A stretch of DNA of 64,000 nucleotides from contig NC_019862.2 of the NCBI RefSeq assembly GCF_002234675.1, forward strand, positions 18,933,514 to 18,997,513. Reading direction: 5' to 3'. A program made the position numbers and the translations under genes. Shown here one piece after another: positions 1-64,000 of this stretch. The notes below the pieces were generated by a model. The model was not told where the DNA came from and ran no database searches. It was given only the letters and a program-made list of their open reading frames with translations. Source of the DNA: Oryzias latipes (taxonomy: Eukaryota > Chordata > Actinopteri > Beloniformes > Adrianichthyidae). The first letter of the stretch is position 1; each line of letters starts with the position of its first letter.

Positions 1-3000
1 AACAGTGTGTGTCTTTGCGTATTAGTGTTAGTGTTCATTTGTTCTTTTTTGGCAAACTTTTTTTTAAACCATTAAACTTTGTGGCGTCATCTGACAGAAA
101 TATTACCATTCATATGAAATTAAGAAGAATATCAATCTGTTTAAGTGAAAAGAATTATTGACCGATTAAAGATTATTTTCTTTAGACGGTATTTGAGCTT
201 CATTTGGGAACCGGAATCTTAAACAAATAACTGAAAGTTTGAAATCTTTATATGTCTACTTTATATATATATATATACTAAAAAATACAGATCTTCTGAG
301 AACTACAGAACTGTTTTATTTTCTAATAAATGTTGGTCCTGCATTCTTTTTCTCTTTTCGTCTTAGTACGGCTTCTTTTCTGTTTCCTGGGACTTTTCCT
401 CTATCTTACCATGCAAAACTGTCACTAGCTATACGCGTCCTGTAGCAACTGTGCTAGTAATGAGATATGCTTTGATATAAATACCTCCAAAAAAAAAAAA
501 ACCTCATCTCATCTTATTTAGAATACTGTGAGTTCTACTATATCAGGGTTCTTACTGCACCTCAACTGTGACAAATAAAAAGTACTAAGAAATATTTAGG
601 AGCAACATTATCTGGAATCCCTTTGCAGTCCTAAATATTCAGCTTTCCAATTTTGTCTCTCATGTTCCCTGACTACCTGATAAACTCTGGACTGGGTTAC
701 CCACTTATACAAGGGGGTATAGTGTGAGCTGTTGACATGTCACCAAGGAAACCTGCAACCCTCCATGCAGAGCAGCCACTTGTTGTGTAGACAATACAGG
801 GCATTTTTATTGGGGTCTGAAACTTCACTGGCCAAATAAATGGCCTGGGAAAAAACTCTTGTCGTCCAAATTAACATTGTTTGCTCATATCCAAGCAGGC
901 TACATGTGGGACAGGGATAGGGGACTGGGGAAAAAAAAAGAAAAGGGAAGAGACAGGAAAGGAGTGAGGGAGGGGCTGTCCTACTTACACTTGACCTATG
1001 TGTATGTCTCTATTTATGGTATGTGAAATGTGGCAAATTCCTTACAAACACGAGCATTTCCCATACAGTTACCAAAAGGAAAAACACATATGTCTATCAC
1101 ATCTTTTGTTTGTCCTGTAAACACGTTACCAGCTAAATCAAAAACATGAAATGATTTAGTTTGGGCATGGTGTGTGTACAACTATTGTGCAATGACACAA
1201 AACTAAAACATGAAAGAATCTTGATCCATGTTTAAAGTAGACCATCATTTCAATATTTAGAAAAGGTTTAACTCTAAAAATAGTTTACATTGTCTGGTTT
1301 GTTTAAATAACTTTGCATCCTTGTGTTTGGTGTGCAGTAAAACATTAATCACCAAGTATACACACAAAAAAGTTCTGTTACTACAGACATTTTTTGCGTT
1401 TTAATTATCATTAAATGTAACTGTTGCATTGATAATAGGTTTTTTCCACCAGATTTCTTTAAGTGAAAATCCTATTTTTTCCTATTCAACCAAAAACTTA
1501 CAAACTGAAATCAATCTGTGACAAACCTAAATGAATTGCCTAAACTTGCTGTGAAAGAGGTTTTGTACTTTAAACTCCAAAAACCCCCCAAACTAAGATG
1601 GGTTTAATAAAAGTCTAATTCATTTTTTGCAAGGCCCCCACTAGGAAAAAGAAAATGTTTCACGCCCCCCCATCCTCCCCCCACACGCACACTTGATGAC
1701 TCATCACCACGGTGATGCGGTTATCGTCACACCCCTATATCCATCTCTCACATTATTGTCCATATGCAGACAAATTGTTGGAAACTGTGTGTCACCAAAC
1801 TATGTTGTACAATGTAATCCCTCTAGACAACAGATCTTCTGATGATAGAGTATCAGTGCAGCAGGTGAGCAGGTTTACCCAGCAGCCGACATGTTTAGTA
1901 CACAAAAAGTCAAGGACGTCAGTTTTGGGACACCTTCAACAGGATTCAGCATTCCAAATACAGTGTAGCTGTTGCTTAAAGCCTTACACAATCCATGAAC
2001 AATTCTTGCATTTTGTATGCCAACCAATCAAAGAACGTTAGCAAACGAATAGCAGTTCAATAATAGTTATTATACCATGACTGTAAATGCACCAAAGTTC
2101 AGTTAGCTATTCACTTTCTTTAGCAAACAATTCTAAAGATTCCTCGTCAAAATCCTTCCTCTAAAACTGGCCTCTTGCTTGTAACACAAACAGATCTCGC
2201 CAGCATCCAGTCATCCACATTTAGTCTAATGACTGGTTTGCCAGTCTAAGGAAAATTCTAAAGGAGAAAAAAAAAACTTTCAAGCATCTTCCAACTTTCC
2301 ATGAGATCCAAGGATTGCATTTTTATCTGCTGGCTAATAAAACCAACAAGCAGACGACAGGCAAACTGACTCCTGGAAGCAAGCCTTGAACGCATCTTAG
2401 CCGAGTCATAGTTTAAAGTAGTCTGGAACTGTTTCTTCTGGCGCTGAATCACTTATTACTTCCTGGGGAAAAAAGTGTAAAGAATGAAAAAGTCTTTATT
2501 TGTCCCTGAATGTGGAAATTGCCTTGTTTGGACAGCTATGAGAAATGAACAGTAAAATGCAGAAGTGAAGTGAAAACAGTGCTACAAGAACAGATGACAG
2601 TTTAAAAAAATAAGACTTTTAGAAAACAAATCTTTATATCATCCTATAAGAATCCCTCTTTTGCATTTTTTACTTTATAACTCCTCGTAGGTTTTCAGCA
2701 TCGGCTTTTTTAATGCCTCGGGGGCAAAATTTGGGCTGTGCACATAAACACTAGCATCTTGTTTTCATATAACAATGTCAGCGGAAGTCAAGCAGAAATC
2801 TATTCATTTTTATGAGTCCCCAAACAGATGAATACAGCTATGTGACTAAAAACATCACCTTAGTTGGGTTAAAAAAAAAACACATCTAAAAAACAAAAAA
2901 TATTTGCTTAATTCATTAGAACTTCTTTTTATTTCAAATAATTTCTTTGACATTCACATTACGCTAGCAAACATCTATTTTTTCTTCTTTTTTGTTTGTA

Positions 3001-3942
3001 TCTGCACATCAACAGGCTATATAAGAGGTCCTGCTTTTAGCTGGAACACTGACTTTATTTAGGAAATGAGGCAAATCTGGCTGGTTCTGAGAGTGGTCAA
3101 ATGATCAAAGATCAAGGCAGATGGCAATCACCGTTTCTACAGTCGGAGCTGAAGCCTTGAGAAAATAGTTGGACAATGTGACCCTTCACAGACTCCACCA
3201 ATACAGTTCAAGTTGAATACGAAGCACCATTGTCATTGACAAAGGATTCTAACAAAGTCGAGTCATGAGGCATACAGTGACCCATTTAGGAGGGAAAAAC
3301 AGTTTCATCCTGGGTCACTGATCTCACAGGCATGCAGGTGTCATGCTATCTGAGTCCAAGAGGAACTTGAATGCTGAAGTCGGTTGGCTGTGTGCACCTC
3401 TGATCGGGTCCAGAGGGACACAGCGGGAGGATGAGAGGAAGGAAGAGGGGGAGGTATGAGAGGAACACCGGGGAAAAGTTTCCAACAAAGTCTATGCTTG
3501 TAAATATTTCACTAGAAGTCATGCACTACATCCTATGCAACTGTTTTTTGCATTACGTTGGTAAAAGTGCTTTGGTAGTGGTCATCTCCTAATTTCTGTT
3601 TACTCCTTTGACAGTTTCACTCACAAATTAACAGCATTTTACCTCTTTTGTTTTTTTTTAAAATTGCACAGTAACATCTGGACAAAATAATGAAACCCTG
3701 TCATTTCTGAAGTATCCTGCTCCTCCACCGCCACCCAAAAGTAATTCTGTCTTTCTAATTAAGCCTCCAGATTTCTTTAAGCTTTGAAAAGTTACAATGG
3801 AAAGTGTCTAAACACTCCCCACACATATGCAGTCGGCTTCTTTCCAACAGCTGCAGCCAGGCTTCATGAAGACAAGGACAAAACGGGAATTACGCAATCC
3901 AGCTGTGTGTGCATACGGTCCCCGAGAAGGACCATATTAATG

Positions 3943-3990
3943 TTGGTGTGTGTGTGTGGGGGGGGTGGGGGTGGGGGGGTGGGGGGGGGT
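3943..3990 (+). repeat. GT/G-rich simple repeat
   Basis: A GT run passes into several blocks of five to nine consecutive G separated by single T. Four or more G-tracts with one-base loops fit the pattern of a G-quadruplex on the plus strand, and therefore on the non-template strand for plus-strand transcription. It lies in the long intron of the F-BAR gene. Confidence 0.8.
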
Positions 3991-5372
3991 CAGACAATGC
4001 TATTAGAATGACCTGCTATTGTACAATTTTTGAGCTCTGCCAGAAAAGTTTCGTATTACGAGATGGCCAGATGCAGAAGCATTCAAAGAACATGAGTGAA
4101 CAGTTCTCATCCACATGCAAAGCACCGATGGCCACAGTGGGAGAAGCACAGACAGATTTACACTGACATCCATAATATGTAAAGAAGAACACTGAAGCAG
4201 CTGGGAGGGGAAAAGAAATTAAAAGCTGTCTGCTCCTAACCGGTAGCTGCTTTGTTTACAGTACAGGAAAGGTTTAACTAGAAGTCAAATTTCTATAAAA
4301 CTGCGTGGAGCAATAACAATATTTTACAAATAAGACATCTGGTTTGGTTGTCCGCCTTTGAGGTGATGGGACAACTCAAACATGTATTCCTTTATCCAGA
4401 AAAGGGGGCATTTGTTTACATTTTTTATCATATTCTAAATGAGAATCATGTTTTGGTATTGCATGTGTCTGTCTAATGCATGTTGATATAGCAAACACGG
4501 AATGTACATGCAAGAACAATCGCTAGAAAGTTGGCTTATCCCACATCATGAATGCATGATATATTAGCACAAAAAACGTATTATTTTCAGCACACATGAA
4601 TAATTCTGCTTTGCTGATAAATAGGCAAAGCAAATGATAAAACAAAGCACACCAAGGTTATAAACAGCAAAATAAAGAAAACAAAAGCAAAATTTAGCAG
4701 AAGCCACAAACAAAGCCAGAAATGTTAAAAAAAAGGGGGGGGGGATTCTTGCTTTTTTATTAGCTTTTCAGCTTTCTTATTTGTTCAAAAATCTCATGTC
4801 TTGAGTCACATTTTTGTCCCGAGGCACAACCAGCTGAAACATCATGTGATCAGTTGTGCCTGTAACATATCTAGCAAGCCAGAACACTCATGCCTTTTTA
4901 GTTCAGCCTTCATCAGCCAAACTCCCCCAAATTTATGGAAACAAGCTCATCCTTTAGAAAGAGCTTGGATCATGTTTCAACAGAAAAACAGAAAATATCG
5001 GAGCAACAATGCATGCATTCATCCTTCTCAAATAAGCAAACCAAACCTCAGCTAGAACCAGACAGGGCTAACCTGGCTGAATGATTCCTATTTACTGAAA
5101 TCAGAACCAAAAGACTGCAGGACGTTTAAGGAATAAACTGATTAACCTCCCATAGGAACCAGGTTGATGAGTTTCTGAAATAAACTCATCAACATGCCAG
5201 TACAGCACTTGTTAAAGAGATAAATGACACCCACATCAACACTGACCCAGTAAAAACATCAGTTTTAGAACTTTTTCCTCCCAGAGCAGCTTTTGATATT
5301 GTGGATTATTAAAATCTTTTGGACTTGGCAGACAAAGTGAGCGGGTTTATCAGGCACATTCTATATCTGAGG

Positions 5373-6442
5373 TAGGGCTGGGCGATATTGGATTTTTCAT
5401 ATCACGATATTGTTTTTTTCATATTGTGCGATAACGATATTAAAAACGATATCAAATTACTATATTTTTCAAAGTAATCTTTATTGCACACAGTTTTAAA
5501 AGACCACAAATAAATTCAAATGTTTGAACTTTCAAGTTTAACAGAAAAATAGACAAAAAATTGACACACAATTATCTCAATATAAAAAAAGTGCAATAAA
5601 CTAAAAAAAACTCCCAAGAAACTCCTCAGTTTCTTTAAAATGCTCTTCAAGAAATTAAAGAAAGCTTAAAACAAAAATGTTCTTATTTAAATACTTTGTG
5701 CAACTTCGAATAGCTTTCAAAGACAAGTAAAAAAAGAACAACAGATCAACTTAAATGGCCTCCTATTCTGTGAGGCAACAAATAGGCACCATTGTCAGTG
5801 TGATTTCTGCTAAATGAACAAAAGCCTACAGATTGCGGGCAAGGAAGACAAGTGTAAAAATGCCGAATGTAAAGACTGCTGCTGCAGCGCAGGTCTTACC
5901 GTTGTTTTTGAAGTCTGGCATTGAGCATGCTCGAGGGGGTGGTGCTGCTTTAAGTGAGAAAAAAGGTTGGTGGTATTTCCACATTTATTAGGAACGTATC
6001 TTTGGCACAATTTGCAGTAGACGTTACTTTGACTTTTATCCGACTTTAGATAACCGAAAAACGTCCACACGGCGGAACTTTTCGGGCCGGTCCGTTCTAC
6101 AATGCCTCTTGAACCTTCATCTGCGCCCGCTTGGCTCGAGTTTGTTAACTTCTCTTCAGACGGAACATTCATTTTCTGCAAGTGTTAGGATTTGCAACGC
6201 ATGCAGATACTAGCTTGCATCCTAGCTTGTAAATAACGTTCACTCTAACTAGACGTGGCGCAGTTTATTCAGTGATTGCTCTAGCCCTGTGATACTTAAT
6301 TCTGATTGGATAAGAGAGCGGGTCTTCCGGGGGTTTCTCCCGTGTTCATTTAAAACGAAAGTTTATCGCAATAGACTCATTTCACTATCGAAAAAAGGTA
6401 ATATCGCAATAACGATAATTATCGTTTTATCGCCCAGCCCTA
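5373..6442 (-). mobile_element. hAT DNA transposon, internally deleted, with BED zinc-finger exon
   Basis: The element begins TAGGGCTGGGCGATA and ends with the exact reverse complement of those 15 bases. It is flanked by a perfect 8-bp target duplication, ATCTGAGG (5,365-5,372 and 6,443-6,450), the hallmark of hAT. A minus-strand frame at 5,810-6,181 encodes a BED-type zinc finger: WTFFGY, then CKLCQRYV, then NLFSHLKQHHP, matching the W-x-F-F / C-x2-C / H-x4-H layout of ZBED and hAT-Ac transposases. The DDE-like catalytic core is absent from this roughly 1.07-kb copy, so it is non-autonomous. It inserted into the older LINE relic. The intact duplication and termini suggest a fairly young insertion. 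Confidence 0.93.
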
Positions 6443-6879
6443 ATCTGAGGTTATGTTATTTCCATTACTAATCATAAATCTGAGAGTCTGCAGTACCTCA
6501 AATATCAAACCTTAGACCTCTGCTGTTAAACCTGCATATACTCAAATGTTCCTCAGCACAGCTATGCAGATGACACTATGCTTTAACACCAAATCGTCAT
6601 GTTCCACTAGACTCTCTGCTGCTTCTTAGCCCTTGTGCCTTTCTAGGCACTTTAACATGGGGAGTGGGGTCATCTAGAGCGCTAAACCTTTTTTCTTCGA
6701 TGATATGTGATCTTCACTGGTGTCCATGGATAACATGAAATCCTCTTCACCTTTATCCACCTTTTACATAGGATAACACATCAATGTAAGGATGGACCCC
6801 ATAGGATAGCACAAGGGTTAGAGCAGCTAAACTGCTGGATGCAGTCAAAGTTTCTTCAGTTAAACAGTAACAAAACACA

Positions 6880-6974
6880 GAACTGTACAGGGTGTACCCT
6901 GTTGGGAGAGGCTCCAACAACCCCTGTGACCTTGCATGGGCCAAAGCTGAAACAGAGGATGGATGGATGGAAAA
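6880..6974 (+). repeat. SINE/LINE-type 3' tail ending in ATGG repeats
   Basis: The stretch reads CAGGGTGTACCCTG, then GGCTCCAACAACCCC, then a run of GGAT/ATGG units. This is the familiar degenerate tail shared by many fish SINEs and L2-type LINEs. No tRNA-like head with clear A and B boxes was found upstream, so the copy is truncated or decayed. It lies between two parts of the LINE relic. Confidence 0.5.
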
Positions 6975-7245
6975 CAAGAAGTGTTAGAAAAACAAAAAGG
7001 AAAGACTAAAAGGAAATAAAGAGCTAAATAAAGAGCTAATTTCTAGATGTCTAACGGACTCAAACTGGAGTTTCAGTGCTCACATTAAAGCAACAACTAA
7101 ACTAGCTTTTTACTATACCAATCAAACAGTAAGACTCAGAGGTCTCAAGTCAGGACAATATTTAGAGAAACTGGTTCAAGCTTTCATCTCCTACAGGCTG
7201 GACTAGTGTAACAGTCTTCTGTCTGCTCTTTCATAACACACTTAA

Positions 7246-7595
7246 CCCTTTCACACCAGAGCTTTAGCTCCAGTTACGCAATTAACCTAATTCCAGTGGA
7301 TGCTAAAGCAAAGAAAAAACAACCCTGCACTGATATGCAACACTTTACAGTGGTAAAGTGCTTACACAATCAACCAAAATCAACTGATCCTGTCACTGAG
7401 AAAAGCAGCTTTGCACGTAACTTCACATTAGTATTGTGTTTCATTTTATCGGTGCAAAGCCAATATGAAAAGCCACTTTTTTCAGCATTAGAATCAACAG
7501 ATTAGTATTGATCGCATAAACAGTTGAAGGGTTATAGTATGTCAGAGAGCATGGGTTATTTAGGCATCAGCAGCGACATCTGCAGTGTTAGAGGA
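7246..7595. mobile_element. piggyBac-like MITE flanked by TTAA
   Basis: A 350-bp block is bounded by TTAA on both sides (7,242-7,245 and 7,596-7,599). The left end reads CCCTTTCACACC and the right end, reverse complemented, reads TCCTCTAACACT, an imperfect inverted repeat of the kind seen in piggyBac elements. LINE reading resumes on the far side (SALS before, then the SLHRLPV block after), which supports an insertion into the LINE. No transposase is encoded. The ends are diverged, so the family call is moderate. Confidence 0.5.
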
Positions 7596-8117
7596 TTAAA
7601 AAGCCGCAGCTCATTCAGAACACTGCTGAAAAGTTTTAACCAGAATCAGGTGAAAGATGACATTGCTCCTGTTCCTAAGTCCTTACACAGGCTGCCAGTA
7701 ACAGAACAAACAGATTTTTAAGTACTGCTTCTAGTTTACACATCACCTAAAAGTGTGGATACCTGTCAGATGCACACCAAGACAGGTGAAGCTGCTCCAG
7801 CTAAGACAATGCACACAGGTAAAAGGAGCTTCCTGATGAACTCTTGTTTACCAGCTGCTTCTATATTTAGTTCCTTCCTGAAGCCTTTGTTTAAAATACT
7901 GCCGTTGATCTCCTAACATTCAAAACAACAACATTTCTGCTATGCCATCAACTGCTGGAGGGGCTGGGCAATGCAGGGTAGAAATAACCAATTACACATT
8001 TTTTTTAATACTCAAACTCATTACTAAATTACATTTTCCAAATACGTCAGGAACATTTGCATACAACTCATTGTTAAAATGTCTAAATAAACCATATCGC
8101 ACACTTTCGTCGATTAC

Positions 8118-8222
8118 AGGGGGTGTCAAACTCATTTTCACCGAGGGCCACATCAGCACAGTGGTTGTCCTCAAAGGGCCAGATAAAATGACATGGCGGG
8201 CCACATTTGGCCCGCCACGTGT
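8118..8222. repeat. Fish interspersed repeat fragment (GGGGTGTCAAACTC end)
   Basis: The sequence starts with GGGGTGTCAAACTCATTTTC and continues with GAGGGCCACATCAGC and GGGCCACATTTGGCCCG. I recognise this as one end of a widespread vertebrate/fish interspersed element, probably a DNA transposon terminus. The opposite end was not found, so only a partial copy is present. The family name is uncertain. Confidence 0.5.
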
Positions 8223-10434
8223 TCTATTAGATTGATTTTGAAACAAGAAAGAAGTAAAAATAATTTGTGTCTGGAGGTTTTCTTCTAAGCCATATTTCCT
8301 TTGCTCAACACTGACAGCACCTTCCATTCTTATGCATCCTCTGACCATCCATTTACACTGCGATCATTAAAGTTTCATTAAATCTATTACATCTATCTAC
8401 CTCAGATTTATCCGAGTTCATTACCTCATCCCTCCCACTCGATAAAAATATCCCCTTCCTCCTCTTTCATTAAACCTCCCAGCCTGTCTTGGACATGCTT
8501 TCTTCTCCAACACCTCCTTCCATCTTCTCCAGCTTCATCTAACATCCTGTCTCCTCAGGACATGTGTTTGGACAATTTAATTAAGAAAGACGTTCACCCT
8601 CAAATTCTGATGTACACAAAAACAACACTGGCTTTAAACAGCTATGTGTTACACCTCCAGCTGAAAACATCCAAATACACCCCCCTAGCATGAAGACAAT
8701 GTGATGACAGCCTTGGCTAGACCAAGTCTAACAGCTTGTCATGTCCAGCTCAGTGTAGAAGGATTCAGCATGACTTCACAGACACCCACAGTGACCTGTA
8801 AGGAACCAAAATGCTGTTGCTCCAAATAGAAATAGAAATAGAAAAGCCTCACAGTTTTGGATTGATGCAAAAACAGACAGACACTAAAGATCTGCCCCTA
8901 AGCTACCTTCTATATGAAAGAAAAATGAGTCCTTTAAAAAGATATTGTTCCATTTTAAAGGCAAATTATCCGTATTAACGCAAGTTTGCTCAGATATTCG
9001 GATCAGGAATCAATCAGCAATATTACTCTGTTTTTACAAAAAGATATCTAGGACACAGTTGTTTGACTGTATAGAAGGATGTCATTCTAAACTCTTTTCT
9101 TATCATTATCTGATGGGATTTGAATCCTGTTATTAGACAGTATATCAGTCAAACCTTTACATCAAGACAAAGCCCTCCTCAAACTGCAGAGTTGCTAGTC
9201 TGAAGATCACAAGTCCAGACTTTGATGTACTCCAGGCGTCAATCTATAAATATCCTAAAGAGAAGCCGGGATAACAAGCACCCTCATGCTGGAAGGCCAC
9301 CTGATGCAGCAAATGCAAAACATCTTCTTGCTTAAAGCATGAAATGATTGATGATAAACCTCAACATCTTGGACTACAACACCTCTTCTATGGGTTGTGA
9401 AGGAACTCAAGGGTATTTTTTTTTAATCCAACAAACAACTGAAGCAAAAGAAAAGCAAACTCTCAGGAGCTTTTGACTAGAGGCTAACAACCTGCTCACT
9501 GTTCTGAGTTTTCACAAGCATTTCACAGCCAACAGTCTTCAAAAGAAAATCCTAGCTGTACCCTTTTTCCTGCCCCTTTGTATTCCCTATCTCCTTATCC
9601 GTGGAGACGACTGCCTCTCATCCTCTTGTCCTTCAGTCAGACTTGGCTGATATGCTCTGCTAGCCTGAAGTTCACCTCACTCCGACTGACCAGAGCACAC
9701 AGAGGGGCTGCATCCTGGCGCCAACACACGCGCAGAGCACACAGTGCACACACAAAGCTTCAATTCAGACAAACACTTCCTATTTTATGTAAGAGCAGCT
9801 TTATAATGTTCAGTACTGGTTTTTGAAGGCCCTAAACTGAAACTAAAAAATACAGTAGAAGAACAAAGTTACATTAATTAAACAGGTTACTGACCAAAAG
9901 ATGAAAAAGAATCAAAGAAAACAGTCAGCACAAGAAAAGACCAGACAGAAGTGAAAATAAACAGCAGCAATATGCCTTAATATAAGTAGTTATTAGTACT
10001 TGTGGATGACAAAGACACTTTATTTGGCCTCAGTCACAACTGTCCTGACAGGTAGATAAAGGCTATCTGCAGCCAAACAATGGGCAAACCAGTATGGGGC
10101 ACGCTGGTTGTCTGCACCACATATCAAAGTTGTAGATCCTGCTTAGTGAGCACGTAGAGTGAAAACGTTCATGCACATTTTTTTTTCTACAGGCATGATG
10201 CAAGCGACACGTCGAAGCAAACATCGATAGTGAAGTAGGTGAGACCTAGGCACATGGTACATCCCAAACCCTGGGCACTGTGCAGGGGGCCCAGGAGTGT
10301 TGTTCAAGTGATGAGTGCTCACTCCTTGCATGCAGCCTGCGAGTTAGAATTGAGGAAATCAGCCAACCAGAATGTAGTTGTGTGGGCATCCTACGAGCGT
10401 CCTACGGGCACTCATGAATCACATGCACGAGCAT

Positions 10435-10865
10435 TAGGGCTGGACGATATGAGGAAAACTCACGAAATGCGATATTAGTGATCATTATTGCGATGACGAT
10501 ATAACTTGCGATACTTGAACAAATAGCAAAACAACAAAAACATTTCCATTTCACTGCAACAGTTTAATTTAAATAAGGGTCAAAAAATCTTAAATTATTC
10601 TCCAAATGACCCTCGTCTACATAGGGAGCCAACATCTAACATAAAAGCTCCATCTGATTGGTCAACAACATCAAGGGCTCCATCTGATTGATCAAATGCA
10701 TAAATGGATTTATTCGATTCGTTAAATAGTTCAAGCTGCCATAAGATTATTTTAGCACATTTAAGGTTTACCATTTATAGCGATTTTCGCTGACTTTTGC
10801 GATAAGGATATTGCACAGCTTAAAATCACGATAACGATAAATTTGCGGTTTATTGTGTAGGCCTA
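10435..10865 (+). mobile_element. hAT MITE, copy 1 of 4
   Basis: It begins TAGGGCTGGACGATATGAGG and ends TTGTGTAGGCCTA, with near-identical 8-bp flanks ACGAGCAT and ACAAGCAT (7 of 8 match). It shares its interior (for example CATTTCCATTTCACTGCAAC and the CAAATGACCCTCG block) with the copies at 11,228, 25,750 and 33,107. There is no coding potential. It lies in the long F-BAR intron, under 400 bp from copy 2. Confidence 0.88.
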
Positions 10866-11227
10866 ACAAGCATGGTAAGAGTGTGGCATTAGAGAATCAT
10901 AAGACAGCATCACCTGTACATCAGCAACTTACATTATCCTTACAAATACTTCATGATACACTAACCACACGCACGACAATGCTACGTTCCATTTTCCTGA
11001 CGCACCTAAAGGGGGCCGTACCAGCCTCAAGTGAACTGCAACACACGTGCGCTCCCCTTAGGATACAGCCCCTCCTGTCTGCAACTCTATGGACCCAGAC
11101 AATCCAAAAGCCCACATCAGTGTGCATGTGACCACGGTTTTAGGTATGAGGGATTTGCTTTATGAATATTAGGGCTTGGTATCACTGTTCATATGATAAA
11201 TCATTTAAAAGATTCTATTAGATTTAT

Positions 11228-11635
11228 TAGGGCTGCACGATATGAGGAAAACTCGTGATATGCGATATTGGTTATTAATATTGCGATAATGATATAAATT
11301 GCGGTATATAAACAAATAGCAAAAAAACAAAAACATCATTTCCATTTCACTGCAACAGTTTAAAAATATACTCCAAATGACCCTTGGCGACATAGGAGGC
11401 AAACATCAAACATAAAAGGGCTCATCTGATTGATCAAAATTGTAAACTGGTCCTTCCGATTGGTTAAATGCATAAAGGGATTTATTTCATTTGTTCAATA
11501 TTTCAAGCTGCCATGAGTTTGTTTTAGCACATTTAAGGTAACCATTTATTGCGATTTTTGCCGTCTTTTGCGGTATGCATATTGCACAGCTTGATTTCGC
11601 GATAACAAAAATTTGCGGTATATTGTGCAGGCCTA
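11228..11635 (+). mobile_element. hAT MITE, copy 2 of 4
   Basis: It begins TAGGGCTGCACGATATGAGG and ends TTGTGCAGGCCTA. Both sides carry a perfect 8-bp duplication, AGATTTAT (11,220-11,227 and 11,636-11,643). This is the cleanest copy of the family in the window at 408 bp. The 8-bp duplication and TAGGGCTG-type ends place it in hAT. Confidence 0.93.
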
Positions 11636-12665
11636 AGATTTATGATTTGATGCAATTTGATTAACGATCCATCTATTCTTCAAATTGATGTTTAGAAAAC
11701 AATTTTGTTTGACTATGAAAATCTATTTTTAAGGTAAATAAAAAGTGATATAAACTCAACAAAAATGAAAGTTTCCTTTCTAAAAATATACATATTTACA
11801 TTACTAGTTAATGTGAAGTAATTATTTTGCCAAGACAAATACAGGAAAATACTTCAAGGGGTCTGATTGAGATGGAGTTTAGATCAAAATATTAACTATT
11901 TTTTAGGGCAATCAATGGGTACAAAAATACAAAATCAACTAATGTCTGATATAAACTCTCATTTACAACAATAGGAAAACAATTTACCCAAGAAGGAGGT
12001 CCGAGAATTTTTTTAGCAAACAGCTAAACTAGTCAAACATCCTTTTCCCCAACTAACAAAAACGAAACAACTAAACAAAAACTAATTGGGTATGTTGGAT
12101 GACATGATGTGAGATTTAGAAGAACAACTGCCAATCAACAGCTTTAAATTGTATCTCATGGTTGATAATCCCTAATCTGACATCAGACAGCCAGCACTTT
12201 AATCCCATCAGAGGACTGAGGGATTACGACAGCCTGTCAAGAAGCTTCTATTCCCGCTCCATCACATGGGCTTTACTTCAATGCTGACATCTAGAAACTA
12301 CAAGGATGAGCAACAGAAACCGGAAGGAAAAAAAAAGGTTTTATAAACCATATTTTCTCAGACTGCATTTCCTAGAAAAAACTAAACATCTGTTGGGATG
12401 TTTTTAAAACAATCTTTCATTCATTTGTGGTGTTTAAACTTTCTTCTTGAAGTTCCTCTTTCAGTGATTCTTTCATTCATTTCAGGGGGAATCTCTTGTT
12501 TACTTCATGAAAAGGGTGACATATTCTTCTTTCATTTCCTTCTTAATTGTCTTCTTGTGACAGTTTCTGCTTGAATCTCCTTACCATCTTTCTAAGAGAA
12601 GATACAAATCCCTGCAGAATTGATGAAGCTCATTCAGTCTTCTTTGTGAACAATACACAAGAATA

Positions 12666-13030
12666 ATAAAGTCCCAGTCCAGTCATCTTCTGATATATTT
12701 TTAAATCGTTCCCAGTGGTCTTTTAATCACGGGTATGCTGTTTTTAGCCAATATACATAAATAAAATTAAAAAATAAATAAAAAACATTTTCTAAGAGTT
12801 TCTGCAGAGTGCCGGGAGTTCAGCAGAAATGTGCCAGAGTTTTGGGCAGAGTAAGCCTGCCCCCACTTCCAATCATCCATTTGTTTACACTCTGTAGCTA
12901 GCTTATAGCCCCTCACAACCCCAACAAAGCATTACAGGTGCAACAAAAATGGCGAGCAACATCGGAGCTATCTAGCTGTACAGTTTGGAGCCAGCGGAAG
13001 AGAAAAACTAAGACAGACGGATAGAATCGT
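12666..13030 (+). repeat. Unclassified dispersed repeat, copy A
   Basis: This block aligns along its length with the reverse complement of 59,357-59,698. Shared landmarks in order are a TTCCCAGTGGT block, GTTTCTGCAGAGTG, GAAATGTGCC, CAATCATCCAT, TTTACACTCT, AGCCCCTCACAACCCC, GGTGCAACA and GGCGAGCAA. The two copies are diverged with small gaps. No open frame or terminal repeat was recognised, so the class is unknown. Confidence 0.72.
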
Positions 13031-13164
13031 CCATCAGAATGGAACGGAGGAGGGAGCTTGTGGCTTGCTTTAGTAGCTTCTACATAACAGGTTTTCCCAA
13101 CTGCATTTTTTTTTCATCTGCTACTGATTCACAACAATTTGATTTACAGACAATACTCAGCAAT

Positions 13165-13781
13165 TAGGGGTGTAACGATATACGTAGTTGAACCAAAGCG
13201 TTTCAGTGCCGCAGTTACGGTTCAGTTCACTTATGTACCGTTTCGGTACGTTTTTCTTTGTTTTTTTGTACGCTCTCCTGTGTGGGAACACTTTGGCTTC
13301 GTTGTCAGCATCCATGAAGGAAAAAGACAACTGGATAAGTCGAATGTTTTGTGTTGACATTGTTACACGAAGATAGCGTATGCCACAGTAACACATCCAA
13401 TCTGTTAACGAACTTGAAACGGCATCACCAAACTGTAACAATCGGGTCTACGAGAAAAGAAAATGTGCAAGTTAACATTTCTTTTTTTTCAGGCTAGTGT
13501 TAAGTATCAAAAGTTTTGGGTTCCTGGCAGCTAATAGTTTTTCTTATTTTTTTCTGCAGATCACCCACATACATACTTTATTAATCTCCCAAGGGAGAAA
13601 TTCAGGTGTCTGGCATCAAAACACACACAATAAATAACAATAAAATAATAGTTCATAAATTAGCAGTTCATATCGGGCAGATTTGTTAAACAGCAGTACC
13701 GAACCAAAATGTACCAAACCGAGCCCTGGGAAATTCTGAATCGGACCGAATTGAGATTTTTAGCGTATCGTTACACCCCTA
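13165..13781 (+). mobile_element. hAT relic with BED zinc-finger remnant
   Basis: It begins TAGGGGTGTAACGATA and ends with the inverted repeat of that sequence. The 8-bp flanks are TCAGCAAT and TAAGCAAC (6 of 8 match). Inside, plus-strand reading gives SVWEHFGF, then DKSNVLC, then (after a frame change) NTSNLLTNLKRHHQ: the W-x-F-G / C / H-H core of a BED finger as found in hAT transposases. The catalytic part is missing. Near 13,577-13,612 a CTTTATTAATCTCCCAAGGG stretch resembles a LINE 3' tail, so a second element may be nested inside. Confidence 0.85.
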
Positions 13782-14689
13782 TAAGCAACTTTAAGCCTAA
13801 TTTATTTATATAAATATATATCCTCCATCATCAGATAATATGCCACCAGAAAATGTTAAAAGCACCAAAAACGTGATTTTCTTTAAAATCTTTGAGAGAG
13901 CACTTGCAGTCAAAGAAAGAAAAAAGACAAACGGAAAAGACGGATGGATGGCGAGGATAATCACATCGGTGTCTGCACCTCCATCTCTTCAACATCTTAT
14001 TAAAGCTGACAAAGGCGAGAAGTTCTCTCTTTGTCTGCAGCTGCGAGGTCAAGTTACATCTTGGGGGCTGAGGAGGCAAAATACACGCTTGCTTCAGACT
14101 ACAGATAACAGCCGGGAGGGAGGTTAACAGGAGAGGAGGTGTCATTGAAGGGGGTTAGGAGTCCCCCTCCTCCACCTCCTCCTGCAGAAGGGGGGATGCT
14201 GCTGCTGCTGGAGGCTGCCTCTTGGCTTACAGCTTGGGATGGGCAACACCCCAAAAAAAAGACATAGCTTGATTCATTTCAACAAATAAAAATCAACAAC
14301 TTAGTAGAACTGTAAATCACATTTTACAAAGAAGTCAATTCGATTTTTCTTTTTTTGGTTTAGTCTAATACTACATGTAAGATTTTAAGGCTATTTTTTT
14401 TGTGGTTTTTTAAGGCAGGACAAACATAAGACTATAACGTGATGTAGGCCGGCTGGAGGTGAAGGCAGGTGCCTATAAGAAGTTAAGACAAAAGACTAAA
14501 CAACAAAAACACACGCTAGGAAAATCATGAGATATGTTTATAGATATCAAAAAGGAGGGGTTTTTTCCATTTATTTTAGAGGTGGAAGACTTGGGTTGTT
14601 ATTTTGCCCTTAATACCAAAAACTGGGTGTGGACACACTTTTAAAAAAGGTACAATTTGACAGAGGAATTAAAATAAAACTCAATTTCG

Positions 14690-15260
14690 TCATGGTTGTT
14701 CATGAAGTTGGAAGCTAGTAGACCCGGCGGTCCCCCCCTGGCCCCCCGCCCCGTCTGGCCGCCTGTTGTGCGCCCCGTGTCCGCTATTGTTCCCCGCGAT
14801 GTCACAGCCGTTAAGGTGCATGTCGGATTAGCTTTAGCTTTAGCTCAAAAGGCGCTAGCAGCGGAGTTAGCCGTTTTTTTTTTTCTCCACAAAGCTCCGC
14901 GCTCACGGAGCACCTTTCTCCCACTCCCGAGCCTCCCCGCAGGCTCAGCCGTCCCCGCGGCGGACGACGCCAGAACACAAAGCAAAAACCACTGAAAAGT
15001 ACTTCGAAGAGCTGAAACTCACCCAGAGCTCCGTTCCCCAACTCATTGCGGGTCCCTCTGACTGAATTTCCCCCCTGGTTTGGAAGCAGTTTTCCCGGCG
15101 TGCACTCTGGAAATGTGCCGCTGATAGTCCGGTCTGACTGAGCGACTGCCTGCCTCCTTCGTGTCGTCCTACCCGTCCTACCCCTCCTTCACCTCCTTCG
15201 CCCGAACCGCCGGAGACGCCCCAAAAGCGGAGACACCGGACCGCAGGGCCCCAAACAACT
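14690..15260 (-). promoter_or_regulatory. GC-rich promoter/5' UTR block of the F-BAR gene
   Basis: GC and CpG content rise sharply compared with the AT-rich surroundings, with CpG-containing clusters such as CCCGGCG and CCCCGCGGCGG. The block brackets the first coding exon at 15,023-15,046, as expected for a CpG-island promoter of a broadly expressed gene. The transcription start cannot be fixed by eye. It probably lies within 15,050-15,260. Confidence 0.65.
15023..15046 (-). CDS. fnbp1l: First coding exon of an FNBP1/FNBP1L (Toca-family F-BAR) gene; rest lies beyond the left edge
   Basis: On the minus strand an ATG opens the eight codons MSWGTELW, directly followed by a GTGAGT splice donor in phase 0. 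MSWGTELW is the exact N-terminus of FNBP1 and FNBP1L; TRIP10 starts MDWGTELW, so it is less likely. These proteins bend membranes through an N-terminal F-BAR domain and link Cdc42 to N-WASP-driven actin assembly in endocytosis. The exon sits in a GC-rich block typical of a promoter and lies about 1.2 kb head-to-head from the MCCC2-like gene. FNBP1L is preferred over FNBP1 only because human FNBP1L, RPE65 and DEPDC1 all lie on chromosome 1p. Everything downstream is outside the window, so the identity rests on eight residues plus context. Confidence 0.72.
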
Positions 15261-16270
15261 GCTGGATTACTGCTTTATAGCTGTTTTACACTTTAAAGGA
15301 AAAAATGAAAAAATAAGTGCAAATTTAAAAAAAAAAGACAGAGGGGGAGAAATAAAGTTATTTCTCAAATAAACAAACAGACTACTGTTCCAATAACGTT
15401 CAAAATGAGAAACAATCCAATTAAAGAAAGAGAGAACAAAAGAAAGAGATACTTGTTGACAGAAAATAGTGTTAAAACTAGCAAAACTATTAACAATAAA
15501 TAAAGTACATGCATCTAAAATTTTAATTTGTTGATGAAACAAGTGTTGATTAATATTATTTAAATGTATATTTACTATTTCAAATGCCTTAAGATTAATT
15601 TATACTGAATTGTGTCTTTTTTTAAGTGAGCTACAGACTATAGGCTAAAATGTGTACTAAATTACTCCAAGAAATTACTTTATCTTTTGTGGTACATAAA
15701 CTATTTCATTGGTAAGTACTACGCAATATCTTTAAAAAAAATCTTCATCATATTATGAATGTTTTCGTAAGTCACGTGCACAAAAAGTTCAGAGAAATGA
15801 GGAGCATCTTTCTGGGAACAGTTTAACTAAATAAATGCGAAATACTTCCCTCTAGTGGTCAAAATCTGTCATCACATTGCGGTCATCCTGAAGTGGTTTA
15901 GTGCCCCCCCCCCCCCCCCCCCCCCCCCCCTGACCACTTCAAATTACATTTAAAGGATAACGTTTTCCTTTGAGATTTTTTTAATGTGTCAGAGAAAAGC
16001 AAAACATTTAAACGTGTGAAATAAATTACGCATCATTTATGGAAGTTTATTAAACAGCGTAAACAAAAAGAATCCTCTGTTAATGGAGAGTTGCAGTTTT
16101 CCCTTCAGTCCAACAGAGGGCGATAGTATTCGTCAGACGATAATGGTTGACGTTAAAAACGACAAAGAAGATTTTCGACATGTTCTTCCCACAGATTTAT
16201 ACCAATGGAACAAATAATTAAGTGTTGTTCGATACTTTAATTGGCTGTTTTTAGTCTGACATCGTCCAAC
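15261..16270. other. Intergenic region between the F-BAR gene and the MCCC2-like gene
   Basis: About 1 kb of AT-rich sequence lies between two divergently transcribed genes. It contains a run of 27 C (15,904-15,930) and no open frame of note. The promoter of the plus-strand MCCC2-like gene should be in its right part. I could not identify a TATA box or other decisive motif. Confidence 0.5.
15904..15930 (+). repeat. Poly-C tract (27 C)
   Basis: An uninterrupted run of 27 cytosines lies between GTG and TGACC. Such runs are prone to length errors in sequencing and to replication slippage. The G-rich minus strand could fold into a quadruplex. Confidence 0.9.
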
Positions 16271-19200
16271 ATGCACCGCTGCATCTTTAGGTAAGAGGTG
16301 GAATGGTTTTAATGAACAAAGCAGCCTTCGTTTTTTGTGTCACCTGCAGACAACCTTTGACACAATGAGCTCTCGTATAGTAATGTGGTAGTTAATCAAT
16401 CAATCTGTTTAGCTATCATTTCTAAAACACTATTTTTTTAAAATATTTTTAAAGAAGAGTGTAGCATTTCTTTAAATCCATTTTTGCCTTGGTTGACACG
16501 GTGCATAAGACAAAGGGCTAAGTAAGTTGCATACAAAAAAGTGACCATATTTTTTCTCTCTTTATTTGTTTACTGTTATTGCTTTAATTTCAAGTTTGAA
16601 TAAAGTTTTTTTTCTCTTCTGTAAGTAAACATATTTTTTGGCAAAACTGCATTTTATCGAATGATTGAAAATAAGGACGTTGGGGTAATTTTAGATGATT
16701 ATACTAATATTTTGTTTACTAAATTTCAGTCAGATCTGTTGTCAATTGAGGTTATTGTTTTATTTATCGTGGAGTTAGAAGAAGGTGTATATGCTGTTTG
16801 TTTCTATAACTTGTCTTGTAGGTTTGCAGAGCTGCCTTGGCAGTGTGCAGCGCGTTGTATGAGCTCCTCCTCAGGTAAGAGGAGCAGGGTGATGCAGAGC
16901 TCCTTCCCTGTGCTCGACCTGCCCCTCCATCCCATCCAGCACCACATCTATGAAGCAAACCTGAGAAACAGCACCGCCTGCCATAAGAAGTGTGTGGTAT
17001 TCACATCAGCACAGATGCTATTCAGATTTCATAGATTAATTATTTTTGCCATATTGCATATGCTCTTATGTAGATTATATAAAGTATACTGGTTTATCAT
17101 TCACGGTTAATCTTTTTAATGTAAATAGGTACTTTTTGACTGCTCTTCTAAAAAGTATCCACAACTAAAAAGAGCTTCATTTTGTTGCTTTATTTGTCTC
17201 TTTTAATCTGGTTTTATCTCTGACTTCCTGTTTGATAGGTGTACAGAGTTGAGAGAAAAAGTGAAAAAAGGGGGAGGAGAGAACGCTGTCACAAGGCACA
17301 CGCAAAGAAACAGGAAGCTGTTGGTCAGGGATCGTCTGCGTCTCCTCCTGGATGACGAGGACTTTCTGGAGCTTTCGCCCTTTGCCGGTTTGGGTCTCCC
17401 ATATGGGGACATCCCTTCCGCTGGCTGCCTTACAGGTTAGGAACGTCCAGCTGTAATCCTGTTTCTTTGGTTTTTGCGTTGTAGTGTCTGACCAGTATGA
17501 CAACATTGAATTTGCTCTGTAAACACTTTGATGTGCAACCCACGTGTTGTGTGTGTGTCTCCAGGCATTGGCAGGATTAGTGGCCTGTGGTGTGTTTTCA
17601 TTGCCAATGATGCTACTGTGAAAGGCGGCACAGCTTATCCGATCACTGTGAAGAAGCAGCTACGAGCGCAAGAAATAGCCATCCAGAACCGGCTGCCCTG
17701 TGTTTATTTGGTCGACTCTGGAGGAGCCTTTCTCCCGCTGCAGGTTGAGCGCATGAACATCTTCTCTCTGAACCACTTCAATCATAATGATATGGTTTTC
17801 TGTTTTTGATGCCTGATTTGTGGACTTTCAGTCAGAGATCTTTCCTGATAAGAACCAGGGAGGGAGGACATTCTACAATGAAGCCATCATGTCAGCCATG
17901 AAGATCCCCCAGGTAAAAATAAAATCTCATTTTTCTTTGTTGATTTTCTTTTTCTTTTCACTGTTCTGCATCTTTATTCTCTCTATTTATGACACTTTTT
18001 TCTGTGTCCCATCTTCTTCCCTCCATTAGCTGTTGGTGCCACAATAGCAGTTGTCAGTAATCAGCCTATATTACTGAATACAAATTTCATTTTTTTTTAA
18101 ATGAAGTATTATTATTATTTATATTTTTCAAATACAAATACAAGACTACATTCACTTTATTATTATTTTACTTCTTTTTACGGTCACTTTATTTTTCTCT
18201 TTTCTTAGTCACTTTATTTTTTTCGTCTTATTGTATTTTATTTTGCAATTTGAAGTTAGATTCCCTGTTTAGACTGAAGCTGAGAGAAACAGAATTTCAA
18301 TTTCTATGTATGTAAAAATATTATAGATATTGACAATAAAGTTTACTTTGACTTTGAAAATGGAAAAAAACTCAAGTTAAAACTTGACAAATGTTAAATA
18401 AACAAATGATCAATAGTAAATTGACTGATATCACCTCTGTTCAGAGTTACAGGGCTTTTTGTATCATGCTAGTTTTTATTTTTTGCCTAAAGTTAAAATA
18501 CTTTTTTTTAAATCTATTTACCATTTCCAGGGGGTCCTGCGCTGTATCTTAGCTGTTCCTAACACTGCGTTGGACTAAGAGGTCTGAGGTCTTTCCAGGT
18601 ATCTGTTGTAGCCACTCCTCCAGCTTGGGGGTTACAGCCCCAAGTGCTCCAATTACCACAGGCTCCACTGTCACCTTCACTTTCCAGGCTTTCTCCAGTT
18701 CTTCTCTGAGTCCCTGGTATTTCTCCAGTTTCTCATGTTCCTTCTTCCTGATTTTCCCATCGCTTGGCACTGCCACATCCACCACAACGGCTTTCCTCTG
18801 TTCTTTATCCACCACTACAATGTCTGGTTGGTTCGCCATTACCATCCTATCAGTCTGGATCTGGAAGTCCCACAGGATCTTTGCCCTCTCATTCTCTACC
18901 ACCTTCGGAGGTGTTTCCCATTTTGACCTTGGGGTTTCCAGTTCATATTCTGCACACATGTTCCTGTATATTATTCCAGCCACTTGATTGTGACGCTCCA
19001 TGTATGCTTTCCCTGCCAGCATCTTACACCCTGCAGTTATGTGCTGGATTGTTTCAGGCGCCTCTTTGCACAGCCTACACCTTGGATCTTGTCTGGTGTG
19101 GTAGATCTGAGCCTCTATGGGTCTGGTGCTCAGGGCTTGTTTTTGAGCTGCCAGGATGAGTGCTTCAGTGCTGTCCTGTAGGCCAGCCCTTTCTAGCCAC

Positions 19201-22200
19201 TCGATGAAGTTGTGGAAACCCCCCTTGAAGCCAATGGGAAGCCATTTGCACAAGTGTCCATCAAATGTGGGATATACCAAGGTGATGCTCTGTCCCCACT
19301 ACTGTTCTGCATAGGTCTGAACTCCTTCAGCCAAATAATCACCAAGACTTGCTATGGATACCGACTCAGAAATGGGGCCAACATCAGTCACCTCCTCTAC
19401 ATGGATGACATCAAGCTATATACTAAGAGCGAGCGTGACATTGACTCCCTGATCCACCTCACCAGGATCTACAGTACTGACATTGGGATGGTGACAGAGA
19501 GGCAAGGTAGTCCACACAGGAGGGGTCTCACTCCCAGAAGGAACAATAGCAGACATTGAGGACAGTTACAAGTACCTTGGAATTCCACAGGCAAATGACA
19601 ACCTGGAAGCTGCAACAGCAGCTTTTTATGAGCTCATAGATAATCTCAAGGTTAAACTCTTATAGAACACCTGAGTTATAAAACATGAGTACATATGAAC
19701 AGAAGTGGGTTGTAACAAATTTCCTTTGAACTAAAAAACTTGTTTGTAAAAAATATTTACACTCTTCCAAGTAGTTTTTTTGACAAAATACTTTTTCCGT
19801 TTATTCAAGTAGATAACCTACTGCAGTAATCCCACTTTGTTTTAAATTGTCTTGTAATTTATATATTTTAATTTTACTTTTGTCCTATTTCATTCATGGG
19901 ATATTCAATTAAATCAGTGGAATATGAGTTTTGGCAGTTATTTATATAAAAAAGTAAACATTGGCCCGTGTAAAATAACTCAGCTCTGACTGGACCACCA
20001 CACAAAAGCCACAGTTGCATCTGCAACAAATGTCAATGTTGTTAAGATGTGGAGGGATGTTGAAATCTGAGGAAATGATGACAATCTTGTTTTAAATTTT
20101 CTTCAATGAAGAAAATAATTGTCTGTATTGTTATTAGTAATAGGCCTGGTCATAAATAGTTGGTCAGTTGTGGATACTGGCAGAAAGAATGGAAACAGGA
20201 GGAGGTTTCTTTTCATTTCAGCATCTGCAAATACGTTTTACAGTTGTTCAATACTTTATGACTTTAAAGGTGGCTGTGGTGTGTGGTTCCTGCACCGCGG
20301 GTGGAGCATACATCCCAACCATGGCAGAAGAGGCGGTGATGGTGCATCGGATAGGCACAATATTCTTGGGAGGACCCCCACTGGTCAAAGCCGCTACAGG
20401 GGAGGAGGTGACGCCAGAAGAGCTGGGAGGAGCCAGGCTTCATGCTGAGTGAGTCCATCAGCAAAACTCAAAGAGGCAGAAATGTTCATCCACCTGTTGA
20501 AGCGCAAAATGTTTTGTTTTCTCCCCCCACCTTCCAAGGGTGAGTGGCTGTGTGGATCATTTTGCGTGGGAGGAGAAAGAAGCATTCGACTACACAAAAA
20601 ACATCATATCCACCTTCAACTTCCAACTGCCGCATGAAGAGGAGGACAGCACCAGGAGGAAGGCAGCGGAGGAGCCTTTGTACGCTTCAGAGGAGCTCAT
20701 GGGGCTCGCTCCTCGCAGTTATAACTACAGTCTGGATGCTAAAATGGTACGTCAATCCAAAAAAAAACCCACAAAAGATGTGTCTTTTTAAATCTTGTTA
20801 AGGTAATCCTGTGAAAATGTTTGATTTATTTGTTTTTATTTCTGATTTGTCCAGATAGTTAGTCGCCTCACAGATGGCAGCCGCTTTCAAGAGTTCAAAG
20901 CTCTATATGGTACCACCCTCATCTCTGGCTTTGCAAAGATCCATGGGTAAAAGTCACAGGCACACACATCTATACTAAACACTCTTGATTATCTATTCAA
21001 CTAAAATGTAGGGGGCGCTGTAGTCATGAGGGCACAAAGAATCACGTTTCATCAAAAACGAGCTGTAAGGAACTGACCAGCTTTCCTTTTTAGTGCTCCT
21101 TATCATTTCAATAGCATAGTGCACATTTTTTTTATTGTTTTTGTTCATTATAAATGTCCACTACATGTTGAACTTTTTTCACTTGTTTTCTTATGCAGAT
21201 ATTTTTACAATTGACTTCATGACTTAAAATTCTTTATGTTTTTGTTTAATATCAGGAGGATTTTTTTTACAGATGCATATGCACATCCATACAGTAGAAA
21301 GGTGGCTGCTTTTTTTGGTTTATGGAGCAAATAACAAACTTTTAGGCCTTTTTTTTTCTAAATTAGTCATATGAATATGTTGCTTTTCTGAGATAAATCT
21401 AATTTTATATTTTGAAAGATGTTCAAACAACATAACTTTACAGGAAAAAATGTGAAATTTTTAAGAAAGATGGCTGATTTTTCTTCTTCTTGCTTTTAAG
21501 CCATCTGGTGGGAATAGTCGCCAATAACGGCGTGCTGTCATATGAGGCTGCTCTGAAAGGAAGCCACTTCATCCAGCTCTGCGACCAGAGGGACGTCCCA
21601 CTGATCTTCCTCCAGAACACGGCGCCTAGCGGAGCGCTGACGCTGTCAACAAAGCAGGTACTTCGGCAAATTGAAGCATAAACAAAAAAAGGAAAGTAAA
21701 AGAAATGGAACGATGGTCTCTCTTTCAGGCGGAGATGAACAGCAACTGTCTAAAGGCTCAGGGTTCAATGATGGCAGCTGTGGCATGTGCTTCCGTTCCC
21801 AAAATCACAGTGGTTGTTGGTGGTTCACATGGAGCTGACAGCTACGCGATGGTAGGGGAGTGTAAATGTCCATCTTTTTGGGCAGAAAGTCCAAATTTCA
21901 GGATATGCATAATGCCACGAGTTGACTCTGCACATTTGTCATCTGCAGTGTGGGCGGGCGTTTGAGCCGAACTTTCTGTTCCTGTGGCCCAATGCCAGAG
22001 TGTCCGTGACTGCTCCAGGTCATGTCGGAGCTCTGCTTCCTCCTGATGCTGAGGAGGAGGAGGAGGAGGAGAAGCTGAACAGGAGACTGAAGGAGGAGAG
22101 CTCAGCTTTCTTTTCCTCTGGCAGAATGTGGGACGATGGAGTCATTTTGCCTCAGGACACCAGAAAGGTAAAATACTAGTCAGAAAATGGCTTGAAGGAT

Positions 22201-22336
22201 ATTTGGGAGAGTCTCTGATATTGTAGTTTTGTTTTTGTTTTCATTTTAGATTCTAAAAGACTGTCTGGAAATCATCAAACAGCAGCATTATCAGCTTTCT
22301 ACAAAGAAATCTCAGTCCATGCTTCTACGCATGTAG
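16271..22336 (+). CDS. MCCC2-like carboxyltransferase (methylcrotonoyl-CoA carboxylase beta paralogue), possibly catalytically degenerate
   Basis: Twelve exons join in frame to 570 codons including the stop (human MCCC2 is 563 aa): 16271-16290, 16822-16989, 17239-17435, 17565-17743, 17832-17912, 20270-20448, 20539-20746, 20855-20946, 21501-21657, 21729-21851, 21949-22167 and 22250-22336. MCCC2 is the carboxyltransferase subunit of the mitochondrial leucine-breakdown enzyme. The N-terminal half is well conserved ([50 protein letters not shown]). The C-terminal half keeps AAVACA, PKIT, CGRA and WPNAR, but the usual TGFMVG, GSYGAGNYGM and MGGEQA motifs read [16 protein letters not shown] and TAPGHVG, and an acidic E-run is inserted. 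The start MHRCIFR is chosen because it splices in frame. It is probably a fish paralogue rather than mccc2 itself. An AATAAA at 22,716 fits its 3' end. Confidence 0.88.
18150..18356 (+). repeat. LINE-type 3' tail (GACAATAAAGTTTACTTTGACT)
   Basis: The block ends in GACAATAAAGTTTACTTTG followed by ACTTTGA, a common 3' terminus of fish non-LTR elements and their short derivatives. Only this tail and an AT-rich body are visible. It lies in intron 5 of the MCCC2-like gene, left of the larger LINE copy. Confidence 0.4.
18540..19670 (-). mobile_element. LINE with restriction-like endonuclease (R2/R4, Rex6-type), 5' part inverted
   Basis: On the minus strand, 18,549 to about 19,215 encodes a CCHC knuckle ([15 protein letters not shown]) followed by a restriction-like endonuclease with the PDIVVVDK...[10 protein letters not shown] core and the [19 protein letters not shown] tail, typical of R2/R4-type elements such as Rex6. 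Immediately beyond, from about 19,225, the plus strand encodes the same family's reverse transcriptase: [10 protein letters not shown], then the catalytic [10 protein letters not shown], then (frame-shifted) an [14 protein letters not shown] block. The upstream protein segment is therefore inverted relative to the C-terminal segment, and the linker between them is missing. The endonuclease frame is uninterrupted over about 230 codons, so the copy is not very old. It lies in intron 5 of the MCCC2-like gene. Confidence 0.85.
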
Positions 22337-23382
22337 AAGTCTCACCTCCCCCTCTGGATCTGCTGGATAGAAAGTGCATTTGCAGCTGGACTAGTTGACG
22401 TTCCAATGCAGTTACCAGTTTTCATAAAGGAAGATTATTTGACCATATGGGGAGTTGATATTAAAATTATTGCCTTTTTTATGACCTCATTTAGATTTGA
22501 TGTAAAGGTTTTTTATTTTCCCAAAGTGCCTCGAGCTTTGTCTTTAGTCTGCCAAAAGCAAAACTGTAAGAAAACAGAACAGATTTTCTTTTTTGCATCA
22601 GAGGCACAAAAGATGATATTAAAAAGTTTTTAAAATAGATGTTTAAATAGTACAAATTGTATCTATTGAAAATTTAACTATAAATGAATTGTCAAAAATT
22701 ATTTTTTGTATATAAAATAAAAAAGAAACTGAATTTATTTCACCCTTCTTTTTTTCTGCCTAATATGTACTATGACATACATCTGTGGCAAAAAAAAAAG
22801 TTTTTCTTGACAAAATTAATGGGATTGATTTACAACCAAAAACACTTATTTTAATTTGTCATTATGTTGCTGCTCCTCTGTTTAATTGTATATAAAAAAA
22901 ATTAAATATAGTACAATAAGTGGTCGTGGTCTTTGCCTTTGATTTAAAAAAAAGAAAATCTGAAACACATTAAGAAAAGAGCTTCTGTAAAGAAATTTGT
23001 AAACTTCATCTCAAAAAGAAGATAAACATCACATTAAGACATCGCAATGATGACTTCTTATGGATATTTTTATTTGAAAATAATGGTTTAAGGTAAATTC
23101 ACTTTAAGGATAGTTATACTAATATAATTTCACACATGAACAATAAAAAAAAAACATTTTTCATTTAAAAAAAACCCATTACTTGTTTTCTTTAGGCTTC
23201 CAGAAATCAATACCCGACTAAGAAAGGAAAAGAATGCTATCAAAATGCAATTATAGCACAAATATTTGAATAAATGCTTCCAGTTAATGATAATTCAATA
23301 TAATGTGTTGCAGCTGCTGTTTTGAAAACCGGTTGCCGTCACTAACTGAAATGCTGTCATAATTGCGTGATGATGGATGAAG
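22337..23382. other. Convergent 3' UTR/intergenic stretch between the MCCC2-like gene and RPE65
   Basis: The two genes are tail-to-tail here. The sequence is very AT-rich and non-coding. AATAAA at 22,716-22,721 is a plausible poly(A) signal for the plus-strand gene, and TTTATT at 23,069-23,074 (AATAAA on the minus strand) is one for RPE65. No repeat was recognised. Confidence 0.6.
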
Positions 23383-26300
23383 TCATGGTTTGTACAACCC
23401 GTGGAGCGTGACTGGGATGATGGCGTTGACCTCCGCTCTGGCTACTTCTGTCAGCTTCATGGCGTCCAGAACCAGCAGGAATCCTGGCCTCTCTGTACCC
23501 GGTTTCACTACAATGCTCAGCAACACACCTGCCGAAATCAAACAATAAGACCTTCTTCCTCTGATAATAAAAAAGTAAAGTTAGAAAGTAGGTTTTATAG
23601 TTGAGGCCACTAAGTGACAAACTTCAATTAGTTACCAATTTAGCATCGAACGGCAGTTTTGATTTGACTAAGATTCAATGTCTGCTTTTTAAAATAATTT
23701 CAATGTATGCCAATTTTGCAAATCCTGGACCCAAATGGAGGTGCTTTACTTTTACTACCTTGTCTAAGTTAAAGAGTAGAACAACTGATCGTACCGTCAT
23801 CCTCCTGTGTGGCTCCAGGTGTGGCCACAAAGATTGGCTCTGATGGATAACAGTCCTCCTCCTGCCACACCCACGTCTCCTTGGTCTGCACATTCAGCTT
23901 GACAATCTGCAGCAACAACAACCAAAAGCTTAACTTTACAAGAATGTGTTTTCATCCACGCACAGTGGAAAGTAAATTTGCTCCCACCCTATCAGGGATG
24001 AAGTGGTTCAGTCCGAGGCCGTAAGCAAAGAAGTACTTCTTTCCACAACATTGAGAGTAGTTGATTTGTGGGAATTCAAAAGCTGTGAGAGATGGAGACA
24101 TCTGCAATTTAGGATTTGAAATGTGATACTCAAAACACAAAAACGTCCATATTTACTTTCTTTGCTTCAGAAATGTACACGTATGACTGCATTCTTCCCA
24201 CCCTCTGTGCTAAACCGAGTATGTGTGTCACCTTGTCTTGGTCCAGAAAAGAGCACTTCAGGTTCGAGCCAGATGGTGCCATCGCTGCAAAGAACAGCTG
24301 TTGCGGTGGTGTAGGACAGAGACACCAGGTTTTTGCCCTGCTCCTCCTGTTCACAAAGACACACAGCACAGGATTTGTGTGTTTGTGAGAAATCTGGGGT
24401 TCATACGTGAAATATGTTTGCAACATGATGACGCAGAGAGCCCACTGTGGAATGAGTTACGGTACTACGGTACTGTCAAAGTTTTAAACCTAAAAACTGT
24501 TGTTGAATCCTTTCAGTATTATATTTTAGCCTATGTTCAAATTTCCCTGCTCACCTTTAAAGAAAGCGCATTTGCCCTTTTTTGACTGTTGTTTTAGTTT
24601 TTAAATGATAAAATTGAACTTACAAAAGATAATTAAAATAAGAGGCTTAATTGAATTTGATAAAAAAAAAAACAGTTAAAAGTCAATAAAAATAAAATAC
24701 ATAGATATAAGATACAGATATAAGAAATGATCCATAAATTGATTTGAAAAGAAATAAAAGAAAATTACACTATCTTCTGGACATTAAAGTAGCTCCTAAT
24801 CATACACAGACATATTTAGACTTAAATACATACAATACATACACACATTGAACCCACTAAATATGATTGTCAGAGTTTGATAAATTGCTTAAAACCAAAT
24901 ATATATAATCCTACTCCTATTTCAAGTTCAATTGTGTTTATATTCTCAAAACACAATTTCTATCAAATCTAGGAATCTGAATAAAAAAGGTTGCTTGATA
25001 CTTAAATTATATTGTTCAAAATATTTAAACTATGCATTTTTACAGTTTGTATTTTCAATTGTGTGACTGCATATTTTTCTTTAAAAATAAAAACAGAATG
25101 TAAGAAAATTCCTCCCAGCACCATCCTTCAAATCTTGACACTTTTTCTCTCATTTAAATAAACTCACATCGGCAGCATTGAAACTAGGGACGTGAGTCAT
25201 CTACTCTTCAATGAGAAGCATCTAAATGATGCAACTATTTTAAATATATATATATTCCTTTATGTGTTAAAAACGGTCTTTTTTTAAAACAAACACCTCC
25301 TGCTGACAGGAATGTGATCCAATCGGAAAAGAAATGGATAATATTGGTAAAAGTCTTACCTAACGTGTTGAGACTGACCTTGTAAATGTCCAGCGGCAGA
25401 ACGTATCGCCTGACCTCCGGTTGGGGAGCTCTTGATGCCGCTTTCTTCACCTCCTCCCACTCCTCCCTCAGGTTGGCCAGGTAAAGGTAGTTGTACACAA
25501 ACTCATGACTGCAGAGCAACAGACAGGAAATCATGAGACCGAAACCCAATTCTGAGACCAGACAGCCACTGACTCACCCTTTCCACGTGCAGAGGTCCAC
25601 CACGATGAAACCCTGGTCTTCATAAGTGTTGATGTGATGAAACAGATTGAAAGCAGATGTCCTGAACTTGTGGCTGCTCATGTAAGCTGCCGGGTTCTTG
25701 GTGGTCAAATGGAACCATGTCTGCATCACAGAAACTAAAAGTTTAGTATTAGGCCTGCACAATAAATCCCAAATTTATGGTTATCGCGATATCAAGCTGT
25801 GGAATACGCATATTGCAAAAGTCTGTAAAAATTGCAATAAATGGTAACCTTAAATGTGCTAAAACAATCTTATGACAGCTTGAAGTATTTAACAAATCAA
25901 ATAAATCCCTTTATGCATTTGACCAATTATGAACTTTTATGTTAGATGTTCACCTCCTATGTAGACGAGGGGTCATTTGAAATATAAGTTAAGTTATGTT
26001 CACTCTTATTTAAATTAAACCGTTGCAGCGAAATGGAAATGATGTTTTTCTATTTGTTCATGTAATGCAAGTTATATCGTCATAGCAATACTGATCACTA
26101 ACATCGCAAATGGAGGGTTTTCCTCATATCGTGCAGCCCTATTTTGTTTTTTTAGTGCAATATTTTGGCAAATTGAGTTTCAAGCTCCAATCCATGATCA
26201 GTTATGGAAATAGTTGGATTCTACCCCCATGCTCTCGCAGGATTCAAAGCAGTCCATGTAGGTGGTTCCTCTGATGCTCCAGGCTGACAGGAACTTCAGC

Positions 26301-29300
26301 AGGTTGATCTTCACAGGTTGCTCCACAAATACAAAATAGTTGTTGGTCATGCCAAAACTGTGCAGAGAGGGACAGAGATTAAAAATGTGTTGTTTTTTTT
26401 GGAAAACAAACAAGCCATCTTCATGAGATGAATACCTGTGCACATAGGAGGGCTTCAACCTCTCACTGCTTGGTAGCTGAACAACAATTTGGGATTTCTC
26501 AATGGGGTCTGATTTATCTGGAAATAGATGGAAACTTGCACACGTCTCCAAAAACAGTCAAAACGTTAATGACAAAATATTGATCCGGCAAAGATGGAGG
26601 GACTCACCTTTCTGTGCAGGTGGGATCTTGACAATGTTGTAAGCCAGACTCATGTCTTTGCCAAAGCAGTTACCGATGTTGTAGACCGTACCATCTGCTT
26701 CAATGTGCGGGTGAGCTGTAAGGCCATTCACTGAGAGATATTTGCACACATCCACCTAGAGCAGGCAATTAAAGAAAAAACTTAAAAAACAATACAATTC
26801 CACATTTTCTGATTTAAGACACTTTGTAAGATTGTAAATATTTGGGCAAACTATTTAACGGTACCACGGTTTTAAAAGATCTTGCATAATACACATTATC
26901 ATGACATACAATAAAGAATATCATTTTTTTCTGTTTTGTCTAATTTAATGGATGAAGCAATGGAAAGTGACTGAAGTACAAAAAAACTTTATTTAAATTA
27001 TTTTGATCCCACCCAGAAATTATGATATGGTGTAAACATTTTGCATTTTCGCATTCATTATTCAAAATCAGTGCATCTGGGTTTAAAAACAAAATGACAA
27101 ACACTCAATAAAGTGGTTTTAGAAAGGGAAAAAATATTTTTTTGGTCATTTTTCATTGCTTAGCTGTCAGTGTTTGTAAAAATTCAAATGTTTTTTCATC
27201 TGACATTCAATCAGCAATTCTCTTCTGATCTTGATAGGCTTCTTGAGTATTTTTGTTGACTACACTGTTCATAAGGACACTGACCAAACAGTGAAACCTT
27301 TCCTACCTTTTCTAAAGTCTCCAGAGAATCAGGATCCACCTTTGTGATGTAGTTGGTTTCAGTGACAGCGTAGAAGTCTTCGCCAATCGGATAGATGTTA
27401 ACTAAACAGTTATCAGTCACCTCAATTCCTTTGAAGTACGAAAAGAACCTAAATACATACAAGCACAAAAATAAATCCATAATTGGCCAGCAATTGAGCA
27501 GAAAGAAGAATTATGATATGTGCACTAAGGAGTAAAATTGAAATTATGATAAAAAGAAGGGGCAACAATTGTATTTTGGCAGTCGCTGATTCTGCAAATT
27601 GTATCGGTTTTATTGTGTTCATCAGAGACACATGACAACTGCAAGAGACAGAATGTTTAAAAAAAAGGTATCCAGGAAATCATATGGTATGAGGTTTGAA
27701 TAATGTTTATCTATATTTAACTGTTTTTTTGTTGTTGTTTTTTTACAAAACAACAGTGGGAATTCTCTGTCAATTAAACAAAAATGTAATAAAAAAAATA
27801 AGTTCTTTGTAGACGCAAGAATGTCAGGTAGAATTAGAAATTTACCACGACCAAAAACGTTTTATTAATAATTTAATTATGGGGCTGATAGTATCAGTGT
27901 TGGTAAAAGTAAAACGTAAATCTGTGTCAAAAATGGCTCATGGTCTCAATGTTCTGTTAAAGTCATCGTTAAAAAATATAATAACGGTAAGAGGTAATCT
28001 GAAATCTGTGTGGTTTTCCTTGGTTACCTGGAGAAGATGTTTTTGCAGGGGTCTGGATAAGCTATGGTGCCAAATTCAGTGATGACAACTCTGTTTTCTG
28101 TCATGGCACGAACATATGAGTCTGTCTTAATGAATCTGAAGCAAAAAAAGAAAATAGAAACCTGTGTTCAAATAATTCACAAAAAGAGCATCTTCTATTT
28201 AAATAAATAACTAAAAACCCAAAAAGATAATTGAGCTTGTCCCAAGAACGTGTTTATGATTTCTCCAAATCCAAGTTCAGACTTTACATTTCTATTGGCA
28301 TGCACTGAATTCATTTAGCCACACTAGATCTACAGAATTACCAATTTCACAAGTTCAAAACATACCAAAAACATAGCAAAAATAATTAGTTTTCAGTATT
28401 TTCCGACTTTTTTTTTTGGTCTTCTTACTTTCTGTTGTATGTCACCTGACCGTTCCTCAGGTCAAACTTGTGCATGAGAGCCTGTCCATCAAACAGGTGG
28501 TGGAAGGGTTCATCTCCCACTTCAAACAGGCCGGGACCCATTCTGAGAAGACTGCCCCCCAGCCATGATGGGATAACACCTGGGGAGACAGGATTGCACA
28601 TCCTGATCCTGTCAACTCTCTAGTTAGCCAAATCTCCCCAAGCAATCCATTAGTGGGAAATATTAGCAAAACAGCATTGGGTGGGATGGTGCTCATATAT
28701 CCTCTTTATTTTACCACTGATTTGAGCAGGAATGGGTTCATCCAGCTCCTCCACTGTCTCAAAGATCTTCTTGTAGCCTGCAGCAGGATGCTCCACGCTG
28801 GAAAGAGATGAAGAGGGATTAATTCTACAACAACCTATGTAAATAAAACCTTAGGCATGAATCAGTTAGCAGTTTTATTGTGGAGTTGTTGGTTCACCAA
28901 ATATCTGTGTTACTCTGTCTAAGCAGGGTTTTAACTGTTGTGTTGTGGAAGATGTAGTTCAGATTACGCCCCCCCACCCCCCCCCAAAAAAAGAAAAAGT
29001 ACTAAAAAGGATAGGGAGACCAGAGAAAGCAGCCTAAGCAAAAGAGAAAAAGGCAAAGAACTGAACTGATTGACACAAAAATAAGGTCTCATGTCATGAC
29101 TGTGCTGAAACAGCAGACAATTGAACAAGGTATTAACTGCAGGATGAACTCACTAATGAAAGCAAATGTGCCATTTACTAGTTTAAGAGTCATAGCCATA
29201 AAAATAAACCAGGTAGCAAACCAACATGAGCTAATTACAGAAACTCAGTCCTGCAGACTCAGCTACAGCTGGCAGGAAATACAGATAAATTCACACCTAG

Positions 29301-30282
29301 ATTTGCTTTTTTGCTTGAGGATATAAAACTGCCAGGAAACATCAGGCATTTGGAACAACTTTTGGTTTGGAACCAGTATTATCCAGAAACTGACCAGCGA
29401 GGAAAAAAACATGTACGAAAAAAACTGCTTACAGACACCATTACTTTTTTTTAACATTTTTCTACTAATATTTGGATTCAGTTGGTTGTTTTTATTCTTC
29501 ACCTTACATTTTTAAGGTTCTTAAATTAAGTACTTCATTGGTTTTACTTTGTCTGTTGTTTGCCAAAGGCTCTGTTGCTGATCTCCATCTGGTTTTGCTC
29601 ACATTGCATACCAGACTTTAGTGTGGTGTGTGCCACACCATCACACTCCCACCACTGTGGTTCATAGTCAGGATAATCTATTTCTGCATTGATTAGTCCT
29701 TATTGGCATTGAAAAAAGTTTATTATGGTCAAAATATTTGCCATAAAGATTCTTAAGTATATTAAAATTATGTTTCTAGGTTATTTTACGAAATTGACAG
29801 ACTTGACATAACTTAAAACATCAACTTCCGACATTCATTATATAATCTGAGACACAGAGTAAAATTTGAGGGATTTAAACTTTTAATGATGGATTGTTGG
29901 ATTAACAATCATAAATCCTTTCTTTTTTAATCCATGTTTTGTCGTGCAGCCCTTCATGTTTTACTGCTCTCTCCATTTTACTGGTTTCCCTCTCCTGCTT
30001 TTAATCATCTCTTTTCTTCCCCCCATGCTGCAGATTTTTGCAAAAGGCTGGTGCAGCTTGTTTGGGTTTGCCAGTTCTCTATTTCCAGCCTGCGTCATCT
30101 GATATTTTTTCATTTGATTCACTGGATGATTTCAGCATAACAGCCATGTCTGCCAGCAACTTTTTCTGGTTTTATTCCAGAAAAATAAACATTTGCAACC
30201 CCGAAGAAGTCCCAAATTCTATTTTCTGCTGAAAGAAACATCTTAAACAGTAAATTGAACGTGTTACTCACCGACTGACCAT
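23383..30282 (-). CDS. rpe65a: Retinoid isomerohydrolase RPE65
   Basis: Fourteen minus-strand exons (as in human) read from MVSR at 30,282 to LHGLYKP-stop at 23,383. Approximate exons are 30272-30282, 28715-28797, 28431-28580, 28030-28137, 27303-27449, 26607-26755, 26433-26523, 26215-26360, 25577-25720, 25380-25508, 24230-24345, 23988-24103, 23797-23906 and 23383-23529. RPE65 turns all-trans retinyl ester into 11-cis retinol in the visual cycle, on smooth ER membranes of the retinal pigment epithelium. All four iron-binding histidines are present in context: [23 protein letters not shown] and LHGLY. PDPCKN keeps the Cys112-type membrane residue, while the Cys231 equivalent is Ser ([10 protein letters not shown]) and Cys330 is Thr (VDLCTW). 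Adjacency to DEPDC1 matches human 1p31. Choosing rpe65a over a teleost duplicate rests on this synteny and is less sure than the family. Confidence 0.95.
25750..26141 (-). mobile_element. hAT MITE, copy 3 of 4 (in RPE65 intron)
   Basis: It begins TAGGCCTGCACAATA and ends CATATCGTGCAGCCCTA, the inverted orientation of copies 1 and 2. The flanks TTTAGTAT and TTTTGTTT match at 6 of 8 bases, consistent with a decayed 8-bp duplication. It lies in an RPE65 intron between the exons at about 25.58-25.72 kb and 26.2-26.36 kb. Confidence 0.87.
28969..28985 (+). repeat. Poly-C stretch in an RPE65 intron
   Basis: This is a C-run broken by one A and followed by an A-run. It is a simple repeat in the first intron of RPE65 without other evident content. 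Confidence 0.75.
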
Positions 30283-32553
30283 GTTGCTCTTCAACGTTGT
30301 TGCTTTGGTTGTCCACACAATCACACTAGTTGCTTGTAGAGATTTAGACTTGGATTTAAACCACAGTTTTTTTTTTTCACAGAAAGGAATGAAAATGCAA
30401 GCACCCTGCCCCTTTTTTTTTGTCATGATCCCTCCCCTTTTCCACCCTTCCTTACTTTCATGTCCTCTGCTCTCACTCCCCCTCCCTGAACCTCCTACCC
30501 GACCTCCTCAAGCCTTACCCAGAGTTGAACAAACCTGCTTTGTCTGGTCTCTTTTCAGGCCTTAAAATCCAAACAGAATCTTCTGAGGTCGCCTACACAA
30601 GGCCTTTGTCATCCAGTGAACACAAACTCTCCCACCAGAAAATGATTTAGGCCAAACATATAAAGTGAGCACTTATAAAAGCAGTGCCTAAGTGTTGTTG
30701 GAAGGTGGACGTGCATGCAAAAACAGTTTCTACCTAATTAGTTCCAGACAGCCTCTGCCATTACTCAGAGACTGGCTAGAGGCTTCGGGGTTGTGGGGTG
30801 GGGGTTGTCAGTTCTGTTATCTGAAGTTTTGATAAATGACAGAGAACAAAAGTCACTCTTCAAAGGATTGAAATGGCTGTCATCCAGTGTCTTCCTGCTG
30901 AGACAGGCACCTCAGAAAGTAGATTAAGTTCAGTAATAACAGTTTCACCCCAAAAGTGAAATTTGCTTTCCAAAATGAGCAACTTATTGACCAGACCATT
31001 ACAGACAGATAATGACACAAGATCGCTACAACTACCAATTTGTTTTGTTTGAGCTACTTCCTCAGGTTAGGGCTACGGGAGTGTATTTCAGGATTCTTCA
31101 CAGCCTTCATTTATGTTTAACGTATGGTGTGACTCAATTGCTTGGGATGACATTTAACAGCAGCTGTAAAGTCATTTTATGTTTTTCTGCAAAATGTTGA
31201 AAAAACGTTTTGGCAACTGTTGAAAAGTCATGGTAGTCAAATATGGAGGAGGTAGTATAATGGTCTGGAGGCTGTTTTGCTGCTTAATTAAACCATGAAA
31301 TCTGCTTTCAACCAAAAATATCTAAAAAAGAATATCTCCCACATTTTTAGAAAATCAAAGACAACACTTTTATGAAGAGCAAAATAAAGACTGGAGTGGC
31401 TTCATCAAGGTGTTGATTTTAACTTAATAGATGCTCTGGCATCTTAATACAGCTGAATTATAACAATCCTGCAGGTCAGTGTGCCTAAATCCACAACTAT
31501 GTTGTAAGACTCATTGCCAGTAATCGCAAAAACAAAAAATGTAATTTCGCCCTGCATTGAAACAGTGACTGTAACACTGGAAGAATTTTACCAGGAAGCT
31601 GCAGTCAGGCCTGTACGTTTGAAGACAATTAATTAATATAACCGCTTCATTTAAATGGAAAATTTACTTAAGCAACATAAATTCTCCAAGAATTTGTCAT
31701 AACACTCATAATCAATAATGATTTCAGTCACAAATATGTTTATTTCCAAGGATTTTGCATAGTAAACCATAAATTGTTGAAGCTGCACAATATACACTCC
31801 TATGTATTCTGAATAAAGAAATCAACTTCAAGCAATTTGATGAGGTAAAAACTAACATCTAGTTAGAAAGAATACTTCACATTGCAAAAAATAAACACAC
31901 AAAAAAGGATTGTTAAAAAGAGTGAAATATTTCCTCACCTTGCCATCAGTTTTTTTATACTGAAACAGTTCTGTATATCAAACAATTTTGGTGCCTGTTT
32001 TACAGGACTAGTTTCAGGTTTCTGGTTAATTATAGACTCTAAACATGATGTAAATTGCACAAACTAGAGAAGATCTACTCACCTCTTTTAGTCACAATAT
32101 TAACATGGAAACACCTGGGGTGCAAATTTAAAATACTCCCTACTTAAAAAAAAAAAAAAAACTTAAAACCCAATAAAGAGATAAAGAAAAAAATCCACCT
32201 GGAAATGCAGAACAAAAATCTTTGGAAAACTAGCAACACTCCCAATGTTCTATTCTTATAAATATGTCTATAAATAAAGACCAATTTACCGGTAATCCCA
32301 AACTGACCAGTGACTTCAGAACTGCACCTCGTTTCAACATGTAATCACTGTTAAAGAATGTCCTTTTTAAGAGGATTTGTCTTAAAATGATAGAACTATC
32401 AATACATTAAAACACATCCAACAAATACGCGTTTTAAATCTGTCCCGCTGAATCCCTCTCACTAAAACACAACTGAAACAACATGGAGGATGTAACAATG
32501 TTAGTAAAAACGAGCTCCTGTGTGGAGTGTCTGAATGCAGTTTCTTGAATTCT
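30283..32553. other. Upstream region of RPE65 and 3' flank of DEPDC1
   Basis: Both neighbours are on the minus strand, so this 2.3 kb holds the RPE65 promoter (near its left end) and the DEPDC1 3' UTR (near its right end). I saw no open frame of interest, no tRNA and no clear repeat beyond an A-run near 32,145. The retina-specific regulatory sites expected for RPE65 cannot be assigned reliably by eye. Confidence 0.5.
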
Positions 32554-35500
32554 TTAGCTCCTGATGCTGAAAGCTTTGCTTTTCTTGATGGAGAGGAGGG
32601 GAGGCTTGATCTTTGGTCTACTGTCCGTCTTGTTTTCTCGTGCCGAGGATGCAAAACGTCGCTTGTAAATGTCTGGATACTGCTTTTGGAACTGAAGCAA
32701 ACAACACTTGGTCAGTCTTTCAGGAGCAAAGATATGTGTGAATGACAAACTGTAAATTCAGAAAGCTGCAGCCACCAACAAGCATTTCAAACCAAACAAG
32801 CTAAAACAAAGTGTGAAGTTCAATTCTATAAAGGGGTTATAATAACCTGCTTCAGCTTCTTGCGTCTGTCCTTCTCACTTATGTTCTGATCAGTAAGCAG
32901 GATCTCCAGCAGCTCCTCCATGGCTTTCTGAGAGGAAGTTAGCTTTTGCTCTTCAAACTCAGCGCCGCTTATTTGGTGACAAAATGTGTACATGGGCACT
33001 GGAATACAAACGTCCTCCCCGCTCTCAGGTTTGGGAACAGAATCCACAGGGACCTAAACCCAGGATGAGATGTTGATCCCATAAATATGCAGGTATTGCT
33101 GTGTGGTAGGTCTGTACAATATATCACAAATGTATCGTTATCGCAAGATCAAGCTGTGCTATATGCATATGGCATAGGACGGCAAAAATTGCAATAAATG
33201 GTTTCCTTAAATGTGCAACAACAATCTTATGGCAGCGTGAAGTATTTAACGAATTAAATAAATCCATTTGGCCAATCAGATGCAGCCCTTCACGTTGTTG
33301 ACCAATCAGATGGAGCCCTTTTATGTTAGATGTTCGCTTCCTATGTTGACGATAGTCTTTTGGAGTATATTATTAAACTGTTTCAGTGAAATGGAAATTA
33401 TATTTTTGGTTGTTTTGCCATTTGTTCATATACCACAGGTTATATCATCATCCCAATATTGATCACTAATATCCTGTATGGCAAGTTTTCCTCATATTGT
33501 GCAGCCCCACTGTGCGGTAGCCTCGTCTTTTAGATGAACAATCGACAGGAGTACCTGCACGGTGCGCAGATGCTGTATGTGGTCACTGATGGCATTGAGC
33601 AGGTATTCTGGAACTGAGAAGATACTCTGCTGGTGGTCCATTAGAAATGACACCAGTCTGGTAGCCAGCAGCTCATCCAAGTCACACTCTTCAGCGCTGC
33701 TCAGAATACAGCCTGAAAATGTGTGAACCATCTGAGAAACACAAAAAAAATTAATGTATGCAATGTCGTTTAAACAAAAGTCAGCTTCACAGCTTCAAAT
33801 ATTGGTGCATTTCGCATTTGTAAATGCTTAAAAGACAAATGAATCTTTGCGTCGCTCCGGCAGCAGGCTAATCCATCTATCAGGTGGTATTCAGTGGCAG
33901 GTGGGTGGGATATTAGCAGACTTTTCTAAACTATTCCACACAGCTGATGGTGATCCTCTGCTGATGTTGGTTGTGAAGCCTTTGGATGCAATTATGGCTC
34001 AAAGTCTAGCTAAGTGAGTAAAAGGATTCTCTTGTGCACGTTCACCGGCTGGTGAAATGTTTATTTACAAACAATTCATGACCTCGAGACATTTTTTGAT
34101 TGCAGTTTGGGTTTTTAAAAATGTGCATTCCTCACCAACGTCCGAGTGCTAATTGCAGGATGGAGACGAGGCATGTCCACATTCTGGCTGATGCGAGACA
34201 CCATCCTCATGAGAAGCTGCAGCTTCCTGCGAGATGCAGGAGGCAGCAGGAGAGTGCAAAGCTGCAGAGCCTCAATGGCAACACGCTCACACTGAGGCTG
34301 GAGGACACCTATTTGAAGACAGTCACGATGTCGTAAAAAGACAAAAAACGCAACCACAAGGGATGAAAAAACACTTCCTTACTAAATTTAATGCGTGATG
34401 TATTGAACTACAAATTGTTTTTAAGTTGCCAATCTGAATTCACTGAATGTTTACATCAACCTGACGGCTTCCAAGTTGTCTGGAATGATACTGTTGTTTT
34501 ATCAGCAGAACCAGTCAATCTGTGATTCATTTTTCTAGATTATACAAATGATGATGAAAAGACGAGAAGATTAGAGGAAAACTACAGCTACAGCTCTCTG
34601 TAGGGTGAGTGATGTTTCCAGTCAAGCTATAAAATGGAGCATTTTGATTCATGGTGACTGAATCAAAGTGTAAAAAAACAAACAAACAAAAAAAAACACA
34701 CACAAATAACCATCACAAGATATGACAAAATACATTATTAAATATTTTATAAACAGTTATTAAACTCTGACGGACTGAAAAAATGCTTTGCTCTACGGTT
34801 TTCACACAGACTCACAAAGGTTAACCTCTAATAGGAGCCAGAAAGGAAGCTCTCATTAGTAGATGTTAGATGAGGTTATTTTGGCTGGACATGAACAGAG
34901 CAGACAGACAGGTAGAGGAGAGACGACCTTACTGTGCTCAGATTTGGTTTGAAGGAGCTGGAAGTTTCGGTTGGGCGCAAAAACAGGCGGTATGAGCAGG
35001 GAAATGGGTCGCGGCGGCTTGGACACATCCATGGAGCTTTGGCAGCGCCGGACAACAGCAGATGCAGGGAGCATCCTGACGTTAGAGGTGCTGGAGGCTG
35101 GTCTGGGCCCAGAGGGTTGTACTTTGGTTGTAGAAGGAAGAAAGGAGGAGGGGAAAGAATGGTGGGAAGAGAAGGAAGGATGGGAAGCCGAAGAAGAGTT
35201 GTTTGCAGGTGTGTTCACGTTGAGGCAGCTGGTTGATCGACCCTGCCATCTTATCCCATTGACCCTTTTGTCCCCAGTGTGGCTAACAATGTCCAGGCAG
35301 CTGCCGACGCTTTGAGGTCGCAAGGCGCGCGACCTTTGTGAAGCTGAGGAAAACCCTGACAACCCATTATTGGTTAAAGCACCTTCGTGTTTAAAAGTTT
35401 GGGTTCTTAAATCGCATGTTAAGGCCAAGGGATTTTCTCGGGTTGTGATAGTAGGTGTGTCATCCCGGCACATGTCGCTATGGGAACAAGATGCTAAGCT

Positions 35501-38500
35501 GCTGTTGGACTGAAACAGATGTTGCTGCGTGAATGAAGTGGAGTCATCTAGGATGGTTTCTAGCGAGAAACTCCTGGTTTTGGGTCTCCCGGAAACAACT
35601 GTGCTGAGGCTCGTACAGCTGCCTCTTAACTGGCTGCCGGCTTTCTCGGCTTCGAGTCGTGACTGAAGCTTCCGCCCGATCACCTCCCTCATGGGCGATT
35701 CGGTTTCATCGCAGGAGCCCTGCTTCAACAGGGACAGCAGGAGACACTCGGTGGAGCGAAAAGACGACTTGGCTGGAGGAGCAACTGAGGGGAAGTCGGA
35801 ATTCTTTCGCTTCCCTCGCTGAAGCTTACTTGGACCCGTGACGTACCCACAAAACACTGAAAGGAGATGAGCAGAAAGCCAGAGAAACAAGCAGTGCAGG
35901 CAGAGCGTCAGTGCAAGCAAACAGCAGGGGGGAGGGAAACGGGGGAGGGGGTTGTTAGTTCAGACCTGTACATTTACTGCACAACATCAATAAGCAGAAA
36001 ATACAGAGCTGCTTATATTTCAAGCATTCGCCAAACAACCAAAATCAGTTAGAAGTCATAACCCCTGTTAGAAGTCAACTGGACTCACATTAGACACAGC
36101 ATGACAACACAAATGTGCAACCGGCATCCTCTGAAAGTCCAATGATCTGTTTCTAACCTCTCAAAGGCTTAAAAGAGGAAACGCAAACTTACCCAGGACA
36201 TTAATAAACAGTTCATAGAGCTCAAATGTGAGCAATGGGAGTGGAAGGCTGTAGAAATAGTCAGACACCGTTTTGAAGACGTCTCTTTCAAAGCCGGGAT
36301 AGGAGGGCTGCTCGCTGTCATACTTTGGCCCTGAAAACGAGAAACTGACAGCTTGAAATCCAGAACAAATGAACAAAAAAAGTCTACTTAACTGCTTTAG
36401 GAAAGACGTTTTAACACTAGCTAATGATAAATACAGAAGTGAGTTTAAAGTCCTGCTATGAGTTGACACATTACTTAATGATTTGTAAGCGAAATACCCG
36501 TCAGATCTAGGAACGACGCAGAAAGCAATCAGCTGGTAGAAGCAGCAGGGTGAAGCTGCTTTTAGCTGCACAACCTGGTGAGCTCACATTTCCAGTTTCT
36601 GTATTTCAGTCCAAACATCAAATAGTGCTCTCATCGAATGCATTTTTCAACTATTGCACTCACATTTTACCATTATTTGTTTATTATATTTAATTGGCAC
36701 ACAATTTTCTTGTATGCGGCTAAAGCGTTGGATTTCCCATCAAGCCAGAGCTGCCCTATCCTGGGCGTCTGGGTCTACCACCCTGCATGTTATCCAGCTC
36801 TCCCTTCTGACTTGGAGCTCAGGTGTGTTCCGTCAATCAGAATAAGGAAACACCTGAATCAGCTGATCAGCAGAAAGCAGTGCAAGAAGAGCTGGAAAAC
36901 AGGCAGGGTGAAAAAGGGACAAAAGGCCCTGCATCAAAACGTTTTAATTGCCTTTGTGTATAAAAGGGGCTGTTCACCAAAAGAAAAAAATAGCCACGTT
37001 GTCTTGTGTTAATGTAGACAGCAAGAAAACATGGTATATTCAGCAGCATCTGATAAAATGATCCAGTCTGTCTGTGCTCATTTTGATTTCAGACTAGGAA
37101 AACTCCACAGTTTTGCAGAAACCAGGTTAGAAAAATAAAAAGAACTATGGAATGTAAAGAAATTAAGTAATTGCACATATGTGCATACAAAGTTATGGTT
37201 TTGTAAGTGTACAGACAATTTTCAAAGCTGCTGCAAAGCCATTGCACAATGAAATTTAAACAATAGATAGAATTTTAATTGATCCCATGATAGTGAAATT
37301 GATTAAACTACCTACTTTTACTTAACCATGATTTTATTTTAACATTGTCCAAAATTTGTGTTTAAAAACGTTAGACAAAATGTGTTTGTTCATGCATATC
37401 AAAGCTGTACTTACAATTGGCCAGACTTTTCATCGCAGATAAAACCCAGTGAGGAAGGTCGTCTAGAAGAGATGGATCACAAGTTAAGGAACTGCAATAC
37501 GTCTGTTTTTGGAAAGTATTTTTAAATATTTTTTTAAGGTAAAAAAGAGAAAACTAGAATGAAATGTATTCATGGATGTCCATATAAATAAATCAAACTA
37601 AATTAGAAATAGTTTGAATTGTGAACTAATGAATTTAATTGATTACTATATTTTGGCAGTACTGTATTAACCAGCACTACTTATTACATCAAGTTTAACA
37701 GATTTTAATCTATATGTTCCAGATCTAACTTGCTTTCTGCATGTCAGAATATATTATTTCAACAAATTTTTATTATTCAGAAAATTAGGGTTTCTATGTC
37801 AGTTTGTGATGAACCTACTGGTTTTGTCATCCAGAGCAACCACTCCGTGTTTGTTGACTTTGGTCATGTTATGAATGATGTTTTGTGGATTGATGCAGCA
37901 AGGGTCCAAGACCTCATTCAAGGACACAACTCCCAGAATCCTTTGCAAGCTGAAAAACATGAAACAGACTCTGGAAAATTCAAACTCAAAATATGTTTGT
38001 GTCATATCTCTCATAGCTGATTTTATTCCTTTTTTAAATTGATGGCTAATAATGAATTCATACAAAAGTCAGAAAGTTCCAACAGATCTGCCAGGGAAAC
38101 CCCAAAGTGGTTAAAAAAGGGTTTTGTCAGTAAACTGTGAGCTTTGCCTTTTGGCTCAGCTCATTCTTCACTACAATGGATCAATACAGGGACGGCAGTA
38201 CTGCAGCCACTGCATCCATCCACCTTGAAAGAGCCAATTCCCATTCCAGCCGCTTCACACTCGACTGCGATCTCTCCCAGTGGACATTGAAGGTCCTGGT
38301 TTGATGAAGCCAAGTGAACCACAACATCCACAAAAAGGAGAGATGAAGTCCTGCAGTCTTGGCTGCATCTTGAAATAATGTCCATGAAAATTATGAAATA
38401 AACTGGTAACAATAGACATCCCTGCCAGAGACCAACATGCATTGGGGTTTGTAGGTGAGGGCCTGCAGGTAGGGCTTCCTACCAAGGGAGTTCACCGGGC

Positions 38501-40275
38501 TCAGTGTGAAAAGGCAACATGGAATCTGCTTCCTCTGGGCCAACCACTCGCTAGAATGACCACAAGGGTCCAGAGCTGTGTGAGCTGGGCTGCAGTCAAG
38601 GACGGTACCTTGGCGGTCCAGTTTTTGAGAGCATCTCTGAACTGGCAAACAGGAGTGGTGGTGGGAAAATCCCACAACTAAGTCTCCCAGAGAAAGCCAA
38701 CCGGTAATTCACTATTGGAGGGGAGAATCTGTTTGATAGTTAAATCTCTGATTCAAGAGGATCAGTGTTATTTTTGTCCCGATCGTAGGTCTGAGGGTCC
38801 CTACTAAGGGTCTTCTGGAACAACCAGAGCGGAAGTTTAGCAAGTAATGCCGGCATTAATCAAAAAAAAAAAAAAAGAGAGAAAAAAATCTTCTAGTTAT
38901 TTTTTACTGGGTCAGGGTGATGTCTCTCCAGATTTCCTGTTCATCCTCTGCTGTCAGCTCTCTTCTCTGCAACTTCTGCTCATCTGCAAGATGACTCTGG
39001 CCACCATGACATGCTTGGAGGGCAGGATCTACATTTTCCTGTTTAAAAAAAACAACATAATTAAGATATAAGACAGACATTAATAACAAAATCTGCATTC
39101 ATGTTAGTTGCATATTGCATGTTTGCTGTGGTTTAACATACCAAAGATTCTTTGTCATGTTTCTTTACGGATTTGAATTTAAAGAAACCTTCCTTGTCCC
39201 TGAGTGAAGGTCTTCTTCTAATAGTACTGGTGGCTGGAGCCAAGCAGGGGATGGGCTTTAAAGGAGACGTGGAAGGAAATCTAGACAAGAGACAAGAGAG
39301 TTGATAAGAGAATGTAAGAAAACAGGTTTTTCTGTGTTTTGGTAATTATCTCTAAACTTTCTTTAAATCACTTACCTGTAAAGAATGTTGTTGTCCTCCA
39401 GATCCTCTGTACCCCAGCGACCTTTCACATCTTCAATCACATGGTTTTTTAGAAACTTCTTCAGGAGTTGAACCGTTTGCTGTCTGGTGACATCGGGACC
39501 AAAGTTGCTGTTGCAGCGGAGCATCTCGTGCAGCCAGTCCACAGCAGAAGAGGCGGTGAAGCAGCAAGCGTAGACCCTGAAGTTTTGGCGATGCTTCTTG
39601 AGGGGCATGCCGGCCCGAAACAAACGCGTCACCTCATTCCACTGCAAAAGAACAAAAAACATTAAAAGATGAAAAAGAAATGTAGATAAACACCAAATAA
39701 AACCTGTGTGTAAAACAATAACATTTTAAACTATGGAAAATTATACTTATAAATTGGATTTTAAATTGGTCCATATCTTCTTTGATTCTCGTGTTAATGG
39801 GGCAAAAGCTAAAACAGAATAAAAATCTATTCCTTAATTTCTGCTATAGCAAATAAATAAGCAATCAAAACCATTATGACTGATTACATTAAAAATGGAG
39901 AATGAATGAAATTAAAATAATTAGAATGAAATTAAAATAATAAACAGCAACTTTATTTATTTTTCAGTTGCAGGGAATTGGGAAAACAGAAATGTAAATC
40001 AGGAAAATAACATCAAGGTGAAGGGGGGAAGATAATACGTGTAACACCCGGTGGGGAAAAAAAACGTTAAACACGAATATGAGCTTCAATTAGAATTTAT
40101 TCGAAGTCAAGTAACGAAAAAAAACTTTAGCAAAGTTTTATAAAGAAAAGGTCGTTTGCTAAGTTGTGCAGCAATTCAAATATTCATTTAAAAACAAAGA
40201 TAGACCAAGTTAGAGTAAGTAACCTACCAACTTCGTTGCTCTGTACGGTCCGGGGGTGATTATATGAGAGCTCAT
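32554..40275 (-). CDS. depdc1a: DEP domain-containing protein 1 (DEPDC1)
   Basis: Twelve minus-strand exons run from [16 protein letters not shown] (ATG at 40,275) to KSKAFSIRS-stop at 32,554. DEPDC1 is a mitotic, nuclear protein tied to spindle function and, in cancer cells, to transcriptional repression. The exon at 39,376-39,641 encodes the DEP domain ([38 protein letters not shown]). Exons near 37.9, 37.44 and 36.2-36.3 kb encode the RhoGAP-like segment ([38 protein letters not shown]). A large serine-rich exon (about 34.95-35.86 kb) forms the variable middle. Exons at about 34.1-34.3, 33.55-33.73 and 32.85-33.05 kb carry the conserved tail ([38 protein letters not shown]). The 'a' suffix follows zebrafish usage. 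The gene is head-to-head with ASPM. Confidence 0.93.
33107..33509 (-). mobile_element. hAT MITE, copy 4 of 4 (in DEPDC1 intron)
   Basis: It begins TAGGTCTGTACAATATATC and ends CATATTGTGCAGCCCCA, with flanks CTGTGTGG and CTGTGCGG (7 of 8 match). The interior matches the other three copies. It lies in a DEPDC1 intron, in the same orientation as copy 3. Confidence 0.87.
37262..37305 (+). repeat. Possible LINE 3' tail fragment
   Basis: ATAGAATTTTAATTGATCCCA followed by GTGAAATT resembles the ACTTTATTGATCCC..GGGAAATT terminus shared by several fish LINE families. It is short and diverged, so the call is tentative. It lies in a DEPDC1 intron. Confidence 0.35.
38150..38690 (-). mobile_element. LINE reverse-transcriptase fragment in a DEPDC1 intron
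   Basis: On the minus strand about 38,165-38,445 reads GLWQGC, then IIFMDIISR, then [20 protein letters not shown], then [11 protein letters not shown]. This is a decayed match to the fish LINE motif GLWQGCPLSPLLFVIFMD...[18 protein letters not shown]...AECEAAGM; the catalytic ADD is replaced by VDV. The frame is short and upstream sequence to about 38,690 is probably part of the same insertion. It is a dead fragment and not an exon of DEPDC1. Confidence 0.65.
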
Positions 40276-40844
40276 GTTTATAAAAGACAATTTCAACGAT
40301 TTCCCACCTCAATCGACATAAAAATAAAGAAAAGTATCCATGTTTAAAATAAAGCGTTTCCTCTATTTAGATATAAAAGCCTTTAGTCAGAAGCATTCAG
40401 CGCTTGCTGTTTGGTTTTTTCTTCGTCTGTTTAAAATTACGAGCCGTCCTCTGCTAGCAGCTGATTGGATGGGATTTGTACCACGTGACCAGCCTGGACC
40501 TGGAGAATTGCCTACAAGCTAGGCCTACAAGTTTCAGAACACTCAAAATGAACAACTTGGTAGTTATCAACATTTTACTTTAATTTGCATTTCTGCATTT
40601 ATTTCTCAGACTGCATTATTTTTGCTGTTAATAAATGATATTTATTCATCACACTGCAGTATTTTTGCTGTTTATAAATTATGTGAAATTAACCAGTCAG
40701 TCGAAATATTTATTAAAAGCAAAAAAAGTTGTTTTTTTTTTGTCACTCGTGAGAAGTATACAGAGTACATCACTATTGTCCGATTTCTTTAGAAAGATAT
40801 AGAACAAACAGCAAATAGGATCACAATTAATTTTGACAAAAACC

Positions 40845-40916
40845 TGCCGTGACCCGGATTCGAACCGGGGTTGCTGCGGCCACAACGCAGAGTACTAACC
40901 ACTATACGATCACGGC
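40845..40916 (-). tRNA. trnH-GUG: tRNA-His (anticodon GTG)
   Basis: The minus strand folds as a complete 72-nt tRNA. The acceptor stem GCCGTGA pairs with TCACGGC, followed by an A discriminator. The anticodon arm CTGCG-TTGTGGC-CGCAG carries GTG, and the T arm CCCGG-TTCGAAT-CCGGG is perfect. The sequence matches the vertebrate tRNA-His consensus by eye, including the internal promoter A and B boxes. RNA polymerase III should transcribe it toward DEPDC1. It lies between two polymerase II promoters. Confidence 0.97.
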
Positions 40917-41276
40917 GAGCTACTTCTCGAACCCCGCTGACTCCTTGACATCAATCCAGTCACATTCCAACTTTGCGCCAATCTGGGCTGACTTTGCAAT
41001 CGTCTATCTTGTGTTTACATTTTTGCTCATAATATTCCAAAGCTAAAAATCTGCTAAAAGATAAAATAAGAAGATCGTAGTTCATCACAGAACCGACAGT
41101 CGCATTTTTAATCAACAATCATCCAGATTACATAAACTAAAAAAAATAATAAAGCTATTTGTGTTTCATAAAATTCTAGGATGCCCACGAACCAAAGTAA
41201 ACTGCAAACTATTTATTTGTGCACAAATAAAGATTTGAATGAGGTCGTGGTCGTTTAAAAACGTAATCGGCTGCTG

Positions 41277-41399
41277 ATTGGCTCCCCTATGTGTATCCGT
41301 TAGAATGACTCTCTTCTATTCGCCTATTGGACGCAACGAAAAACTATCAGCCTGTGATTGGAGGAAAGCACGACACCATAAAATTCAAACTGCACTGCC
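41277..41399 (+). promoter_or_regulatory. ASPM G2/M promoter module: three CCAAT boxes plus CHR-like element
   Basis: ATTGG (inverted CCAAT, NF-Y site) occurs at 41,277, 41,326 and 41,357. TTCAAA (inverted TTTGAA, the cell-cycle genes homology region) follows at 41,394-41,399, about 36 bp beyond the last CCAAT box. Spaced CCAAT boxes followed by a CHR are the established layout of genes repressed by DREAM and activated by MMB-FOXM1. The start codon is 150 bp downstream. There is no TATA box, as usual for this class. The function is inferred from motifs and spacing. Confidence 0.65.
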
Positions 41400-41549
41400 T
41401 CCCCGTGTGTTGTTGCTGAAGTCTTGGTTGATACTTCGTAGAGTTGGATTTTATCGTTCAGAGTAAATTAGTGTATTTTATTTTAAACCGCAACAAGAAG
41501 AAGAAGTGATATGCTTTTTTAATTTTAAAAGATTTTATTTTTTTAAACA

Positions 41550-44500
41550 ATGGCTGAAGCCGTTGCAGCTCGGCAAGGATTTAGGATCAGTCCCGGGAGG
41601 AGACACGATGCTAACAAGGAGAATAATATTCCGGTTCTGAGTTTGATTCAGTTTTCTAAGCCTCCTTTTGTGACATTCGGAACCGTTAAGTTGGGGACCT
41701 CGAAGTCGGCTGTGTTGCGTATTGAAAACCCAACCGAGGACGTAGAAGCAGACGTAACAGTTGAGAAGATCGCATCGACTAAAGGCTTCTCTGTCAACCA
41801 CAACAGGTTTACCATTGAGGTAAGTGTAATATATGATTGGATTTTCATATTTCTTTGGTTTATGTTTGACTAAACAGGTATTACATCAAAACCTCGCATA
41901 TAATAAAACACTCTCTATCAAGGCACTTTTTTTCAAACGTTCAAACTTTTTTTTGTCATTAATAAATTCATATAGTCAATTATATAAATGCTTAAAATAA
42001 ATAAAGGGAGTTTAAACCCAATCCATCCTTTTTGACAATTTCCTCAATTTTTGTAGTTTATATATTATAGAAATCTCATTAAAGCTAAATATTGTGTGCA
42101 TTTATTTTGTCTATTTGACTGAGTGCTTCTAACTGTTCCTTTGTGTTTGTAGCCTGAGGGATCATTTACTTTGACCATCACCTGGACCCCAACTGAGGAA
42201 GGTGGAATCAGGGAGCTTATTGTTGTCAACGCCAATGGGATCCTTAAACACCAGGCTGTCCTTCTGGGGAAAGCGGAAGCAACAAAGAAAAAGAAGGTAC
42301 ATTTTCTCAATACCTGTTTTTTTTGAATGTATGTTTTGGTAGTTTGCTGGTACTGAGGAGAGCAAGTGACTACTTAAAACAAATTAAGGGTTTTTCACTT
42401 TTCTTTTGGTTCAATTGCTGCACATTTTGTGTTTCAGAAAAGCCTATGGGACACAATCAAAAAGAAAAATGGAGAAGGCACTAAAACATCAAAAGCAAAG
42501 AAAGTGGACCCTCCACTAAAGATGGCTGCCAACAAAACCTTTCAAGTGTCCCGGACGCCTCAGTACCAGCGAGATAAGGCGTCTAGCCCGCTCGCGTCGC
42601 TGAACGCTAGAAAAGCTGTCAGGGAGAGGTCCATCTCGAACAACTACAACCACGTGGAGAGCAACTCCCTGATACAAGAGGACAGGAAACCTTTGCACAC
42701 CAGGCAACTGGCTGTGACTGTTTGGGATTCTGAGGCGGTTCATCCTCTTCAGAAAAACTCCCCTGTGGTTCTACTTGTTCCAGCCGGATCGAGCAACCCG
42801 TGCTCCAGTCTGGGTTCCCCACCAGAAAAATGCGAAAACAAAGATCTTGCTAAAATTTTAAACCAGACTCTGTCACCCATCGGGACACCAGAAAGGTTTA
42901 AGAAGCTTATGCCTCGTATTCAGTCAGAGAGTCCTCCTCCTGCTTCTGCAAAACCCGATACTGACAGTGTGTCAACTGGAGAGCCCGTCGTGTCACTGAG
43001 GGAAGCGCTGGCCGTCATTGGCTCTGATTTGAGCCAAATTTACACCAGCCCTCGGGAGATAAGTTCCAGCTGCGAGTATTCTGACTCGCTGGAATCAAAG
43101 GGTGGGAGATCTGAGAACGATGACCCCAGGGCAATACCCGACAGCCCAGAACTGCCCGAGTTCAACGAGCAAAGACTTACGTTCTTTGTCAGTAAAAAGT
43201 CTACGACTTCAGACGACCACAAGACTGTAGAAAAGGTTAAAAAGACTACTTTTACATCGGCCACAGTCATTAAAAGCAAGGCATCAGGGGATTCAAATGG
43301 CTGGAGTGGTCGAAAAATAAGGAAATCTCGGCGAAGGCTTTTGGAGAAATCTCTTGAGTTGTCTGGCAGCAGCGGTCAGAGCGAGTCTGGACCGGACACT
43401 CCAAACCTGCCTGTGATAGCTGCTGACACAGGAGCTTCTCTGATTCATGAAAAGCATGAAATAACAGAGTTTGCCTCTTCCAGTTCAACGCCAAGGCCTC
43501 GCACCTCATCACCCCCCATCGCCTTCCCCATCTCCTCCCCTATTTGTATTGCCCTGTCACACACCTCCATCTCAGCCAGCCCTTTGCCTCCTGCAGCACC
43601 TTCTCCCATCATGTTTGCCATCGCCTCCTCACCACCCGTGGGCTCATCTTCACCTCTTCATCCCAGTCTTCTACCGAGCTACCAGCAGTCTGTTCCTGCC
43701 ACTCCATCCGTCCACGAAGACTCGTTCCCCGTTCATGTGGCAGCAATATGCAAGAAGAGAAAGAGTGAGGAGCATTTGAAATGTGACAGGAAGTTTGAGG
43801 ATCCTGGGAAACCAGATCAGGGTAAACGAAGCAGGGTGGTGACCGCAAAACTGGAACCTCCAAGATCAGTCCGGGACAGGACGAGTAACGCACAGAGGCA
43901 AAGAGCAACAGGTTAGTTCATACACCTTCGTGATGATGGGAGTTTGTTGAATGATTTGGGCCTTTTTAGACAGTGGATTGGTGCTCATGGTGTTTCTCCA
44001 TGTGCACCAAGTTCACTGCTTGTTGATTAAATCTCTAATTTATACCTGCAACTACTGACAATGTGCATCAGTAGATGTAACATGCACTCAGAGGGGAGTT
44101 AGATCCTCTACTTATACAAGTCTGAAGAAATGACAAACCACACATTTTAAACATTTATTCAGATAATCAGAAATCCATTTGTTGTTTTTGTATATTTTAT
44201 TTTGATTCTCCAATTGTACACAAAATATGGTACATATCCTGATGCTCAAACAGCATTTTAATCGGGATATGTAAACAACTTTAGACAATTGTAAACGAAT
44301 CAGCCAGCTTTCCCATTAGTGCAGATGTACGAAGTTATTTCTTTATTCCTTTTTCAAATTCACTTAAAACATGTACTATTTTTCTTTTTTGAGAAGTAGG
44401 AAATAGTTTTTTTTTAATATTTATTAGTTTAGTTGGTTGTTTTTTGCTTTACATATGTGTTAAATCGAACTTTTTGCGCACTTTTCCTGTTATTTATCTT

Positions 44501-47500
44501 TCTAAAATACTGTTCTGCTTCCATTTTTATGTTGAATTCCTGTCTGTCCAGGAACTGCTCTGTCTGTGAATGCAGCGCGGCCTGCAGCTCCTTCCCGAGC
44601 TAAACCAACGAGCTCCAAAGCACTTTCTAAGAGTATGCAAATGCAAATTTTGTTGTGCATGTATAAATGTAGAAGTGCTCTAGTGCCGGTATGGTGCAGC
44701 AAGCTTAAAGTGTCATGTTTTTACAGTGGGGGGAAATGTGTTTTCTTTTTGTCAGGGACGGGTGATGCATCTGTGAGGAGAACAAAAGTAGTGGCTGTGG
44801 CACAATCCAAACTGACCTTCATCAAACCGACTCAGACAGGTACTGGACATGGATGGGGCTTCAGGTTTATCTTCCTCAAAGTGCCATTTAGTTACCCGTG
44901 TTTCTTTTATCGTAGCTTTACCCAGACATCCAATGTCATTCGCTGCCAAGAACATGTTCTACGATGAGAGGTGGATTGAGAAGCAGGAGAGGGGGTTCAC
45001 ATGGTGGATCAACTATGTCCTCACTCCAGATGATTTTAAAGTCAATCCCGAAGTCAACAAAGGTATTCAACGGACGTGCTGAGGGCAAATGTGGGTTGGA
45101 TTTTCATTTATCTTGAACGCAATTTGTGTCTTTTGTCCTTTTTGCAGCTAGTGCCGTATCTCTGGCCATCGGCAGCGACAAGTTCAATGTGCCCAGAGCT
45201 CCCACCAAAGAGGAGATGTCCTTTAGTACCTACACGGCCAGGCGGAAACTAAACCGCCTCCGCCGGTCTGCCTGCCAGTTGTTCACGTCTGAAGCCATGG
45301 CCAAGGCCATTCAGAGGCTCGAACTGGAGGTGGAGGCCAGGCGTCTGCTCGTACGGAAAGATCGCCACTTGTGGAGGGACATTGGTAAAAAATATTAACT
45401 TTTCAAAATAGAAAAAAAGAAACATGGAGTCCGATCAATGTACCAACTATTCCTGTCCCCTTGCTTCTATTGTATTTCTTTTTTAGGTGAACGTAAAAAG
45501 GTTCTCAACTGGCTTCTTTCCTACAATCCCCTGTGGTTACGGATTGGTCTGGAGGTATTGTCTTATTTGTGTTTGCTTTTTCATCATTTGTCTTCTCAGA
45601 TGATCCATATCTGTGTCTTTCTTTTTGGAAATCCCCAGACGATTTTTGGGGAGTTCATCTGTCTTGAGAGCAACAGTGACACCCTGGGTCTGGCCATGTT
45701 CATTCTCCAGCGGCTGCTGTGGAACCCCGACATAGCGGCCGAGTACAGACACCACAGGGTCCCTAACCTTTACAAAGAGGGTAACTTTTAGACGAGAGCC
45801 GAGAGGTTTCTGTGTTTTGGAGCAACTTTTAATCCACTTGATGTGCATAGAATCGGTTTTATCGGCTTCTTTTAAGACTAAAGAGAGAAACGGTTATTGT
45901 TTTTTATCATGAAAACACATTTTCTCTTGATAAACTAAAAAAGAGCAACTAAAACAGCTTCTTTTCAAAATTTGATATGAGGAAACGTTTCATCTGCATG
46001 GGTAGTTACTGCAGGTGTGGCTTTTTAATGAAAGCGATAATATTTTTGTGGTTAAGTATTAAATATTTTTTATTATTGATTAAAAATGAATTGATTTTTT
46101 GTACTTAAATGTTGTTGTATTTTTTAACGAAATTTAGTTAAAGAAATGCCTTAAAATGTAAATAATTCAAACTGTTACTTTCCGCATTTCAAAAATAATC
46201 TCCCCAGGTTTCTTTTTTTTTTTATATTACATTATTGTTGCATTAAAATTTATGAAAGTAAAGGCTTTAAGTGAAGCATTTGGAATGAAGCTTTTCCTAA
46301 TATGTCCTACATAATTTTTTTAAATAATAGTTATGTTATTTTAGTTCTAATTTATTCACCTTAATTTACATTTATAGTAGTGTTCTTTGACTTAGTAAAA
46401 CTACATGTACACAATGGTTGTTCTCTTTTTTATAGATGGTGAAATGTTCCAAATCCAAAGCTTTAAATGGATTTTCCTTTATATTTTTACATGTGGCAGT
46501 TTTAATTAGCTCTTTCTGAAAACGAATCATATATCTGTGTATGGAACTGCATATAAGATCTAATTAATTAAGGAAAAGTTAGGGATCCTTCACTGTTGCT
46601 CTTGTGTGTTGACTCCTTTTTTTTTCTCAAATAAGGCCACGAGGAGGCGCTGTCTCGCTTCACCCTGAAGAAGCTGCTGCTTCTGGTCTGTTTCCTGGAT
46701 AAAGCCAAAGAATGTCGTCTGATCGAACACAACCCCTGTTTGTTCTGTGTGGATGCAGAGTTCAAGGTACGTCACGGATAAAATGGCTAATGTAGAAAAA
46801 CAAATGCATTAATGCCTTTATATCCTATTGTAACTGGGGTTGTGAAAAGAAAATCTCCTTTTACAGTAGAAATGCATCATTATACAGCGTATCATCTAAA
46901 TTTCAGACAATTTTGTACAAAAGTTAAAAAATTATTTGTTTACGCACAATTAAACTCTGATCCTCCCTTAGCTGCAAAAACTCCAAGTGTTTGCAATGTA
47001 AAAACCTTTCCCTTTAAAGTCATTGATAAATCAATGTACATTTTTTCTCCTGATTTTGCATTTCACATTGGATTTTTAAAGATTGCATTACAACATTGAT
47101 TGTTGATACCGTTTCCGTGTTATGCAAAACTACTTGTCTCCTGCAACTCAAATTTTTATTTTTGAACTGTTAAGATTGCTCTTTATGGTTTTTATTTTAT
47201 TCCGTCCTCTCCTCTTTTCTTTTTTTTTCTGTTCTTCATGTCTTTAACAGGCGACCAAAGACCTGTTGCTGGCCTTCTCCAGGGACTTCCTGAGCGGGGA
47301 AGGGATCCTCCCGCGCCATCTGGGCTACCTCGGGCTACCTGTCTCTCATGTTCAAACTCCTCTTGATGAGTTCGACTTTGCTGTGAAGAACCTGGCGGTG
47401 GATTTGAAATGCGGCATTCGTCTTGCGTGAGTGGAACGTCTTGTGCTTTCGTCGGATCTCCTGGTGGGAACATCTGATGTTCTTAAAGAGCAAATTAGGT

Positions 47501-48095
47501 TCTGTTGCAGTTCAAGCAAATGATCAGCAATTTAGTTTAGAAAAATACTATCCATATTTAAAAAAGGAAAAAAAAAGAGGGTTGCATGGTTGAGCAGTGG
47601 TTAGCGCTCTTGCCTCACAGCAAGAAGGCCCCTGTTTCAAGTCCTGGCTGGAGGACATGAACCAGAAAATCAATGGGGGACCTTTCTGTGTGGAGTTTGC
47701 ATGTTCTCCCCGTGCATGCGTGGCTTTTCTACGGCATCTCCGGCTTCCTCCCACTGTCCAAAAACATGCTTCATAGATTAATTGGTTACTGTAAATTGTC
47801 CCTAGGTGTGAGTGTGAGAGTGAATGGGTGTGTGATTGCGGACATTCTACCCTGCGACAGACTGGCGACCTGTCCAGGGTGTCCCCTGCCTTTGCCCACA
47901 AGTGGCCAGGATAGGCTCCGGCACCCAATTGACCCCGAAAGGGAATAAACAGAAGAAGATGAATGAAATATTTAAAAAAGAAGTAATGATATTTTCACCA
48001 GAAAAATAATCCAAATCAGGCAAAAACAAAACTTTGGCTAGTGAAATTTTAGGAATACTCACAACTCAGTCAGAATTATTGAGTTATTGTTTTTT

Positions 48096-48126
<31 letters not shown>

Positions 48127-51100
48127 GGTCTTTCAGATCTTGAGTAACTGTTTAATTTTTAGGTTTACAGTGAATCTTCTGCTCTTTCAAAGAGACTAGC
48201 TTTAGTCATTGAATGTAGTTTTGTTCTAGCCTGTCAGAGTTTGCTATATATTCCTTACTCTTTTTCCTTTTTTTATAGCGTCATTATCTCACCGGTGACT
48301 AACGATTATCCACCATTAGGATTCAAAGAGGTTCATTGTGTCTATAAAATTATACTGCGTATTTAATTTATTTTTTATCAGACACCGGTTTGTTTTGTAA
48401 TGTAAAACGTACCGACATGTTTCGGTGGAATGTCTTCCACTTTCATCAGGGTCGTCATTAGGTGGTGGTGTGTGACGTCTTTAATAAATGAAGGTGGAAT
48501 ACATTCCACCGAAACATGTCGGTACATTTTACTTTACAAAACAAACCAGTGTCTGATAAAAAAATAAATGAAATACGCAGTATTCACCATTAGGTTTTCA
48601 AATCTTCCTTTTTAGTCAAAATAGCATCTTGACTCAGAAGTATTGATGTGTTTTCAAAGCATTAAGGAAAAAAAAGAACAGCTTTTGAAAAGTTGATGTT
48701 TCCTGCAGGCGTGTGATGGAACTCCTCACTCTTGATTGGAGACTGTCGGCGAAGCTCCGTCTGCCCGCCATCAGCCGCCTGCAGAAGATCCACAACGTTG
48801 ACCTCGCCCTGCAGGTGCTGAAAGCCAAAGGAATTGACCTCAAGGATGAACATGGTAACACGGAGCTCATTTGTTTTTTTTTTGGTTTAGTATATTAACC
48901 TTCTGATTGTAAATAAAAACATTTCTGTCAGTTTTATTGAAAATAAAAATGTTCGTTTTTGTTGATGTTTCTTAAATTGTTTTCTAGGTTCCATCATTGA
49001 CTCCAGGGACATTGTAGATGGACATCGAGAGAAGACACTGAGCCTCCTGTGGAAAATCATCTTCGCATTCCATGTGTGTATCTTTTTTGTGTGTTGGCAT
49101 TCTTGTATTTTTTTTTTGTTTACCAAGAAGATTTATGCTCTTTTATTTCATGAATCTGTGAAGGTGGAAGTGATTCTGGATGAGAATCAGCTCCGTCAGG
49201 AAATCGGTTTCCTGAGGAGAACTCTGAGGACCAAACGGAGGCTGGCTAGAGTGAGGGCCGACCAAGGAATTCAGCCCAGTCCCATGAAAACCAGGGTGTC
49301 GTACGAACACACAAGTACCAAGATTACATTGCTGATGGAGTGGGTCCGTGCAGTGTGTAACTTCTACAACCTGAAGGTAATTTATTTATTTATTGCTTTG
49401 TGGTCCAAAAATGATGAAATACAACCATATAAGGAGGCGCATCTTAAAACCAAGTCTGTATGTCTTCATCTGCAGGTGGAAAACTTCACGGTGATGTTTT
49501 CAGACGGCCGCGTACTCTGCTACCTCATCCACCACTACCACCCCAGCCTCCTGCCGGAGGCTTCCATTAGCCACAGCACCACCCAGACCGTGGAGGGTTC
49601 CCCGACGGGCCGCCTGGAGCTCGACTGTTCAGCCAGCGACTCCGACAGCTCCTTTGACGCGTTAAAAAAAGGCACGAGTAGTAAACGTCTGCAACATCTG
49701 TGGCTCATGAATAAAACATCTCACTGAGATAAATGGAGTGAATCCACACAATAGCTGAGGAATTTGTGGTGGTGTCTTTTATTTTTCCCAGGAGGCCCAG
49801 ATTCTCCATCTGTTGTGTTTAAAGAGCTGCTGGAGAATGAGAAAAGCAACTTCAAGTTGGTCAACAGTGCTGTTGCTTTCTTGGGGGGAGTTCCCGCCAT
49901 GATCAACCTGGCTGACATGTCCAACACCATCCCTGATGAGAAGGTGAGACCAGACGCCAATCTGTTTAAATGTCTGCAGAGCATGGATAACAGGGGAAAG
50001 ATGATTTGTGTTGCTAGGTAGTTTATATATTCAGATTTCTACCGTTGTACACAACTCAGTACTTTTGGGAATCTTCCCAAATCTGTTCCTCTAATGAATG
50101 ACAAACATGTAATGTCCAAATGTCAAAAACGATGTTTGTTGTTGACAAATAACTTTTGGGTTCAAGTCGGTGCTAAGTTGGGTTTTTGAGTGGGGTTTTT
50201 ATCATCAATAAGCAGACCCTGAAATTAAGCATATCTGTAGTATTTTGAAATTTTAAAGGACATTTCTTTGTTTTCACACTTGAGATTTTAAATGCCCTTT
50301 AAGGAGTAAGGTAGATGTGATGCCGGTGGCAACAAAAAATGCTTTTATAAAATAAAATATTGCATTTAAAGTCCCTTTCTTACGGTATCGGGACGTTTTC
50401 TTCACCTTTATGCCTAATGTTAAAATGTTTTGTTCCCAGGTGGTTATGACCTACCTGTCCTTCCTCTGCGCTCGTCTGCTGGACCTGCATAACGAAACCA
50501 GAGCTGCTCGGGTCATTCAAGGGGCCTGGAGGAAATACAGACTGAAGAAAGATCTGCAGCTTTATGAGGTTTGTCCTTTTGTCTTTGTTCTGTTAGGATA
50601 AAGTTAGCTTAAGCTACACAATTTCTGTTTTGCTAAAAATTAAAAACAAGAAAACAGGGTTATGATTTTTTTTTTGTCATCTCTTTTATTATTTTATAAT
50701 ATCCCTTGTTTTCTAACATTTTACATTTGAAGATTCAGGTAAAAATAGTTATTCTGGCTTCAACAAAAGTTGCAATTTTTTTTATTTAAAAAACTTTACG
50801 TTTTTTATGAAGAAATCAGTTTTCAATGAAGTTTGGTCAGTAAAAGAAAACACATTTAAAAAGGGACAGACTTGTTTCTACTGGAAGACCAAAAATATAG
50901 CTAAAATTTAATCCATATATTGAGAAAATCCAGTTTTAATTGCACATTTTTGTTTGGATACAGGAAAGGAACAAAGCTGCTTTAAAGATCCAGCTTATGG
51001 TGAGACGTTTTCTACAGAAGAGAAGAGCTGCGAGGCGAGCTCAGGCTGCAGTCCTCATTCAGTCTGCCTGGAGGGGCTTTTTAGCCCGCAAAATTCTGAG

Positions 51101-54100
51101 GATGCAGAAAGAGGCTCTGCTGCGGGCTGTGCAGCACGAAGCGGCAACCATTATCCAGGTAGGATTGGAAGGAGCTGAACATTATATCAGCTGTTAGTAA
51201 AATCTAGAATTCAGAGGCATTAAAGTTGCTATTTTTTTAATTTTTATTCTTTCTTCAACTTTGGGTTTTATCTCATGTATACAGGCTCATTGGAGGATGT
51301 TTTCTGCCTTCAAGGCTTACAACCAGCTCAGATATTACACAGTGTCAGTCCAAGCCCAATGGAGGATGAGGAGGGCAGCTGCAACTTATGGCAAAGTCTG
51401 CAGGGCGGTCCGAGTCCTCCAGAAGTACTCACGAGCTTGGGCTCTCTCCAGAAAGCAGCGGGACCGTTACCTCCTTCTCAGGAGCTCTGTGGTCAAACTG
51501 CAAAGAGCTTTTAGGAGATGGAAAGCTACAAAAATTGAAGAAGAAAATCGTGCGGCCGTGGTGATACAAGCTGCTTTTAAGAAGTGGTACAGCCACAGGA
51601 TGGCGACAAAATCCGCTGCCGCCGTCAGAATCCAGTCCTGGTTCCGAATGCAGGTGTGCCATCGTGATTACAGCCAGATCAGGAGAAGCGCTGTTCTTAT
51701 TCAAGCTTACCATAGGGGCCAAGTGCAGAGGCGGCGGTTTCAGACGCTGAAGCTGCAGCATGACTCTGCTGTTGTCATTCAAAGGGCCTTCAGGGGCCAC
51801 GTTGTGAGGAAGCAGGTGCTGGAGATGAGGCAGGCAGCAGTTGTGATCCAGCAGCGCTTTCGGGCTTCTGTGAAAAGAAATGCGCAAAGGAGAGCGTTTT
51901 TGACGATGAGATGCGCGGCTGTTGCCATGCAGGCAGTATTTCGTGGAAAGAAGGCCCGAGAGCTGCTAAAAAAGCAACATGAGGCAGCAACGGTGATCCA
52001 GGCAGCATTTAGGGAGCGTGCTGCTCGAAAGAAGTACCTCGCCTTGAGAAAGGCGGCTATTAGGGTACAACGCAGGTACAGAGCTACCGTTCTGGCTCGC
52101 AAGACTAAGACGCAATATTTTGCTTTGAGGAAGGCCGCCCTCGTTTTACAGGCCAGCTGGCGAGGCAGAGCTGACAGGAAGAAAATCGAAATGTGGCATC
52201 GGTGTGCAACTTTGATACAGGCTTCTTATCGACGACACAGAATCCATGCAGAGTTCAGATCCAAGAAGGGAGCAGCTCTTGTCATTCAGCGTCGCTACAG
52301 AGCTTTTGTTGCTGGGAAAGACATAAGGGGAAAATTCTTACAGAAGAGAGCAGCTTCCATAGCTCTTCAAGCTGGATTCAGAGGCATGAGAGTGAGATCG
52401 GAACTCAAGAGGAAGCACCAAGCTGCAACTGTCATTCAGTCTTGGATTAGAAGGTTTTTGTGTGAGAAAAGATACTTCTTGATGCAGTGTGCAGCAATTA
52501 TCATCCAGTCGAGGTACAGAGCTCTTCTGCTGTGCAGGGCATCACAAAAGGAGTTCAGAAAGCAAAAGCAGGCTGCCATTAAGATACAAGCCGTGTTCAG
52601 GGGGCTCAGAGTGAGGCAGGAGCACCGGAAGAGGATTGCTGCTGCCACAGCTATTCAAGCTCACTTCAGGATGTACAAAATGCGCATGGCTTACCTAGCT
52701 GCCAAGTTTGCTGCCATTATTATTCAGGAGCGCTACAGGGCCAAAAAGCTCCGGGATCAAGAGCGGCAACGCTACAAAAGAATCAAATCTGCCGCTGTAG
52801 TGATCCAGGCAGCATATCGAGGATGCATGGTCAGGAGGAGGATGGCAGAGCGCCATCGAGCTGCAGCAATCATACAGAGAATGTTTCTGACTATCCAGGC
52901 CAGAAAGCAATTCCTCAAACTCAAGTCTGTAGCTCTGATCTGTCAACGGAGGTACAGAGCTCTGAGCCTGGCAAGAAAATTCCACCTGGATTATCTGTCA
53001 AAGCGCAGGGCAGTTGTTTGTTTGCAGGCGGCTTGTAGAGGATACTTGGTCAGAAAGCAGCTGCATGTCAGACAAAGAGCTGCTGTGATTATTCAGTCTT
53101 ATTTCAGGATGCACCAGAGGAAGACTCGATACAGGAGGCTCCGCTGGGCGTGCAGGGTTGTGCAAGAACGGTGCCGGGCCAACAAAAAGATGAGAGTGGA
53201 CATGCATGCAATGAAGGCCGTGAAAAATGCTGCCATTGTCTTACAATCTGCTTATAGAGGCATGAAGTCCAGGAGAATCCTTCAACAAGAGCATCAAGCT
53301 GCTGCAGTTATCCAGAGATCTTTCAGAGCCCACTGTGAACACAGGAGCTATCTGACCCTAAAGGCCTCCGTTCTGAACATTCAGCGCAGATATCGAGCCA
53401 ACATGGCTGCAAAGAAACAGAAAAGTCAATATCAACAAATCAGAAAAGCAACGATCCTCCTGCAGGCGGTCTACAGAGGTCAACAGGTCAGGAAGGAGGT
53501 TGGACGTTGGCACCGAGCTGCTACTGTGATCCAGTCAGCTTTCAGAAGATACAGAGAGGAGGTCAAGTTCCAGGCCATGCGTCTGTCTGCCACCATCATC
53601 CAAAGGCGCTACAGAGCCCTTCTTCAGGGGAGGACAGACAGAAGGAACTTCTTGAACATGAAATGTTCAGCTGTGGTTCTTCAGGCAGCTTTCAGAGGTC
53701 ATCGTGTGAGAACCGATGTAGCAAACATGCACTCTGCAGCAGTGGTCATTCAAGCCAACTTCAGGAGATTCAGAGAGCAGAAGACCTTCAGGAGACGACG
53801 CTGGGCAGCTGTCGTCCTACAGCAGAGGTTTAGAGCTCAAAAACAGAAACAACATGCAGTCAAACAATATTACAAAGTCAGAAAAGCTGCAGTTTTGCTT
53901 CAAGCTGCTTACAGAGGCATGAAATCCAGAAGAATCCTTCAACAAGAGCATCAAGCTGCTGCAGTTATCCAGAGATCTTTCAGAGCCCACTGTGAACACA
54001 GAAGCTATCTGACCCTAAAGGCCTCCGTTCTGAACATTCAGCGCAGATATCGAGCCAACATGGCTGCAAAGAAACAGAAAAGTCAATATCAACAAATCAG

Positions 54101-57100
54101 AAAAGCAACGATCCTCCTGCAGGCGGTCTACAGAGGTCAACAGGTCAGGAAGGAGGTTGGACGTTGGCACCGAGCTGCTACTGTGATCCAGTCAGCTTTC
54201 AGAAGATACAGAGAGGAGGTCAAGTTCCAGGCCATGCGTCTGTCTGCCACCATCATCCAAAGGCGCTACAGAGCCCTTCTTCAGGGGAGGACAGACAGAA
54301 GGAACTTCTTGAACATGAAATGTTCAGCTGTGGTTCTTCAGGCAGCTTTCCGAGGTCATCGTGTGAGAACCGATGTAGCAAACATGCACTCTGCAGCACT
54401 GGTCATTCAAGCCAACTTCAGGAGATTCAGAGAGCAGAAGACCTTCAGGAGACGACGCTGGGCAGCTGTTGTCCTACAGCAGAGGTTTAGAGCTCAAAAA
54501 CAGAAACGACATGCAGTCAAACAATATCACAAAGTCAGAAAAGCTGCAGTTTTGCTTCAAGCTGCTTATAGAGGCATGAAATCCAGAAGAATCCTTCAAC
54601 AAGAGCATCAAGCTGCTGCAGTTATCCAGAGATCTTTCAGAGCCCACTGTGAACACAGGAGCTATCTGACCCTAAAGGCCTCCGTTCTGAACATTCAGCG
54701 CAGATATCGAGCCAACATGGCTGCAGAGACACAGAAACACCAATATCAACAAATCAGAAAAGCAACAATCCTCCTGCAGGCAGTCTACAGAGGTCAACAG
54801 GTCAGGAAGGAGGTTGGACATTGGCACCAAGCTGCTACTGTGATCCAGTCAGCTTTCAGAAGATACAGAGAGGAGGTCAAGTTCCAGGCCATGCGTCTGT
54901 CTGCCACCATCATCCAAAGACGCTACAGAGCCCTTCTTCAGGGGAGGAGAGACAGAAGGAACTTCTTAAGGATGAAACGTTCAGCTGTGGTTCTTCAGGC
55001 AGCTTTCAGAGGTTATCGTGTGAGAACCGACGTAGCAAACATGCACTCTGCAGCAGTGGTCATTCAGTCTAACTTCAGGAGATTCAGAGAGCAGAAGACC
55101 TTCAGGAGACGACGCTGGGCAGCTGTCGTCCTACAGCAGAGGTTTAGAGCTCAAAAACAGAAACGACATGCAGTCAAACAATATCACAAAGTCAGAAAAG
55201 CTGCAGTTTTGCTTCAAGCTGCTTATAGAGGCATGAAATCCAGAAGAATCCTTCAACAAGAGCATCAAGCTGCTGCAGTTATCCAGAGATCTTTCAGAGC
55301 CCACTGTGAACACAGAAGCTATGTGACCCTAAAGGCCTCCGTTCTGAACATTCAGCGCAGATATCGAGCCAACATGGCTGCAAAGACACAGAAACACCAA
55401 TATCAACAAATCAGAAAAGCAACGATCCTCCTGCAGGCGGTCTACAGAGGTCAACAGGTCAGGAAGGATGTTGGACATTGGCACCGAGCTGCTACTGTGA
55501 TCCAGTCAGCTTTCAGAAGATACAGAGAAGAGGTCAAGTTCCAGGCCATGCGTCTGTCTGCCACCATCATCCAAAGGCGCTACAGAGCCCTTCTTCAGGG
55601 GAGGACAGACAGAAGGAACTTCTTAAGGATGAAACGTTCAGCTGTGGTTCTTCAGGCAGCTTTCAGAGGTCACCGTGTCAGAACCGACGTAGCAAACATG
55701 CACTCTGCAGCACTGGTCATTCAAGCCAACTTCAGGAGATTCAGAGAGCAGAAGACCTTCAGGAGACGACGCTGGGCAGCTGTCGTCCTACAGCAGAGGT
55801 TTAGAGCTCAAAAACAGAAACAAAATGCAGTCAAACAATATCACAAAATCAGAAAAGCTGTAGTTTTGCTTCAAGCTGCTTATAGAGGCATGAAATCCAG
55901 AAGAATCCTTCAACAAGAGCATCAAGCTGCTGCAGTTATCCAGAGATCTTTCAGAGCCCACTGTGAACACAGGAGCTATCTGACCCTAAAGTCCTCGGTT
56001 CTGAAAATTCAGCGCAGATATCGAGCCAACATGGCTGCAAAGACACAGAAACACCAATATCAACAAATCAGAAAAGCAACGATCCTCCTGCAGGCGGTCT
56101 ACAGAGGTCAACAGGTCAGGAAGGAGGTTGGACGCTGGCACCGAGCTGCTACTGTGATCCAGTCAGCTTTCAGAAGATACAGAGAGGAGGTCAAGTTCCA
56201 GGCCATGCGTCTGTCTGCCACCATCATCCAAAGACGCTACAGAGCCCTTCTTCAGGGGAGGAGAGACAGAAGGAACTTCTTGAACATGAAATGTTCTGCT
56301 GTGGTTCTTCAGGCAGCTTTCAGAGGCCATCGTGTGAGAACCGACGTAGCAAACATGCACTCTGCAGCAGTGGTCATTCAAGCCAACTTCAGGAGATTCA
56401 GAGAGCAGAAGACCTTCAGGAGACGACGCTGGGCAGCTGTCGTCCTACAGCAGAGGTTTAGAGCTCAAAAACAGAAACAAAATGCAGTCAAACAATATCA
56501 CAAAGTCAGAAAAGCTGCAGTTTTGCTTCAAGCTGCTTATAGAGGCATGAAATCCAGAAGAATCCTTCAACAAGAGCATCAAGCTGCTGCAGTTATCCAG
56601 AGATCTTTCAGAGCCCACTGTGAACACAGAAGCTATCTGACCCTAAAGGCCTCCGTTCTGAACATTCAGCGCAGATATCGAGCCAACATGGTAGCTAAAG
56701 GAGAAAGGAAAATATACATCCAGAAAAGGCAAGCCACCATGTTAATTCAGAGGAGCTTCAGAGCATGGAAAGCTCGACAACAGGTAAAAAAGTAAAAATA
56801 AGGACTTTTGAAAATATCTTAACTTAATGAATCACTTCTGCAAATGCATCAACTGTTAATAACTGTAAAATGTATCTGCCAGGTTGTGCAAGCAGCACGG
56901 GCTGAGAAGAGACTACGCTTTACAGCTGTGGTCTTCCATCATCTCTGTGCCATGAAGATCCAGAGAGCTTTGAGAGCTCACTGGGCTTTGGAGTCAGCAA
57001 AGAAACAGATCAACTCTGTGGTCACTATTCAGGTACAGCCGTAAACAGTCAATGGTGCCATTTACACATGAAATGTTTAATTGAACAAGCAAGTGTCTCC

Positions 57101-60100
57101 CCCCTCCAGCGATGGCTGAGAGCCAGGCAACAGAGGAGACATTATCTGGAGGAGAGGGGCAAAGTGGTTACCGCTCAGAGAGCTGTCAGGCGCTGGCTCG
57201 CCCATCGCCACAAGGCTGCCTCCGTCATCCAGCTGACTGTCAGGAAGTTCCTCGATGTCAAACGGCAGCAGAGGGTTCAGCGAGGCATTGTGAAGGCTCA
57301 GGCATGGACGTCACATCAAAATGTGAATTCTTGGGATCTCCGGATGAGTTTTTAATGTTTTTTTTTGGTGTTTTGTTACTCTATAGGCTCTCTGGAGAGC
57401 GCACTGCTCCCGCCAACACCACGACAACGCCAAGCTTGTCAAACTAAGACATCGATTACGTCAAATTTCTGCTGAGGTTCGAGAAGAAGACAAACTGTGC
57501 AACAAAACGTCCTCTGCGCTGGATTACCTCCTTCGATATAAACACTTCTCCTACATTCTAGAGGCCCTCCAAAACTTGGGTATGTTTTGACCCTCTGAAT
57601 AAATTAGGATTTTCTGTTACAAGCAGAATTTTGACCTCCCTCTGACCTCCAGCTAAAAGGCTGGAGGTCAGAGGGCACTGTGGTTTTGTCACCATAAGTC
57701 TTTAGTGGACAGCATCACGATCTATGTTTTGTTCCTGCTTTAATGTTGAAATCAGTGTTGACCCCGAGACAAAGGGAACTGAGGAAATGTAGGAAATCCA
57801 GTTCCTCTTATGTGTTGCAATATCAAAACTGGCCTTGTTTTGCTGGGAAAGGCAAAGGTTTATGTTTTAAATTTGTGTTTGTGTGTGCAGAGACAGCCAC
57901 CAGGCTCTCACCTGAGTGCTGTGAGCGGTTAGTGCAAAGCGGAGCCACCAACGTCATCTTCACGCTGATCCGCTGTTGTAACAGAAGTGTCCCCTGTATG
58001 GACGTCATCACCTTCTCCATCCAGATCCTTCTCAACCTCTCAAAGGTATTGAAGATTCTGATCAAGACTTTCTGTCACATGTGGCTCTAATAATTAAATA
58101 AAAAATGGGGAATAATATATATACCGTACATATACAGTGGTGAACAAAATTGTTGGTACCCCTCAGTTAAAGAAAGAAAGTCCCCAATGCTCACTGAAAT
58201 GACTTGAAACGTTCAAAATTAACAATAAATTAAAATTTATTGAAAATTAAACAATCAAACCATTACTTTTGAGTCGTTGATTAACAGAATTGATAAAAAA
58301 AAAACTAATGAAATAGGGCTGGACAAAAATGATGGTAGCCATAACTTAATATTTTGTTGCACAACCTTTTGAGGCAATCACTGCAATTAAACGGTTTCTG
58401 TATTTGTCAATGAGCCTTCTGCACCTGTCCACAGGTATTGTGGCCCACTCCTCATGAGCAAACTGCTCCAGTTGTCTCAGGTTTGACGGGTGTCTTCTCC
58501 AAATGGCATGTTTCAGCTCCTTCCACAGATGTTCAATGGGATTCAGATCTGGGCTCATAGAAGGCCACTTCAGAATAGTCCAACGCTTTTCTCTGAGCCA
58601 TTCTTGGGTGTTTTTGGCTGTGTGTTTTGGATCATTGTCCTGTTGGAAGACCCATGACCTGCGAATGAGACCAAGCTTTCTGAAACTAGGCAGCACATTT
58701 CTATCCAGAATGCCTTGATAATCTTGAGATTTCATTTTACCTTGCACAACTTCAAGACACCCTGTGCCAGATGCAGCAAAGCAGCCCCAAAACAGAACTG
58801 AGGCTCCTCAATGTTTCACAGTAGGGATAGTTTTTTTAATTAAAGATGAGTAAATTGCAGAGCATTTAGAACAGCTTTGGGCTTGAGAAAGGGTCTGCTA
58901 ACATTTCTTAAACTGTAACGATCGACTAAGCCTAGTGGTGGTGCTCACCGACACGTTTAGCCCAAATCTCTTCTGCATTTACAAAAGTTCAATTTCTATG
59001 GAACAAATGTATTTATTTTTTGTTCTACCTGTGGAGTTCACTTTCATTTCCCTAAAATTAGCTTCTCCATTTTTTGTGTGTGTTCACTTTCCCTTCCCCA
59101 AACCAAGTTTAGTTTAGAGTTGGATCTCTGTATATTTGTGGCGAGTTTCTGTTCCTTATGAACTAGTTTTGCAAAGTCTGCACTTTTTAATGTTCAAGTT
59201 AAACTACAACTTGTGGGTTGGTGGGCTTTTTTCAGTTTTTTTTTTTTTTGTTTTGTTTTGTTTCTTGGTTCTTTCTGTCTCCATTTCCGCTTCTGGCCGG
59301 TGATGTCAGGCGCCACCTTGTCTGCTGCCTGTTTCCTCTGACATTTGCTTGTAAATGACTAGATCCGTCTAGTCTAGCTGGGATCTGGCTTAAAACTGCC
59401 ACCGCAAAGCTCCAATATTGCTCGCCGTTTCTGTTGCACCCGTAATGTTAGGCTGGGGTTGTGAGGGGCTGTAAGCTAGGGCGCTAGAGTGTAAATACAT
59501 GGATGATTGAAAGGGTTTCCTCTACTCCAATAGTCCCGTCCACATCTCAGAGGCACATTTCTATTGCACTACTGCCACTCTGCAGAAACTATGTTTTAGA
59601 AAATGACAAGTTTCCAATTTGGGTAAAAACTGCATAATCATAATTTAAAAACCACTGGGAACACAAATGTATCTAAAGCTGATCGGAGCGGAACTTTTCT
59701 TTCCTTGGACAGTTAAAATGGTCACAACTCCACTGAAAACAAATGAAACAATCCAGTTTTTGTTGTCTCATTTGTCCTGTAAATGTTCTGCAGTAGCACA
59801 GTATTTTCTGCAATCCTTTAAAAAAAAGTTTTCATGCCAGGAATATATTTGTATTATCCTCTCATAATTGCTTAATTTCCTTCTCTCATTGTTGTTATCC
59901 CTTGTAGTACCAGAAAACCATAGAGGCTGTGTATTCAGTGGAAAACTCTGTGGAGACTCTCCTGGATTTGCTGCAGAGATACCGAGAGAAGGCGGGGGAT
60001 AAAGTGGCGGAAAAAGGCGGAAGCATCTTCACCAAAGCCTGCTTCCTTCTCGCTCTGCTCCTGCAGGACAAACGGCGTGCTGAGGTCCAGAGCTCGTTCT

Positions 60101-60522
60101 GGAAATCCATTCTTGTTGCCTTTTCACTTGTAGAAAACCAAACCCCCTCTTTGCTCTCCTTAGGCTGTCATGAAGCTGCCTAAAGCCTTGGATAGGATCC
60201 GCAGCATTTACCGCCTCACTGCTCGTAAACACAAGATGGACGCAGAGAGAACCATCACCAAACAGAAAATGAACGCCTCAATAAACGGGAGCTTCTTTGT
60301 TCCAGCAACGCCCCGTAAATCACGCCCTGCACCCAAGTATGTTCAAAGGATGTGCGGAAATAAGTCCAGTTCAGACGGATCGGGTTGTGCACTAACAGCA
60401 GTATTGTTTGTGTTTTTAGGTTTGCGCCAGAGTGGGTCCTCAGAAAGGATAAACTCAAAGACATCGTGGATCCTCTCAGGGCCATTCACATGGTGGCAGA
60501 CACGCTATCCATTGTGTTGTAA
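41550..60522 (+). CDS. aspm: Abnormal spindle-like microcephaly-associated protein (ASPM)
   Basis: Twenty-six exons join in frame to 3,573 residues (human 3,477). ASPM binds spindle poles and microtubule minus ends, with katanin and calmodulin, and controls spindle orientation in neural progenitors. Exons 1-2 encode the ASH domain ([19 protein letters not shown]). Exon 3 (42,438-43,911) encodes a serine/proline-rich disordered region with SLWDTIKKK. Exons 4-9 hold the conserved [21 protein letters not shown] and [18 protein letters not shown] blocks. Exons 10-17 encode the calponin-homology domains ([20 protein letters not shown] at the end). Exon 19 (51,285-56,783, 5,499 bp) is one giant IQ-repeat exon with a recent 657-bp tandem expansion. 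Exons 22-26 encode the armadillo-like C-terminus ([37 protein letters not shown]). The exon 21 donor appears to be GC rather than GT (57,302). AATAAA overlaps the stop codon, with another at 60,607. Confidence 0.97.
47571..47958 (+). mobile_element. tRNA-derived SINE in ASPM intron 11
   Basis: The head GCAGTGGTTAGCGCTCTTG with CCTCACAGCAAGAAGGC is a polymerase III A-box region, and GTTTCAAGTCC is a decayed B box. The body GTGTGGAGTTTGCATGTTC followed by TCCCCGTG is the signature of a very widespread fish SINE (V-SINE/Mermaid-like in my memory). The tail is TAGGCTCCGGCACCC, then GACCCCGAAAGGG, then a short AGAAG-rich end. It looks near full length. The exact family name needs a library search. 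Confidence 0.85.
48090..48128 (+). repeat. T16-G23 homopolymer junction
   Basis: A run of 16 T is followed directly by 23 G in ASPM intron 11. The G run can form a quadruplex in the transcript. Length is likely unstable between individuals and unreliable in assemblies. Confidence 0.9.
48353..48582. repeat. Long inverted repeat (hairpin element), 80-bp arms
   Basis: The left arm (48,353-48,432) starts TACTGCGTATTT and ends GTTTCGGTGGAATG. The right arm (48,502-48,582) is its reverse complement with only a handful of mismatches by eye. The 69-bp spacer includes TTCATCAGGGTCGTC. The two arm tips read TACTGCG and CGCAGTA. This is probably a foldback MITE. The family is not recognised. Confidence 0.8.
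53247..56691 (+). repeat. 657-bp coding tandem repeat within the ASPM IQ exon (five full copies plus partial sixth)
   Basis: The marker [12 protein letters not shown] starts near 53,253 and recurs every 657 bp (DNA markers at 53,261, 53,918, 54,575, 55,232, 55,889 and 56,546). Each unit encodes 219 residues with nine IQ-like motifs of the form (I/L)Q-x3-(Y/F)R. The copies differ at only a few residues. Examples are KKQKSQYQQ in copies 1-2, ETQKHQYQQ in copy 3 and KTQKHQYQQ in copies 4-5. The last partial copy ends at RRYRANM, after which the sequence becomes unique again. The length of 657 is a multiple of three, so the number of units can change without breaking the frame. Confidence 0.97.
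57638..57675. repeat. Perfect 16-bp inverted repeat with 6-nt loop
   Basis: CCCTCTGACCTCCAGC, then TAAAAG, then GCTGGAGGTCAGAGGG in ASPM intron 22. The arms pair without a mismatch and are GC-rich, so the transcript would form a stable hairpin. It is too short for a typical microRNA precursor. Confidence 0.85.
58135..58835 (-). mobile_element. Truncated Tc1-like transposon in ASPM intron 23
   Basis: One terminal repeat starts at 58,135 directly after TA, reading CAGTGGTGAACAAAATTG. The minus strand 58,346-58,747 and a little beyond encodes the C-terminal part of a Tc1 transposase: [13 protein letters not shown], then [19 protein letters not shown], which are the second D and the E of the DD34E triad, and upstream of it [12 protein letters not shown]. 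The N-terminal helix-turn-helix half and the other terminus are missing, and an in-frame TGA lies just before the GASVLFWG block. It is a dead fragment inserted in the intron. Confidence 0.9.
59357..59698 (-). repeat. Unclassified dispersed repeat, copy B
   Basis: This is the reverse-complement partner of 12,666-13,030, in ASPM intron 23. Landmarks on the plus strand, from right to left, are ACCACTGGGAACAC, CACTCTGCAGAAAC, AGGCACATTTC, ATGGATGATTG, GGGGTTGTGAGGGGCT and TTGCTCGCC. See copy A for the comparison. Confidence 0.72.
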
Positions 60523-63500
60523 ATAAAAAGGAAATTAATATGTTCTTACTCGGAAACCTTTTTTTCTTTTTAAAATATGTTTTTTCATTCATTTTACTTT
60601 GTAAATAATAAACATGTTGAAAAACATGTTTCTTGGTTCTTACTGTCTCCATTTTTTTCCTTTTTGCAAACTATTTCACATAATTGTAAAGCTGCAGTTT
60701 GTGCCAATTAAAACCTTTTATTTCAGAGGAATTCACAATTTTTTCTCAATACAGATTAGATGCCTCTATGGTTGGAGGAGTCTGTATACAAACTGCTGTT
60801 TTCCACCATATTAAACCCTGAATCACTTCTGGCATTAATGTCCTGAGAAAGAAGAAGCAGACATTCAAGGATGGTGATAAAGATAGAACAATCATCTTTG
60901 GCAGAATTTGTTATGGAACACAATAACAACAGATTGTGGAAGAGAATGATATGCATCACTGGCTGAGTTAAGAATCACCATGTTGTGGAGATGGATGTGG
61001 ATAAAACTGAGGATTTTAACAAGTTTTTAATCATAATTTATATATTTATAAAAAAGAGAATTAATAAAAACAACAGGGGTTTATACAAATATACACATTG
61101 GCTATTAGAAGGTGCATAATCCCCTTTTGTAAAAGTAAAATCTGTCCAACACAAGAGGCCTTCAGCTCTCATTTGTTTGCTCAAGTCTTGGACAGAATAT
61201 ATAAAAAGAAGAAAAAGTTGCTGCCTATCTGGTTCCCCCTGTTCCTTGAAAATACAGAGTTAAATGGTAAATGGGGTATACTTATATAGCCCCTTTCTTC
61301 CTACAAGGACAAAGCGCTTTACAGTCACAGACCCATTCACCCAGTCACACACTGGTGGCGGATCCACTGCCAAACACAGGCGCCCACCTACCCCCAGAGG
61401 CAAGGTGGGGTTCAGTGTCTTGCCCAAGGACACTTCGACTCGGCGTGCAAGGTGGGAATCAAACCTGCAATCTTACGATCATGGGTCGACCGCCCTACCG
61501 CTGCACCACGGCCGCCCACAGTTGTGTCAGATAGGGCATCCATCATAATAAAACTCTGCCAAATCACCTGTGCCGATGAGCTGTATCGACTCCTGACAGG
61601 ATGTGCCGAAAGGTGACCAACTTTTTCCAATCGGGAACAGTCTGCTTTTTTTCTCAGTTTTGTTCTTGATTTAAGTCTAAGATAGAATGTGAATATCTAT
61701 TTAAATTACTATATGTCAAATCATGATCTGAATCATAAGAAATCAACTTTACAAAAAATTGAGAAAAAAATGTTTTGAAAGGCGTTGGAGATGTACAGCA
61801 GCTTAGTTTTATGATATCTATGAGAGTATAAATAAATAAAAATCTTTATTTTTTATCAATCTTTACAAAATTGTTTTATATCATTGTAAAAAAGAGAAAT
61901 TCTTACTACTTGTAGAAATTCTGCACATTGGACAAACTACTCTGCTGGCAGTTTATATCAAGCACATAAAAATCCAAATGAATAAACAAATGGGGAACAA
62001 TGGGAAGATTGGTGTTATGGTCTCCCTTTCCTGAAATATTTGCAAATATGTTCCTTTCTTAGGAATTAAAATAGTTATTTTTAAAATGCAAACACATTTA
62101 ACAAATGTGTAAAAATGTACAGATTTGGAATTTTCATGATCTGTTCTCAGGTTCAGCAATCAAAAGGAGTTGTTTAGAAGGTCTTTGTCTTCAGAGTGTT
62201 TTTTTTTTTAACTGGATCCAGTTAGCACCAGTCACGCTGATATACGTCTTCATTTACATCTCATGTAGTAGCTGAATTCTATCCCCTTTTGAAAAATGCA
62301 AACAAGCTCAAACACATCTGTAAAAATATTCTTCATCTATTACTCATCCACACAATGTACGTTATCTGTAAGAAGTATGATGTACACAAAAAACAAAAAT
62401 AAAACCTTTTTTCTTTTTGTTTTTTATATTTTCCCCACGCATGTTTACTTTTTACCTTGTGAATGATTGACATGGCTGTCTAGTCATCGGGCCATTTCCA
62501 GTCAGCTCTCATTAAAGTGGGGACAAGGTTATGACATTCGCAAAAGATCCTTCAAATTTGGCTAAATCGATTGAGCTTAGCTTTGGCCCTGTTTGCCTTT
62601 CATATTTGAACTCAGTTTCACAGGACCATCATTTTTTTTCTTTTTTAAAATGTTTTTTCAACAGTTTCAGAAGTGCATCCTGCAAATTTCTATGCAGTTT
62701 TGTTCCTATTACCAGGTCACATTTTAGGTGAAGAAAACACCATTGGCTAAATGTACGTTCTAAAAGCCGCGTTAAGCAGTTTCTTGAGTGCGCGTCAAAT
62801 GCCCGATGGGTCTATACCATAACATTTGGAGTCAGGTCACTTCACTAACAATTTTTTTTACATTTTTTACATTGTGAGGTTGTTTGCACCTAGAATATTT
62901 ATAGTAAAATTAACAAAAACTGTCTTTAATGCAGTTTGCTGGACACACATGTATAAGTATCCAGAAAGCTGTTTCTAAGATACAACTTTCTATTTTTGCA
63001 AAAAAAAAAACTCAGAAACATTTGCTTTATAAAGTAACAAAGAGCTCTTACATTTTATGCTAAATGGTGATACTTCCTACAGTAGTTACATGAAGCTTTA
63101 GCTAAGTGGTTTGGGCTTCTATATACAGAACAAATATAAACCAGTTCAAATATTTGGATTCCTTAAATGAACATTAAAGCCAAAAGAGTCCAACTTTTCT
63201 CTTCACACTGCACTTGATTTCCTGGTTTTGCACATATCGGTTATAGCACTGCATCAGCAATCTCACACTTGAACTTTAGGACACTTGTTAGCCTAAATAG
63301 CCACTAGTGTGACAAATCCTACAAGCACCTGCAGAAAAAATTTGTAGATTGCTGGCATTGTTCAGTTACAGCTGTTGCCACTCAACAATCAGGTTCCTGT
63401 GTTAAGGGAATCACATATATGCTGCTCCTGCAGATTAGAAGTCTTTATGCTTTTTGGTGGTTGCATTCAGACAGCTACAGCAAAATGAGGTCAGGTTTTT

Positions 63501-63769
63501 TTTTCTACTTTGGCACAAAAATGCATTTGCACCTTTCTTGTTTCTTTATTGGGCAACCATAAAATTGCATACATGTAAATAACAAAAAACTTACTTTTTA
63601 CTCAAACTCCCTTTTAAAATTGAACTTCTTTCTGCAGGGTGTTGTGGATTTCCTGTCTGCTCATTGGAAGCATCACCTGCTTTCCTCCACAAGGAGGTGA
63701 AGTGACTCTTAATCAAAGAACCGGAACTGTACAGCTGTAACTGAATCATGACTGTCTCTCTCTCCTCAG
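60523..63769. other. Intergenic region right of ASPM
   Basis: Apart from the SINE at 61,264-61,518 I see AT-rich, UTR-like sequence with no convincing open frame on either strand. It may include the 3' UTR of a neighbouring gene on either strand, but no homology supports a specific one. Confidence 0.45.
61264..61518 (-). mobile_element. tRNA-derived SINE
   Basis: On the minus strand the head reads GGGCGGCCGTGGTGCAGCGG then TAGGGCGGTC (A box), and GGTTTGATTCCC (B box). The body contains GTGTCCTTGGGCAAGACACT and the tail GTGACTGTAAAGCGC, ending in ATTTACCATTT. This is a widely distributed fish tRNA SINE. It appears near full length and moderately diverged. Confidence 0.87.
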
Positions 63770-63937
63770 GCAGTGGTTTTCCTTCTCCCATGTGGCTTCC
63801 ACGCTCATATTCTGGACAAGCTCCATCAAAGCCAGTCTATGAGGGAACCTCTGAGCAAGCTGGCGGTCTGGACAGTTACAGCAGTTTTCCCTGGTCTTAT
63901 GGCAGCAACACTGCTGGAGGTGATAACATTTACTAAA
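63770..63937 (+). CDS. Possible exon of an unidentified plus-strand gene (tentative)
   Basis: A good acceptor (CTCTCTCTCCTCAG) precedes 63,770. In one frame the sequence gives SGFPSPMWLPRSYSGQAPSK and runs on to a GGDNIY-stop at 63,937, a plausible protein C-terminus rich in Ser, Gly and Tyr. A second frame (AVVFLLPCGFHAHILDK...) stays open to the window edge. I recognise neither. With no upstream exon in view, this may be chance. Confidence 0.22.
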
Positions 63938-64000
63938 TATAAATCACAACCAGAGCTCATATTTACTGACTATGGATCGCAACAGATCTGTCTTCTGATG

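Follow-up and report, generated by a model that had tools for sequence, protein, structure and literature searches.

A nested expansion of near-identical nine-IQ units within the large IQ exon of medaka ASPM

IQ motifs form largely helical stretches that bind calmodulin or related light chains, and long arrays of them accompany ASH and calponin-homology (CH) domains in the ASPM/abnormal spindle family (human ASPM, mouse Aspm, fly Asp, and zebrafish aspm). ASPM is a spindle gene with a link to brain size. The number of IQs differs among species (PMC3814721, PMC10047693, PMC374243), with 2 in the worm, 24 in the fly, 60 to 61 in the mouse, and 74 or 81 in the human orthologue (PMC374243, PMC10047693). 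Most zebrafish IQs are placed in one giant exon (PMC3814721), and human exon 18, which encodes residues 1356 to 2940, is described as skipped in isoform 2 (PMC10436222). The human IQs are also described as forming higher-order repeats (PMC10436222, citing Kouprina et al. 2005), that is, they are grouped in a repeat above the single motif, as are those of the medaka array described here.

We analyzed a window of 64,000 nucleotides from Oryzias latipes (contig NC_019862.2, positions 18,933,514 to 18,997,513). Judged by its predicted domains, the plus strand of this window holds the ASPM gene, with ASH, CH, and IQ domains in that order, in agreement with the gene identity assigned in the original prediction. 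The parts of the gene recognized were as follows.

41631 to 41819, plus strand: first part of the ASH domain (ASPM N-terminal microtubule-binding region), from a genome search and Pfam PF15780
42147 to 42257, plus strand: second part of the ASH domain, from the genome search
48966 to 49724, plus strand: open frame with the calponin-homology exon of ASPM (CH match at about 49467 to 49583), from Pfam PF00307
51285 to 56783, plus strand: large ASPM IQ exon of 5499 bp and 1833 codons, in the same phase at both ends, from its open frame, AG/GT borders, and Pfam IQ

The N-terminal ASH domain matched PF15780 over positions 41547 to 41870 (E value of 1.7e-16), and both of the matching ASH pieces found in the genome lie inside this window. 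Directly upstream of the ASH exons, there is a tRNA gene on the minus strand (40845 to 40916; Rfam RF00005, 60.9 bits). A CH domain was found (residues 168 to 206 of its frame; E value of 8.7e-8, 32.8 bits against a cutoff of 26 bits). Open frames continue 3' of the IQ exon at 57387 to 60180, and a Pfam scan of the downstream frames at 56906, 57085, 57698, 60164, and 61264 gave no match, including none to the HEAT/Armadillo-like region that forms the C-terminal part of ASPM/Asp proteins. Between these downstream frames, on the opposite (minus) strand, lies a Tc1/mariner-like transposase fragment (58346 to 58807; Pfam DDE_3, E value of 1e-12). Elsewhere on the minus strand, we noted a 367-residue open frame at 34856 to 35959, with no Pfam or solved-structure match at an E value of 0.01, and another at 18549 to 19298 that is perhaps a retroelement remnant (weak zf-RVT match, E value of 0.0003, 21.8 bits, below the 27.5 cutoff).

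Within the IQ exon, the frame is open across 51201 to 56795, the borders are AG and GT, and the length is an exact multiple of three (3 × 1833), so that skipping would be possible without a frameshift. Pfam IQ (PF00612) scored 451 bits over the exon. Using a score matrix trained on 34 motifs of this same exon, which makes the count an in-sample one, we scored 74 IQs, or 75 when the most permissive of three thresholds was applied; a total of 74 was once counted for the whole human ASPM protein. The first scored motif straddles the exon border, its I-Q letters falling just before 51285; since the upstream frame 50940 to 51194 reads ATIIQ immediately before a GT, this first IQ is likely made by splicing from that frame. 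As many as 48 of the 74 IQs fall within a tandem array that thus supplies about two-thirds of the motifs in the largest ASPM exon, and it is in this concentration in 5.2 near-identical nine-IQ units that the medaka gene differs from the human, mouse, fly, and zebrafish genes. The repeats of the exon are the following.

51777 to 53240, plus strand: diverged IQ array of greater age, in which three IQs make up a period of 73 residues and 219 residues is no better a period, from spacing and shift identity
53247 to 53903, plus strand: unit 1, nine IQs, from the self-match at a shift of 657
53904 to 54560, plus strand: unit 2, differing from unit 1 at 10 of 657 bases, from the same self-match
54561 to 55217, plus strand: unit 3, from the same self-match
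55218 to 55874, plus strand: unit 4, from the same self-match
55875 to 56531, plus strand: unit 5, from the same self-match
56532 to 56690, plus strand: partial unit 6, 159 bp with three IQs, from the same self-match and IQ spacing and scoring

The presence of five near-identical nine-IQ copies arranged head to tail in ASPM is confirmed. When positions 50501 to 57500 were compared with themselves at shifts of 30 to 3599, high identity was confined to a shift of 657 and to multiples of it as far as 3285. The match at a shift of 657 starts near 53247, has no break from 53274 onwards, and reaches its last downstream base at about 56690 to 56694, giving an array of five full units and a 159-bp piece of a sixth (53247 to 56690), which ends one base before the limit first given (56691). 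The full units differ from one another at 10 to 25 of 657 bases and 4 to 13 of 219 residues, with 44 variable columns and no indels, and beyond the partial unit, the sequence continues as a diverged tail (44 of 93 bases match the unit continuation) with one further IQ at 56745. Five 219-residue units and a partial sixth in one exon, nine IQ-like motifs in each full unit (by spacing and motif count), and a phase-neutral unit length (657 bp, frame open throughout) had all been predicted, and all of these features were recovered. A 46-base piece of the unit occurred six times in the window (up to 3 mismatches), a number reached in none of 100 shuffles (mean of 0.00). We reject a chance or noncoding origin of the array. 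In a search of the unit against the 734-Mb genome, which gave at least six matches, all six of those listed fell at this ASPM locus. DM-domain genes gave six matches in the same genome, three of them clustered on contig C9 and none on C1, the expected place of the medaka sex gene. Tandem Repeats Finder, the longest period of which is 500, reported no row at the array, with its period of 657.

The array is nested on a shorter repeat. From 51777 onwards, the spacing between IQs follows a pattern of 23, 23, and 27 residues, that is, a triplet of 73 residues, three of which make up the 219-residue unit; two wider gaps corresponded to motifs missed by a regular expression and recovered by the score matrix. 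Every triplet within the unit opens with a complete IQ (IQxxxRGxxxR, with L, I, or V allowed in first place) followed by two incomplete ones, so three of the nine IQs per unit fit this pattern and six do not. Upstream of the array (51285 to 53246), identity was 0.296 at a shift of 73 residues, 0.272 at 146, and 0.274 at 219, and since the longest shift was no better than 73, the 219-residue level is specific to this expansion. The three 73-residue sub-blocks of a unit share only 24 to 30 of 73 residues, with silent change among them saturated or near saturated, indicating an old origin for the triplets and a young one for the 657-bp units.

The pattern of variation among the units suggests that they have exchanged sequence. 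Among 16 informative sites, 53 of 120 site pairs were in conflict, and at least that many conflicting pairs were seen in no more than 0.05% of 2,000 simulations without exchange under each of four rate settings (a conflicting fraction as high as that observed was reached in 1.0 to 4.0% of them), bearing out the expectation of duplication with some homogenization. Adjacent informative sites conflicted no less than shuffled ones (site-order permutation, P of 0.22 for clustering along the unit), and the data thus delimit no exchange tracts. An identical tract of 348 bp is common to units 1 and 2 (P of 0.005, uncorrected for ten pairs), and none of the other nine pairs had an unusually long one (P of 0.06 to 0.64). 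The match at a shift of 657 covers 4 × 657 + 159 bases, with its left and right edges in different phases. Given that a single crossover would give equal edge phases, we infer further exchange.

In order to describe selection on the copies, we defined the IQ core as 11 residues, so that cores make up 99 of the 219 residues of a unit. Over whole units, dS was 0.067 (0.039 to 0.100) and dN was 0.023, with a ratio of 0.34 (0.19 to 0.63), and the ratio for each of the ten unit pairs ranged from 0.19 to 0.47, never exceeding 1. The cores showed a dS of 0.083 and a dN of 0.005 (dN/dS of ca. 0.06), and the linkers showed values of 0.055 and 0.038 (ca. 0.69). Only 3 of 21 codons with an amino acid change lay in cores compared with 10 of 17 silent-only codons (Fisher P of 0.005, on small numbers), and the avoidance of cores by amino acid changes was also significant given the core share of the unit (binomial P of 0.003). 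By codon position, the variable columns were distributed as 13, 8, and 23 (third-position excess, P of 0.007). Thus, the copies look functional at the sequence level: cores are kept while linkers drift, which points to selection on the predicted light-chain sites, and these sites seem to have been retained in the duplicated units. A comparison of unit 1 with solved structures returned one chain at an E value of ≤0.1, PDB 8of8 chain M (E value of 0.0013; unit residues 49 to 208 aligned with 750 to 909), which is the lever-arm IQ array of myosin-V, a motor protein with six IQs. This likeness is confined to the IQ motif and does not extend to the whole protein.

The original prediction had called the expansion recent. 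This holds relative to the old 73-residue sub-blocks but needs qualifying on the scale of medaka lineages. Between the Japanese lineages Hd-rR and HNI, 2.455% of sites are different (PMC5705604), and the dS between units is ca. 2.7 times this value; fourfold-site divergence (0.035; 0.014 to 0.061) is ca. 1.4 times as high, and its interval spans the lineage figure. By these measures, divergence among the units equals or exceeds that between the two lineages, and we reject the reading of "recent" as implying a polymorphic copy number. With the split dated at ca. 18 million years (My) in the same paper, the array would be about 49 My (dS) or 26 My (fourfold sites) old, and with a split at 3 to 8 My (PMC6615862), it would be about 4 to 22 My by our own scaling. 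These dates are rough because genome-wide single nucleotide polymorphisms are no silent-site clock and exchange lowers dS. They nevertheless make it unlikely that the event is restricted to populations living today, and they are compatible with later changes in copy number. At such an age, variation in the number of copies between individuals should not be taken for granted.

We consider a coding tandem amplification within the large IQ exon of aspm, with later exchange multiplying and partly homogenizing the copies, to be the best account of the array (probability of about 0.8). A 73-residue, three-IQ super-repeat was already in place, and three such repeats as one block (219 residues, nine IQs, and 657 bp) are now found as 5.2 in-frame tandem copies without indels. 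The first duplication may have come from an unequal exchange in which similar three-IQ repeats paired at a distance of three periods; gene conversion or unequal crossing-over among the copies would then account for both multiplication and partial homogenization. An assembly that inflated or collapsed the number of units is very unlikely to explain these data. Although 3.4 kb of near-identical units is difficult for assemblers, the 44 variable columns with their third-position bias, lack of indels, and low dN/dS in the cores are unlike assembly or long-read errors, and Hd-rR, if it is the source, was built from ca. 109-fold PacBio reads with a mean of 6.5 kb, longer than the array, and corrected with short reads (PMC5705604). 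An ancient nine-IQ block that all teleosts share and that concerted evolution has kept uniform seems improbable to us too: the conflicting sites do point to exchange, so that dS gives a minimum age, but the upstream IQs have no 219-residue level above the 73-residue one, and the units differ far less than their sub-blocks do.

As to what maintains the amplified units, we lean slightly towards neutral turnover, in which unequal crossing-over makes copy number drift while purifying selection keeps the frame and the IQ cores and the extra length has no selected effect. The near-neutral linkers and the phase-neutral unit fit this picture, as does the tolerance of very different IQ numbers among ASPM orthologues (PMC374243, PMC10047693), but primate ASPM holds one repeat number (PMC374243), suggesting that the number can be constrained. 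Selection for a longer calmodulin-binding array through a spindle-pole, brain, or germline effect would agree with the conserved cores of the new copies and with a correlation of ASPM size with brain size in few species, reported in the same source; we regard it as doubtful, with dN/dS below 1 in every unit pair.

In the accessible ASPM literature, searched in texts exclusive of supplementary files with queries that named the array only approximately, we found no description of this array, which is a clear new example of the variable IQ number and higher-order IQ repeats known for ASPM. The nested expansion is real and coding, and it appears to be functional. Regarding its effect on ASPM and on the fish, we infer that the product would have a longer IQ segment, predicted to be largely helical and to bind calmodulin or related light chains, which would lengthen the spacer between the microtubule-binding N terminus and the C-terminal domain and raise the light-chain load of the protein. 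It would be a long shot that ASPM array length evolves fast across ricefish, with nine-IQ blocks gained and lost through exchange between copies. Total IQ number would then be held near the level typical of vertebrates even as the motifs themselves turn over, and medaka lineages would differ in unit number with a measurable effect on spindle poles or on brain or germline growth. The contrast between cores and linkers offers within-gene evidence of continued selection on duplicated IQ sites. Arguments over whether ASPM repeat number matters for brain growth have drawn mainly on distantly related species (PMC374243). Inbred strains and genome editing are available in medaka, and a phase-neutral coding array whose units appear to exchange sequence would make unit number alterable within one species.
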